Shown here: one piece after another, positions 1 to 64,000 of the stretch
Position numbering within the stretch: the stretch's first letter is position 1
How the letters are laid out: every line of letters begins with the position of its first letter
Assembly (NCBI RefSeq): GCF_910592395.1
Contig: NC_088310.1
Span: 15,385,501 to 15,449,500, forward strand
Length of the DNA: 64,000 nucleotides
Source: Lineus longissimus
Taxonomy: Eukaryota; Nemertea; Pilidiophora; Heteronemertea; Lineidae
Direction of reading: 5' to 3'
Notes under the pieces: generated by a model
What the model saw: only the letters and a program-made list of their open reading frames with translations
Told to the model about the DNA's origin: nothing
Databases searched by the model: none
Translations under genes and position numbers: made by a program

Positions 1-774
1 CCGTTCAAAAATGTGAAATCCTTAAGAAATGATGTGGGTTTGAGGGCCAGCCTTTCAACTGTTAAGCGGCGCCTCAGAGTGGCAGGACTAAACGGTTGCA
101 TTGCAGCACAGAAGGACAAACTAACTGATGCCCACAAGTTGAGCAGATACAACTTTGCAGTGGCTCATCAAGACTGGACTATTGAACATTGGCGTCAAGT
201 TGCATTCACTGATGAGAAGACTTTTGTCGTTGGAGATAATGGTCAAGTTTTCGTTCGCAGGCCAAAAGGCCAACGCTTTCATTCAGAATACATCAAAATT
301 GTTCAAAGAAGTGGTAGATTCAGCGTGCCTGTCTGGGCATGGATGAATTCACGTGGAGACGGACAGATAGTGCGTATAAATGGGAGGTTTAACCAGAATC
401 AGTATCTGCAAGTTCTTGCAGATCAGATGGACAACATTCATCATGCTTTTCCTGACAGACTTATTTATCAACAGGATAAAAGTCCAATACACACAGCTAG
501 GCGTGTTGGACAGTGGCTTCGTGACCGGGAAATTGAAGTTTTGGACTATCCTTTTAAAGGGGCTGACATGTCGCCAATTGAAAATGTTTGGTCAAAGGTT
601 CAGAGAGATGTGGACTTTACAAATGTTACTAATCAGGATGAACTGTGGCTTGCTGTCGAGGAAAGTTGGAATCGTCTTCGTGAGGACCACGAGTATTGGG
701 AGGGATTGGTTGTGTCACTTCCTGATAGAATGAGGGCTGTTATAGAATCTAGGGGTGACTGGACTAGGTTTTGA
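1..774 (+). CDS. Tc1/mariner-type transposase, 5' end cut off by the window
   Basis: This is the catalytic part of a Tc1-like transposase, the enzyme that cuts and pastes its own element at TA sites. The frame is open from base 1, so the N-terminal part lies outside the window. The remains of the helix-turn-helix region (RASLSTVKRRLRVAGL) come first. The DDE triad follows: FTDEKTF (D about residue 67 counted from base 13), YQQDKSPIHTA (D155) and MSPIENVW (E190). The last two are 34 residues apart, the DD34E signature of Tc1 elements. QQDKSP replaces the usual QQDNAP. The frame ends in a normal stop and no internal stop is seen. No 3' terminal inverted repeat could be assigned; the inverted repeat at 840-1098 is a separate structure. 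The family call is firm; whether the element is active cannot be judged. Confidence 0.9.
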   Translation, partial: PFKNVKSLRNDVGLRASLSTVKRRLRVAGLNGCIAAQKDKLTDAHKLSRYNFAVAHQDWTIEHWRQVAFTDEKTFVVGDNGQVFVRRPKGQRFHSEYIKIVQRSGRFSVPVWAWMNSRGDGQIVRINGRFNQNQYLQVLADQMDNIHHAFPDRLIYQQDKSPIHTARRVGQWLRDREIEVLDYPFKGADMSPIENVWSKVQRDVDFTNVTNQDELWLAVEESWNRLREDHEYWEGLVVSLPDRMRAVIESRGDWTRF

Positions 775-839
775 ATAAACTGTTGTTGTATGGTGATAGT
801 AAAGGTGGGGTAGAGACTAAGCACAGTAAAAAAACCCAC

Positions 840-1098
840 TATAGTCTGGTTCAATCTAGAGGTGAACCATTGGAATGCCAGTGTGGAACAGTCAATTTTG
901 ACCACAAGATTTTATTTGCGTGTTACCCTTATGAAATGAACTTCTGGCTGAGAATAGTCCATGGGCCAATGTTTATTATTGAGCAAGGTCATCCGATTCA
1001 TTATGCTATAACATGTAACCTTAATTATGTCATTATTGCCACACTCTAACCACAAACTACATTTCCAATGGTCCACCTCCAGGTTGAACCAGACTATA
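840..1098. repeat. Imperfect inverted repeat, about 35-bp arms (MITE-like)
   Basis: The left arm (840-875) begins TATAGTCTGGTTCAA and is repeated in inverse orientation at about 1063-1098, with several substitutions. The spacer is roughly 190 bp and AT-rich. Runs of A lie just outside the left arm and just inside the distal flank. It could be a small non-autonomous element or the folded 3' end of the neighbouring Tc1 element; the sequence does not decide. No gene is contained. Confidence 0.55.
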
Positions 1099-2534
1099 AA
1101 CATCTTTAAAAAAGCCCGTGTAGATTTCCCAAGTTTAGGCCATGAATTACACTAAAAATAAATGCCAAGTTACAAAATAATTTCTCTCCATTTTCCTTTG
1201 ACAATAGCAGTTGTTATTCAATAAGACCATAATCTGATCAGCTTCTATTCAAGATGATCAATGAATGCAAAATAACCCATAAAAGGCCTCATTGGACCTT
1301 TGTTAATAGGGAAGTGGTGAAGCTTGAGGGGTCATCTCGGAGTGCTGTTCACTGAACACAGAAACAGAGTGCCAAAATCCCAACAAAGTTGCCATTTTCA
1401 CGTTAAAAAATCAAATATTTTGAAAATTTTTGATGGTAATATCCATCTATGCAGTAACAAGAAGATGTTACAGGTGAAAATTTTCAGGAATTGCAGAGTT
1501 TAAGAAAATCTCAATTGGACCGGTAATCTTTGAACAACGACAAAACCGAAGTCCGCCCATTGATCAGAAAAATCATTTTGCCAAATGATGGACAAATGAC
1601 CTAACTACCATGCATCAGAAATTGGTGAAAAAATATTGGGGAATAACGGAGTAATTTACAAATATCAGGTGGTTAATAACTTCTGACCGAGATTGTACAT
1701 CACTTTCTATGCCGGCAAGCTCCAGCAATTCGAGGCCTTCGGCGCCCGTGATATCCTAAAACGCCCTCAATAGTTGACTCATTGGTAGCTCATCAATCGG
1801 TTCATCCACGGCCAACCTTGCAAACACGGACGGCGGTTCCTGCATTGCCCGCATCATTTTCAACAGGGACACCTTATCCAATCCGTTCATGGAATGCCTC
1901 TTCTTTAATACCGTCACCGACGGTACCACCATCTGGAAATAGACACGCAGTTTAATCAATACCAAAGAAGTGCATGTCCCTATCCCCTCTACACATTCTC
2001 GTATAGGCCTAGGTGCCTTTGCGTGCCTGGAATCATTACGCTATGCATTGACATACCGCCATTGCAGTACCATGCACACATAGTTCTTTATCGAAACTCA
2101 AACACTAAAATTAATGAGTGCAAGAAGCAATAAAATATTACTCTATTTGAAACACTGCCTTACATATGAAGGGAAGTGGACATGGTGGAGCCGTTTAGAA
2201 TATATGCACTAGCCTACATTTCGTATTCCGAATGCCGGACGGACGCCATATTTCATGCAAGCATGGCTTACACCACATTTTTGCCCCCTGGCATTTTGCC
2301 TCCTGGCTAAAATCCATCAACAACCACTTTATATTTCCACTTTTTCTCCACAATTTCCTCTATTCTTTCCTCTTTATATATATGCCCTCATATATCTTCC
2401 AAAATCAGAAATATAGAGAAGAAAGCAGAACATATTCACCTTTCCGAGGAGCTGAAATTCCGTGCCATGACGTCCGATCTCCGCGAAACGAGAAGTGACG
2501 TATCAATGATCGTCACGTGACCACACTAAGAATG
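1099..2534. other. Intergenic, no supported gene
   Basis: AT-rich DNA with frequent stops. The stretch 1695-1965 is richer in GC, and its minus strand has a 69-codon frame (1965-1756) without recognisable motif. It may be a retroelement relic, but I cannot name it. Confidence 0.5.
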
Positions 2535-2537
2535 TAA

Positions 2538-3226
2538 GGCAGAGTTCGACTGTAACCCGAGGTTGGACTCGGTCGGGTCGAGCTCCAGTCGAACTTCATT
2601 TTTTCCGCGGGTACCGACCCGAGTGACGTCATATCTGACCTAGTTAGCTACTCGGGCTCAACCCTCGATGGCATGAGCGTTGAACTCAGCAGACTCGACA
2701 AAAACCACGTGACAAAATGGCGGCCTCGAAAACGTAAGGGATAAATTCGTGATTTTTACATTGTTATATCCAATATTGTGTACTCCTGTAATAACGCTGT
2801 TGATAAATATTGATAGCTGTACCACCGACATGTTCGGAAACCAGATCGGGATAAAGTTCGGTCAAAAGTGTCTCGAACACCCCCCTTCCAACTCTGAAGT
2901 GGGCTCTGAAGTCCTGCAAACTGAATTGCGGGATAACATTTTCTGCAAATCCAGTTATTTTGGGCACCCATTTCCTTCTGGCGAACAAACATAGTGTCCA
3001 TAAATGTTCTTGACTTGTCAGCTCTACATCTATTGTACTATTGGGAAAAATGAAGTCTAAAAATTCGTATATTGCCGCTATATCCGCCATGTTTAAACAA
3101 ACCAAATCAACCCGAACCGACTCGACTGCGTTCGCGTGCTACCCCTACTCGACATGCGCATTTAAGGCATGATGTCATCGCCTGAGGAACTCTAAGCCGA
3201 CCCTAGAGTTACAGTCGAACTCAGCC
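2538..3226 (-). mobile_element. PIF/Harbinger deletion derivative with intact termini
   Basis: Both ends carry the terminal inverted repeat GGCTGAGTTCGACTGTAAC (GGCAGAGTT... at the left end), and the element is bounded on each side by TAA (2535-2537 and 3227-3229). A 3-bp TWA duplication is the hallmark of PIF/Harbinger insertion. At 689 bp the element is too short to be autonomous; a full transposase alone needs about 1 kb. It keeps the N-terminal part of a transposase ORF on the minus strand, so it looks like an internal-deletion copy moved by a related full-length element. Both ends are rich in GTCGGGTCGAG-type sequence. Confidence 0.85.
2764..3105 (-). pseudogene. N-terminal fragment of a Harbinger transposase
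   Basis: The 113-codon frame contains DFRAHFRVGRGVFETLLTEL. This corresponds to the F-R-(M/V)-S-x-x-T-F-x-x-L segment at the start of PIF/Harbinger transposases; the same segment in the element near 25 kb reads KFRMSRATFDKL. None of the DDE catalytic blocks follows, because the frame stops shortly before the left end of the 689-bp element. It is therefore a remnant. The start ATG at 3105 sits about 120 bp inside the right TIR, a normal place for the first exon. A short regulatory product cannot be excluded, but nothing indicates one. Confidence 0.7.
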
Positions 3227-3229
3227 TAA

Positions 3230-4861
3230 CATGTTCCAACTTTGCTCGCAAACGCCAGGTAACCTCCACAATTGACATAATTGAGTACCCCGTAACGCGG
3301 AGGTCGGTTAATAGGTCGGGTCATCAATGTCTATTGTTGGAGTAAAATGGACATCCTCGCTATTGTTAGAGTAAAAATTGACAACTTCGCTGGACTTAGA
3401 ACATTTTTCAAATCAGGCCTAGTCAGACGGCGAGCTATGCGAGGAACTACTGTATGTCAGATAGTTGATCATAAGTAAAGTGATTCTGACCGGTTTTATC
3501 GGCATATTTTTGACCGGTTTTCGGCATCAAAATCACCAATGGTCGACCAAATTACTAGTATTTCAGTGTGTGTTTATGCATTACTCGTTCAGTGTACAGG
3601 ATTCATATTGCTAGCTTGCCATGCATTGGGTTACTGTCTACATTTTCCAGGCAATAGTTTGGCAGTAGGTGGTTATGAATGCATATTCCTTGCACCAAAA
3701 AAACGATTGTTCTTAGTAATGAGTCCATGATAACGTTATGTAAGAGGCATGTGCTGATCTATGTGGTGTATAGACACTTTTAAGATGTAGTATTGAGATG
3801 TACCCCTTTTAATATTCTCTTTATTTCATTTTTTCAATTGTCCAATGCTCAGTATATCTTCTTCTTAATTACTTACCCGAAACAACATGTTCACAATTAC
3901 GTAAGGGTGGTTTTGAGAGCCGTAACTTTACTTCTAAGAGAGTCTTTCAATAAGATTTTGCTTTCAACAAGTAACTTAGATCTGAACTCATTTGGATAAT
4001 TTCGCCGAATATATATGTAGATACCATAAATTGGCAATTACAACTTAATCGCATAGCGAACTGTAGTGCCAATCATTCTACCGTTGTCTTTCCGAGGTTG
4101 CGCCCAATTTCGACTCCAACGGCATGGAGGTGCCTAGGCCAATGAATTTTAAACTACACTACAACTCTCAATTTTCCTTCACCATTTTTGACGTTTCCTG
4201 ACATTATGTCTTCCAGCTTGGTCGAGTATGACTTCGATGAAGTCCATCGTGTTTTCTCCTAACAGTTGCCACACAATTCGTTCAACATGCTTTTCGTTTT
4301 CTGCACTTTATGCAACATACACGACCAGATTTATGGCATTACCCACGTCAGTTTATGTGACGTGTTGTAATGTGTTCGGTCATAGTCACCGTTGTGCGTT
4401 CTTGCATGGGAGGGGGGGGGGGGGCAATCAATTTCCAGTGAGAGGATTCGGACAGTGTCAATAAGTTACTGTCCACTATGGTTACCACAGCGCTGACGAC
4501 AAAAGTAAGTAAGTAAAGTTACATTTACATGGCGCTATTTCCACTTTAGAAATGCTCAAAAGCGCCAATAACAAACTTGGAAACTCCAGCAGATTCAACA
4601 GCGAATAATTCCTGTTTTATGGCACTCGAGGTGTATTTGCTGGTAGACATCTATAGATGATAACTTAAAGACATCTGTTAGTAAGTTTATATTGATATAG
4701 CTGTCTTGAATATGTAGAAAAAGCAGTATGTTTTGTAGACCTATGCCTAATTCAGGGTATAAAATGCGCTTATCTATCCCATAGCTACGGTGGCCCATAG
4801 AGGACATGCGTTTATTTTCAATATATTAGAATATTTTTCTTTTACAATGCGATTTTTTTCT
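3230..4861. other. Intergenic, no supported gene
   Basis: No credible ORF. Small local duplications are visible: a 36-bp unit around 3340-3400 (TCAATGTCTATTGTTGGAGT and a variant) and two GACCGGTTTT units near 3490-3530. A G run lies at about 4410-4422. The segment at 4793-4842 recurs in direct orientation at 5262-5313. Confidence 0.5.
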
Positions 4862-5665
4862 CTCGAATTACAACCGCCGTCGGATTTATTTCTCACCGCC
4901 GAAAAAATAATTCCCACCGCCGGGTTAAAAATAATTCCCACCACCGCGGTGGAAAATAATATCCACCGCGGCGAAAATAATATCCACCGCGTAAAGAGAA
5001 ATGTTTACAACCACGATTGTGGCTGGACTAGTATCAGGTCAAGGAGAGTAACAACATAAGAAAGATCAGAGCGGCAGCTAATTCGTTATTGACATCGCAA
5101 GGATGAAGACAATTGAAGAGGTAGGTCATTGACATTGTATTATTCAGGTCTACTGCCACAATCTACTAAATCAAAGCAGAGCCTATCATTACAAAGAGCC
5201 GGCATCTTCACAGCACAGGACATAGCCTAGCCTAGTAGCTGGCCGGGGGCATCCGTACGTTGGTCCATAGAGGACATGCGTTTATTTTCAATATACTAGA
5301 ATATTTTTCTTTTTAATTTTATTCTGCTTTGATTTAGTAGCTTGTGGCAGTAGACCTAAATAATGCAATGTCAATAACGAATGTCAATAGCGATGTCAAT
5401 AACGAATTAGCTCCCGCTCCGATCTTTCTTATGTTGTTACTCTCCTTGGCCTGATATTAGTCCAGTCACAATCGTGGTTGTAAACATTTCTCACCGCGGT
5501 GGATATTATTTTCCACCGCGGTGGGTATTATTTCCACTGCGGTGGATACTATTTCCCACCGCGGTGGATATTATTTTCCACCGCGGTGGTGGGAAATATT
5601 ATTTTTAACCCGGCGGTGGGAATTATTTTTTCGGCCTTGAGAAATAAATCCGACGGCGGTTGTAA
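4862..5665. repeat. Large imperfect palindrome containing CCGCGG arrays
   Basis: The left half (4862-5190) is repeated in reverse orientation in the right half (5330-5665). Matching landmarks are the segment ending GTTTACAACCACGATTGTGG on the left against its reverse complement near 5470, and ATCAAAGCAGAGCC on the left against GCTTTGATTTAGTAGC on the right. Each arm carries tandem copies of a unit of about 22 bp centred on the self-complementary core CCACCGCGGTGG. The structure is typical of a foldback-like, non-coding element. Short frames rich in H-R-G-G-Y-Y come only from the tandem unit. Confidence 0.75.
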
Positions 5666-6565
5666 GTGCCAAGTGCCATAGAACAGAAATTATACGCCGT
5701 GGAATCGGCCTGAGTTTTCAAATTTGTTTTTGTCGTCTGCTAGCGCTGTGGTTACCATAGTGGACAGTGACTTGCTGACACTGTCCGAATCCCAACACTG
5801 ATTTCGGGGGTTATTCGGCACATTTTGATTTGATGAGGAGGTGTGTTGGAGGCGCGGTTTAAAATGTTTCAATGACATTGATTGATCGAATGAATCAGTG
5901 TCGCCACATTTTCAGCGCGTGCAGAACTAATATTACATAATATTGGTCAAGAAGACACAGACCCGAGTTGGTTTAGCGGTGTTATTCTTGTCCTCTCTAA
6001 CTTTAAAGAATTTCTCGGATTTCTCAAGAGGCACTCGACGGATCGAATTGAAACCAACGCAGTTCGTTAGAGGAAATCAATATCTCTAATTTAAGACCAA
6101 AAAATCGAAGACCCGATAAGATACGACTGTTTGCTTTACAATTATCTGATGAAAACGTTCAATTACGTAATTCTTAGTGAGACCTTTATGTTTATTCCTT
6201 TATAGTGTTATTCATGTTTATTCAACGGACGAATAAAAAGATAATCTGGGCTCAAAACGGCGCTAAGCGGTACAATTCACTAGTTTGGGCCTTCTATTCC
6301 CCGTTATGAACTTTTTCACTTTCAGTTTTCTAAGAAACAGCATATCTGATTTTGCACCAATAGATATTGGAACTACGGTGCTAAGGAAAGCTCAGAAGGT
6401 AGGGTTTTTCTGTTATGATTTTATATGGCTATCTTACCCCTCAAATAAATAAAAAATAGCCGTCTATGAGCATGTTGGTATGTAAAACAACGGCCTTTAA
6501 AAGGAATGCACTTGGGCTCCATTAGAAACACTAGCATATACCCATGGAGCGGGCAAAGTTGAAAT
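5404..6565 (+). repeat. Duplicated block A, copy 1
   Basis: This segment of about 1.16 kb recurs in the same orientation at 7472-8655 with scattered substitutions and a few small indels, so the duplication is fairly recent. It begins AACGAATTAGCTCCCGCTCC and ends next to the GAGCGGGCAAAGTTG inverted repeat. It includes one half of the CCGCGG palindrome. No gene is recognised in it; the common 62-codon minus frame (5690-5878) has no family match I know. Confidence 0.8.
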
Positions 6566-7427
6566 GTAATATACATCTATACTATAATGCGCGTTGTGGC
6601 CGCTGTTTAGGAGGTAATTTTTGTTTCAAAATTGGGCCTTGGAAATACGTCGAATTCTTGTAACCTTCGGCTTCGTAGGTCTGGATCATACGTAAGAGTG
6701 TCACTGAGGGTGTCATACGTCGAATATCTTCGTGGTTTTAGAATAAATAACAACTTTTCAGAGAGCACGTCGACTGGAGAGCTCCGCTCATTCTCAAAAG
6801 CATACACAAACTTCACGCATATTCTCCCTGCCACATCAGTATTAGCTTCCAGCACGTATGTAGTGCTATACAACCTGGTCCATGGTGCAGGGTATTAGCA
6901 GGGAGATTAATGATTAGCCTGTTCTATTTTAGTTCTATTCGAGAAACACTGACCTGAGTGATAAGGCAAATTCTGCAGAGTGGCCTACCGGAACATGCAG
7001 TCACGGTATCAATAAACAGTTATGCCAGGATGGACAAAATATGTACAGTGGCCAGCGCTTGCTCTTTGATTTATTCTTTACTGACTGATGTTGTCAGTTT
7101 GAATTGCGTTCTGCATCTCTCCATGCGCCTGGCTTTGGTCCGACAGTGGCATTGGGTACGGGAGTGGGTAGGTGATATGCCTTATATGTGAGGGCCTTAT
7201 TTGGAACAGGACCTGCTGTCACTGGTCTCAATGCATTGTGCAAAATAGCGTACTCCAATCAATCTATTAGGGGTTGCATGTAGATAGCAGCAATAAGTCC
7301 CTAAATGCAGTTAATTTCGTGTTTAACCTTTAATAAAACTTCAGTAACGTTAGAAATTTAATGTAGCTCAATCATCGTGCCCATTTAACTAATGTATATT
7401 ACATTTCAACTTTGCCCGCTCCATGGG
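6541..7427 (+). repeat. Segment S flanked by 36-bp inverted repeats, copy 1
   Basis: The ends are CCCATGGAGCGGGCAAAGTT... (6541-6576) and its reverse complement (7392-7427). The roughly 815-bp core recurs inverted at 8665-9471. An 88-codon frame occurs on each strand of the left part of the core (6607-6873 minus, 6632-6898 plus), but neither has recognisable motifs, and the minus-strand frame is broken by a stop in the second copy. The structure fits a transposon with short TIRs or an invertible segment. No transposase is encoded. Confidence 0.7.
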
Positions 7428-7471
7428 TATATGCCAGTGAGTTAAATGTGCACGATGATTGAACTACATTA

Positions 7472-8655
7472 ACGAATTAGCTCCCGCTCCGATCTTTCTT
7501 ATGTTGTTACTCTCCTTGACCTGATATTAGTTCAGTCACAATCGTGGTTGTAAACATTTCTCACCGCGGTGGATATTATTTTCGCCGCGGTGGATATTAT
7601 TTCCCACCGCGGTGGGTATTATTTACACTGCGGTGGATACTATTTCCCACCGCGGTGGATATTATTTTCCACCGCGGTGGTGGGAAATATTATTTTTAAC
7701 CCGGCGGTGGGAATTATTTTTTCGGCCTTGAGAAATAAATCCGACGGCGGTTGTAAGTGCCAAGTGCCATAGAACAGAAATTATACGCCGTGGAATCGGC
7801 CTGAGTTTTCAAATTTGTTTTTGTCGTCTGAAAGCACTGTGGTTACCATAGTGGACAGTGACTTGCTGACACTGTCCGAATCCCAACACTGATTTCGGGG
7901 GTTATTCAGCACATTTTGATTTGATGAGGAGGTGTATTTGAGGCGCGGTTTAAAATGTTTCAATGACATTGATTGATAGAATGAATCAGTGTCGCCACAT
8001 TTACAGCGCGTGCAGAACTAATATTACATAATATTGTTCAAGAAGACACACACCCGAGTTGGTTTAGCGGTGTTATTCTTGTCCTCTCTAACTTTAAAGA
8101 ATTTCTCAGATTTCTCAAGAGGCACTCGACGGATCGAATTGAAACCAACGCAGTTCGTTAGAGGAAATCAATATCTCTAATTTAAGACCAAAAAATCGAA
8201 GACCCAATAAGATACGACTGTTTGCTTTACAATTATCTGATAACATTCAATTACGTAATTCTTAGTGAGACCTTTATGTTTATTCCTTTATGGTGTTATT
8301 CATGTTTATTCAACGGACGAATAAAAAGATAATATGGGCTCAAAACGGCGCTAAGCGGTACAATTCACTAGTTGGGGCCTTCTATTCCCTGTTATGAACT
8401 TTTTCACTTTCAGTTTTCTCAGAAACAGCATATGTGATTTTGCACAAATATATGTTGGAACTACGGTGCTAAGGAAAGCTCAGAAGGTAGGGTTTTTCTG
8501 TTATGATTTTATATGGCTATCTTACCCCTCAAATAAATAAAAAATAGCCGTCTATGAGCATGTTGGTATGTAAAACAACGGCCTTTAAAAGGAATGCACT
8601 TGGGCTCCATTAGAAACACTAGCATATATCCATGGAGCGGGCAAAGTTGAAATGT
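7472..8655 (+). repeat. Duplicated block A, copy 2
   Basis: Second direct copy of the block seen at 5404-6565. The CCGCGG array here has six units (about 7564-7679) against five in copy 1, so the array changed length after duplication. Downstream of it the S segment lies in the opposite orientation compared with copy 1. Confidence 0.8.
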
Positions 8656-9471
8656 GATATACATTAGTTAAATGGGCACGATGATTGAACTACATTAAAT
8701 TTCCAACGTTACTGAAGTTTTATTAAAGGTTAAACACGCAATGAACTGCATTTAGGGACTTATTGCTGCTATCTACATGCAACCCCCAATAGATTGATTG
8801 GAGTACGCTATTTTACACAATGCATTGAGACCAGTGACAGCAGGTCCTGTTCCAAATAAGGCCCTCACATATTAGGCATATCACCTACCCACTCCCGTAC
8901 CCAATGCCACTGTCGGACCAAAGCCAGGTGCATGGAGAGATGCAGAACGCAATTCAAACTGACAACATCAGTCAGTAAAGAATAAATCAAAGAGCAAGCG
9001 CTGGCCACTGTACATATTTGTCCATCCTGGCATAACTGTTTATTGATACCCTGACTGCATGTTCCGGTAGGCCACTCTGCAGAATTTGCCTTATCACTCA
9101 GGTCAGTGTTTCTCGAATAGAACTAAAATAGAATAGGCTAATCATTAATCTCCCTGCTAATACCCTGCACCATGGACCAGGTTGTGTAGCACTACATACG
9201 TGCTGGAAGCTAATACTGATGTGGCAGGGAGAATATGCGTGAAGTTTGTGTATGCTTTTGAGAATGAGCGGAGCTCTCCAGTCGACGTGCTCTCTGAAAA
9301 GTTGTTATTTATTCTAAAACCACGAAGATATTAGACTTATGCAAACTCAGTGACACTCTTACGTATGATCCAGGCCTACGAAGCCAAAGGTTGCAAGAAT
9401 TCGACGCATTTCCCAATTTTGAAACAAAAATAACCTCCTAAATAGCGGCCACAACGCGCATTATAGTATAG
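8630..9471 (-). repeat. Segment S, copy 2, inverted relative to copy 1
   Basis: The left boundary keeps the CCATGGAGCGGGCAAAGTTG repeat (8630-8664). The core then reads as the reverse complement of 6577-7391 and ends at GCGCATTATAGTATAG (9471). The second 36-bp boundary repeat is missing at the right end. The plus-strand equivalent of the 88-codon frame now carries a TAG after the R-R-Y codons, so it is not conserved as coding sequence. Confidence 0.75.
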
Positions 9472-10460
9472 ATGAGACATAATTCAGAGCTAACAGATTC
9501 TTTTCATAAAAACGTGCGGTTTCCAGTTCAGGGGATCTCGGGCCTATATTAACCTCGGAGGTATATAAAATTTCTATGGTTTTGAGCTCTGCATTGCATC
9601 CCCAGTGGAGTAAAGGTGCTTATTCTGTGATATGTCAATATCAAAGAGGTACGCATTGTATCCCTGTGTTCCGAAATGGTGGGTGGTCCATGATATTTAA
9701 ACATCTTCATGCATCTTGGTATAAGGACATCCAGTTTTGCGTCTATTGCCAATTTTATCCTTCAAATGAAATATTTGACATTCTGCGAGTATTTTGGTAT
9801 GTTGCACAAGGCTAATTCATGGATAGAATTGGTACTGCCCTGGAATAACGCGGAACAAGTCCTATTTGTCCAACAGACATGCACAATTTCTTGCAACTCC
9901 CAGTTCAGACCATATCGCGCTCAAATGGCTTGGGTGGGATAGGCTCTTTTACTCACGGTAATATAACATTGTTTAAGGTTTTGAGCTTTCCTAATTACCT
10001 AAGTGGAGTACAGGTCGATATTATTATATATGTTTATTCGTACTACTTTCCGTTGTACAGATAACAAAAAAATATAATATATGATATATGATGTGATACC
10101 ATACCTCAATCGAGAAGACGTGAATATGATTGGCTTGGGTGGGATAGGCTCTTTTACTCAAGGTAATGTAACATTGTTTGAGGTTTTGAGCTTTCCTAAT
10201 TACCTAAGTGGAGTACATGTCGATATATGATGTGATACCATACCTCAATCGAGAAGACGTGAATATGATTGGTTTGTCCAAGTCACGGGAGCGGGCAACA
10301 TATCGCTATGTTTTTTTCCTGGGCTTCACAATGTTACAGCTTTTGTTGCCTTTAAGAGAAAGTTACTTTATAAAGCATTTCGCTACATCATTCATCGACT
10401 CATCCCACAAATGCAATGTTTTACGGCTTGGCTGTCTTATAAGAGCTAGGAGATTATTTT
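9472..10460. repeat. Intergenic with a local tandem duplication
   Basis: A segment of about 105 bp beginning GATTGGCTTGGGTGGGATAG-like sequence and containing CCTAATTACCTAAGTGGAGT occurs at about 9925-10025 and again at 10129-10230; a weaker relative lies near 9580-9620. The stretch GTGATACCATACCTCAATCG is likewise doubled (about 10092 and 10231). At 10021-10045 the sequence TATATGTTTATTCGTAC matches the 3' tail of the LINE ending near 53.9 kb, so a truncated LINE tail on the minus strand is possible. No gene is seen. Confidence 0.55.
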
Positions 10461-10562
10461 AGCGGGCAACATTGCTATATCTCATACCTCAAGTGAAATT
10501 CCGTGAATATGATTGGCTGATACACATCACGTGACCGTGTGGTATTCACAATGTTGCCCGCT
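10461..10562. mobile_element. Tiny inverted-repeat element (about 100 bp)
   Basis: AGCGGGCAACATTG at the left is matched by CAATGTTGCCCGCT at the right, giving 14-bp perfect TIRs around a spacer of about 74 bp. A further half-site (AGCGGGCAACAT) lies at about 10290. No target duplication is evident, so the MITE call is tentative. Confidence 0.45.
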
Positions 10563-10937
10563 CCAGCCGGTCGACATTTTTCCTTGTATCCCGGCGTGGC
10601 GACATTTGGCATGTGTCCCTCCATGGCGGGGGAATTTATATCATAGGGAGTTTCCGCAAAGCCCCCGAAACGCCAACATGAACACCTCTCTCATTGTTTG
10701 ACCTCTTGATAACGATGTCGAACAATGTGATAGGCGTTCACGTAAACGTTTCGGGAGGATTGCAAAAAACTCCCTAATGTCTTTTCCTTTGCCCCGTAAA
10801 CGCAATGTTACACATTTAGCTGCATTTTAAGAGAAGATTATTTTTGTCAGACAACCTTTTGCGACAGATGTCTATTTCTTAGCCACTCAATAGGCCCATG
10901 CACTAGTGTCCAGTGCATGTATGATATACACTAATAT

Positions 10938-11001
10938 ATGTGTAACCCTAACTCTAACCCTAAACCTAACCCTAACCTTAACCCTAACCCTAACCCCTAA
11001 C
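10938..11001 (-). repeat. Interstitial telomere-like tract, degenerate (TTAGGG)n
   Basis: About ten CCCTAA-type hexamers lie in tandem, with CTCTAA, CCTTAA and AAACCTAA variants and one 7-mer. TTAGGG on the minus strand is the telomere repeat of most deuterostomes and many other animals, but not of most insects (TTAGG) or nematodes (TTAGGC). Ordinary sequence resumes on both sides, so this is internal, not a chromosome end. Confidence 0.85.
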
Positions 11002-11689
11002 ATAGCAATCTGATTGGCTCCGACGATGTGGCACGCGACGATAGGTAGCTTCGGTAAGATATAGCAAATGGTGTCCTTGGTTGACGTGCGGTATACCGTA
11101 GGTCACCCCTCGAAAACAGTGTTGACCTCTGACCAGAGCCACCTTGCTGTCAACCATGTGTCCTCGGGTTGACATTTCGGTATATCGCCCTAAAATGACA
11201 TGGCCGTAAAGGAAGGATTTGTCTGCAATATTTTGTTCACATTGCGGCGTGAATACTTCGCTGGGGTTACAGCAAATCACGAGGGCGACATCAAATGAGG
11301 AAACTGATACCAAGCGGGTGAATCTAAAAAACGAATCCAACTTGCCGTTCGATACTGCAGCTTATATTGGCGTATCGATTTGTTATCCGGATCAGATGAT
11401 ATACTTAAAATGTCGGGTTTAGTCAAATATGGCATAGGAATGGACCCCTCTCCCTAAAATTTACCGAAAATAAAACGACCACAGGAGCAAAGGAGGCACT
11501 TTTATTTTCAAACAGTCATAACTGCGTCCCGGCTACATCAATGGTTGCGTGTAACGTTATGCTGAATTGATAGGTATTCTTATTGATGTAAGTGGCTTAT
11601 ATTGGTATTAAAGAGGCGTCCTCAACTAACACAATACGAATGGTCCGAACATCAACATGGTTTGACGGGCTAGGATTAGTCTATTTGGC
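11002..11689. other. Intergenic, no supported gene
   Basis: The minus frame 11340-10990 (116 codons) and the plus frame 11219-11422 have no recognisable motif and overlap the telomere-like tract or each other. I see no gene evidence. Confidence 0.45.
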
Positions 11690-12432
11690 TTTGGAAGCGT
11701 TCCTACCGGATTCCGTCTCGGAAAAAGTTATGAGCATGTAGAAAGTACGATTTTAAAGGGAAAACAGCGAAATACTTTATTACAGGTACGTGGCCAGAAG
11801 GTATGGTCTCACTAGCTAGTGGTGATCAGGTCCGGATTGTAGCCCCCAAAAAACTAGTTCTTCAATCTCGGGTGATTACCATGGATACAGACGGGCCTAC
11901 TCTATCCCTATTGCTACTTATTCAAATGTAAATGTCCGAGGTATTTTGTGAAGGGGTAGCTCTGACGATTATTTTGAGGAATATACCAGTTTCCTCTGTG
12001 CACTTACGCGGTGAACAGGCCCTGCATGCTATTTATAGCTCAACAGAGTGTTGACATAGACTGGTTCCTGTGAGATTGCACATGTTCTCAAGGTAAAATT
12101 TCGGAGGCAAAAAACTCAAACTATAGCCGCAACGACAGCCTATATGTATATAAAATATTGAAATAGTCGTTATTTGGCTTAAGGCATCAAGCAGAAATTT
12201 TTCAAATTTGTGTTGACCTACAGGGTGTCGCATGCATTGTGCTGCATCAGTCGATTCATGACTGTAAGTCGAGACGACATTGAAACTTGGCCAGATGTAT
12301 TCTGCAAGTAAAAAGCTATTCATAAATGTATAGGTTTGTTTGAGAATGAGATAATGCCATGTCTACAGCCGCTGGAACAAGGGTATGCATGAAATGACGT
12401 CGCGTCATTTCATTTTTGGAGGCAGGTAGACC
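11690..12432 (+). repeat. Dispersed repeat R2, copy 1
   Basis: The segment runs from GGAAGCGTTCCTACCGGATT to the GACGTCGCGTCATTTCATTT region. A diverged copy in the opposite orientation occupies 38607-39431. Shared landmarks in order include GTGGTGATCAGGTCCGGATT, GAGCTACCCCTTCACAAAAT (as its complement), GACTGGTTCCTGTGAGATTG and CAGCCGCTGGAA. No ORF is conserved between the copies, so it is probably a non-autonomous element. Termini and target duplication were not resolved. Confidence 0.7.
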
Positions 12433-12607
12433 GCACCGGCTAGTGATATCTATGTTGCGTATTGCGTGGGCGAGGTTTGAGTTATAACTGCCACAGCCTT
12501 CACATTTTTAGGGCGCCAAAGTAAGGATAGTGACAAACTAAGGGTAGTGACCCGATCCCAAATTCACATAATACAGCCTCATAAAATCGCCAAAGCATCC
12601 TCTGCAT

Positions 12608-13578
12608 ATGTATCAATCAGTAAGAATTAAATGGGATGACTACATCACCAAGTCTTTCCCTGTTAAAAACGATATCAAACAAGGCGGGGTTTTGTCCCCC
12701 ATTCTCTTTAATGTGTATATAGATGACTTGTTAAAGAACCTCAAGTCTACTACGCTGGGGTGCCACATTGGTGATGTATTTGTAGGGGCATTCGCATTCG
12801 CGACATTATTCTGCTAGCACCGGCTTTGATGTCTCCCAAACATTTGTTGAGGTTAGCAGATGAATTCTCTGTAGAATATAGTATAACTTTTAATGCACTT
12901 AAGAACAAATTTCTCGTCTTCGGCAGGGCAATAGACAGCTATCTAGAACTTACTGTTAATCGTGTTACTATGAGGGCAAGTAGGTGTGAGAATCATCTTG
13001 GAGTTTCGTTTGGGCCGGATGCGGACATGGTTCGGGTAGATAACAGTATAAATGATATTTAAAGGAAGACCAATAGCTTACTAGCACAATTTTGCTATGC
13101 TAACTCCGAAGTCAAGTATTTCCTGTTTAAACGGTTTTGTGTGCCACTGTATGGGTTGTTTGATGTGGAATTTGTCGAAACCATATGTAGAGAGATTTTA
13201 TACTACGTAGAGGAAGTGTGTCAGAAGGGTTCTGAATATTCATCGTCGAACACACAACAATTTAATAAATTAGATAGTAGATGAGATGAGTATCGAAACG
13301 CAAATAGAACAGCGACTCTTGAACTTTCATGCCTCTCTTTCGAAAAGTGATAACCTGTATGTTGAGATGTGCCTAGGAATTGCAGCTAATGGCGGGATGT
13401 CATCTCTGGCATTAGCCACCGTCGTATAATGCATAAGCAGGCCGATCCCAAACCTGAGGTAGACCAACAGGTACTACAGAGAAGCCGAGCAATCTCAGAA
13501 TTCATAACCTTAAGGGATGAATTATACCCCGACCGGCAAGAGGTCACCGAAATTTTGGAGTATCTTTGTACAAACTAA
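12608..13578 (+). pseudogene. 5'-truncated LINE reverse transcriptase fragment
   Basis: The fragment starts in the RT domain and continues to the C-terminus of a non-LTR ORF2. First comes IKQGGVLSPILFNVYIDDLL followed by LGCHIGDVFVGAFAF, then, in another frame, DIILLAP and SVEYSITFNALKNKFLVFGR. The catalytic Y-A-D-D block is damaged: one aspartate codon and the frame are lost at about 12805. Further pieces (LLAQFCYANSEVKYFLFKRF; then EMSIETQIEQRLLNF; then YPDRQEVTEILEYLCTN) occur in shifting frames to a stop at 13576-13578. It belongs to the same family as the LINE at 54-58 kb, which has the same GCHIG and KQGGVLSPILFN blocks. The 3' tail ends in TATATATATAG near 13720. Confidence 0.85.
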
Positions 13579-13724
13579 ATTCTGAAACTTCTTTCTGTAT
13601 TCCTGTAAACACCCTGCATTCTTGCAGTACTAAATCATTGCACAAATTATGTAACTAATTCTGCACTATTCTTTTGTATACCGTAGAGTATGAAATAAAC
13701 ACACATATGTATATATATAGCATA

Positions 13725-15181
13725 CACATATGGAAACTAAGATGATGACGTTAAAGTAGCATTTGGAACAGAGAGGCACAAAGTAGAGAGGCACAAAGTG
13801 GAACTCGTCTTCACTGGCTAGTGAGACCTACATTACCATTTAGCATCAGAACTTAAAGGGGACCATATATTATTTCCTATCCAGGAAGCACGGGCGATAA
13901 GCTACGAACCTAAACTATTATTTACGTATCAAATCCAGCTTTTTACAAATTCCTTTCTGTTGAGAAGAAATTTGCTGATAAGTTGGGATTTTGCTGCGGA
14001 ATGAGCATTTTTGAATGAATATTTTTTGTGATGTTGCCAAATGTAAATGATGAGGCTTTATTTCTGCTTGGGCCGCGCTTCAGTCAGTTGGCCACGCCCC
14101 TCTCGCACCCCGATGACGTCACTCACGTCACTGCATAATCTCACAAAGAGAGGCGGGTGAAGCTGTTTTTAAAACACGATATTCTGATATTGTTCATCTT
14201 GATAGATACAACTTCCTATTATCATACTGTGCACACCTATCCATTTGAATCCATTGTTAAAATATTAGTTAGTTAGTTTTTTTAAGTCTAATTAGGCTCA
14301 AGACTTAAAGAAGTCCATAAGATAATTACTAAGTGTGCAGCGTATTGTGTGGCTGATCAGCTTGAACATTTGACATATCCTTTGTTTAAGCTATAAATGA
14401 GAATGACGACTAAACGAATATGTCGATATTATCTACAGCGTCATTCAAACATTCTGCGAAAGCTACGTTACAAAATCGCCGACCGTTTTAGAAATATATG
14501 CAGTTTTTGATTTCATATATGAAATCAATTTGTGCCGGAGAAACAAGGCCGTAATGATTACGGTTAGACATAGAAAAATGTATTGGTTGGGATAACAGCG
14601 GGTATGAAAATTAATACTGGTGTGACCATTGAACTTCAGAAACTGTCCGTGGATATTCAAAGATTCAAAAACATTGAGAATAGAAAACGAATTTCCTACC
14701 TTAGCATTTAGTAGTTGTCGTTTCCTCAAGATACAACCTGTCCACAATCATCACTAAAATTGTATCAAAATTCTTGATAAACAGTGAAGAAAAATGGAAA
14801 ACGAAGCCGTTGTTGAAAGGTTAGAAAGTGTGTATCCTTGTAGCGTGTGACGCACTAAATACCAGCTCTATTCTTGATTCCCGGCGATGTGATTGATGTC
14901 AGGTCGATTGTTATGCTAGCTTTCTGATGTCATGGGATAAAAGAGCCTCTTTCATTGTCTGACGAAGCATATTTTCAAGCAGCTTAGTGGTACGCGCAAA
15001 AGCTAAGGATTGTCGGTGTACACATTTTTGCATTTCGTTCACTATGAAATCCCAAGAAATTGTGCAGATCAGCTACGTTAAGATAGGGAGGTTACGATCG
15101 CACACGATAGCGTCAGGACGTCGTTTAGCTATCTCTCTATCTATCTATCAACCACATTTCTACACCCATATCAGTCCGATT
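13725..15181. other. Intergenic, no supported gene
   Basis: No ORF with recognisable motif; the 94-codon minus frame 14747-14463 is unassigned. A CCCCGATGACGTCACTCACG region near 14110 contains CRE-like TGACGTCA, and short CTAT repeats lie at 15134-15150. Nothing else stands out. Confidence 0.45.
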
Positions 15182-15567
15182 AGGTCTGTCTCATAACAGA
15201 ACGTAAGGGACGGACGGGAACCAAAATCAACGTCCATGGACGCGTAGTAGGATTAATCTAATAGGCCTTCACATGTCACGTGGAGTACGTTTGCGTTCCA
15301 AGTTCTGAATGGAGGCCGGCCATATAACAATGATCTTTGCACTGAATAATTGCATTCAATGGCAATAAACCGCCCATATGGGAAGGTTCATGTAATTTTC
15401 CTTTATCATGCATCTAGCCTTATCCCTGTGGTGACATGATTAGACACGCATTGAAAATGGTCAATAAAATATCATTCCTTTGTCCGAAATTGAATTGATT
15501 ATTGATAACATTTAATTGCCATGGTTTGTGTTGGCCAGCAGTCGCTTGGCCTCACGCTACTTTCACC

Positions 15568-16203
15568 ATGGAGAGAATTAGGATGTTTTTGTTCGCTGCT
15601 CCGCCGCCCATACCACCGCCACCAGTTTTGCTTACACCAGCATTTCATAATTTAGAAGTGCGTCCGCCTCCGTTGCCTCCAAGACTTGATGAAGTTCTCA
15701 CCAATCAACCAAATGGTCCATACGGTGGTAACGACGTCTTTACCAGGATTAGAAACCACCAGATGGACTTTTGGTATCTATCAGGTGAGACAGTGGCCTC
15801 TTTCCAGCACCTCGTAGAGGACATTACGCCCCTTCTGGAAAACAGGCCAGGACGGTACCGAGATCATTTGCTGTCGGTGGAGAACCGTTCACTACTTTTT
15901 TTCTATTGGATCAAGAAATATCCGGACATTGTTGCGATGAGTGCAATGTTTGATATCAGCAAGCAATCTGTTTGCAGGGAACTTTATTTTATGACAGATG
16001 TTTTGTGGACTTATTTTCAAGACGGTATAACATGGCCGACCGATGAAGAGTGGGAACAACTGCGGGGCAACTGGGATACTATTCCAGATGCTGTTGGGGC
16101 GATAGATGGAACGGTACACGCAATCGAGATCCCAAAGACTGAGGATCCCCACCTTATCATAGTCATAACTTGTTACTGTTACTCAGCCACAGTCCAACAA
16201 TGA
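15568..16203 (+). pseudogene. H2 transposase, truncated (HTH_Tnp_4 / DDE_4-like)
   Basis: The preferred start is the ATG at 15568 (MERIRMFLFAAPPPIPPPPV); the frame is open from 15502. A proline-rich N-terminus is followed by SVENRSLLFFYWIKKYPDIV and SAMFDISKQSVCREL, the helix-turn-helix seen in front of DDE_4 transposases, then by AVGAIDGTVHAIEIP with the first catalytic aspartate. Downstream of that the protein diverges, ends at 16203 and lacks the second aspartate and the glutamate. The equivalent gene of H3 has a GT-AG intron close to this point, so the missing part may have been a second exon lost when the following repeat was acquired. Confidence 0.8.
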
Positions 16204-16240
16204 ACCGCTTTCTTTTGCATAGTAACTACTTAGATAAAAA

Positions 16241-17275
16241 AATGGCCAGGGCCATTGTGCTCACCTCATGTGGAGGAAAGATGGATAAAGAGCATGGTAT
16301 TGTGTCATGTAGTGTTAGGTTTGATGTAGGTCCAAGCAATTACAATTTCCCCAAAATGGCCAATTTACAGTACATTCGACCTATGTGACCTTGAAAAGTA
16401 GGTCAAATCAAAGAAGACCCGGATGACACATTGAATGGTTGCTAGAATTAGATGTACCTATGATATAAAATTGGTGCCAATCGGGCAAGTCATAACTAGA
16501 AATAATGGCATTTTGAAGAATTTAGGATTTGGCCCCCTCCCTGGAGGCCAAACGGCAAATCAGATCGCACCAAACTTCGGTACCTGCGATCACCTGACCA
16601 AGGGGTACATGTGTACTTAATTTGTGATCAATAGTCATTGCAGTTAAGAAACGTGCCATAGTTACGGCCTGACGGCGAATTTACGCCATTTGACCTCTGT
16701 GACCTTGACAAGAAGGTCAAATTAAAAACCTGTGTGACATATACTGTATGGTGGTTAGATGTACCCATGATATCAAATTGGTGGCAATCGGGCAAGAAGT
16801 TAAGGAATAATCACATTTTTAAGGTTTTTGGATTTTGCCCCCTGGTGGTCAAGTGGTGAATCATATTGGACCAAACTTCGGTCCCTGAGATCACCTGACT
16901 AAGGGGTAAATGTGTACCAAATTTGGTATCAATAGTCATTGCAGTTTAGAAACGTGCCATCGTTACATCCTAATGGCCAATTTACACCATTTGACCTCTG
17001 TGACCTTGAAAAGGAGGTCAAATCAAAAACCCGGAGGATATATGATGCACCTTTGCTAGAAGTACCTACCATATTTTTTTCAAAATTTCCCGACTACTAT
17101 TAAGGGAGATATTGCATATTTTCACTTTTAACGTTTGGCCCCCTGGTGGCCAAACCATGAAACGAATCGGACCGAAACTCGGTCGCCAAGGTGTCATTAC
17201 ATAACGGTACATGTGTACCAAGTTTCAACTCAATAGCTCTAACAGTTACGAAACGTGCCCTGCTAACGGACGACG

Positions 17276-17361
<86 letters not shown>

Positions 17362-17414
17362 ACGACGGACGCCACGGTATGGGATAAGCTCACCTCTGCT
17401 AAGAGGTGAGCTAA
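16241..17414 (+). repeat. 1.17-kb repeat with internal ~300-bp periodicity, copy 1
   Basis: The repeat begins TGGCCAGGGCCATTGTGCTC and ends AAGAGGTGAGCTAAAAA. It is nearly identical to 21120-22257. Inside are about three diverged units of 300-315 bp; each has TGACCTCTGTGACCTTGA, then GGCAATCGGGCAAG, then TTTGCCCCCTGGTGG, then ACGTGCC. The last unit runs into a (CGA)n microsatellite. No ORF has meaning; Arg- or Asp-rich frames come from the microsatellite. It probably represents a non-autonomous dispersed element. CTCACCT near the start and AGGTGAG near the end give very short inverted ends. Confidence 0.85.
17267..17371. repeat. (CGA)n microsatellite
   Basis: More than 25 near-perfect CGA/ACG triplets form the tail of the 1.17-kb repeat. 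The second copy of the repeat has a shorter, interrupted tract at about 22143-22214, so length is unstable. Apparent poly-arginine frames on both strands are artefacts. Confidence 0.9.
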
Positions 17415-17765
17415 AAAGACACTAAATTTGGTTAATACGAGCCAACCAGGCTTTTATCAATAATTGACCGCTTGTCTATAACAAGGCCTATTCGGTAACA
17501 TCGGTAACATCGATTTCCCTTCATTGACAGTTAACCAACGCACGTTATCAAAAAGCTATTGTATGTATAGGTGGGCGTTCCTAATGTGCTTTGGTGACCA
17601 CCAATCAGAAGAAGGACCTTACATATGTATTCATCACAGCAGCGCAGCCCTGGTGGTAATGCTCGTGTAACCAATAGCATCAAAGTTAACAAGCATGGTA
17701 CGTTGAATTAGGTACTTCTTAGGTTCCCGTCTGTCCCTAACGTTCTATAATGAGACAGACCTACT

Positions 17766-19645
17766 AGGTCTGTCTCATAACAGAACGTTAGGGACGGACG
17801 GGAACCAAAATCAACGTCCATGGAAGCGTAGTAGGATTAATCTAATAGGTATCTACCGAAAGTATCCGTAAACATAGACGTATTTTCGTCCTTGCGCCTC
17901 TTAGTAGGCCACAGATGATTGGCGAACCATACGTGCAGTTCTTGAATAGGAGGCGGGCTTGTTATTAATGAGCATTGAATTAGTTGAATGGAAATTGATG
18001 ACAAAATTCGCACAATAATTGTGAGCATTTAACAAAGACTAATCTACAACATGTAAAAGTAGCTGACGTGGGCGATAGAAATCAGTTATAGTGTCCACTG
18101 TGTCCCGTCAATCAGGTAAACATAAAAGGGATTTTAAGTGGTTGAGTCCGTGTAATCTTTTACTGATCGATCTCTTGATCTGGCGGTAGATCAATAGTAA
18201 GCGACATGGATAGGTTGCGTTTGCAGCCTTTGCTTCTTCCGCCGGTCTTACCACCGCCACCACCGCAGCTTCCACTGATGTTTCTGGCTCCACCACTTCC
18301 TCCACCTCCGGCAGTGCCCCGCTTTGAGGAAATTATCACGACCAGGCAGAACGCTCAATATCGAGGAAGGGATGTTTTTTCGACGCTTATAGCTCATGAG
18401 CTAGATTTTTGGAGAATGACTGGGGAGACTGTAGAATCATTCCAGCAGATCGTGGAGGATATTCGCCCTCTCATTCAGGAAACGATTGGACGGCCGCATA
18501 AACTTACCGTGGAAAACCGCCTGCTGCTAACATACTTTTGGTTGAAGAAGTATCCGGATATTGTCGAACTATCTACAATGTTTGACATCAACGGAAACTC
18601 TGTTAGTAGACAGCTTGAACGCATGGTAGACATCCTATGGACTTACTTCCAAGGCTGCATTTTCTGGCTGACCAACGATCAGTGGCAGCAACTCCGTGGA
18701 GGATGGGAGGGAATACCTAACGCTGTTGGGGCTATCGATGGAACAGTTCACACCATCGAGATGCCTGAAGAAGACACCCATTTCTTTTACAGTGGCCACG
18801 CTCACCGCTATTGCATTAGTACTCAGATTATTATCGACAACAGGAGGAGTATCAGATACGTCCATGTAAGTATTCAGTTTTCCCTTTTAATATCAAATAA
18901 TGCACAATGCCGAATTGTTTTTGGGATACCCACCCCAAGACTTTCAGTTAACACCCGTCAAAAACTGGTCAAGGCTAGATTGTGATGGGAAACTGCGCTC
19001 ACTTTGGGCAAACTTAGCGGTTGTAAAACGTTTGGCCAATTGGAAGCCTGGTGATAGATCCAAACCACACATCGCACATTGTAATTATAAGTTCGACTAC
19101 AAGCATTTCGATTCCAGGACAGTGCCCCCCAGGACATCTCCCCTGGACATCGTATAAGGCGTGTGTGTAAAATCAGTAGGGGTTATCTGTCCGGGGCCCC
19201 GCCAAATGTCATGTGGCCAAATGTCCTGGGGCGGGGGGATGTTCTGTTAACAAGCATTTCACCTTTAGCTTCCCATCTTCATTCCAGTCTGGATTCTTGG
19301 GCCACTCCACCGATGCTCGCCAATACAGACTAATTGCGCCTGTTGGCCCGGAAAGACAACTTTCCCTTCCCGATGATTGCTATATCTTGGCCGACAAGAT
19401 TTACCCCAACGAGAAACCGCTGCTCACGGCCTGGAAGGTGAATGAGCTTGGAGCTGGACTGCAGCTTGTTTAACATTGAGCATGCGCACCACCGGATTCA
19501 CGTCGAACACGTAATCAGGACAGTCAAAGAGTATCGAATTCTACAAGGAAGATTTCGCCACCCAAGGGAGCAGCTCACGAAAGTTGTGGATTTGTGTACT
19601 TGCCTTGCCAACCGCCATGTTAGTTTCATTCAGGAAATAAGATAA
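17766..19645 (+). mobile_element. Harbinger-class element H3 (left end and transposase; right end not found)
   Basis: The left 84 bp are nearly identical to the left end of H2, including AGGTCTGTCTCATAACAGAA and CAACGTCCATGGA. The element encodes a two-exon transposase. No inverted copy of the terminus was found downstream of the gene, so the right end is lost or outside the recognisable part; the end coordinate given is the end of the coding remains. Confidence 0.65.
18206..19645 (+). pseudogene. H3 transposase, two exons, one frameshift
   Basis: Exon 1 (18206-18865) encodes a proline-rich leader (residues about 9-40), the helix-turn-helix (TVENRLLLTYFWLKKYPDIV and following, about 101-137) and AVGAIDGT with catalytic D178. 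It ends at CAT|GTAAGT. Exon 2 starts at 19288 after ATTCCAG and stays in phase: SGFLGHSTDARQYRL, then DDCYILADKIYP with the second aspartate. Between 19442 and 19473 the frame changes, and the remaining HHRIHVEHVIRTVKEYRILQ block, carrying the last acidic residue (V-E-H), continues in another frame to 19645. All three catalytic blocks survive, but the frameshift makes the gene non-functional as written. The 422-bp intron contains GGACATCTCCCC-type short repeats. Confidence 0.85.
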
Positions 19646-20139
19646 TTACCAATACTGAGTCAAAGTGCATCACGCACTGGACATATGCACGGACATCAGT
19701 GAAGTACCGGACCCCGCGCCCACCCCCCATAAAGGAAAGCGAGTCCAATTTGGTGATTTCCGTGCATAGATCCGGCGACGCTATGATCAACTGTCGCCAT
19801 GTTCATTAAATCAGCAATAAAGACTCGATTTCGAAATAAAACACTTTTAATATACAAATATCACGATATTTAAGAATAAGAATTGTAATTTTGTAAACAT
19901 CTATGATGTCAAGATTAACAAATAAAACAACTTAGCACAATAACAATCATTGTCCTCTTGTTCAACTTCGGAACTTGGTGCAACAATATTATGATTTGAG
20001 GTCCCCTCTACACGTCTGCTTGGTAAAACATAAAGGAAAGCTTGTGTATGGAATGCCAAAGCGGAATAAACTCAACACAAGAAAATATCTCAAGATATTC
20101 TAAATTCTCTACCAACAATCATGAACTTCAACCAAAACT
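19646..20139. other. Intergenic, no supported gene
   Basis: Low-complexity, increasingly AT-rich sequence between the H3 remains and a minisatellite. No ORF, RNA gene or terminal repeat was recognised. Confidence 0.5.
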
Positions 20140-20530
20140 TTAAAGAAACAAAAAAAAGACGCAAGAAAGAGGAAACACCTCAAGATAAAAAAAACCTCCC
20201 TCAAAGAAAAATAATTCGCCTCAACATTAAAAAAGTCCCTCAAGGCAAAAAATTCCCTCAAGATATAAAATTTCCCTTAAGATATAAAAAACTCCCTCAA
20301 GAAAAATAATTCGCCTCAACATTAAAAAATTCCCTCAAGATATAAAATTTCCCTCAAGATATAAAAAACTCCCTCAAGAAAAAGAATTCGCCTCAACATT
20401 AAAAAGGTCCCTCAAGGCAAAAAGTTCCCTCAAAATATAAAAGCTCTCTCAAGATATAAAAACTCCCTCAAGAAAAAGAATTCGCCTCAACATTAAAAAA
20501 GTCCCTCAAGACAAAAAATTCCCTCAAGAT
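20140..20530 (+). repeat. CCCTCAAGATATAAAA minisatellite
   Basis: About 18 imperfect units of 17-22 bp are built on CCTCAAGATATAAAAAACTC, with a regularly recurring variant AATTCGCCTCAACATTAAAA. The array ends directly in the GATGATGACGAGGATGGTGA coding stretch that starts the next gene's visible exons. Short lysine-rich frames across it are repeat artefacts. Confidence 0.8.
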
Positions 20531-23111
20531 GATGACGAGGATGGTGACGATCACGACGAGAGCCAGTCACTCATATCGAATAATTCTGCCTTCAGAGGTA
20601 GGACCTAGTACTAGTGAATGACAAAATGCATGCCAACTCAAAACTAAGCTTCCAGACCGACAGAATTGTCTCTAAAAGCTCAGGGGGGAGGGGAGCTTTA
20701 ATGCAGCCAAGGCCTCCCTTACCATATCCCAAACATGTTCTATATACACCAGTACCATTACGAGGACGACTAGTATCTGCTTCCTTAGTACATGTACAGT
20801 AATATAAGAATTTGAAAATTCAAGTGATTTTGATAATTACAATATTGTCTCTCCTTCTATTCTAGCAATTATAACAGAAGATGCAAGAAATGAAGAATTT
20901 GATGATAATGATGATGAAGAAGACCAACTTATGCCTAAACCAAGTACCTCTGTTAACCGGCCGTTATCTGACGATGATGATGATGTGGAATCTGCAATCG
21001 GTAATTACTCTAGCCATTATTATGATGTTCATAAAAACCATAACCTTTCAACTGCAAGGCTTTTCAAATGCATGTATTCAAATGCTCATGTAAACCTACA
21101 TGCCAATTGTTAAATGAAATGGCCAGGGCCATTGTGCTCACCTCATGTGGAGGAAAGATGGATAAAGAGCATGGTATTGTGTCATGTAGTGTTAGGTTTG
21201 ATGTAGGGCCAAGCAATTACAATTTCCCCAAAATGGCCAATTTACAGTACATTCGACCTCTGTGACCTTGAAAAGTAGGTAAAATCAAAGAAGACCCGGG
21301 TGACACATTGAATGGTTGTTAGAATTAGATGTACCTATGATATAAAATTGGTGCCAATCGGGCAAGTCATTACTAGGAATAATGGCATTTTGAAGAATTT
21401 AGGATTTGGCCCCCTCCCTGGAGGCCGAACGGCAAATCAGATCGCACCAAACTTCGGTACCTGAGATCACCTGACCAAGGGGTACATGTGTACTTAATTT
21501 GTGATCAATAGTCATTGCAGCTAAGAAACGTGCCATAGTTACGGCCTGACAGCGAATTTACGCCATTTGACCTCTGTGGCCTTGACAAGAAGGTCAAATT
21601 AAAAACCTGTGTGACATATACTGTATGGTGGTTAGATGTACCCATGATATCAAATTGGTGGCAATCGGGCAAGAAGTTAAGGAATAATCACATTTTTAAG
21701 GTTTTTGGATTTTGCCCCCTGGTGGTCAAGTGATGAATCATATTGGACCAAACTTCGGTCCCTGAGATCACCTGACTAAGGGGTAAATGTGTACCAAATT
21801 TGGTATCAATAGTCATTGCAGTTTAGAAACGTGCCATCGTTACATCCTAACGGCCAAATTACACCATTTGACCTCTGTGACCTTGAAAAGGAGGTCAAAT
21901 CAAAAACCCGGAGGATATATGATGCACCTTTGCTAGAAGTACCTACCATATTTTTTTCAAAATTTCCCGACTACTATTAAGGGAGATATTGCATATTTTC
22001 ACTTTTAACGTTTGGCCCCCTGGTGGCCAAACCATGAAACGAATCGGACCGAAACTTGGTCTCCAAAGTGTCATTACATAAGGGTACATGTCTACCAAGT
22101 TTCAACTCAATAGCTCTAACAGTTACGAAACGTGCCCTGCTAACGGACGACGGACGACGACGGACGACGACGACGACGACGACGACGACGAAGACGACGA
22201 CGGACGACGGACGCCACGGTATGGGATAAGCTCACCTCTGCTAAGAGGTGAGCTAAAAATCAACTCCATTAGTTGTCAATGCTGAACATTTGTTGTCTTT
22301 CAGAACTGGACTCCTCTCCTATTGCAACCACTAGCACTGGGAAAGGAAAAGGAAAAGGAAAGACGTCCAAGGGGAAGGCCAAGCAGGACAATCCGGAGAA
22401 GACACCCCCAGCAGCTGCTGCTCCTAATCGAAAGAAGAAGAGAAGTAGGATAGAGATGGCATGCGAGGCGACCATTAATGCATTCCGTGGTTCACAGGAG
22501 ACAGCGATGAGCGCCTTTCGTGAAATGGAAAAGCTGCGACACGAAAAGGAAATGGCCTTTGAAGCAAAAAGGCTCGAGGTCAGTTTGAAACACATATGTT
22601 TCATTTCATTCTAACTCCACCAAAAAAGAAGTGCATGTTAGAAATGAATATAAATGTGAGCAAGTGAGCATTTTCAATTTTAGATACCCGGCCTAGAAAA
22701 TGAAAGTTAAGCCATCCCCTGAAGAACACACTAACAGTGACACATTCCTTTCACATCTAATGCGTTTTATTGATACAAATTTACTAATTTCAGGCAGAGG
22801 AAAGAATGCGAGCCCAAGATAGGGCACATGAGGCCGCAATGATGAAAATGATGATGGAGGTTATGATGCGTGCTAATGGTAATTCACAACCATCTAATCC
22901 AACAGTTAGAGACCAACTGCCACAACAACCAACTGTCTCAATGCATGGACCCCACCATCACCAAACGAACTTCCAACCACCAAGGCAGAGATTCCAGCAG
23001 CAGGAGCAGCAGCAGCAGCAGCAGCGACAGAATCCTTCCAATGACAAACCTGATCAAACAGACAATAACTTTTTTAGTTTCACACAGCTTTCTTCCTATC
23101 AGAACCTATAA
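20523..23111 (+). CDS. Harbinger-associated acidic/coiled-coil protein (Myb/SANT-partner type), 5' part missing
   Basis: Four exons join with consistent phases: about 20523-20597 (DDDEDGDDHDESQS), 20866-21000 (ITEDARNEEFDDNDDEEDQL), 22304-22578 (GKGKGKTSKGKAKQDNPEKT, then RKKKRSRIEMACEATINAFR) and 22794-23111 (AEERMRAQDRAHEAAMMKMM, then a Q-rich tail). Donors and acceptors are GT/AG. The order acidic segment, basic K/R stretch, then long charged coiled coil resembles the C-terminal half of the Myb/SANT-like protein that PIF/Harbinger elements encode besides the transposase and that assists its nuclear import and DNA binding. The Myb domain itself is not seen; a minisatellite stands where the upstream exon should be. 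It faces the transposase gene tail to tail. The 1.14-kb repeat sits inside the second visible intron. An unrelated host gene is a less likely alternative. Confidence 0.6.
21120..22257 (+). repeat. 1.14-kb repeat, copy 2, in an intron
   Basis: Nearly identical to 16241-17414 apart from scattered substitutions and a shorter, interrupted (CGA)n tract. It lies between the exon ending at 21000 and the one starting at 22304, in the same orientation as the gene. The close match between copies indicates recent movement or conversion. Confidence 0.85.
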
Positions 23112-23138
23112 TATACATAAAGCTAGTCACACAATCTA

Positions 23139-23594
23139 GTGATACAACCATATATACGCAATGAAAGTTGATAACATCTTCATGATGTAGACGTTTATTT
23201 ACACTATATACATATTCCACGATCGATTTCGGTTCACTCGAACCCTCATCAGGCGGTATACAAGACTTAGAATTTAGAATTTAGAAACACCCAATTGTCA
23301 ACTCAAGGGTTGTCATATTTTCTACAACTATTCTAAACACCCAATTGTCAACTCAAGGGTTGTCATATTTTCTACAACTATTCTAAATTTAGCTCACTTA
23401 TAATTACTCAAGCATTGCATAATGTATAATAGTATGTATGTCACCAGTCTATGGTTCTCATTCAGTCTTGTATACCGCCTGATGAGGGTTCGAGCGAACC
23501 GAAATCGATCGTGGAATATGTATATAGTGTAAATAAACGTCTACATCATGAAGATTTTAGCAACTTTCATTACGTATATATGGTTGTATCGCTA
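23139..23594. mobile_element. Foldback element with ~128-bp inverted arms
   Basis: The left arm (23139-23268) and right arm (23465-23594) are near-perfect reverse complements, from GTGATACAACCATATATACG to the inner CCGCCTGATGAGGGTTCGAG block. The spacer holds two tandem copies of a unit of about 50 bp (CACCCAATTGTCAACTCAAG...). The whole can form one long hairpin. It lies just past the stop codon of the coiled-coil gene. The inner part of each arm contains a CTGATGA...GAAA arrangement around a small stem, discussed in the findings. No protein is encoded. Confidence 0.85.
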
Positions 23595-23927
23595 TCTGGA
23601 CTCCCTCCCCAAGTTATACACAATCTAGTCTTCACTAGTCCAAAATGATAGGTCACAGTCTTTGACCATTAGTCAAATCAAAGCATTTATTTAATCAATC
23701 AAAGCCAGTCACACAATCTAGTCACAATCATTGGCCATTAGTCAAATCCAAGCATTTATTTCATTAATCGAGAGAAAAAAAATCATATTTATATCATGAA
23801 CTATGTTTATTTGACAATAAATTCAAAGAAATGTTCAAAGTAGAATTATAATTCTGTGGTGCAAGTTTTAAAGAAAAAACACCCTGTATAACGCAGGCCA
23901 GTCTATTTCATTCTCAGAAATAGTTCT

Positions 23928-25227
23928 TCAATGCGTCCTAATAGCATTTGGATTGTTATTCCTCGTAACAAACTCAGTAGTCACAGCCCTCATTGGCACA
24001 ATGTCAACTAATCGATCCTGAATCTTATCCAGCCATTTGTCATCAAATGCGTCGCCTTCCAATTCGCACAAATTATGAAGTGTACAGCAGGCTATGAAAA
24101 GATCTGGGACATCTTCGTTGTTAAAATCAATGCGTTTAAGTAGACGCCTCCAACGGCCTTTCAAGCGCCCAAAACTGTTTTCCACTACCATTCTGTTTTT
24201 GCTCAGTTGGTAGTTAAAGTTCTTTTGCTTCTCTGTAGTTCCTGTGGTTTCTGGGTATGGCTTCATAATCCAGTGTAGAAGAGGATAAGCGGGATCTCCC
24301 AGTATTACAGGAGGTAATGTAGCACCGTTGACATTTACAGAGACATCATTCAAGTATCCATGCACCTCAAACTCTTTGAATAGATCAGAATATGCCAAAA
24401 CACGCGCATCATGAAGACTCCCTGGCATCCCAACGCACAGATCTCGAAAACAATACCGATCATCAACAAATGCTTGGCAATTGTAGCTGTAATAACATTT
24501 TCTATTGTAGAAATCTGTGTGGTATTGAGGAGGTGCCATGATTGGAATGTGGGTGCCATCTATAGCCCCAATACTGTTGGGAAAACCCCACTTTTCTTTG
24601 AACCTGTCCATGATGTCATAAGCCTCCTCTGATGATGGCAACTGGATCAGTTGAGGTGTTAGTAAAGATACAATGGCTTGAACAACATCCTTTACAAATA
24701 TTGAAAGACTAGCACGAGATATACCAAATAGGTCCGCCACAATTTCCAATTCACCGGTTCCAGCAAGAGTCCTCAATACAGCAGCCACCTTTTGATCAAC
24801 CGGCATGCAGTTACGCATAACAGTATCCTGCTTCTCTAGTTGAGGTCTCAGCAGTTCACAGAGCTTGTCAAACGTTGCCCGGGACATCCTGCAATTGAAA
24901 GTAGATCTTGTTTTAGTGAGGGATGACCGGTAAACGAAGAATGCAATGACACATCGAATAAATTGCTGATTACTAACAGAATATATTCAGCGTTCAACCT
25001 AAAAATAGCATCAAAGCATTTGTCCATGTATAGAAAATAGATTATTTTTGTAAACCTTCTACATGTACTTTCTATTTTTGTAAAACTTAATATAACACCA
25101 GCCTAGTTGTTACTTTTTTTCTAATTTGATTGCTCACCTGAATTTTCTACGCCACTGTTTATCATTATATCTCGCTTTTGCAATCAGCGTCCACCACACA
25201 GATGTCCGTGGTTCAGTCCATAAAGAC
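23928..25227 (-). CDS. PIF/Harbinger transposase (HARBI1/DDE_4 type), two exons, apparently intact
   Basis: Exon 25227-25138 (SLWTEPRTSVWWTLIAKARY, then DKQWRRKF) ends CAG|GTGAGC; exon 2 begins at 24888 after a TTGCAG acceptor and restores the frame as K-F-R-M-S-R-A-T-F-D-K-L. Counting from the ATG at 24887, the DDE blocks are SIGAIDGTH (D110), VILGDPAYPLL (D198) and VVENSFGRLKGRWRRL (E236), followed by FIACCTLHNLCE. These are the conserved motifs of HARBI1-like endonucleases, which act in the nucleus on TIRs and make 3-bp duplications. There are no stops or frameshifts. A further 5' exon probably exists upstream of 25227. The convergent coiled-coil gene at 20.5-23.1 kb is its likely partner. 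The element's TIRs were not identified. Confidence 0.9.
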
Positions 25228-25230
25228 CTG

Positions 25231-26538
25231 AAATATATAGATAAAAATCAGCGAGGTCGGACGTAAACACTGGTGATGTGGGCCTCCTGGCCAAAAGTTG
25301 TTTAAACGCATAAGGTCCATAAGAAGCTGATAACATGTATAAGTATAAATGAAGCACTATGACATGACAGACTTCGGTAACCTCCTTGATAAGCAAGGAC
25401 TCATAAGCATGTAAAGGCAAGTTTAGACCTGTGTTTACAAACAAGCACCTGTCCCATGGTAGGGCTTCTCACTTCCTGCCTAGACTAGACACCGTCCAGA
25501 CCTGTTTGAAGTGGACCTACAATATAGTAGGCTCATGTGGGACCTAGTGTTGGGTGTACATAAATGTACATATAACATAAATATAGGACTTCTTTGAATG
25601 GTTCCCTGGCCTGGGTCTCGATAGGATATCAAAATACGGCAACTCTGGATCTAAAATGATGCCAGGTCATGAGGTGCTGAACTGAACTTCAACCAAAACT
25701 TATCAAATTACCCGTGTACCCTGGTACAAAAGTCAAAATTAGGCCCATACATTTATATCAAAAATGCAGAATAATAATAAAACATACCGTAAATGCAAGT
25801 TAAAATGCCAGTTAAAAATACAGTTCAATGTTCAAATTCTACACAGTCGAAAAACAAAGTCCAATAAATTCACGTCTGGCTGAGCAATCCAGTCGAGATG
25901 TGCACGCACAGGAACAGTAGGTCACGGCCGGCAAAGCAATCCGGTCGACCCCGAAATGTGCTTGAATAAAGAGTCATTGCTCAAGAGGTCACGAATGTTC
26001 ATAATGAGCCTCGAAATATCCACACTCAGAATTGCACCATGGATAAAACCCGACACCGAACTGGCACGAAGAGAGGAAATACAGTTGTTAACTACAAAAC
26101 CAGAGGTACAAATATACGAAGTCTCTAATGGCATAAAGTGATGGCACAAAAAGGTGATAACATTTGACAGAAAGATCAAAAATTCTCAAAAAATATAAAC
26201 CGAGTTAGGCCTACACTGTCCAACCACCCATGCCTTATCATAAGACTATCCCGTACTAGTGAATGCACATTGACCTGCCACTAATAATATATGGCACAGA
26301 AAAGATTCAAAACGGATGAGGCTTCCGGATTACCTCAACCTGATTCACACACCATTCACACTCGCATGCAATCAAATGCGCAGTCAGTAAGCAAACACAA
26401 GCACAATGTTAAAAGCCAAACAGAGCACTCATAATTTGACCGCTATAGCTAGCTAATATTGGGCTCCAAGCATCAGCTAGCGTGCAGAATCCATCTCTAG
26501 TCTAACTGGCCAGGGCAGAAGAGCTTTCAGCCTCCTGT
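25231..26538. other. Intergenic, no supported gene
   Basis: This stretch covers the upstream side of the Harbinger transposase and the 3' flank of the gypsy element. Small duplications are visible, such as GCAATCC(A/G)GTCGA near 25886 and 25939. I could not find a 3' LTR or a clear polypurine tract next to the integrase stop, although AGACAGGAGG at about 26530 (minus strand) is a weak candidate. Confidence 0.4.
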
Positions 26539-27745
26539 CTATTTGCAAGTCGGTCGCCAATTGTCCAGAGTTACACCATGGGCTAAACGAAGTTTGTCAG
26601 CGTGAGTGCGATATGTTCCACCTTCTCGATCCAACTGGATAGTGACAGTGAAATCCGAAGCTACCTCTTGCACCAAGTACGGTCCACGCCATGGTAGATG
26701 ACGATCCCCTTTAAATGTCTTTCTGGGATTAAAGTACCAAACGAAGTCACCCGGTTTGATAGACTTATAGATAAATTCAGCTGGCTCAAATTGTTTCTTT
26801 TGGACTCTTTGAGCGAACTTGAGATGGTTGCGAGCAAGAGCATAGGCTTTGTGAAAGCATTCCTCCAACTGCCTGATGTAAGCTGGCACAAAGGCCTCAG
26901 ACTCGGATGGTTTGGAGTACAGGAGATCCAGTGGAACTTTCTTTTCCCTCGCCGTCAACATATAATGTGGCGTTTCTCCAGTGCTATTATGTACAGAGGA
27001 TCTATAGGCCATGAGAAATAAAGGCAACATCGAATCCCAGTCTCCAACAGATTCGCGGTGGTCATAAATATACGTTTTCATCATGGATTTAAGGATTTTA
27101 TTAAAATTTTCCACAAGGCCATTGCTCTTGGGATTGTAAGGAGTGGTCAAGCTCTTGTTAACACCAAACTTTTGAAGAAGAGAAGCATAGAGGTGTGATA
27201 CAAACTGGGGTCCTCTGTCACTATGGAGGAGGTACATACATCCAAAGCGAGAGATTAATTCCCTTATGATGGCGTTGCAGACTTTCGTGGTCTCCATTGT
27301 CTTAAGAGGAGCTGCCTCCACCCATTTCGTGAAGTTATCCTCCATTGTAAGTACATAGCTGAATCCTCGAACAGTCTGTCTCAAAGGGCCGATTATGTCT
27401 ACGGATACTCTTTCAAAGGCCTCTCCAAACAGTTGTTGGGTTAAAGGGACACAACGCTTCTTGTGAGGATGTTTCATTACGTTGCATGGCTCACAGTGGG
27501 AAATAAAGCGCATGGTATCACGCCTCCAACCGACCCAGTAAAATCTTGCTTTCACCCGTTCAAATGTCTTTTGCATGCCAAGATGTCCTGAAGCTGGATC
27601 AGAGTGTAATTTCTCCAACACTTGATACCTCACAGTTCTCGGTAATACTAATTGCTTCCTGGTGGGCTTTCCTTGGACCTCTAATTGAGATGGGCGGAGG
27701 TTTGTCAGTTGGAATTGACTGTTGTTCCCTTTGTATTGCTGCCTG
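26539..27745 (-). pseudogene. Gypsy integrase
   Basis: The integrase inserts the retroelement cDNA into the genome. The frame is open from about 27745 (EVQGKPTRKQLVLPRTVRYQ) to the stop at 26539. Counting from 27633, a zinc-binding region (histidines about 10-17, then C47-x2-C50) precedes the catalytic core with D79 (VDIIGP), D139 (HSDRGPQF) and E175 (VENFNKIL), giving DD35E. The C-terminal part has GDFVWYFNPRK and WRGPYLVQEV, typical of the gypsy GPY/F module. The core is complete; the link to RNase H is broken by frameshifts around 27700-27810. No stop lies inside the domain. Confidence 0.9.
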
Positions 27746-27774
27746 AGATCTGGTAGTCACTGCCGCACAATCCA

Positions 27775-28210
27775 TCATGAGCCAGTCAACCGTCTCTCGA
27801 TAGACTCATCGGTGTCTTTGGTATGTTGACAAGGGGGGATATCAGTGTTTTCTTTTGCCTGGAGTTTTCTGGGCTTTCCTTTTGGATAAGATTTAGATAC
27901 ATCAGAGGGTGCTTCGTCCGTCCTCCCACATTGTTGACAAGGTAAGCGACTCATGACATCTGCGTTAATGTGCTTACGACCAGGTCGGTGGACAACGTCA
28001 AACACGAACTGTGACAGGAAAAGTTGCCATCGTTGGATCTGAGGTTGGGCATCGGTGAGGGCGAGCATATGGCTGACCGCCGAGTTGTCAGTTCTAATCA
28101 GGAATCTTCGACCATAAAGATAAGGTTTAAAATGCTGCACCGCTTTAACGACACCAAGAAATTCCCGCTTAGTAATACAATACTGACGTTCCGAGTCAGA
28201 TAGTGCAATC
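27775..28210 (-). pseudogene. Gypsy RNase H, N-terminal part deleted
   Basis: RNase H removes the RNA strand during reverse transcription. The remaining part reads LSDSERQYCITKREFLGVV, then YLYGRRFLIRTDNSAVSHML and FVFDVVHRPGRKHINADVMS, which contains the later catalytic residues (T-D-N, and D in N-A-D). The upstream RT frame ends at ALIIAPV followed by TGA, and the usual D-x-D-A-S segment of about 40 residues is absent, so a deletion with a frame change joins the two. The enzyme would be inactive. Confidence 0.85.
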
Positions 28211-29315
28211 AGACCGGTGCAATTATCAATGCACCTTTCAAGTGCTGAAATGAAGCTTCATGATCTGCAGTCCAAATCAGATCACTCTTTGCTTTTGTTA
28301 GTTCGTATAATGGGGCGACAATAGTGCTCATGTTTCTAATGAACCTCCTGTAATAACCGACTAGGCCCAGGAACTTCCTAACTTCTGTCCTTAGTTTCTG
28401 ACGAGGTACACCAGCTAATGTAGGCCACGATTGTATGGCGGCTATCTTATCACCCAATGGTTGGAGACCTTTCTCTGATATGCGGTGCCCAAGATACTAA
28501 ACCGATGACTGGAACAGAATGCACTTGCTAGGCTTTATTTTCGAATTTGCACGCTCTAGTCGTTCTAGCACTTTCTGCAAATTATGCAGGGTTTCCTCAA
28601 ATGTTTCTCCGAAAATTAATACGTCATCAAGGTACAAAAGACATCGTTCCCACTGCAATCCACGTAAGACATTCTCCATGAGGCGTTCAAAGGTCGCCGG
28701 GGCATCACACAATCAAAATGGTAGCACAGTAAACTGAAATAAACCCTTTTTGGTCAAAAATGCGATCTTCTCTTTGTCTGATTCAGACTTTAGGGGCACT
28801 TGCCAATAGCCAGCTTGAAGATCAAGCGTACAAAAGAACTTCTTGCCATGGAGTGAATCGACACAATCGTCAAAGCGAAGAATCGGAAAGCTGTCAGCCT
28901 TGGTAATGCTGTTCAATTGGCGAAAGTCTATACAAAATCTACTTGTGCCATCCTTTTTGGACACCACCACCGGAGCACTAGCCCAAGGACTGTTTGCGTC
29001 CTCCATTATTCCACGCTTTAACTCATCGTCAACTGCAGCGTCGATTTCTCGCTCTTTTGCCCAACCATGTCTTCTCAAGGGTAATCTAAAAGGCTCCGCA
29101 TCCCCGGTATTAATCTCGTGGGCAACCAAGTTGGTTCGTCCAAGCTCCGTTGAGGAGGCAGCGAAGGTTGTCTTGTACTGGATGAGGAGAGAAGCTAACT
29201 TCTGCTTCTGTTCGGCTAACAAATCTCCACTCGACTTTTCATAGAGAGAGATCAGATGTTCTGGGATGTCATCTTCAAGTTCTTCCAACGGTCTCACGGC
29301 AGAACAATCCGCGGA
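28209..29315 (-). pseudogene. Gypsy reverse transcriptase, two in-frame stops
   Basis: One continuous frame (minus) carries the RT: LKRGIMEDANSPWASAPVVV, DGTSRFCIDFRQLN, FCTLDLQAGYWQVPL, LFQFTVLPF, CDAPATFERLMENVLRG, RCLLYLDDVLIFG (the YxDD catalytic box) and KFLGLVGYYRRFI. TGA replaces the glycine codon expected in LPF-G-LCDAPAT (about 28713). A second stop (TAG) lies before YLGHRISEKG (about 28494). Both look like single-base changes; no frame is lost across them. Upstream the frame connects with the protease through one further TAG at 29316-29318. Confidence 0.9.
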
Positions 29316-30062
29316 CTAGGTGGCAAGAACTGGACAAAGTGAAGTAAGACAGCATGATGATGTTTCATTTTTGCTGAGTGTCTCCGCCGGAAACGCATAG
29401 CCAACTACTGTTCCTTTAGGTATGATAATTTCCTGGTCTAGGGGATTAAAAAGTTGAACTGGGGTAGCACATTGTTTTCTAGACTGGTAGGTGACAGACT
29501 TCGCTGGCAATACATTGTATTTTTGTACAAAGTGAATATTCGGTTCCAGCATCACCTCTTCACGAGCACGAAACGGACTATTCAACCTGGCTGTCACCGC
29601 TACTTCTGCCCCAGGTGGTAGCTTTAAGCTGGTTGTTAGACTCACTGAATGCGGCAGAAGTTGGTGTTTACTACCATGCATGGGATATTCATGCCCCTCA
29701 AAAGTGTAGGTATTGGATGTCATCTTCAAATCGCATTGGAATCTGGACATGAAGTCTATTCCCCATATGCCATCACATCCGTTCATGTTGGTCACCAACA
29801 GATCTGCAACAAATTTTGTGTCATGAATCCTAATAGGCATCGACACTTGTCCCATGATATTCATCCTGAATTCACCATCAGCCATGAGGACATCTTCTTG
29901 CTGCTTTTGAAGCGGGGGTCGAAACTTCTTAGGTATCCTGAAATATGCCCTTGACGAAAGAAATGAAGTCGAGGCACCTGAATCTAGAAGAAAGCAAGCA
30001 GGCATACCATTTAAATAAGTCCCAATGAACTCTCGCGACACTCTGGAGCCACATTTGGCCAC
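29316..30062 (-). CDS. Gypsy aspartic protease region
   Basis: This is the retropepsin-type protease that cuts the Gag-Pol precursor. The active-site motif is FLLDSGASTSFL near residue 25 (D-S-G), followed by VLMADGEF and, further on, IWGIDFMSRF, the flap-distal signature of gypsy proteases. The C-terminal 100 residues (LKLPPGAEVAVTARL, then EIIIPKGTVVGYAF) are the linker commonly found between protease and RT in Ty3/gypsy elements. The start used is the first codon of the open frame at 30062; in the element it would be translated as a fusion with Gag or RT. The frame is intact up to the TAG that precedes RT. Confidence 0.85.
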   Translation of the reverse strand: MAKCGSRVSREFIGTYLNGMPACFLLDSGASTSFLSSRAYFRIPKKFRPPLQKQQEDVLMADGEFRMNIMGQVSMPIRIHDTKFVADLLVTNMNGCDGIWGIDFMSRFQCDLKMTSNTYTFEGHEYPMHGSKHQLLPHSVSLTTSLKLPPGAEVAVTARLNSPFRAREEVMLEPNIHFVQKYNVLPAKSVTYQSRKQCATPVQLFNPLDQEIIIPKGTVVGYAFPAETLSKNETSSCCLTSLCPVLAT

Positions 30063-30109
30063 ATTTAGTTGCTGGGCTTCACCATGTCCATCGGCTCCAA
30101 ATTCACGGA

Positions 30110-31651
30110 CATGGCCTATTGGTTTCCCTGATCAACATTTTGTGCACCCTGTGAGACACCCTGGGATCCCGGACTGCCATTGTTGGCGTAAGTAGAATCC
30201 ATATGTCGCTTGACATATTGACATTCCCTCCAGAGGTGGTCAGGAGACTGGCACACGTGACATCATTTATCCACCGTGTTCAAGCGCCTATCATTCCCAT
30301 CATACCTATAATTCCGGTAATCTCCACGACCGCCACGGTTATAGCCTCCGCGTCCTCTGCCACGTCCTCTTGAGTTACCAGGACCACTATGGCCACTAGG
30401 TTGGGAATATTCCCCGTTCAACACAGCCGACTCGTCCAGTGCGGCTACAAGAGTGAGGGTAGGCCTGTCAATTACCGGCTGATTTTTAGCCAAGAGATGA
30501 TTCTCATAAGACTTAGCGTGCATGACGATCTCTTCTAAAGATTTGTCCTTGAAAGCGTACAGCTTATCGCCAAGGGGTGTGTCACGCAATGCCAGGTAAA
30601 AGTGGATCCCTAGGTCTGGTTGAAGTTTTCCATAAGCACGTTTAGAATACAGACTAATTCGAAACGCGAGGTCGTCCAAAGATTCGCCAACTTGAAGCCT
30701 AACATCACGCATGTTGGTCATCCAGACTGATCTTTCGCCCACGTAGTGCTGTTCCAAGGCATGCACTAAACTTTGGTAAGTGACCACTGTCCCGGATAGA
30801 TCCAAATTTGCTAGTACCTTGGAAGCACGCCCCTCAAGCTTTTCACGAAGAGCAGACAGCTCGTCCGCATCACTCCATCCACTTGTTATTGCATTGAAAT
30901 TTGCTATGTAAGCTTCTACATCAATCTTGGAATCGTCGAACTTTGGGATCTTTGGATGTCTGTTGCTACTGCTGGTGTGTCCGTCAGGGCCAAAAGAGCA
31001 GTTGGTGTAATGATTGACAACCTGAGGTACTGCTGAATCCATTCCGCTTCTCGCCTCCGAAGGTTCACGGAGTTGATCGAATACTTGTGGACTTGGCTGA
31101 TGTCTTGGGAGATTGTCCTGGGTGCTACTCTGAATCGCTGGGATGTAGTGATCCTGCAGCTGTGTCGCACTTGTTTCCCGAAGCACTGGGCGAAATTGGG
31201 GGTCTGGGTGTTGTCTAGCATCATGATATTCCTCCTCATCTATCCCTACCATTATGGGCCTGGTAGGAGCATTCAAAGCTCTCCGCCCTCGACTACGTGC
31301 AATAGGGCTGAGTGGTGTCGAAGTTATGGGCTGTAGACCTCGATTGACCAATGTTGTGTCCATGGACACTTGCTCATATGATGTCCTATCCCCGAGACTT
31401 AAAGCGGAGAACACACCGGATAGTTTCTTCTTAACAGTTCCAAAAATACCCCCTATTTTATCCAAGGTCATCCATCCTTGGCGAGTATCTTCTACCGGTT
31501 GTCGGTTTACTATCTGTGGTGGCTCCTCGTTGTCTTCTGCAGCACGTGCCTGCTGTCTCGGCTGTAATACAGGCACAGCCGCCGGCAATGCCCTGCCACG
31601 CAATACCATTCCAGCTTGCCTCCCGGGATGCCGAACATCCTCATCTGCCAT
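30110..31651 (-). pseudogene. Gypsy Gag with CCHC zinc knuckle
   Basis: Gag forms the particle that packages element RNA. The ATG at 31651 (MADEDVRHPG) is chosen over the upstream TTG in the same frame. The matrix-like N-terminus is variable; the capsid region is HPKIPKFDDSKIDVEAYIAN, then LREKLEGRASKVLANLDLSG and RDVRLQVGESLDDLAFRISL, a retrotrans_gag-type helical domain. The nucleocapsid part is an R-G-G-rich tract (RGRGRGRGGYNRGGRG). A TGA at about 30263 interrupts the frame directly before CHVCQSPDHLWREC, a normal C-x2-C-x4-H-x4-C knuckle, which continues in frame. Apart from that stop the gene is open. Confidence 0.88.
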
Positions 31652-32053
31652 GGCCAAACAGAGATGGACACTACAAAATTTTAGAGGGAAATTATGGTAC
31701 TATGATCAAAACACAGACAAATTTGACACACTCACGCACACTCCCACCATGCGCCAGACACTATCCTAAAACAGAAATGCATTACCCCTAGTACGCACAT
31801 TCAATAGTACATGTCAACAGGGCCACAGTAAAGCATGGAAAATGTATACATAAACAATGAATGAGTGACCTATATAATGACGCGATGGTAAAGCATGCAT
31901 ACAGGTGAACAACAATAATGCTTGTAATAATAGCATGTAAACAACACTATCCTAACACATATGAAATCAAGAACTAATTGTCCCTGAAAAGAATTTATGT
32001 TTAGGTATACTCAGAATGTTTATCCAACTTGCACAAAAACAATCCCGAGTCAT

Positions 32054-32674
32054 CTAGCTGCTTCCATGCCTACCAGTTCCACGGACGATTCCCATGCCTA
32101 TCCGGATTGCCTTCCTGATACTAAAATTGTAGAGTTGCATTCCTCGTTGTGAAGTCACATGGATGTCATCTCCTGTAATGCTGTTACTTAGGTTCACCAA
32201 AATCGTACGATCGTGCTTGTAAGCTTTGATGTTTGGTTCAGAATCAATGAGTGTCCTTATTTTCATATTAATGAGCTGGCGCCATTCCTCAAATTTCTCA
32301 AAAATGTTCTGGTTTCGACTACGACGGCGGCGCCCCACCACAAGGCATATCACGACAGCCTTAACAGGCAATGCTTTTGCAAGTGTAACTAAACGTTCCG
32401 CCAAAATGTTTACATCCACTTCCGATTTCGCATCACATAGATCATTGGTTCCGAGTTCAGGAATTACTAGGTCTGGCTCCGTCTCAGTGACAGTTCTATG
32501 AATCAAAGACGGCTCTGTGATCTTGAGTCCGCCACAGCCTTTGATAAAAATGTTCTCTCTTGGTAGGCCAATATCAGGCCCAAAGTCAACACGATCAGGG
32601 TGTTTTTGGCGTTTTTTAATTAAGTAATCCCTGTACCTGCGTGTAAATGAGTGGCCAGCCACTAGGATTTTCAT
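32054..32674 (-). CDS. SGNH/GDSL-like hydrolase domain protein
   Basis: The 206-codon frame has the block order of the SGNH hydrolase fold: KILVAGHSF with the nucleophile serine (S9), KGCGGLK, then ELGTNDLC with G-x-N-D (residues 75-78), and TGDDIHVTSQRGMQLYN with the D-x-x-H pair (169-172). Such domains hydrolyse ester bonds or act as O-acetyl esterases. Several retroelement lineages (CR1-type LINEs, Ngaro/DIRS elements) carry one. This ORF lies 400 bp upstream of the gypsy gag on the same strand, where a 5' LTR would be expected, so it may be an extra ORF of that element or a leftover of another. The frame is intact and begins at an ATG. Substrate and role are unknown. Confidence 0.75.
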   Translation of the reverse strand: MKILVAGHSFTRRYRDYLIKKRQKHPDRVDFGPDIGLPRENIFIKGCGGLKITEPSLIHRTVTETEPDLVIPELGTNDLCDAKSEVDVNILAERLVTLAKALPVKAVVICLVVGRRRRSRNQNIFEKFEEWRQLINMKIRTLIDSEPNIKAYKHDRTILVNLSNSITGDDIHVTSQRGMQLYNFSIRKAIRIGMGIVRGTGRHGSS

Positions 32675-34004
32675 TTTTCAATAATGCATGCTTGATCTTT
32701 CTCACGCACCAATGTACATGATGAACTCAGTCATACACAGTGCATGCTACTCTACTGCCCTGCATCCATCCGTGGATTTGCTGGTGCCGATGGCCTAACT
32801 TGAATATTCCCTACCACAATAGTTCCCACTCGTTGGTTCATGTCCTGCCAGGGTTAGCCAGATGTGTCTTTTCAGGGGTGACACTGTGCCCCAGGCCTCG
32901 TAAACTTGGTAGTCAGCAGAAAGAAACTAACTCACTAAATGTCAAGCATGTAGCATGTGCTATATTTTGTCCAGACTTTTTAACATACTTCAAAGTAGTG
33001 ATGCATACTACAGACAGGCGGCAGCACCGTACCGCCAGGGGAATAGGGGCCCTCTCAAAGGTACAATACAATAATATGCGACTCTCTCTGCTGCAAGGCT
33101 TTTTTTACTTTAACGACATATAGCAGAACAAACACTAACTGCTACATTGCAGAGCATGCTCCGCACAAAACAGTGAACTCTTCACTGTCTCCATTTTCCG
33201 CTTACACAGTAGACAGTTCACAGTTGGCCAGATGCTTTCGCCGTCTATTATCCGCTTCTTGAACTTACAATGAGTGGGCTTGCCCTTTTTAGCCACCAAT
33301 AATTACTAAAGCTTTTAAAGCTGCCAACGCATTTTTCTGGGGCAGTTTGGAAAAGAATTATCGCAATAAAATTAAACTTCGATGTGTTGACTTTCTAGTA
33401 TGATATTGACTACTAAGAACAATTTAGTTCGGTGGCGCACACACACACACGCTCACAGATTATTCATTAAACGTCAAACAGTTTTAACAAACTCTACTCC
33501 ACTAATTTCCATTAGTTTGTTTTTTTGGTTATCAACAATTTATTTTTTCCCCATTGTTGTTTTTTTTAAATTTTAGACTTTGATTTTTCTGTATTACTGT
33601 GAAATATTGACCTCGTCTCCACTCTTTCGCGGCATCGCCTACCCATTCCCCAAGCGTCAAAATAGGTAACTGAGGCCACCTTTTAAGTCACTCTGCAAAA
33701 TTTAAATGGTCTAGTCTAATAAAAAGCGTCATGACGAGACACCTGGGAAGTGTCGCCGACAACAACCTGAGAAGTGTTATGTCAGACTTGTTGAATTAAT
33801 GATCAAGCTTCATTATACATTGCCTAGCCTATATTCAAATTTTCTCACTTGATTGAGCCCTGAGTTGCCGCCCGTCATAGGCTGTTCAGTTCTGTAATTG
33901 TTATTAGGAAGAATTGTCCCAGTTAATGGTACTTCCGCCCAAAATTTCAAACCGGTTCTAAACATGAAATTACCTGACTTTCACTGCCTATGAGTCATTG
34001 CCAT
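32675..34004. other. Intergenic, no supported gene
   Basis: The plus frame 32740-33123 (127 codons) has no recognisable motif. A short (CA)n tract lies near 33438-33452 and a T-rich stretch at 33516-33600. No LTR matching the gypsy flanks was recognised. Confidence 0.45.
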
Positions 34005-34844
34005 GCGAGACAAAAAGTTATCAGATTGTGACTTACGGCTGGGAATGATAGGACCCCGACCCCTGATCATTGCCAAACTTTATATGTGAGAGAAAAAGTT
34101 ACCTGATTGTGACTTACGGCTGAGAATGACGGGACCCCGACCCATGATCACTGCCAAACTTCATACGTGAGACAAAAAGTTACCAGATTGTGACTCGTGG
34201 CTGTGAATGATAGGACCCTGACCCATGATCACTGCCAAACTGCATACGTGAGACAAAAAGTTACCAGATTGTGACTCGCGGCTGGGAATGATAGGACACC
34301 GACCCATGATCACTGCCACACTTTATATGTGAGACAAACAGTTACCAGATTGTGACTGGTGGCTGGGAATGATGGGACCCCGGCCCATGATCACTGCCAA
34401 ACTTTATACGTGAGACAAAAAGTTACCAGATTGTGACTCGTGGCTGTGAATGATAGGACCCCGACCCATGATCACTGCCAAACTTCATACGTGAGACAAA
34501 AAGTTACTAGATTGTGACTCGCGGCTGGGATAGATAGGACCCCGACCCATGATCACTGCCCAACTTCATACGTGAGACAAAAAGTTACCAGATTGTGACT
34601 CGTGGCTGTGAATGATAGGACCCCAACCCATGATCACTGCCAAACTTCATACGTGAGACAAAAAGTTACCAGATTGTGACTCGTGGCTGGGAATGATGGG
34701 ACCTCGACCCATGATCACTGCCCAACTTCATATGTGAGACAAAATGTTACCAGATTGTGAGTCGTGGCTGGGAATGATATGTCCCCGACCCATGATCACT
34801 GCCAAACTTCATACGTGAGACAAAAAGTTACCAGATTGTAACTT
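34005..34844 (+). repeat. 81-bp tandem satellite, about 10.4 copies
   Basis: The unit begins GTGAGACAAAAAGTTACCAG and includes GATAGGACCCCGACCCATGA and CACTGCCAAACTTCATAC. Successive GAGACAAAAAG motifs are exactly 81 bp apart (for example 34169 and 34250). Units differ by a few substitutions each; the first two and the last are the most diverged, as expected at the edges of an array maintained by unequal exchange. No frame is open through several units on either strand. Confidence 0.92.
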
Positions 34845-35595
34845 GGCGAGGGGGTAGAGCAATCGAATTCGAGGGTCTGGTGTCTTGCTGTTTGTTGTCT
34901 ATAGGCCTACCCATCGGCCAGTATATCGGCATAGGCTAAAGAATCAACACTCAAGTAGGCCTAAGAAGTATAAAAGAGTCAAAATTTCAAATTCAAATTG
35001 ATTTATTGATTGATTATCTATTCGGCTGTAGTCAAAAACTATATATATAGTACAAATTAAAAACACGTGGTCATTCAACAATATTCCAGAATATTCAATG
35101 GTATTCTTCGTTGCGCAGAATGGGTGCGCAAAAGCAAACACACAGTAGAATGTTCACTGTTTAATGCGATATCGACAACAGTGAAATGCTCTACTGTTGT
35201 ATAGTAGAGAGTATGTTGCACATTGACATGATTGCCTTCAAAGGGTAACTCGTGTCAAAGTGACCCGTTCCAGCAAAACCAGTCACATGTCCCTCTGAGC
35301 TTGGCAGGTTGAGACGGACTGTTTGTTCATTTCACTATTGTCTGCCTTTTGTGAAGTCTGACGACATCAATTTCTTCTATTATCTCCAGGTGTCATCCTA
35401 GGCTCATCTTATTAGCGACATGCGACTGGTTTTGCTAGAACGGGTCACATATAATGTTTTAGCTGTTTTTGACAAATGACTACGTCACTTTCTCATAAAT
35501 CGGTAAGGTTTTCGAATCAAAATGCACATTTTCTAGAAATTGATGGTTTTAATCCCGCCCGGACGGCTCGCTTTGATGTCGTTGAAAGCCCTACG
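34845..35595. other. Intergenic, no supported gene
   Basis: AT-rich sequence with no credible ORF, RNA gene or repeat structure. Confidence 0.4.
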
Positions 35596-36290
35596 CCGAC
35601 GACGTTTTTGTTGATGACGTCACAACATGAACATTTTCGCCATTGACCATTGACATTCCATCCTGCCCTTACACAATATATACACGATAAGAACTGAAGA
35701 TTATGGAGAAGAAGAAGAAAAGGGTTGTCGGGAGGCGTTGTGCTGCGATGTTTTGCGGCAACGCCAGCAAAACTGAAGGTGTTGGGGTTTTCCGCTGGCC
35801 TATCAAAGAACCGGGCCGTCACCATGAAGTTCGAGTCAAGAGGTCACCAGCCGGTGGTTCATCTTCTCCCCCTGATGCTCCGCCAGAACACAACTTCGAG
35901 AACCAACTCCAAATTCGTCTGCCGTTGGGGGTCTTCCAGCACATTTGGAAAAAATCTTGAAGTAACGAAGTAAGGGAAGGGACAGCCCCTCCCCCCAAGT
36001 CCACAGTCCTAGTCATTTCATCATAACTTTCCTAAGTCCAACCAGGAAATTCCATCGCTGACGTCTTAATGATGGTATTCCTAAAACTATTTTTAGACCT
36101 CATTTAATATTCATTAGATTTTCCTGAGCGTACGCGAACTACTGCGGATATAGCTTCTTCCTAGAGCGAATAGGAAAATATTCGACGGTCTGACTTGTTC
36201 ATGTTGTGACGTCATGAGGTCACGTGACTTAGTGCGGGTTTTTGAAAACGTCGTCGGCAGTTGGACAGTCTGACGCGATTAAAACAGCGA
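35540..36290. mobile_element. Inverted-repeat-bounded relic containing a THAP fragment
   Basis: Left-hand CCGACGACGTTTTTGTTGAT followed by GACGTCACAACATGAAC (35596-35632) is matched in reverse on the right by GTTCATGTTGTGACGTCAT and, after an insertion of about 24 bp, AAACGTCGTCGG (to 36259). A weaker outer match (GGTTTTAATCCCG against CGCGATTAAAACAG) suggests the true ends lie near 35540 and 36290. No target duplication was identified. The arrangement resembles a deletion derivative of a THAP-containing DNA transposon. Confidence 0.55.
35703..35960 (+). pseudogene. Degenerate THAP zinc-finger exon
   Basis: The start MEKKKKRVVGRRCAAMFCGN carries the first Cys pair of a C2CH THAP domain, with GVFRWPIKEP in the place of the usual F-x-F-P segment. 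EVRVKRSPAGG corresponds to the FVR(V/T)KR helix. The second half, PPEHNFENQLQ, has proline where the third zinc-binding cysteine (C-S-x-H-F) is expected, and the terminal A-V-P-T motif is missing. It is therefore a decayed DNA-binding domain, probably from a P- or Kolobok-type transposase. It differs strongly from the THAP domain at 51.2-51.7 kb. Confidence 0.6.
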
Positions 36291-37796
36291 TTTTATAATA
36301 AATCTAATCAAAAATGGACAATTTGAGCTTTACATTTGTGACCAACAATTAAAAACGGATGTATTTCCGCAAAGTTCTAAATCACATCATAGTATCACTT
36401 TAAAATAGTTTAAAATCATGACAGCGTGACAGCCTCTCCCATGTTTATAGACGACGTTTGAAGTTCCTTTCAGTTTACCTTCACCTTATTTGTATTACCC
36501 TCTTTCATCCTATTATCACCCAGTCTATTTTCTTTTCATTTTTACATTTAATTCCTTAGTTCCTACTGTAATACCTAGTTGTTTTTGTGCTCTGAAGTTC
36601 TGCCAAGAATAGCTTGTTTGTATCTAATGCTGTGTTAAATTTTTCACTGGCAGACCTTGAAGGAAAACCGGCAGTGTTGAAAGCTTGTCTCAACAAATTA
36701 AACTTCTATGTGGATCTTCAAAAGTGATGTTATTTTATACTTTCTTTCTGATATAATTGTCATTTGTTCGGGTCAGCATAACCCCAACTTGGCCCGGTTA
36801 ACGACCTCAATTACTCTAGAATATTGTACGCCTTTTTTGAGAGACCTCCGTAGACCTCCCCCTGTGCCTTTGACTGCTCGTATCCAAAATGAACGTAAAA
36901 TTATGGGCTGAAATCTTCTTACTCTTCTGCAGAGTGGCCTCGTCGCCAAACTCTTGCGCACTACCAGCCAGGACAATCTTGTCCGCGACCAACCAGGTCC
37001 AATTTGCTGCTTGGGACACGCACTGTTGTGAGGGATAGTCCTGTATAGAGTTCTTCCCGCCATTTGACCAAAATCGCAAGATCATCGGAAAAATTGCCTG
37101 ATACTAATCTTCTCCCTCAGATCCTCCACTAATTTGATTAGGCCAACATATTTCCCTGCGAGCAAATATCCCAGCTATTACCCGAATCTAAGTATTGTTT
37201 TGCCCCCTGGCAAACAGAGGCTGTCCCACCTAAAATGCGGCGGATCCTACAAAGTTAGTTCTTCCAATAACAATTCCCAAATTTTCCAACAGAGTTCCCG
37301 GGTAGGCCTACGACCCCACAATAAGTCTATAAGATACTTCACCTTTACTCCTGTTTATCCATGTCATTGAGAGAAAGGGCAAATAAACTTGGCAACATAT
37401 TTTCACCTTATTTTACTCTCCTATTGGATCGGGTAAATAAACCAAAACTTAGGAGATCCCACTTCTATCATGTCTATTTCCCTCAACACAGGATTTTGTT
37501 GCACTGTACGGATAAGTGTTTACCCTTAAGTTATTACCACCAATATCATACTTGCCAGATACAGATACAGATATGTATACCCAGGTCGGCAGCTATTGCC
37601 TATAATTTAGCGTACATGTGCTACAATCCACCCTGTTTGATGTTGACCTTCCAAAACAGCTCCGTTCATAGCTTCCTTCTGCTCGAGCATGATGACAAAT
37701 GCTATGTTTTCTCTAGTTTAATAGTACCATCAGCTTCCGCTGATGCCCGAAGAGAGTTTACATTACTAGGCTGGACCGTCAGGCCCTACTATAATC
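36291..37796. other. Intergenic with one unassigned ORF
   Basis: The plus frame 37361-37834 has 157 codons (MSLRERANKLGNIF start) and no motif I recognise. Its 3' end runs into the following minisatellite, so it is probably fortuitous. Other frames here are shorter and overlap one another. Nothing else is supported. Confidence 0.35.
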
Positions 37797-38172
37797 TATG
37801 GTCCATCCCCGAAAGGATTGCCCGTTCCACCTAAATGGTCCATCCCCGAAAGAATTACCATTCCTCATATCTTCTATCCCAAAAGGATTCTCCTATATGA
37901 TCTACCCCTCAAGGTTTCCCACTCCTCATGTTCTTCCCCCTCATGGGTTCTCACTCCTCATGGTCTTCCCCCTCAATGGTTACCATTCCTCATGAATCTT
38001 AATGGTCTACCTCCGAAAGGGTTTCCATCCCTAGCTGGTCTACCCCCGAAAGGGTTCAAACTCCTCTTAATATGATCTTCTCCCGAAAGGGTTCCCACTC
38101 CTAATATATGTTCTATCTTCGCAATAATTTCCATTTTTAACTCTATGGCCTATACCCGAAAAGATTTCCATT
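37797..38172 (+). repeat. Degenerate ~30-35-bp minisatellite
   Basis: About ten diverged units of the type GGTC(T/C)A(T/C)CCCCGAAAGG followed by (G/A)TT(T/C)CCACTCCTCAT are arranged in tandem. Irregular unit length and many substitutions suggest an old array. Serine/proline-rich frames across it are repeat artefacts. Confidence 0.75.
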
Positions 38173-38606
38173 CCTGCACATCACATGAACCTTCCGACGA
38201 TCAGTAGTAAAAAACTCTACTACATCCAATTCACAACACTGAAAAAGAAATAGAATGATTGACTACGGCCCGAAGATCCGTTGCACTGTACATACATGTA
38301 CCCATGTACAGAACAATGGAACAGAGCGAGCGTAAAAACCTACTGCACCGGACGGCATTCCAAAGCAGAATGAATTGTATGGGTATTTACATTATCAGCG
38401 ACGTCACCCCAGTCGGGATACCATTGGGCCCTTGGCCAATTCACACCAAATTTCCTTCGTTCCAAAATTATTCTTGGTTTGGCCACCAGGTGGCGTGATG
38501 CAAAAACATAAAACACACCATAGGACCCGTGATTTTGGTCGGAGTTTCATGAAATCTTTTTGGTCGGTACTCCTAGCACAGGTTTAACTGACCAGTGCGG
38601 AGGCCA

Positions 38607-39431
38607 GGCCTACTTGCCTCCAAAAATGACGCGATGTCATCTCATGACTACCCCTTTTCCAGCGGCTGTAGACCTGGCAGTAGCTCACTCTCTCAAAAAC
38701 CTACACATTTCCAAATAGCTGGTCACTTGTAGAATACACCTGGCCAAGTTTAAATGTCGTTTCGAGATACAGCCATGCTTAGACTGATGCAGCACAATGC
38801 ATGAGACACCCTGTTTGTCGGTGATAATTTGAAAAAATTCACCCTTATGCCCTATGACTTCAAGATTAACAAGGATGGTGAAAAAAGTTTTCATACACAT
38901 TTACACATCACCTTGAAAAAAGCCAAATGACAACTTTTTCAATCGTTTATATAAATATAGGGTGCCGTTGCGGCTTTTTCTGGAGTTTTTTGCCCTTGAT
39001 ATTTTACTTTGAGAACATGTGCAATCTCACAGGAACCAGTCTATGTCAACTTCCTGTTGAGCTTTAAATAGCATGCAGGGCCTTCTCACCTCATAAGGGC
39101 AAAGAAGAAGCTGGTATTTTCCTCAAAATCAGAGCTACCCCTTCACAAAATACCTCGGACATTTGCATTTGAACAAGTAGCAATAGGGATAGAGAAGGCC
39201 CGTCTGTATCCATAGTAATCACTCGAGATTGAAGAACTAGTTTTTTGGGGGGTGCAATCCGGACCTGATCACCACTGGATAGTGAGACCATACCTTCAGG
39301 CCATGTACCTGTAATAAAATATTTAGCTGTTTTCCCTTTAAAACCGTACTTTCTACATGCTCATAACTTTTTCCGAGACGGAATCCGGGAGGAGCGCTTT
39401 AAAGCCAAATAGACCTATCCTAGCCAGTCAA
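38607..39431 (-). repeat. Dispersed repeat R2, copy 2 (inverted)
   Basis: Reverse-orientation relative of 11690-12432, with shared blocks AGAACATGTGCAATCTCACA, CAGGAACCAGTCTATGTCAA and GTAGCAATAGGGATAGAGAA. It is about 80 bp longer, mainly because of extra sequence near 38880-38960. Part of its outer end (TTTCCCTTTAAAAC to the CTGTCAAACCATGAAA region) is repeated once more at about 39836-39975. No coding content. Confidence 0.7.
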
Positions 39432-39539
39432 ACAATGAAACTTTCGAGGTTATTTTGGGAGGGGGGTCCAACGGACCTGATCACTACTTGCTAGTGAGAC
39501 CATAGCAAGGATAGGGCCTACATCACATATCATACGGGT

Positions 39540-40595
39540 TTTTCATTTTACCTTCTTTTCAAGGTCACAGAGGTCAAAGCTCGCTAAATCACTGATAGGT
39601 GGTACGTTTCGTTTCTCTGAGCTAGGTTTTAAACGTGTGTGGACATGTATAAAGGGATCCTCTATTCTACCCAAGAAATTTTGCCCGCTCGGTCATCAGA
39701 TATGGCCGCCAGGGGGCCATCTTGAAAATTAGACAAAGTCCTATTCCTCTAAAACTGATGATTTGACTGCAACCAAATTTCATGTGATTATAATGTTCTC
39801 CTGACATTGTCACGTCCCTGTAATAGGCCACGTACCTGTAATAAAGTTTTAAGCCGTTTTCCCTTTAAAACTGTACTTTCTACATGCTCATAACTTTTTT
39901 CGAGACGTAATCTGGGAGGAACGCTTTCAAAGCCAAATAGACCTATCCTAGCCTGTCAAACCATGAAATTTTCATTGCACGTTATGCATGATAATTTCAG
40001 GGTTTGGGGGGTCTGAACTTAGGGGGGGGATTTTTGACGGCTTTTCCCACAACATGTTAAATGGAGCCTCAAAACCACGTAAGTAAGCCAATTGAACTGA
40101 AACTTCATCATTTTCTTCATTTTAAACACACCTTATTCTCAATTTTAGAAAAATTATATCTAAAATGGAAAATACCATTCAAAATACCATTGGTATGGTG
40201 AGGCCACGCATTGATCTCAAACTGAACTTTTGTTCGCGTACTGATTGGTATAATACAGGTGCGTGACCTAAATTATCAATCAAATCAATCAACCAATATG
40301 GCCGTCAGGCGGCCATCTTGAAAATTAAACAAAGTCCTATTACTCCGAAAATTATGATCGGATTGCAACCAAATTTCATGTCTATGTACTCCCCAATTTT
40401 CAGTCAAATCCGATAACCAATATGGCCGCCAGGGAGCCATCTTGAAAATTAAACAAAGTCATATTACTCCGAAACTAATGACTGGATAGCAACCAAATTT
40501 TATGTGATTACGTATCTATGTACTCTTAACAATAACCCTGAATCTCATGAACAATATGACCACCAGGAGGCCATCTTGAAAATTCAATAAAATCT
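39540..40595. repeat. Repeat region with ATGGCCGCCAGGGGGCCATC units
   Basis: Units of roughly 110-130 bp centred on ATGGCCGCCAGG(G/A)(G/A)GCCATC followed by TTGAAAATTA(G/A)ACAAAGTC occur at about 39705, 40300, 40424 and (degenerate) 40557, with a longer gap between the first and second. At 39559-39579 the sequence TCAAGGTCACAGAGGTCA matches the motif of the 1.17-kb repeats in reverse orientation, so a distant relationship is likely. No gene. Confidence 0.6.
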
Positions 40596-41280
40596 TTAAA
40601 TTCTCCATAAAAGCTGCAAAACCACGCCACTTCCTCTAAGATCGTAAAACAGACATCAATGACCAAAGCTGTTCTACCCATGTCCACTGCAAATGACATG
40701 CATTCACATTACCCGAGGTGAGCAGGTGGTCCCTGGACCATTTCATTTTAGTATCGGGCTACTTTAAACAAAATTGGTACATTGTATTCCTCGATTTAAA
40801 TATTGTGCGTTTCGAGTTATATTGTCAATACTATCATAAAATAAACCAAACTGTCAAGACAAAAATGTCTCGGGTTCATACAAGTAGTACAATGCCCCAC
40901 CTCTACATCCGGGGTTTACTTGATTAGCGTTCAAAGTGGCTGCACCACTAGACCCTGGACACTCGTGTACGTCGTATCATATCGCTCGTCACCGCCAGAA
41001 CCTGGCGGTGACCTGTGACCCGGGCACTAAGTGTCACCACTGTTTCAACATGACTAAAAACCGTTTGTAGCCGACCAAATAATTGTAAAATTGACTAATT
41101 ATCTCAGGATGTATGCAGTTAAAGAAGCCTTATACTTAAATATAAAGCTAAATTATCAAAAGGGATTTTGAAAAAATATTTTCACAGTGCTCACGCAATT
41201 GGCTTTTGTAACACGTGCTTCTTCGGTTCTATTTTGCTCGAGGAGCCAGACTAAATGCCTCAATTTTTCTTGAAGAGGCA
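40596..41280. other. Intergenic, no supported gene
   Basis: No ORF with recognisable motif. The CGCCAGAACCTGGCG palindrome near 40992-41006 is short and isolated. The target duplication of the 12.1-kb element begins at 41281. Confidence 0.4.
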
Positions 41281-41385
41281 ATGATTTTTGGGTGTATACA
41301 AAACAAAGACCCAAGACCCAAGACCCTGCCCCTGAAAGGGTAGAAAACAAAGACCCTTAGAGGTAGAAAACAAAGACCCTGCCTA

Positions 41386-42276
41386 AAATCCATTTTCCCT
41401 CAGTTTCCGTCAGAACTGCTGCTACTCTTTGACTCAGTCAAATTTTTCAAAGGTACAAAACAAAGACCCATAGTAGTATAAAACAAAGACCCTGCCCAAA
41501 ATCCATGACCGCATAGTGATATGCCATTAGAATTTGGTATGTAGGTTCTACCAATCCATATCCAACATTTCCTATGGAAATCGAATGCTTCTATAGCATT
41601 CCCTGTCTATACAGGGTGAAGAGCAAAATATGCATTGGGCTAATGTAGGCAAAAATCATCTATGTTCAGGAAATTTCTCTATCCTGTCACTGAAGGCCAC
41701 TAGGTCTCTACAATGACTCAATCATCCTTAGAACAACCCATTTTACCTCAGTTCTCGTCAGAACTGCTGCTACTTTTTGACTCAGTCAATTTTTTCAAAG
41801 GTACAAAACAAAGACGCTGCCCAATATCCATAAACGCATAGTGATATGCCATTAGAATTTGGTATGTAGGTTCTACCAATCCATATCCAACATTTCCTGT
41901 GGAAATCGAATGCATCTATAGCATTCCCTGTCTATACAGGGTGAAGAGCAAAATATGCATTGGGCTAATGTACGCAAAAATCATGTACAGGAAATTTCTC
42001 TATCCTGTTACTGAATGCCACTAGGTTTCTACAATGACTCAATGACCCTTAGAACAACCCATTTTACCTCAGTTCTCATCAGAACTGCTGCTACTTTTTG
42101 ACTCAGTCAATTTTTTCAAAGGTACAAAACAAAGACCCATAGTAGTATAAAACAAAGACCCTGCCCAAAATCCATGAACGCATCGTGATATGCCATTAGA
42201 ATTTGGTATGTCGGTTCTACCAATCCCTATCCAACATTTTCTGTTGAAATCGAATGCATCTATAGCAAATACCCCC
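41386..42276 (+). repeat. Left arm, three tandem units of ~320-350 bp
   Basis: Each unit contains AACTGCTGCTACT, then GACTCAGTCAA, GGTACAAAACAAAGAC, GCCATTAGAATTTGGTATGT, CCTGTCTATACAGGGTGAAG and TTTCTCTATCCTGT. Unit starts are near 41390, 41745 and 42065; the third is cut short before a C run at about 42286-42302. The inverted right arm holds two such units. AAACAAAGACCC is additionally amplified at the outer end. Confidence 0.85.
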
Positions 42277-42378
42277 ATAGGACATTGCCCCCCCCCCCCC
42301 CCGGTGCGCTTGGATGGAGCTAGCTGGACGTTTGAGCTCGTGATTTGACCTAATCTTCAAGGTCACTGGGGTCGTTAC

Positions 42379-42536
42379 TTTTTATATTGCCCAAGTTGTA
42401 ATTTGACTCAGGACAAATGTACTCAGTTGTTACTCCACAGTAGCTCAATTTTCCATCTTAATATGTTACTCAAGCTGTAACTTGACTGGGTATTGCTGTA
42501 CATATTTTAGTTAGAAGTAGTGTTACTAATTTTACT
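42379..42536 (+). repeat. Direct repeat left of the Kolobok insertion (partner at 52193-52336)
   Basis: The segment TTTTTATATTGCCCAAGTTG ... TAGTTAGAAGTAGTGTTACT recurs in the same orientation on the other side of the Kolobok element, with about 20 bp deleted in the right copy and a few substitutions. A shorter piece of the same repeat (CCCAAATTGTAATTTGACTT) touches the right TTAA. It belongs to the older element, not to Kolobok. Confidence 0.75.
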
Positions 42537-42844
42537 GGAGTACTTTATAGTGTGTAGGCCCTACATATTGAATCTTTCCTTGAACTGTTAAAGTTGGTTT
42601 AAGTGTTCTTCACTGTTATTGAAGGAGATAGTCTGTATAGTTTGGGTATTGCTTGAATTGCGATTCATTCAAGTTGTGATTTAGATAACTTGTTAAAGGA
42701 TAGCTCCTGGAATAAATCACTACAGCGATAATCGGGAAAACTGACGCACCTGCATATTCTGTATATCATTATTATTCCAATATAGGACTGTTTATCGTAC
42801 AAAAATTTGCGTTTGTACCAATAAAGGTGTTTTCAATCCACTAA

Positions 42845-43243
42845 GAGACAAGACCACAATTGATTTTTAAAGCCTTTTAGGAGTTAAATTGTCAATGTTT
42901 GACCGCGACGCATCAAATACTGCGTGGGGTTGTGAATCTGAAATTTAGATTATGTTATTCCGGACAGTCAGGCAAGTAAATGGTGAAAAATAAACTGGTA
43001 GTTGACCACGGAAATTTTTTGATAATCGACAAATTAGACAGACTTTGATATTTCCACTCTTTTCAGCCAACTGGCAGAAAAAACTCACCAGTTTATTTTT
43101 CACCATTTACTCGCCCGACTGTCCGGAATAACACTATCTAAATTTCAGATTCACAACACCACGCATTCTTTGATGCGTCGCGGTCAAACATTGATAATTT
43201 AACTGCTAAAAGGCTTAAAAAAAATCAATTGTGGTCTTGTCTC
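42845..43243. mobile_element. Palindromic MITE, copy E1
   Basis: The ends are GAGACAAGACCAC and GTGGTCTTGTCTC. The two halves are reverse complements over about 155 bp (for example CAATGTTTGACCGCGACGCA on the left and TGCGTCGCGGTCAAACATTG on the right), leaving a centre of about 90 bp. It is non-coding and able to form a long hairpin. Confidence 0.85.
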
Positions 43244-46093
43244 CATTTACACTACATTTTGGGTCAATATAGTGAAAAATTTGAATATGCTCAAATCACT
43301 CTAATTCATTTAGAATATTGTATTGCTGATGATTTAAGGTCAAAACAAGCTAAAATAATGAGAAAAAAACTTAATTTGACCCAAATAAGAGTCAACCTAA
43401 CCCCGGTCTAAGTTCGGTTTCATTTTTACAAGTCTTGCTGTGTTGCCATTCATTTTGTAATTTCTTGTAAGGCCTTGATTCTGAAAGTTGTGCCCTAAGC
43501 AGCAAATATATTCCTAAATCACATCCTAAACTTTCAGCTCCATAGCTTGCTTATTCTGGCCAGGGCTGGTCTTTGAATTTGGTGCTGTTGGCTGCAAAAT
43601 CATGAGTTTTTGTCCTCTTTCGTCGCTTTTGGCACAGTGTACCACTCTTTGAAATGTCTCTCATTTCTTCAAAAATGTCCAGATATGACTTTACGTTGTT
43701 GGAGAGTTGTGGGATGTCATGTACATTAGTTTGAACAAATTCTCAAAATGTTTACCCCTGAAATGTACCTTCATTGAGACAAGACCACTAATGAATATTC
43801 ATAGTTTGGAGGGTCGAGGCCTATCAATTAGACGAGTGCATGTTTTTTACTCTCAAGTACATATTTGGAGAGGTATTGAAAAAATATTTGCTGTGGCAAG
43901 TCTACAGATGTGAATAAATTGTTTGGTAAAAAAATAATTTTGAATTTCCACAACCTGGCCATAGGGGGGTGGTTCAAATTTGGAGTGAAAATGGCCGATA
44001 TGGGTAAAAATGTCCACTTGTGTCAAACTTGTCAATTTAAAAAAAAATTTCCGTGGTCAATCACCAATTTAAATCGCACCAGTTACTCGCAAGACTAACC
44101 CGTATATCATATCCGAATTTCAGTTTCACTACTTGACGCATTCTTAGATGCGTCGCGGTCAAACATTGACAATTTAACTGCTAAAAGGCTTAAAAAATCA
44201 ATATTGTGGTCTTGTCTCCATTTACACTACATTTTGGGTCAATTAAGTGAAAAATTTGAATGTGCTCAAATCACTCTAATTCATTTAGAATATTGTATTG
44301 CTGATGATTTAAGGTCAAAACAAGCTAAAATAATCAGAAAAAAACTTAATTTGACCCAAATATGAGTCAACCTACCCCCGGTCTAAGTTCGGTTTCATTT
44401 TTACAAGTCTTGTTGTGTTGCCATTCATTTTGTAATTTCTTTGAAACTACTTAGGCCTTGATTCTGAAAGTTGTGCCCTAAGCAGCAAAGATATTCCTAA
44501 ATCACATCCTAAACTTTCAGCTCCATAGCTTGCTTATTCCGGCCAGGGCTGGTCTTTGAATTTGGTGCTGTTGGCTGCAAAATCATGACTTTTTGTCGAT
44601 TTTGTCCTCTTTCGTCGCTTTGGCACAGTTGTACCACTCTTTGAAATGTCTCTCATTTCTCCAAAAATGTCCAGATATGACCTTCCTTTGTTGGAGAGTT
44701 GTGCGAGTAACTGGTGCGATTTAAATTGGTGATTGACCACGGAAATTTTTTTTTAAATTGACAAGTTTGACACAAGTGGAAATTTTTACCCATATCGGCC
44801 ATTTTCACTCCAAATTTGAACCACCCCCCCTATGGCCAGGTTGTCGAAATTCAAAATTATTTTTTTACCAAACAATTAATTCATATCTGTAGACTTGCCA
44901 CAGCAAATATTTTTTCAATACCTCTCCAAATATGTACTTGAGAGTAAAAAACATGCACTCGTCTAATTGATAGGCCTCGACCCTCCAACCTATGAATATT
45001 CATTAGTGGTCTTGTCTCAATGAAGGTACATTTCAGGGGTTAACATTTTGAGAATTTTTTCAAACTAATGTACATGACATCCCACAACTCTCCAACAAAG
45101 GAAAGTCATATCTGGACATTTTTGGAGAAATGAGAGACATTTCAAAGAGTGGTACACTGTGCCAAAAGCGACGAAAGAGGACAAAAACTCATGATTTTGC
45201 AGCCAACAGCACCAAATTCAAAGACCAGCCCTGGCCAGAATAAGCAACCTATGGAGCTGAAAGTTTAGGATATGATTTAGGAATATCTTTGCTGCTTAGG
45301 CACAACTTTCAGAATCAAGGCCTAAGTAGTTTCAAAGAAATTACAAAATGAATGGCAACACAACAAGACTTGTAAAAATGAAACCGAACTTAGACCGGGG
45401 GTAGGTTGACTCATATTTGGGTCAAATTAAGTTTTTTTCTGATTATTTTAGCTTGTTTTGACCTTAAATCATCAGTAATACAATATTCTAAATGAATTAG
45501 AGTGATTTGAGCACATTCAAATTTTTCACTAAATTGACCCAAAATGTAGTGTAAATGAAGGTACATTTCAGGGGTAAACATTTTGAGAATTTTTTCAAAC
45601 TAATGTACATGACATCCCACAACTCTCCAACAAAGGAAAGTCATATCTGGACATTTTTGGAGAAATGAGAGACATTTCAAAGAGTGGTTCACTGTGCCAA
45701 AAGCGACGAAAGAGGACAAAAACTCATGATTTTGCAGTCAACAGCACCAAATTCAAAGACCAGCTTTGGCCAGAACAAGCAAGCTATGGAGCTGAAAGTT
45801 TAGGATGTGATTTAGAAATATCTTTGCTGCTTAGGGCACAACTTTCAGAATCAAGGCCTAAGTAGTTTCAAAGAAATTACAAAATGAATGGCAACACAAC
45901 AAGACTTGTAAAAATGAAACCGAACTTAGACCGGGGGTAGGTTGACTCATATTTGGGTCAAATTAAGTTTTTTTCTGATTATTTTAGCTTGTTTTGACCT
46001 TAAATCATCAGAATACAATATTCTAAATGAATTAGAGTGATTTGAGCACATTCAAATTTTTCACTAAATTGACCCAAAATGTAGTGTAAAATG
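43244..46093. repeat. Mirror-symmetric array: four copies of segment B with MITE copies E2 and E3
   Basis: Segment B (about 480-530 bp; CATTTACACTACATTTTGGG ... GGAGAGTTGTG) occurs twice in plus orientation (43244-43775 and 44219-44704) and twice inverted (about 45019-45555 and 45556-46093). MITE E2 spans 43776-44218 between the first two. E3, cut at its left end, spans 44705-45018 at the centre of symmetry. Copies differ by only a few percent. Frames such as 44740-44534 or 45665-45865 are fortuitous because they occur in only one copy. The axis of symmetry lies near 44.7-44.9 kb. Confidence 0.8.
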
Positions 46094-46539
46094 GAGACAA
46101 GACCACAATTGATTTTTTAAGCCTTTTAGCAGTTAAATTGTCAATGTTTGACCGCGACGCATCAAAGAATGCGTCAAGTAGTGAAACTGAAATTCGGATA
46201 TGATATACGGGTTAGTCTTGCGAGTAACTGGTGCGATTTAAATTGGTGATTGACCACGGAAATTTTTTTTTAAATTGACAAGTTTGACACAAGTGGACAT
46301 TTTTACCCATATCGGCCATTTTCACTCCAAATTTGAACCCCCCCCCCCCCTATGGCCAGGTTGTCGAAATTCAAAATTATTTTTTTTACCAAACAATTTA
46401 TTTATATCTGTAGACTTGCCACAGCAAATATTTTTTCAATACCTCTCCAAATATGTACTTGAGAGTAAAAAACATGCACTCGTCTAATTGATAGGCCTCG
46501 ACCCTCCAACCTATGAATATTCATTAGTGGTCTTGTCTC
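46094..46539. mobile_element. Palindromic MITE, copy E4
   Basis: Bounded by GAGACAAGACCAC (46094) and GTGGTCTTGTCTC (46539). The right half is the same variant as E3 (GTGCGATTTAAATTGGTGAT ... ATGAATATTCATTAGTGG). A C run (about 46338-46350) differs in length from the other copies. The following gene starts 165 bp downstream, so its promoter may lie in or next to this copy. Confidence 0.8.
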
Positions 46540-46704
46540 CTAAACACAGAGTTCATGGAGGGTGCCATTTTTTCACTTTTTTCGCGATCTCTCCTCCAAA
46601 ACCGGAGAGCCTTGACACCACGTGTGCAATTCACCGCATGTCAGTATTGTCACAATAGCAGTCAGCTGATTGATATTTTGAGATCGTGTTATTGTATTGT
46701 TATC

Positions 46705-47783
46705 ATGGCGGCTTCAGATGATGAAAGCTACGTTGACAGCAGTGACACTTCGATGAGCAGCGGGAGTTATGAAGATTTGGATGTAGGGGGGAATGTTGGT
46801 GTACAGGGCTACCAGTTTGAGCCGGAATATGAAGAGGGGGGGGGCTTGCTGCTATGGCTCAAGCTATTGAAGATGCAGCTGGACCCGATGTTGATGGCCA
46901 AAATGAGGATGTGGATGGGCCCGCCGATGAGGACCGGACCACCCTCAATGTTGAGGAGTGGTGCAAATGCACACACTGTGATATTATGGCTACACATTTT
47001 GAGTGCATGTGCTGCCATGATCAGGATGTAGTGGCAGCCAGGTTTGAGGACCCAGACAGTGGGGACGTTTTGATGGACTGCATCACAGACCACCAGGACT
47101 TCGTCCCCGTCTGCCTGAACAGGGCAGTGATCGAAACAACCATGGCCCGGCTACATCACGCCTATATCGAGAGGAGGGATGACAACACTTCGACAAACAA
47201 GTAAGGAGCTCAGAGTCATGGGCTGTAGCAAAATTAAAGTCAAAAGAAATGAGCAATTTTATTTTTTCCCATAACAGGCCGAAATTTTTTTAATTCTCTT
47301 TGCTTCAACAAAATTTGGCAATGGCATAACATTCACAGTGAAGTCATTCTTCTAGAGGATTGCTAGAGAATAACTTCTTCTCTAACCCCCACCCCATCAC
47401 TTTTTACATGGGGGCCTCAGTAATGAGAAGCAACTGCATTTGGCATGATTAGAACTGATTTTATGTGAATAACAAGCAATTTTATTGAACATTCATGGTA
47501 AATGTAAATATAATACTAGTGTACAAGATGAACTGAATAGGTTCCTCATATAATAAATATTATTGGAGTTGAATTTTCTTCTTTCAGGTGCCTCAGGCAT
47601 GGGGCCTACCGTCAAATGATCTTTTGGGCCCATGGGTTCCTCGGCCGGAAAGTTCATCGTGTCATCCCAAGTTGTGTGGTGAAGCGTATTCGGGGGGGGG
47701 GGGGGGGGGCATTCCTAGCTGCAGATGACCAATATGTTGGCTTTCTTGAAGCCAATGTGGATGACCTTGACCAGTCAGACTGA
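46705..47783 (+). CDS. P2X7 ballast-like (P2RX7 C-terminal) domain protein, two exons
   Basis: The ATG at 46705 (MAASDDESYVDSSDTSMSSG) opens an acidic, serine-rich leader. The domain follows: NVEEWCKCTHCDIMATHFEC, MCCHDQDVV, DCITDHQDFVPVCLN, then after the intron CLRHGAYRQMIFWAHGFLGR, HRVIPSCVVKRIR and DQYVGFLEAN. Clustered cysteines, A-Y-R-Q-x-I-x-W and VIPSCVV are the signatures of the intracellular zinc/palmitoylated 'ballast' domain of the P2X7 receptor, which also exists as stand-alone genes in invertebrates. Exon 1 ends AA|GTAAGG at 47200; exon 2 starts at 47588 after TTTCAG and completes the lysine codon. A 9-G run (46836-46844) shifts the frame in exon 1, and an 18-G run in exon 2 adds glycines in frame. 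No channel domain is present. It lies between the Kolobok TIRs and faces the transposase. Function is unknown. Confidence 0.75.
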
Positions 47784-48290
47784 ATTTCTTCACGCTCACT
47801 ATTTATTTGGTATCCTAGTCCAAAAACTGCTGACACCTTTTATCTAAAGAAGAGGACATAGTGCAATCAAGGACATTTTTCAATTGACTTCCAGTCCAGA
47901 AGACAGTTACCTCAGAAATATTTCACTTTTAGAATACTATGCACTGTAATCTCTCCTGGGTGACATCCCCTTACTGTAATTGATCTCTAACCCGGGCCAA
48001 CCATGAGACAAGGGCCTGTGATAAACTTTAGAAAAATGCATTTCAATATCATTGATAAGTCTATTTATGAAATGGTCCAAACATGAATTGGCCCCAGAAA
48101 GCTATACACTTGATGTTATACAGATTCAATAATGAGTAATAAAGCATTCTTATTCAAAGTTTAACAAAAGAGACTAAATCATTTCATTATTTGATGGCCT
48201 GAAAGACCAATAAAATGTGTTTTTTAGCTTCAAAATTTCCCCCAACCCAACCCACTCTACATGTCGTGTCTGTTCAATTCCAACCTTCGT

Positions 48291-49800
48291 TCATTTGATG
48301 AACCTAGAGTACCGGAGCGACTCTTCAAGATCGGGTCTTTCAACAGAGGTTATTCTCTGTGGAAGGATTGGCTCCAACACCGGTGTGGGTTTTGTACCAG
48401 ACATGACATGTTCAACCACAGTTGTCATCATTTTTGGGAGGTAAGCATAATCCTTCTGCTCTTTTACATTTTTTGCAACCCAATGGTCCCGTCCCTTGGG
48501 ACAACTGTGGTAATATCGTGGCTTCCCTGACTTGTTGATGATCTGTTTGCGCTCAGAATGTTCATTGTGATCCAATGCAACTAGTTGGGTCCTTGCAACC
48601 ATGCCCTTGTAAGAAAAATGCCTGCTCTTTGGCATGTATTTTATCATCTCTGAATGATTCACTTCTAGTATTCTTGTGTGGCAGAAACTACTCAGTTGAC
48701 CAACATCTGCCAGTAATCTCTTGTCATTGACAACAGTTGCCAATGCTTTTAATGAAGGAGAGTCTGGTTCAAGCCATTTCTTTTTTCTAGACACTTCGTC
48801 TGTGAGGGGGGCATGGTTACAAGCATGAAACATGGTTTTGTCCCCCCATTCATGGATATCCTGGACATGATACAGGATGGATGTCCACATCTCTTTCAGC
48901 AACACAGGGTCACCCTCACAAGACGCAGCTGAAAACCAGAGGTGAACAATGATAGCCTTGATCCATGGACCAAGAGGGCGACAAGCGGTCAGTAGCCAAA
49001 ACTCCAACTGTAATTTTAGAATGTTTTAAGCTGTCAATGCAGTCGATGAGGCCCTGATCTTTCTCCATGTTGCAGCTCTTCAAATCAGGTCTAACCTGTT
49101 TCAAACTGAAATCAATCACCTTCTCATTGGCGGCCCCCATAACGGTATATGTACCATACTTTGCACTGTGTCCAGGTGAGTCATACTGTCCATCGCCAAT
49201 GACAGTAATTGACCTGTCCTGCAGGGCCTGAACAAGCTTGGACCTGTGCTCTCTCCAAGCTTCATCTACCACAGGAAAGAGGTACAAATTATGTTTGCCA
49301 TGAAATGTTGATTTTGTAATAAAGCGGATGTTCATTAGTTTGGCAAATTTCATTACAGCGGTGAAAGGATTTCCAGTGAAGAGAATTGAGGCAGCTAATG
49401 AAATGTTCCAAACTGGAGGCTTGTTACAAACTGGCTGGTAATGCCAGTAGAAGACATGGTGGTTTTTGCAAACCAAACGAAATGTGACTAAAGAGCCACG
49501 CTGAATTTGATTCTTACAAATAGTTCCAAACTTCTGGCCACAGTCCGGACAAGTGCCATATGATAGGAATATTTCTAATAGTTTACCCTCGTACACAATG
49601 AATTTCTCCTGCTCAATGTAATTACCAGCACTATTGGAAAATTGGTCCTCGTTTAATATATCAAAGTGTTTTGCACAATCATCCACCTTTCTTGCTGTGG
49701 TAGGAAGCTCGAAGTCAGAGTCGTCACTGGTAACATCAGACTCTGAGGTAGCAGCTAGTGCATCATCTACATGTAAATTACTTTCTCCTCCAGGCAGAAG
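48291..49800 (-). pseudogene. Kolobok transposase core, internal deletion
   Basis: The exon opens at 49800 after a TTCCAG acceptor (LLPGGESNLHVDDALAATSE). It contains CPDCGQKFGTICK, a zinc-ribbon-like segment, then ITVIGDGQYDSPGHSAKYGT with the first catalytic aspartate, VIDFSLKQVRPDL, MEKDQGLIDC and ITVGVLATDR with the second. The next expected segment (histidine, then F-D-x-W-H and about 40 residues) is missing; in another frame LGPWIKAIIVHLWFSAASCE follows at once, then EWGDKTMFHACNHAPLTDEV and MVARTQLVALDHN. These are Kolobok motifs in order. The deletion with frame change at about 48960-48990 would abolish activity. Confidence 0.85.
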
Positions 49801-50520
49801 CTGGAACAGAATTTTTGGTTTTAGTTAGAGACAATATCAAGAGCAAAGCGATCACTCACATTCTGGGGGGGGGGGGGGGGGGGGGTTATTCATGAACACA
49901 TTTAGCTCCATTATACCGTACTGTACATGTACCAGAAAATAAATCTTGTATAACAAGCTAACCACATACCTACACATACATCACATGTACACTGTTTGTT
50001 GGTAATGGTAAGTAAATTCCTATTCCTCAAAGCCAGTAAGCAGCATTGGTGACAATGAGCGTCTTTGAGAATAACTAACATGGCATGATTGTAGCACATC
50101 TGCTGAGCTAATATCAGGACTAGGCTGAGGAGGTTGCAAGTCTGCTTCTCTTGTACTTTCACTGCTTGATCTTGGTCGGAGGGTGGAATCTTGATCCGGT
50201 TGATTAGCCTGAAAAGTGGGAAATGTCGCATTACTACTAGTACATCAAAGCTTTTGAATGTTTTTATTACTGAACAGGTATACTGTAAGCCCATTATTTG
50301 AATCAATAAATGGATTGTTTTTTTCTTTAGTAATAGTATATTCATCATTTGGGGTACAGTAGGACATTCTGCATTTGCCTCATTGTATGCTGTATGCTTA
50401 CTGCTAATGTATACAGTACTTTTAATAGGTAAACATGATTCATTTCATGAATTACCATGGTTATTCTATTTCTATTGTTACATCCAAATCTTTAGAAGTT
50501 AGGATTCATTTTACAATTAC

Positions 50521-51688
50521 CTTACTATAGGAATGATCATGCTGTACGACCTCCACTGAGCCATACAACATGCCATCTATCCTCTGCATGAATGCCATAT
50601 CCCAGTCTGTTTGGGTATCAACATCATGCTTCACTGGTTGTGGGGTGGGGATGACATCGGCATCTGGTGGCGTGGGTGGCTCGGTATCATTTTTTCTCCT
50701 TTCTTCCTAAGCGTTGGGGTGTTGCTGACTTCACTTGCTTTGCTGGGACTGTCTTGAAGTAATGACTGTACAATCTGGAAGTAGAGCAGGACTATTAGTA
50801 AATCAATGTAAATACACAGTAAGAGTATATACTTGAGTGGCTGATGGAGCGGTGAGGGTAGCCCGCAACATGCCAAGCCCCATGTCTGTCGGGGTATGAT
50901 GATTCATATAACTAAGGCACACAGGCTATGCCACAGACTCAAAAGTAGAGGGGGCTAGTGGTGGTACTGGTTTTTATATCATTATAGTGGTTTGGCAAGG
51001 AAAAGGTCTGTTTAGATTTCCATGGTTTTGCTGGTCATGCTGGGCTGAGCCTAGAGCCGAGAGACTGCATATTCTGAAGGTCTAGGGCTTGCTCTACTGC
51101 CTTCGTTTAGAGCTAGGCCTAGGTCATATTCGTTTTAGGCCTAGGCCTAGCGGTAGGCGTATGGCTCGGCCTTCCTATATTATAGTCCTAGGGCTACTAC
51201 ACGACTAGGCTACTTACATTTTTTTGGGTTAGCCTTTGAATCCTGTCAACACTTCTTGGTCGTTTCGGAGTTCTAACCTTGACTGATGATGCAGGAGTTG
51301 AAATCAAGGCACTCCCACTTGCACCGTTGGCGGAATTCGATGATGAGGACGGGGTGGGCGAGGGCACGGGGAACTGGCCAGGCTTCCAAAGGGTTGGCAC
51401 TCCATCAGCTCTAATCCGTGTTTTCGGGGTCTTCCTTCCAAATGCTTTGGCCTTCAGCTCACCTTCAGATTTAAAACAGTCTTTCTCGAAGTGTAGCTCG
51501 CAAACTTGGTCATTCTTTGTGAATGTTTTCTTTCTTTTGTCCAGGGCAGCCCGCCGAATCGCATGCAACCATTTCCTAGAAAGTTCTTCATTTTTCAGTG
51601 GCCACTGTTTAAATCGAATTCCACTCATCACACCGGACATATTCCCACATCCTGGGACCATGCACCGAGGCAATTTGCATTCAAGCAA
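50521..51688 (-). CDS. Kolobok transposase 5' exons with THAP domain
   Basis: The first exon (51688-51218) encodes a THAP zinc finger: C9-x4-C14 (CMVPGC), IRFKQWP, W40 and C63-x2-H66 (VCELHF), then GVPTLW in the place of A-V-P-T-(I/L)-F. THAP domains bind the transposon ends. A serine/proline tail (PSPTPSSSSNSANG) follows; the exon ends AAT|GTAAGT. A second exon from 50774 to about 50521-50525 carries IVQSLLQDSPSKASEVSNTP and, after a one-base frame change near 50700, HDVDTQTDWDMAFMQRIDGM. A further exon near 50206-50030 is possible but not certain. This is the N-terminal part of the transposase whose core lies at 48291-49800. Confidence 0.8.
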
Positions 51689-52192
51689 TCAATATATTAC
51701 GCGAATGTCCAAATAAAACGAAATTAGAATGATTTAATTGCGTGAAATCTTGAGACATGCGAGAGAGATGTGAATCGCGAAGAAACGGATATGGATTCAC
51801 ACATGGATTCACACACTGCGCACGCACGAAAAGCGGTGACAAGCCCATAATATGCATGATCGGTGCTTCGGAATTTCAGCCAATCACTGCCATTGCACAC
51901 ACCGCGTCATCACCGAGGGAAATTTGACTCAAAATGGCGTCGTTCATGTCAGTAAAATAAGCACTATTAATATCAATTTTTCATCCTGAACTATTATATT
52001 TCTTCCACTTTCAAAAGGTTTGTGGTAAAGAGGAATACTCATTTAATATATTTCCATTGGTTTCGTTCAAAAAGGCTGCCAACGATTTATTCCAGGAGCT
52101 ATCCTTTAAGCCCAAATTGTAATTTGACTTGGATAGGTTTATATGGGGTGTACGTGAACAGTTAGTTGGTTCGAGTCGTTTAATAATTTATC

Positions 52193-52336
52193 ATTACTTT
52201 TTATATTGCCCAAATTGTAATTTGACTCAGGTGTTAGTCCACAGAAGCTCAATTTTCCATCTCAATATATTACTCAAGCTGTAACTTGACTGGGTATTTC
52301 TGTACATATGTTAGTTAGAAGTAGTGTTACTAAGTT
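52193..52336 (+). repeat. Direct repeat right of the Kolobok insertion (partner at 42379-42536)
   Basis: Same orientation as the left copy; it shares ATATTGCCCAA(A/G)TTGTAATT, TCAAGCTGTAACTTGACTGG and TAGTTAGAAGTAGTGTTACT. It is internal to the 12.1-kb element. Confidence 0.75.
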
Positions 52337-52769
52337 AGCCTTGAACCGTATTGAACAACTTCAGTGCCTCATATGATTTACTAAATGTCGATCAGAGTTG
52401 GTCTTAGCTTTACATTATACCGCTTTAACTGATTTGTGAGATGGTCAGGTGACTTTGAATATATTTGTCAGTGTGATAATATGAGGAGTTAAGTAATAAA
52501 ATATCATCAAACAGATACAGATTCTTAGATTAGTCATTGTAGAGTAATAAGCAAATTCCCATTCCATTACTGAGTCAAAAAATAGCCGGTAAACTGGGAT
52601 GTTTTTAAGGGCCATTGGCCCATTGTGTCCTAGTAGCCTTTTGTGACAGGAAAGAGAAATTTCCTGTATTTTGCCCTTACCAACATTTGGCTGAGTCGAA
52701 CAGTAGCCTCAATACTGACAGAAGTAAATTGAGTTGTAATTGTTCAAACGACTGTTGACTGTTGACTGT

Positions 52770-53383
52770 TGTAGCATCCCAGTGGCTTTTGGCGCCAGGA
52801 TAGAGAAATTTCCTGTATATAGACGATTTTTGCATACATTTTCCCAATGCATATTTTGCTTTTCACCCTGTATAGACAGGGAATGCTATAGATGTATTCG
52901 ATTTCCATAGCAAATGTTGGATATGGATTGGTAGAACCTACATACCAAATTCTAATGGCATATCACGATGCGTTCGTGGATTTTGGGCAGGGTCTTTGTT
53001 TTGTACTACTATGGGTCTTTGTTTTGTACCTTTGAAAAAATTGACTGAGTCAAAAAGTAGCAGCAGTTCTGACGAGAACTGAGGTAAAATGGGTTGTTCT
53101 AAGGGTCATTGAGTCATTGTAGAAACCTAGTGGCCTTCAGTGACAGGATAGAGAAATTTCCTGTACATAGATGATTTTTGCGTACATTAGCCCAATGCAT
53201 ATTTTGCTCTTCACCCTGTATAGACAGGGAATGCTATAGATGCATTCGATTTCCATAGGAAATGTTGGATAGGGATTGGTAGAACCTACATACCAAATTC
53301 TAATGGCATATCACGATGCGTTCATGGATTTTGGGCAGGGTCTTTGTTTTATACCACTAAGGGTCTTTGTTTCGTATACACCC
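52770..53383 (-). repeat. Right arm, two inverted tandem units
   Basis: Reverse complement of the left-arm unit: GAAATTTCCTGTAT, CACCCTGTATAGACAGGGAA, ACATACCAAATTCTAATGGC, GGGTCTTTGTTTTGTAC, TTGACTGAGTCAAAAAGTAG in order. It ends GTATACACCC at 53383, the right terminus of the 12.1-kb element. Confidence 0.85.
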
Positions 53384-54109
53384 ATGATTTTTTTATATCA
53401 GCATTAGCTCATATATTATCCGTATCCATGAAGTTATGTTATGCCGTCAATTGATTTGTGATCGCATCAGAGCAAATGATTATGTACACCCTTGTCAGAA
53501 AGTTTAAGGACACCAGTTTTTTACAATTTTCTCAAAAACTACTGGGCCAACTGGAACCAAAGATTTATCATATCTGGATAAACTTCTTGGGTATCATTTA
53601 CAATAGGTTTGGTTTTATAGTCAATTAGGTAATAACGTTATTGCCCTTTTTCCCCGAGGCATGTTTTTTTACTTTTTTGTCTGCAAATTTTTCTGCCGTT
53701 TTTTTTGCAACATCATCTGGACACAATAACCGAAGCAACTTTAAGCACAGATTTGTTGTTACAAAATTGTTAGAAAGCACCACTTTTTGAGGTTTTTGCC
53801 AAAGAAATACTCCCAATTGCTATGACTTTTCAGCAATTCTCGTAATGACCCCTCAGACCAATTTGCTTACTGTCATTGTCTGCCTGGGAGTTAGGTAACT
53901 CCTGTATTATATATATATATATGTTTATTCGTACTGAGGAAATCTAGTACAATTTGAAAAAGTAAGTAAGTTAAGAAAATACAGAAAAGAACATTACACT
54001 GAATACAGACAAAGCAATGTACAATATACTTAATTGGACATTCTACTAATGTCCCTGCATCTTTGAGTAATTAACATGACAGACTTTCTCAGTTCACACA
54101 CAGCATTTC

Positions 54110-57076
54110 TATCTACTAACGTTATATTTGTGACATATGTGCTTAAGGCTGCCGCTGAACGAGGATCTACTACCGTGTACTGCCAGCCCTAAGCACATTC
54201 TAACAACAACACTGCTAGACCTTTCCATCATATGATAAAAGTTCACGACCCTGCGTTCTAACAAACTCTGGATTGTTCAGTCACCTATAATATGAGGCAG
54301 TAAAACATTGTGTGTCCGTCGTGGAATGTCCAAGGTACGTCGAATACATTTTCGCCAAGCCACATAAACATTATCGATGGTGGGCTTTGACAAATCCCAC
54401 AGTGAGCATCCATAAAAAGAGGTACAGTAGCTTTTAAATAAAGAGTATTTAACCATTGCTGAGGCATGACCGAATTGGGATAATAAAATATTTGTTTTCT
54501 TGTACAAATCGTTCACACTTGACTCAATTCGTATCCTATTTGATTCTGGCCCGATTGGTATGCCCAGGTGAATCTCCGATACACTGGGTTTAAGAACCAC
54601 ACCACTAAACTGAACCTCAATACCGGCAACATCCCGCATTCCAAACGCTAATAATGTGCTTTTCGCCGCATTAAACCTAACTTTAAACTCTATTGAAAAA
54701 TCATCGCATACATCTAAAAGTTTCCGTAGCGCAAGGAGAGATGGTGATAAAATGATAACATCATCTGCATAAGCGAAAGCAGCACAAAACAAATGCCCTA
54801 TGTGACACCCAAGTTTGGAATTCTTAAGACTAGCGAGCAGTTCGTCCAGGTACAGATTGAACAGGATCGGGGAAAGAACCCCACCCTGCTTGACACCATT
54901 GGAAACACTAAAAACATCTGAAGTATACACTCCCCATCTCACACGCATTTTCTGCGTCGTGTATATCGAAGCTAGAAGCCGGGCCACCAGTGGGCAAACG
55001 CCTTTCTTCAAGAGAACATTAAATAGCTTTGTGAAATTAACACAATCAAACGCCTTACTGGCATCCAACATAACACAGAACACGGGTGTATCACTTTCAA
55101 CATAGTACTGAATCACTTCATCTACCACAAAACCACATGTTGTTGTCGATGACCCTTTTTTGAATCCAAACTGTTCGTCACTAGATATAAGAGAGTCACC
55201 ATACTTGTGTAATATAACATAATCTAGGATCTTTCCAATGATACTGCTCAACGCTATACCCCGACAGTTCTCAGAATTGGTCAATGACTTTCGACCGTCC
55301 TTGGGGATTGGTACAATGGTGGACCTGGATATGGCGCCAGGTACACAGCCATGGTCAAACATCATATTCAACAGGAACGACAAGTATACCCTGAGCAGAC
55401 GACTACCATTTATATAATGATTGGACATAAGGCAGGGAGTATCATCGTTCTTGCCAGCCTTCAGACGACCGATACCCAGTGTAATGTCTTCAACAGAAAT
55501 ATGATGCGTATATCTACAAGTCCCAACTTGGCACGCTTGGGTGATTCCTTCCTGACATTTTTCATTAAAAGCTAATAGATCATTTTCTTGATAGGGAACA
55601 GAATTGTGAAGAGTTGAGAATTTGTGTTTGAAAAGGTTGCAAATTTTATCCCGTCCAGTAATTCCATCCATACTATTGGGATTCTCGGCATTTTTCTCTT
55701 TGACCCTTTTAACCTCACTCCAAAAATCAGCAGGTTTTTTGTCGCTCAAAGCACTGGCCAGTTTATTAGCTGATACTTTATTCCTATCTCTCTTTGCCTT
55801 ACGCACCGCTAGGTGATAACCAGCGCGCGTACGCCTGCGGATATCAGCAACATACCCATCTCTAGCTCTTCCATTGTCCTTCCACAGGTTGGGCCAGAAC
55901 ATAGCTGTTTCTCTTAAATGCCTAACTTCATCGTTCCATCCAGCAGTGCCATTATGATTCCGACCGTATATCCGCTCATCATTTGGTATACATCTATCAC
56001 CAGCCAACAGACAGGCATTAACAATGTCATCATGAAAAGAATCAATTTCATTAAAATGGTCCCGACACAGTCGATCATTACACCGCATAGCATTTAACGG
56101 AACATTTATGTTTGATAGCAAACCATCAAGCTCATTTCCATATTCTATCAAGTTCTCTGGAGTACTTTTCTCCCAGCATAACCTGCCTGTATTCGTCAAA
56201 TCTCGACCTAATTGAGGCTCAGAATTGCCCTCGTCCAACTTATCCACCGGACCAAACCCAGCCCTCGTGGGAAATTTGTATGAAATATGGAGACACGAAT
56301 GGTCTGAAAAATTATCTACAGAATGTGATACAGAATATGAAGTGATGAGATCCATCATGTGCTCTGGCATAAGAAAATGATCTACTAGTGACCTAGCACC
56401 TAGCATCTAACATCTTACTTTCAAAAGTGTAGTCAACTTGGGCCTTCAGAGACTGTAGACCACATCGAAATGATTCGGCCCTCATAAACTGTTGTAACTG
56501 TGTCGTGTTTGCCGAGTCCACACGAGTAAAAACTGTGTTCAAGTCACCACCAAGAATCACATATTTACAGTTAACAGATTCCATCAATTGTACCAATTCA
56601 TTTAGAACATCGCGATAGACCTGCGCCTCAGCAGCATTATCAACTGGCATATACACACTGATTAACAAAATATCGCCATTTATCGATTCAAAGTTCACCA
56701 ATACCGCACACACCCTGCGAGTGGCGCAATCAAAAATAACCGGGGTGACCCGTGCCCTAACCCCTGAGTTCCATAAAATAGCTGATCCCCCATACGGTCT
56801 CCCCTTCAAGAGTACCTTGTCATTCATTCCAGATCGTCCATGTACACACACAGGGCTACCTAAAGTACCTAAATCTTTTATCAGGGACTGAAATTGGTGT
56901 TCATAGAGCCAATGTTCCTGTAGAAACAAAAAATCACAGTTATTCACCAGTTTTGCGACATATTCCCGGCGTCCCGGGCCAACTCCATTGCTGTTGTATG
57001 AGGTTAGAGTCACGCAAGTCATCCCACAGATGACAAGAAAAACAATGTAGAAAGTTACTGTAGGCGTGTATTTCAT
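54110..57076 (-). pseudogene. LINE ORF2: endonuclease and reverse transcriptase
   Basis: ORF2 nicks target DNA and copies the element RNA onto it. The endonuclease begins TCVTLTSYNSNGVGPGRREY and contains LFLQEHWLY, GRPYGGSAILW, LLISVYMPVD and VILGGDLNT; its last motif (FSDHSCLHI) is reached only after a one-base frame change at about 56400. The RT frame (from 56406) has ENCRGIALSSIIGKILDYVI, DEQFGFKKGSSTTTCGFVVD, FCVMLDASKAFD (first acidic residues), NGVKQGGVLSPILFNLYLDE and AFAYADDVIILSPS, the Y-A-D-D catalytic centre. A TGA at 54277-54279 cuts the end, but coding similarity continues (QSLLERRVVNFYHMMERSSS) to about 54110. Confidence 0.88.
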
Positions 57077-58480
57077 GTACTGTCCCACGAGTAAGAAGAT
57101 TCCACGCCTCGTGGAGGGACATATTTCCTTACCCTGACTCCTTCTGGCCAAGGAAATTCATTGTTGAAAAGGTCCTTATATTGTTCAGCCGGTACCGCAA
57201 GTTTAAATGACTTATACTTGGCCTCTTCATGAGACACCAGTTCAAGCTCTCTCACCACACAATTATTATCCTCGATGAATTTCCTCAGGTCACTTTTCTG
57301 CGTACTCCTATCAACACGATAGATGAAGAGAAACCTACTAGGAGTCGGAGCTCCTCTGAACGCACCGCTACCATCACTTCGCGCATTCCCCTCTATAACG
57401 TTCCTCCTTTTTGTCTCTGCTCTTCGTTCCTTGCGTTAAATGTAACCGGGGATACGAAAGCCATTGTCACTCCCGTTAGCCATCCTACTGCTGTCACTTA
57501 GGCGGTCCACAGAGATATTGCTACCACTCGTGACGTCACATTAGATACAGCCGGAGGTTTCAGATACACAGTCTGGCGACCCGGCAGAGCACCGCCAGGG
57601 CGAAGCCCTCTGCCACTGGCAACACCACGTGAGCCTGGTTTAGGGGACAACCCCCTTTGTTTTGCAGCGTCTGCAAAAGTACATGCTGATGGTTCACAAA
57701 CATTTTGTTGCTGAATCGTCAAAAGACTGAATTTCCATATCACTCCAACCTTCACTATCTTTCGGTTTAGACATATCCTTCGTAACGTCCTGCTTATGCA
57801 GATCAGAAACTGACCGCTTAAGGATTGTATTTTCCCGCATGAGCAAATCTACACAGTCCTGAATTTTATCCGTTTTGTTCTCAATGTCCTTCATACGGTA
57901 GGCCATAGATCTTCCGGGTGAATCCTGGGTAAGTCACCTAGATCATAGGCTGATACAACTATTATCGGTAAGGCATTTCTAGCGTCGAGTCTGGTAAGAG
58001 CCCCTACTATGTCCATAACATTGGCCTCGTCTGCTGTTCTGGCAGTGGTGGACTTGCACATAGACTTTTTCCGATTATTTCTTGGTTACAGTTGTCCCAC
58101 AGGATATGTTTAGCTTGCGAAATCGCCTCGGACTTAAAGGCATCTAACACAACCTTTTTGATATTCTCAAGATTGGCGGACAGAATGCCATAGGCTACAT
58201 ACGACAGTTACGCATTTTTAATTGTCACCTTGGCCGTAGGCCTATCTTGCTTGCAATTTGCCACTGGTGCATCGACTTGTTGACCAGACTGTTCAGCCTG
58301 CTGAACAGCGGTGACATTTAATTCTTCATCCAAGTCATGCTCGCCTGTATCGTGTTCTCTACGGGTAGATTTCATTTCCGGACTTCCCAAACCATTCTGA
58401 GGGGAACGCTGGTCGCCTTTACATTTTTCACCTGCCTGCCTCGGCGTTTCCGAGAGTACCAGCCCTGCAAAATGTTCATT
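57073..58480 (-). pseudogene. LINE ORF1 (RNA-binding/coiled-coil), several frameshifts
   Basis: Pieces in changing frames follow the order of a LINE ORF1: MASKTINEHFAGLVLSETPR and a polar stretch (58490-58208), NLENIKKVVLDAFKSEAISQ, then TADEANVMDIVGALTRLDAR and LPIIVVSAYDLGDLPRIHPE (about 58050-57900), a coiled coil (MKDIENKTDKIQDCVDLLMR; 57906-57694), a basic/proline region, and an RRM-like C-terminus (SRFLFIYRVDRSTQKSDLRK, then HEEAKYKSFKLAVPAEQYKD and WPEGVRVRKYVPPRG) ending at 57073. The last part and the 'V-S-A-Y-D' block recur in ORF1 proteins of invertebrate LINEs. ORF2 begins at or just inside this end. Confidence 0.75.
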
Positions 58481-58499
58481 GATCGTTTTCGACGCCATC

Positions 58500-59291
58500 C
58501 AAGCGGAAACACTAAGTCTGGTGAACTTATGCGCAAGATTACACACGGCTCTACATCTACATGTACGTGTGTATTAAGCACAGTGAGTCCTGTACACACA
58601 GATCATTCAGCAGACATCAATTTTTTTTTTGCTCCAAAAATAACTGTATAAATCCAAAGAGTATTCTTTCACAAGGGGTACGAAAACAAGCTACAAGTAT
58701 CCACAAATGTCATGTTACATCGTATTAACGGCTACACTTCCTTGAAACTCTTGAAATTACCTTGAAGTTAGACAGTCTAGAAACTGTACAACTTCTGTCT
58801 GTCGTTTTGGTCTTTCTGGGACCGTGTAAATAATGTGTGTATAATGTTGGGACTGTGTAAATAAATCAAACTCTTAACTCTTGATGTAAATCAACAACTT
58901 TTCTCATCAAATTAAACTCGTCTTGAATTGAACCATGTGTTCTAGCTGTCCTCTATCTTGCAAGTTCACTCTCACCCCAACCAGTGCTGCCACCTATGCT
59001 AATTATACTGGACTACAGGGTGTCAAAAAAACATAAACTAAACAATATATGGGGTGTCACAACACGACATACTCCCCTCTGAAATTTGAGCTACGAAATT
59101 TTCACTGCAAACCTCAACACAGACCAAAATTGTGAACGAATTACAACGCGAAATACCAACTGGCAGATATCACATGAAATATACTCTGTACGAAAATATG
59201 AATAAAGTACGTAGTGTCAGTAAGCTTAACACTATAGCATTGCTAAAGTACTCGATGCTTATGATGTCTCTAATATCAAATCTTTATATGT
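58500..59291. other. Intergenic, possible LINE 5' UTR
   Basis: No ORF with recognisable motif. The first 100-200 bp may be the LINE 5' UTR. TAACTCTTGATGTAAATCAA-type AT-rich sequence follows. The end of the BEL/Pao fragment begins at 59292. Confidence 0.4.
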
Positions 59292-60253
59292 TTAATCAGA
59301 ATCGGAACAGCTTTCAACATCTGTGTCGTCTTTTGGGAGAATGCTGGTCTCTATCATTCTCAGCTTCTGTACTGGACGTCTCATCAATCCTGACTTCGTC
59401 TTTACAAGTACTGAGCGCACAAGTCCATCTTGGCCTGGGTAGATCTCCTCAACTCTTTCAAGTTTTCTGGAGTTGTCCTCGGCGACTAGGACAACATCTC
59501 CTTCATGAAGGTTATCTCGAACCTCTGTCCACTTTCTCAGTTGGTTAAGCTCTGTTAGATATTCTGTGGTCCATCTATTCCAAAATATCCTTGACATGTG
59601 CTGATGATAGGCCCATCTCTTGCTTACTGAGACAGTAGGGTGTGCTGATAACGAGGCATCAGGCATAACTTGTAGGCTTCGGCCAATCATCAGATGTCCC
59701 GGGATGATAGGTGATAGACCATCCTTGTCAGCAGAGACACTTGTCAGTGGTCTGGAATTCAGCTGCGCTTCTATGGCTGTGAGCAGGGTCTGCATCTCGA
59801 GATATGTCAGGTGTGCTTTGCCAAGCACTTACTCAGTGGCTTCTTCACACTTTGAACCAACCTCTCATAAAAGCCGCCGTGCCATGGTGCTCTCTCTGTT
59901 ATGAATCTCCATTTGATTCCCTTCTCAGTCATTTTCTCCTTGAGCCTTTGCATTCCATGCTTCTGTTTGTAAAGAATCCTTAGCAAAGTATCTGCTTTCT
60001 AGAAAGTTTTTGCATTATCAGAAGTAATGAAAATACATTTTCCTCTGCGATTGATCATTCGCTGTAATCCCGCCATGAATTCCTCCGTTGTGAGATCTGG
60101 TGTAAGTTCAAGATGAACTCCCCTCGACACCATGCATGTGAATATTAATATGTATGCCTTAGTGATTTCTTCTCCCGACTGGGCTTTAATCTTGATGTTT
60201 GGGATGCCTTCATACTCTTTTATGGTCCGAACAATGAGACTTAATGATTGCAT
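59292..60253 (-). pseudogene. BEL/Pao integrase fragment
   Basis: The 3' part of a BEL/Pao pol gene. The integrase core piece (60253-60001) reads KAYILIFTCMVSRGVHLELT, then DLTTEEFMAGLQRMI and FITSDNAKTF, with the second catalytic aspartate (S-D-N-A). After a TAG the frame continues (EKMTEKGIKWRFITERAPWH, GGFYERLVQSVKKPL) with the final catalytic region, then shifts once (about 59835) into LTYLEMQTLLTAIEAQLNSR and the C-terminal domain: RIFWNRWTTEYLTEL, LHEGDVVLVAEDN, GLVRSVLVKTKSG, RRPVQKLRMIE. The last part matches the C-terminal domain (DUF5641-like) typical of BEL/Pao. Upstream gag, protease and RT are absent, and no LTR is seen. Confidence 0.88.
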
Positions 60254-61246
60254 ATTTGCTCAATGCACAATAAGTCTTCAGCAAGAAGAGCACCTCGATC
60301 GACCCAAGACCCAAAGGAGGAAACAGTTGTATCACCGCAATAATTAAATATCTGTAACGGCTATAGTGTTTTTCAGATAGATCCGGCTAAAGGTACTTGA
60401 CTGACTTTAGTCACAATAAACTGTGATACGGTAGTGTGATCAGAATGTAATGTTACACAGCCCTGTGTGCAGCCGGTGTCATAATTGACTGGCTTTATTT
60501 GACACTGTGAAAGAACAATTATACTCTATTTCTTTAGCAATAATTCGGCCAACTCTAATATGATAAAAGATAATCTAGTTTCGTGGAACGCCACTATCGT
60601 TTGGTAAATCACTGATCTGGACAAATTCCAGAGCTCAACTACGTACCTTTGGTCAGAACGATATGAAAAACACTGTTATAAGCCTTACCCTCATTCATCT
60701 GGATAGTGTCTGCCTTAACCTTAAAGCTGGTGGGTCATATATTATACACTGCCGAGTAAGGCCGAAGCAGAGCTCACGGGAATGTTTGTGATGTGCATCG
60801 AATCTTCCACTGAAGATACCCATTACCCCCAGTGCACAAATTGAAAGCGCTGCAATTTTTGATATTCAGATCTATCACATTTATAGCAGGACAACAATTA
60901 TGAGGTCGTGTAGGTAGGTGCAGCAACATCAGCTATTACTCTGCTGTCTCATCTTCTCAAAATCTACGAACTAACTCATGATGACATGAAAAAGGGCTCG
61001 ATGACGCTATTGATATCAAAGACAGCGAGATGCATGAGGTAAGTTTAGTTTTGGTATTCAGTATGAATACATACTAGTAAGCTTTGACACTGACTACTCT
61101 AAAGAAATGACCGGTGAAATATGATTTGACAAGGCATCTGCGTGTCATATGACGACGTGTATCGTTACAAAGGCCATGTAAGGGTACACCCTCTGACTTC
61201 GATATTGTTATTGGCAAACGTTGAGTTTGCAAATGTAGTTCTTCAC
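60254..61246. other. Intergenic, no supported gene
   Basis: Nothing coding is recognised upstream of the integrase fragment. The minus frame 61280-61074 extends past the C-terminus of the next gene in another frame and has no motif. Confidence 0.4.
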
Positions 61247-64000
61247 TTATATCGGATAAGTGGAAATTGGATTTAGACACTGCTTGCTATTGCTATTGAA
61301 GTTGCACGAACAAAACCTGCTGCAGGCTGTCCCTTCCCCGACGCAGGGACACCTGTCTGTGGAACATCTTTCGCACTTGCATACCACAGTGTGATGATAA
61401 GGAATGGGGTTCAAGCCTAATTCTGCCACTAGTGAGTCGTTTCTATGAATAAATCCGTAATGAGTTGGGTCCAAGAAGTCGCTATAAGAGACATCCAAGA
61501 CAGACATCATTCGGTTAGCAGCATACAACGCCCGTCTGATGTGGAAGGATACGGCATGGCTCGTAGGCGGTAGAGAGGATCTTCGGTTAACTTTGCTCTG
61601 AAAGTACTGACGTATCCTTAGATCGTCCATTGTTTTGAATTCGCAACCGTTTTTTATCACTTGAACTAAGTACTCTTCACAGTGTGCCATCTGAGTCTTG
61701 GATAGACTAGGCTCCCTTCCGAAGCCTCTGAGATATACTGCTGCATCGGTTTTCAGCGCCATGTACTTTGTGCCCAACTTAATAATCACACCCGGTAAGA
61801 GTATGGATGGCAGGGAGGACCAGACACAATTCTTCACCAACGCAAGCAGCTAGTGTGTGAATAGGGATGTATCGCGTAGAATCACCGACGCCAGCTTTCT
61901 GCCAGAGTTCTTTGAGACCATTTTCGCTAAAATGTTTCCAGTAGTACAGCAGTAGGACGAACACGTCCGTGTCTGCCGATAAGACCACAACCCGCCTCGT
62001 TCCCTGTTTGACAGCATGCCACGCATGTGCTATTATCCGGTCGTCTGCTTCTTCGATGGGTAGGTTATTTAGTTGTTCCAAAATGCTGATGTTACCGTTG
62101 TGTGACTGCCTGCAGGGTAAATCTTCTTCTTTTCTCAAAATGTGGCAAGCGACCACTTGCACATCTGGAAGCAATGTTTTTGCTCTGTCTAAAACACGTT
62201 CGTGTAGAAGTGCTTCAAGCTTGTCCTTGTTTGACTTTGAGGGCCAGAAGGTTTCCATTTTTACAGGCATTTTTGTTTCGGAAGCTACATCAGCAAGCTC
62301 GATTGGTGTTGCATGCTGCCGTCTCTGCCTTTCCCCATCTTTTATGGACACATCGCTGTCATTTTAGGAATCAAGGACTAAATCTAGTCGCCATGCGTAG
62401 TAAGTTGATGATCTGATGTACCGTATCTGCCCCTCACAAAAATCTCCAAATGTCCTTTTTGGCTTGCCCTTCCAAACGATTCCCATCACGTCAACTATGG
62501 CTGTTGTATGATCTCCATCGTCAAAGTTCCTATTCTCTCGATTCTCTGGCAATCGTTTTTCGAGTTCTTGCATCAGAGTGCTTTTGGCAGATTTCTTCAT
62601 CACTTGTCCTGATCAAATAGGTAGGAATCTGGTGAGACATCATATTTGAGTAGCTCTTCCATCGACACTCCCCTTGAAACCGCTACCTCTATGGAACGTT
62701 GGTAGTGAGCGTCCTTGTCTTTCCTAATATTTGCTTCATCCTGTGCTGTTGGTGCGGTTTTAAAGGTCTTTATATTTCTCCGATGAATTGTGCTGGAGAG
62801 CTTAACCGTTTTCTTTGTAAATCTCTCATCTCTAAGATTCGCGTACGCCTCAGAACCAATGTTGTCAACGTTCAGAATTTCTAGGCGAACCTCATCTGTG
62901 GCGATGGCTTTTGTCATGATGTTGTGAAGCCGCCCATCAAGCCTATCTGTCGAAAATGGGTTACCTTGTTTGAGCAAGATTTGAAAGAATGACTGCACAT
63001 TTTTCTCCGAGGAGACAGTATCAGCAATGTTTAGCTCATGGTTCAGCATGTCCCCGACAAATGAGCATGTTCCAGCTAACTCTCTATGAAGATAAGAAAT
63101 CGACAACAACTCGTGGTAAATAAGCTCCCATTTGGCTACAAACGACTTTCTTTTCGTATCTCCAATGATTCCGCCAGCATCTTTCTGCGACCGGTTTATG
63201 GTTTGCTCTAGTGCCATGTCCATGCCGACGGAACGAAATTTGCCGGAAAGCCGTTTTACGACGAACCCTCCGTTACAAAATGCCCTGTAGACCTCAGGTG
63301 CCTGGTCAGGTAACTGCCTCATGTCCTCCATGTACAGCGAGCACCAACGAAGGTAATTGATAGAGTCAAAAGCAGCGAATAATGGGAGCAGAGTTTGGAC
63401 TGATGCTAGATGCAGCTCCCAGTTCCCCTCTCGATCTGCTCGTATGAGATTTTGGACCCCTTCATACAACTCTCCAAACGTGTTCCAATAGCGAAATGTC
63501 TCATCTTTCTCTGAGGCTTGTTCAAGGAACCGCTGATACTTTGAAAACATGCTTGAGCCACCTTTATTGCTGAAGGCCATCAGAAGTTTCTTACTTTCTT
63601 CTACCTTATTGGTCTCTAAACAATGTTTCAAGTCCTGGAGCGCGCGCAGTGTGCCCTGGTGATTGGCGATTCCCTTCACATTCATATATTCTTTGATCTT
63701 CAGACGTGTCAAAGCTTCATTCAAGAGCTGGAAACCCTTCATGGATCGGTTATAATGCTTCCCTGACATCACCGACTCGACAACATTCACTCCGAAAACT
63801 CCGCTTTCAACAAAGATTTCCTCTGTTCCACTGTTTTTCAGATACTTGCCAATACACCCCAACGCTACCTTGGCCATGTGGAAGGTCCCTCAGCAGATAA
63901 CTATATTGCCAAACTCGGTTGGTCGAAGAAGCTGAATTTCTCTTGCAATCCTATAGACTCCTTCATCACAAGCAACGGCCATCTTTGATTGTTTCAGATG
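61247..64000 (-). pseudogene. XPG/PIN-like nuclease with C-terminal CXC cysteine domain, 5' part outside the window
   Basis: Five frames on the minus strand read as one protein family. From the window edge: ACDEGVYRIAREIQLLRPTE, FGNIVIC, a TGA at about 63892, then GTFHMAKVALGCIGKYLKNS, GVFGVNVVESVMSGKHYNRS and a long helical region to 62600. After a frame change at 62603 come HTTAIVDVMGIVWKG and TFGDFCEGQIRY, a TAA, then SIKDGERQRRQHATPIEL, EEADDRIIAHAWHAV and VVVLSADTDVFVLLLYY, HTLTGCDY. The 'A-D-T-D-V' and 'T-G-C-D' blocks with the earlier aspartate resemble XPG/PIN 5'-nuclease active sites. A frameshift at about 61795 leads to KLGTKYMALKTDAAVYLRGF and the CKCERCSTDRCPCVGEG and FCSC cluster, a tesmin/TSO1-like CXC domain. 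Similar multidomain proteins are common in invertebrate and fish genomes in high copy number, which suggests a mobile element, but I cannot name the superfamily. Confidence 0.6.

Follow-up and report, generated by a model that had tools for sequence, protein, structure and literature searches.

Kojima and Bao 2022 (PMC9587614) identified the ballast domain of the P2X7 receptor with KolX, the second protein of Kol0 (Kolobok0) transposons, and proposed that P2X7 arose from a P2X4-like gene and KolX. According to the text of that report, the Kol0/KolX lineage spans several animal phyla, with vertebrates, annelids, cnidarians, and sponges as hosts, Nanor and the P2X7 tail represent host uses of KolX, seven cysteines are conserved around the dinuclear zinc site of the ballast domain, and elements of the Kolobok superfamily obey the terminal rule 5'-RR ... 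YY-3'. It lists Lineus longissimus for KolobokP. KolobokP, KolobokE, KolobokD, and KolobokH also encode an accessory protein, but these are nucleases or a helicase rather than KolX. A KolX-like protein is also reported from a few families of piggyBac, another superfamily that does not have 5'-RR ends, and is said to lack most of the seven conserved cysteines (PMC9587614). Free ballast proteins had been described across Metazoa, as an ancient protein family, by Rump et al. 2020 (PMC7016195), in the main text of which the word stem "transpos" is absent. Kojima and Bao 2022 was the only publication on "KolX" in the library searched; the name is absent from the main text of a study of Xenopus Kolobok (PMC6004289). 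Kolobok together with P2X7 led to PMC9587614 and to one review, PMC9319628.

The central idea considered here, namely that a Kolobok element carries a P2X7-type ballast protein, is not new, having been published in 2022, and the unit described below is a further copy of the known Kol0 and KolX partnership. In the first-pass annotation of this DNA the ballast gene was termed cargo, a label that has to be abandoned given that the protein is KolX. The same annotation viewed a transposon as the vehicle by which a P2X gene could acquire a ballast domain; this agrees with the published capture scenario, but is not novel. The text of PMC9587614 was not seen to give the convergent arrangement of the two genes with genome-wide counts, the correlation of their divergence, or a Kol0 member from a nemertean, all of which may stand in its supplements or figures.

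The window under study is a stretch of 64,000 nucleotides from the nemertean Lineus longissimus, and the features of the Kolobok unit within it are listed in Table 1. Positions 42693-42718 read TTAA followed by AGGATAGCTCCTGGAATAAATC, and the exact reverse complement followed by TTAA is located at 52084-52109. Thus the terminal inverted repeats (TIRs) and TTAA duplications proposed in the first-pass annotation to delimit one unit are indeed exact. The unit extends from 42693 to 52109, and its length of 9,417 bp is due to a nested element; accordingly, the 9.4 kb originally reported is correct as the distance between the ends, but 3,695 bp of it is foreign. That the nested element is a separate insert follows from the empty site observed in two sister copies. 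Its interior consists of many inverted and direct repeats with arms of up to 476 nt that are 97% complementary.

Table 1. Features of the Kolobok unit (window coordinates).
Feature	Position	Strand	Basis or remark
TTAA target-site duplication, left	42693..42696	.	Direct sequence match
Left 22-bp TIR of Kolobok element (5'-AG...)	42697..42718	+	Direct sequence match
Nested 3,695-bp insert, not part of the Kolobok	42845..46539	.	13-bp inverted ends (GAGACAAGACCAC), CTAA duplications; empty site in L063 and L064
KolX exon 1	46703..47200	+	ATG at 46703; ORF, profile match, comparison with P0001 and sister copies
KolX exon 2 (RHGAYRQ...PSC...QYVGF)	47588..47783	+	Stop at 47781-47783; 18-nt poly-G at 47692-47709
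DDE transposase core region (PF20700-like)	48291..49824	-	ORFs, profile match, sister-copy comparison
ORF with THAP DNA-binding domain	51197..51688	-	PF05485, E = 2.3e-13, residues 9-100 of the ORF
Right 22-bp TIR	52084..52105	-	Direct sequence match
TTAA target-site duplication, right	52106..52109	.	Direct sequence match

The unit begins with AG and ends with CT, in agreement with the 5'-RR ... YY-3' rule (PMC9587614). It shares with Kol0 the TTAA duplications, the 5'-RR ends, a DDE transposase with a separate KolX, and the conserved cysteines. By its KolX content, that is, a KolX gene with a ballast domain, the window family is provisionally assignable to Kol0. The hosts in the text of PMC9587614 are those named above, whereas the host here is a nemertean. 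Two other identities were rejected. A piggyBac element, also inserting at TTAA, does not have 5'-RR ends, whereas those of the window unit begin 5'-AG, the superfamily contrast being that drawn in PMC9587614. KolobokP is characterized by terminal direct repeats that are long, about 450 or 660 bp, and the two ends of the window unit share no direct repeat of at least 60 bp.

The unit is flanked by a 112-nt repeat (93%) at 42421-42532 and 52225-52336, in like orientation and 9.8 kb apart, from which the landing site seems to lie within repeated sequence. To the right of the Kolobok, two long minus-strand ORFs of 709 and 254 aa at 54277-57157 resemble, by eye, a non-LTR retrotransposon's reverse transcriptase and endonuclease. 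Likewise judged by eye, minus-strand ORFs at 26539-31699 resemble LTR-retrotransposon genes (gag, protease/reverse transcriptase, and integrase), and three ORFs at 15499-24986 (two plus, one minus) look like PIF/Harbinger-type nuclease-like transposases.

The minus-strand transposase ORF of the window matches the PF20700 Mutator-like transposase profile at 3e-8, and the THAP domain expected of a Kolobok is present (Table 1). Relative to five sister copies, the window transposase lacks about 115 bp, including the DxxH segment, at about position 48985, and it reads GDGQYD where L061-L065 read GDGRCD. In L063 and L065 the transposase core is open over 549 aa and contains ...YDVWHFAKS..., with the C/DxxH motif, as aligned with three other families.

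The reading frame of KolX exon 1 is shifted at the poly-G tract at 46836-46844, and its ballast CxC..C...CC part is read in frame from 46833 to 47200. The poly-G tracts measure 9 nt in exon 1 and 18 nt in exon 2. At both places the relatives contain shorter or mixed runs, for example 6 G in L064 at the exon 2 site. Long poly-G or poly-C runs are also observed in the window at 49865-49885, 46338-46350, and 42288-42302, outside of KolX. The long runs in KolX reflect either homopolymer growth or assembly error. Given the transposase loss and the KolX poly-G tracts, the window copy is apparently a decayed member of its family.

With translation in the frame that follows the first poly-G tract, the spliced product of exons 1 and 2 matches PF20478 (P2RX7_C) with E = 7.7e-16 and 59 bits against a cut-off of 23.5. 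This profile search bears out the assignment to the P2X7 C-terminal domain made in the first-pass annotation. PF20478 was the sole Pfam match at E <= 1, and the P2X channel domain, PF00864, was absent; an identity as a P2X7 receptor, with the channel fused to the ballast, was thus rejected. The databases contain a close gene model of Lineus longissimus, P0001, which has 225 aa and 90% identity and bears the name "P2X purinoceptor 7-like". Whereas the P2X7 ballast domain (PDB 6u9v, 8tr5, 9e3m) is fused to the receptor, KolX is small and in essence a ballast domain of the P2X7 type that stands alone, in this respect like Nanor and the "ZCD" ballast proteins of invertebrates (PMC7016195). The initial suggestion that it is not a receptor relative holds for the channel, to which it is not homologous, but not for the P2X7 tail, to which it is. 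In the genome the 11 exon matches to PF00864 fall at C2:23.28 Mb and C7:7.18 Mb, two loci without a ballast match nearby, the nearest one listed on those contigs being at least 4 Mb away.

In 12 chosen KolX sequences, Cys 86, Cys 88, Cys 91, Cys 102, Cys 103, Cys 125, and Cys 194 (and Cys 136) are invariant; among 28 database proteins, some of them incomplete, only Cys 102, Cys 125, and Cys 194 reach 90% conservation. From a reading of the alignments, these cysteines appear to match the zinc-site positions of P2X7. Unlike in P2X7, the residues of the GDP site are only partly conserved. The place of Arg 546 is occupied by arginine in 19 of 19 rows, with a histidine following in 16 of the 19, and those of Arg 574 and Lys 583 appear, as read from the alignments, to be unconserved.

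The window copy was compared with five sister copies bearing its ends, namely L061-L064 (5.8-6.3 kb) and L065 (9.4 kb). The six copies are mutually 90.4-99.8% identical over aligned stretches longer than 250 bp. The TTAA duplication is exact on both sides in L061, L062, L063, and L065, and shows one mismatch in L064. Uninterrupted copies are about 5.8-6.0 kb long and carry two convergent genes, the THAP/DDE transposase and KolX. L061 contains an internal duplication of ~270 bp over the KolX start (unit coordinates 323-863), and in L065 a different insert of ~3.5 kb (about 4393-7850) separates the transposase core from the THAP ORF.

A search of the 391 Mb genome for the 26-nt TTAA and TIR pattern, with up to three mismatches, returned 36 forward and 37 reverse sites, 73 in all, and a control pattern read backwards returned 0 and 0. 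These sites form 35 pairs, with three left unpaired. Twenty-six of the pairs are short (1.1 kb or less) and are without a ballast or transposase match among the matches listed; of the nine long pairs, six hold both genes and three hold neither, again among the matches listed, so that the numbers of genes present are lower bounds. Every TIR-bounded unit with either gene (6/6) therefore holds both. An unpaired right end at C17:1590675 adjoins matches to both genes and is probably a seventh, damaged copy.

Among the copies from 30 TIR loci, 13 distinct short ones (936-983 bp) and a longer one of 1,403 bp were set against L063. Every one of them matches the first 520-525 bp of L063, its last ~328 bp, and a further 75-81 bp. 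Since they keep the ends of L063 without its middle, they are internal-deletion derivatives. The short copies (about 0.92-0.98 kb) thus retain both ends and are missing the transposase core and most of KolX. The 1,403-bp copy, counted among the long pairs, has an extra stretch within the first 520-525 bp match. The TIR search called for at the outset produced six units with both genes. It bears on one half of the refuting condition posed there, copies of the family without the ballast gene, in that the 26 short copies with these ends lack both genes.

At least 96 matches to PF20478 were found in the Lineus longissimus genome, counted exon by exon and so not equivalent to 96 genes. With the window transposase as the query, a transposase match lies no more than 6 kb from 45 of the 96 listed ballast matches, and all 45 pairs are convergent; random placement gave a mean of 0.77 and a maximum of 5. 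With L071 and L072 as additional queries the number rises to 55 of 96, all 55 convergent, an increase that depends on the choice of these two queries beside ballast matches. Copies within one family are not independent in any of these counts. When the 133 merged transposase loci were scattered randomly over the coordinate span seen on each contig, the mean was 0.86 pairs (maximum 6), and shifts of 20-500 kb gave a mean of 1.48 (maximum 6). Convergence is without exception among pairs within 10 kb, and at 30 kb 64 ballast matches are paired, 61 of them convergently. The expectation that the pairing is conserved in other copies, and that the ballast protein is a component encoded by the transposon, is thereby upheld.

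For 41 of the 96 listed ballast matches no transposase match lies closer than 6 kb; solo, decayed, or domesticated genes may be among them. Conversely, 79 of the 133 merged transposase loci are without a listed ballast match at up to that distance, which would be expected were KolX missing from other Kolobok lineages, the loci being unsorted by lineage. The protein distances of KolX and transposase are correlated with r = 0.888 over 19 loci with both sequences, chosen from the 55 pairs, the two profile models having been built partly from those sequences. After thinning to 12 loci with at least 30% transposase difference, r was 0.719. Neither value was reached in any of 5000 permutations. Such a correlation is predicted by long co-inheritance, and not by repeated sporadic capture. 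Together, proximity, orientation, and correlated distances support the view that KolX and the transposase have travelled together across diverged families.

The element is one mobile unit with two genes, one of them for a protein of the ballast fold, and their pairing recurs across families. At a probability of roughly 0.93, we read the window unit as a decayed Kol0-type Kolobok with KolX as an accessory, deletion derivatives moved in trans, and the P2X7 tail as a captured KolX. On the basis of what is known of the superfamily, the transposase would bind the TIRs through its THAP domain and would cut and paste at TTAA. KolX would be a cysteine-rich, zinc-dependent accessory helping the element, for example as a partner in the transposase complex or against host repression. 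The deletion derivatives of ~0.92-0.98 kb were presumably moved in trans, and the P2X7 tail would be a captured KolX, as published (PMC9587614).

The notion that the two genes are separate adjacent elements and that the TIRs enclose a nest of unrelated repeats gains something from the nested 3.7-kb insert of the window copy, but L061-L064, as first proposed for the window unit itself, hold both genes between like TIRs with that insert absent; the notion is refuted and its chance is negligible. It is conceivable, too, that a host ballast gene was captured once and hitch-hikes without any function in transposition. Selection data for the window family are in keeping with this. With L061 left out because of its internal duplication, KolX dN/dS is 0.47-0.54 when L064 is set against L062, L063, and L065 (Fisher p 0.11-0.18); the window copy gives 0.69-0.95, and comparisons among L062, L063, and L065 give values that are about 1 or undefined, such that no significant constraint on KolX was detected within this young family. 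A hitch-hiking gene, however, does not account for the convergent pairing in diverged families (45/45 with the window query, 55/55 with three), for the correlated divergence, or for the spread of the published lineage over several phyla (PMC9587614). Chance cargo is largely refuted by the pairing counts and the correlated divergence, and we regard it as very improbable.

With KolX taken as an accessory of the element, any role in transposition is inference, and the lack of significant constraint in the young family counts against a strong claim for one. KolX could serve the element via the host, through anti-silencing, DNA repair, or nucleotide signalling, rather than via the transposase. Its gene stands apart from that of the transposase and has its own orientation, and host uses are published for Nanor and the P2X7 tail (PMC9587614), but co-inheritance with the transposase fits both routes. 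We consider this host route unlikely, though a serious contender, and give about twice the weight to KolX working with the transposase. A bolder form of the latter, which we offer tentatively and with some doubt, is that the Kol0 transposition system includes KolX as an obligate second protein that co-evolves with it, that the P2X7 tail kept part of its biochemistry, and that convergence is a conserved design. If so, the P2X7 tail would be a zinc/guanine-nucleotide module once tied to transposition, and the tail-to-tail layout would provide, for example, balanced or antisense-limited expression of the two genes.

The counts from this one genome support what has been published, namely that ballast genes of the "P2X7-like" kind, where they stand alone, belong to transposons. 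Models annotated as P2X purinoceptor 7-like occur in worm, sea cucumber, scallop, fish, and frog, and these may accordingly be copies of KolX and not receptors. The Lineus longissimus Kolobok offers a concrete system for asking what the ballast domain does outside of a channel.
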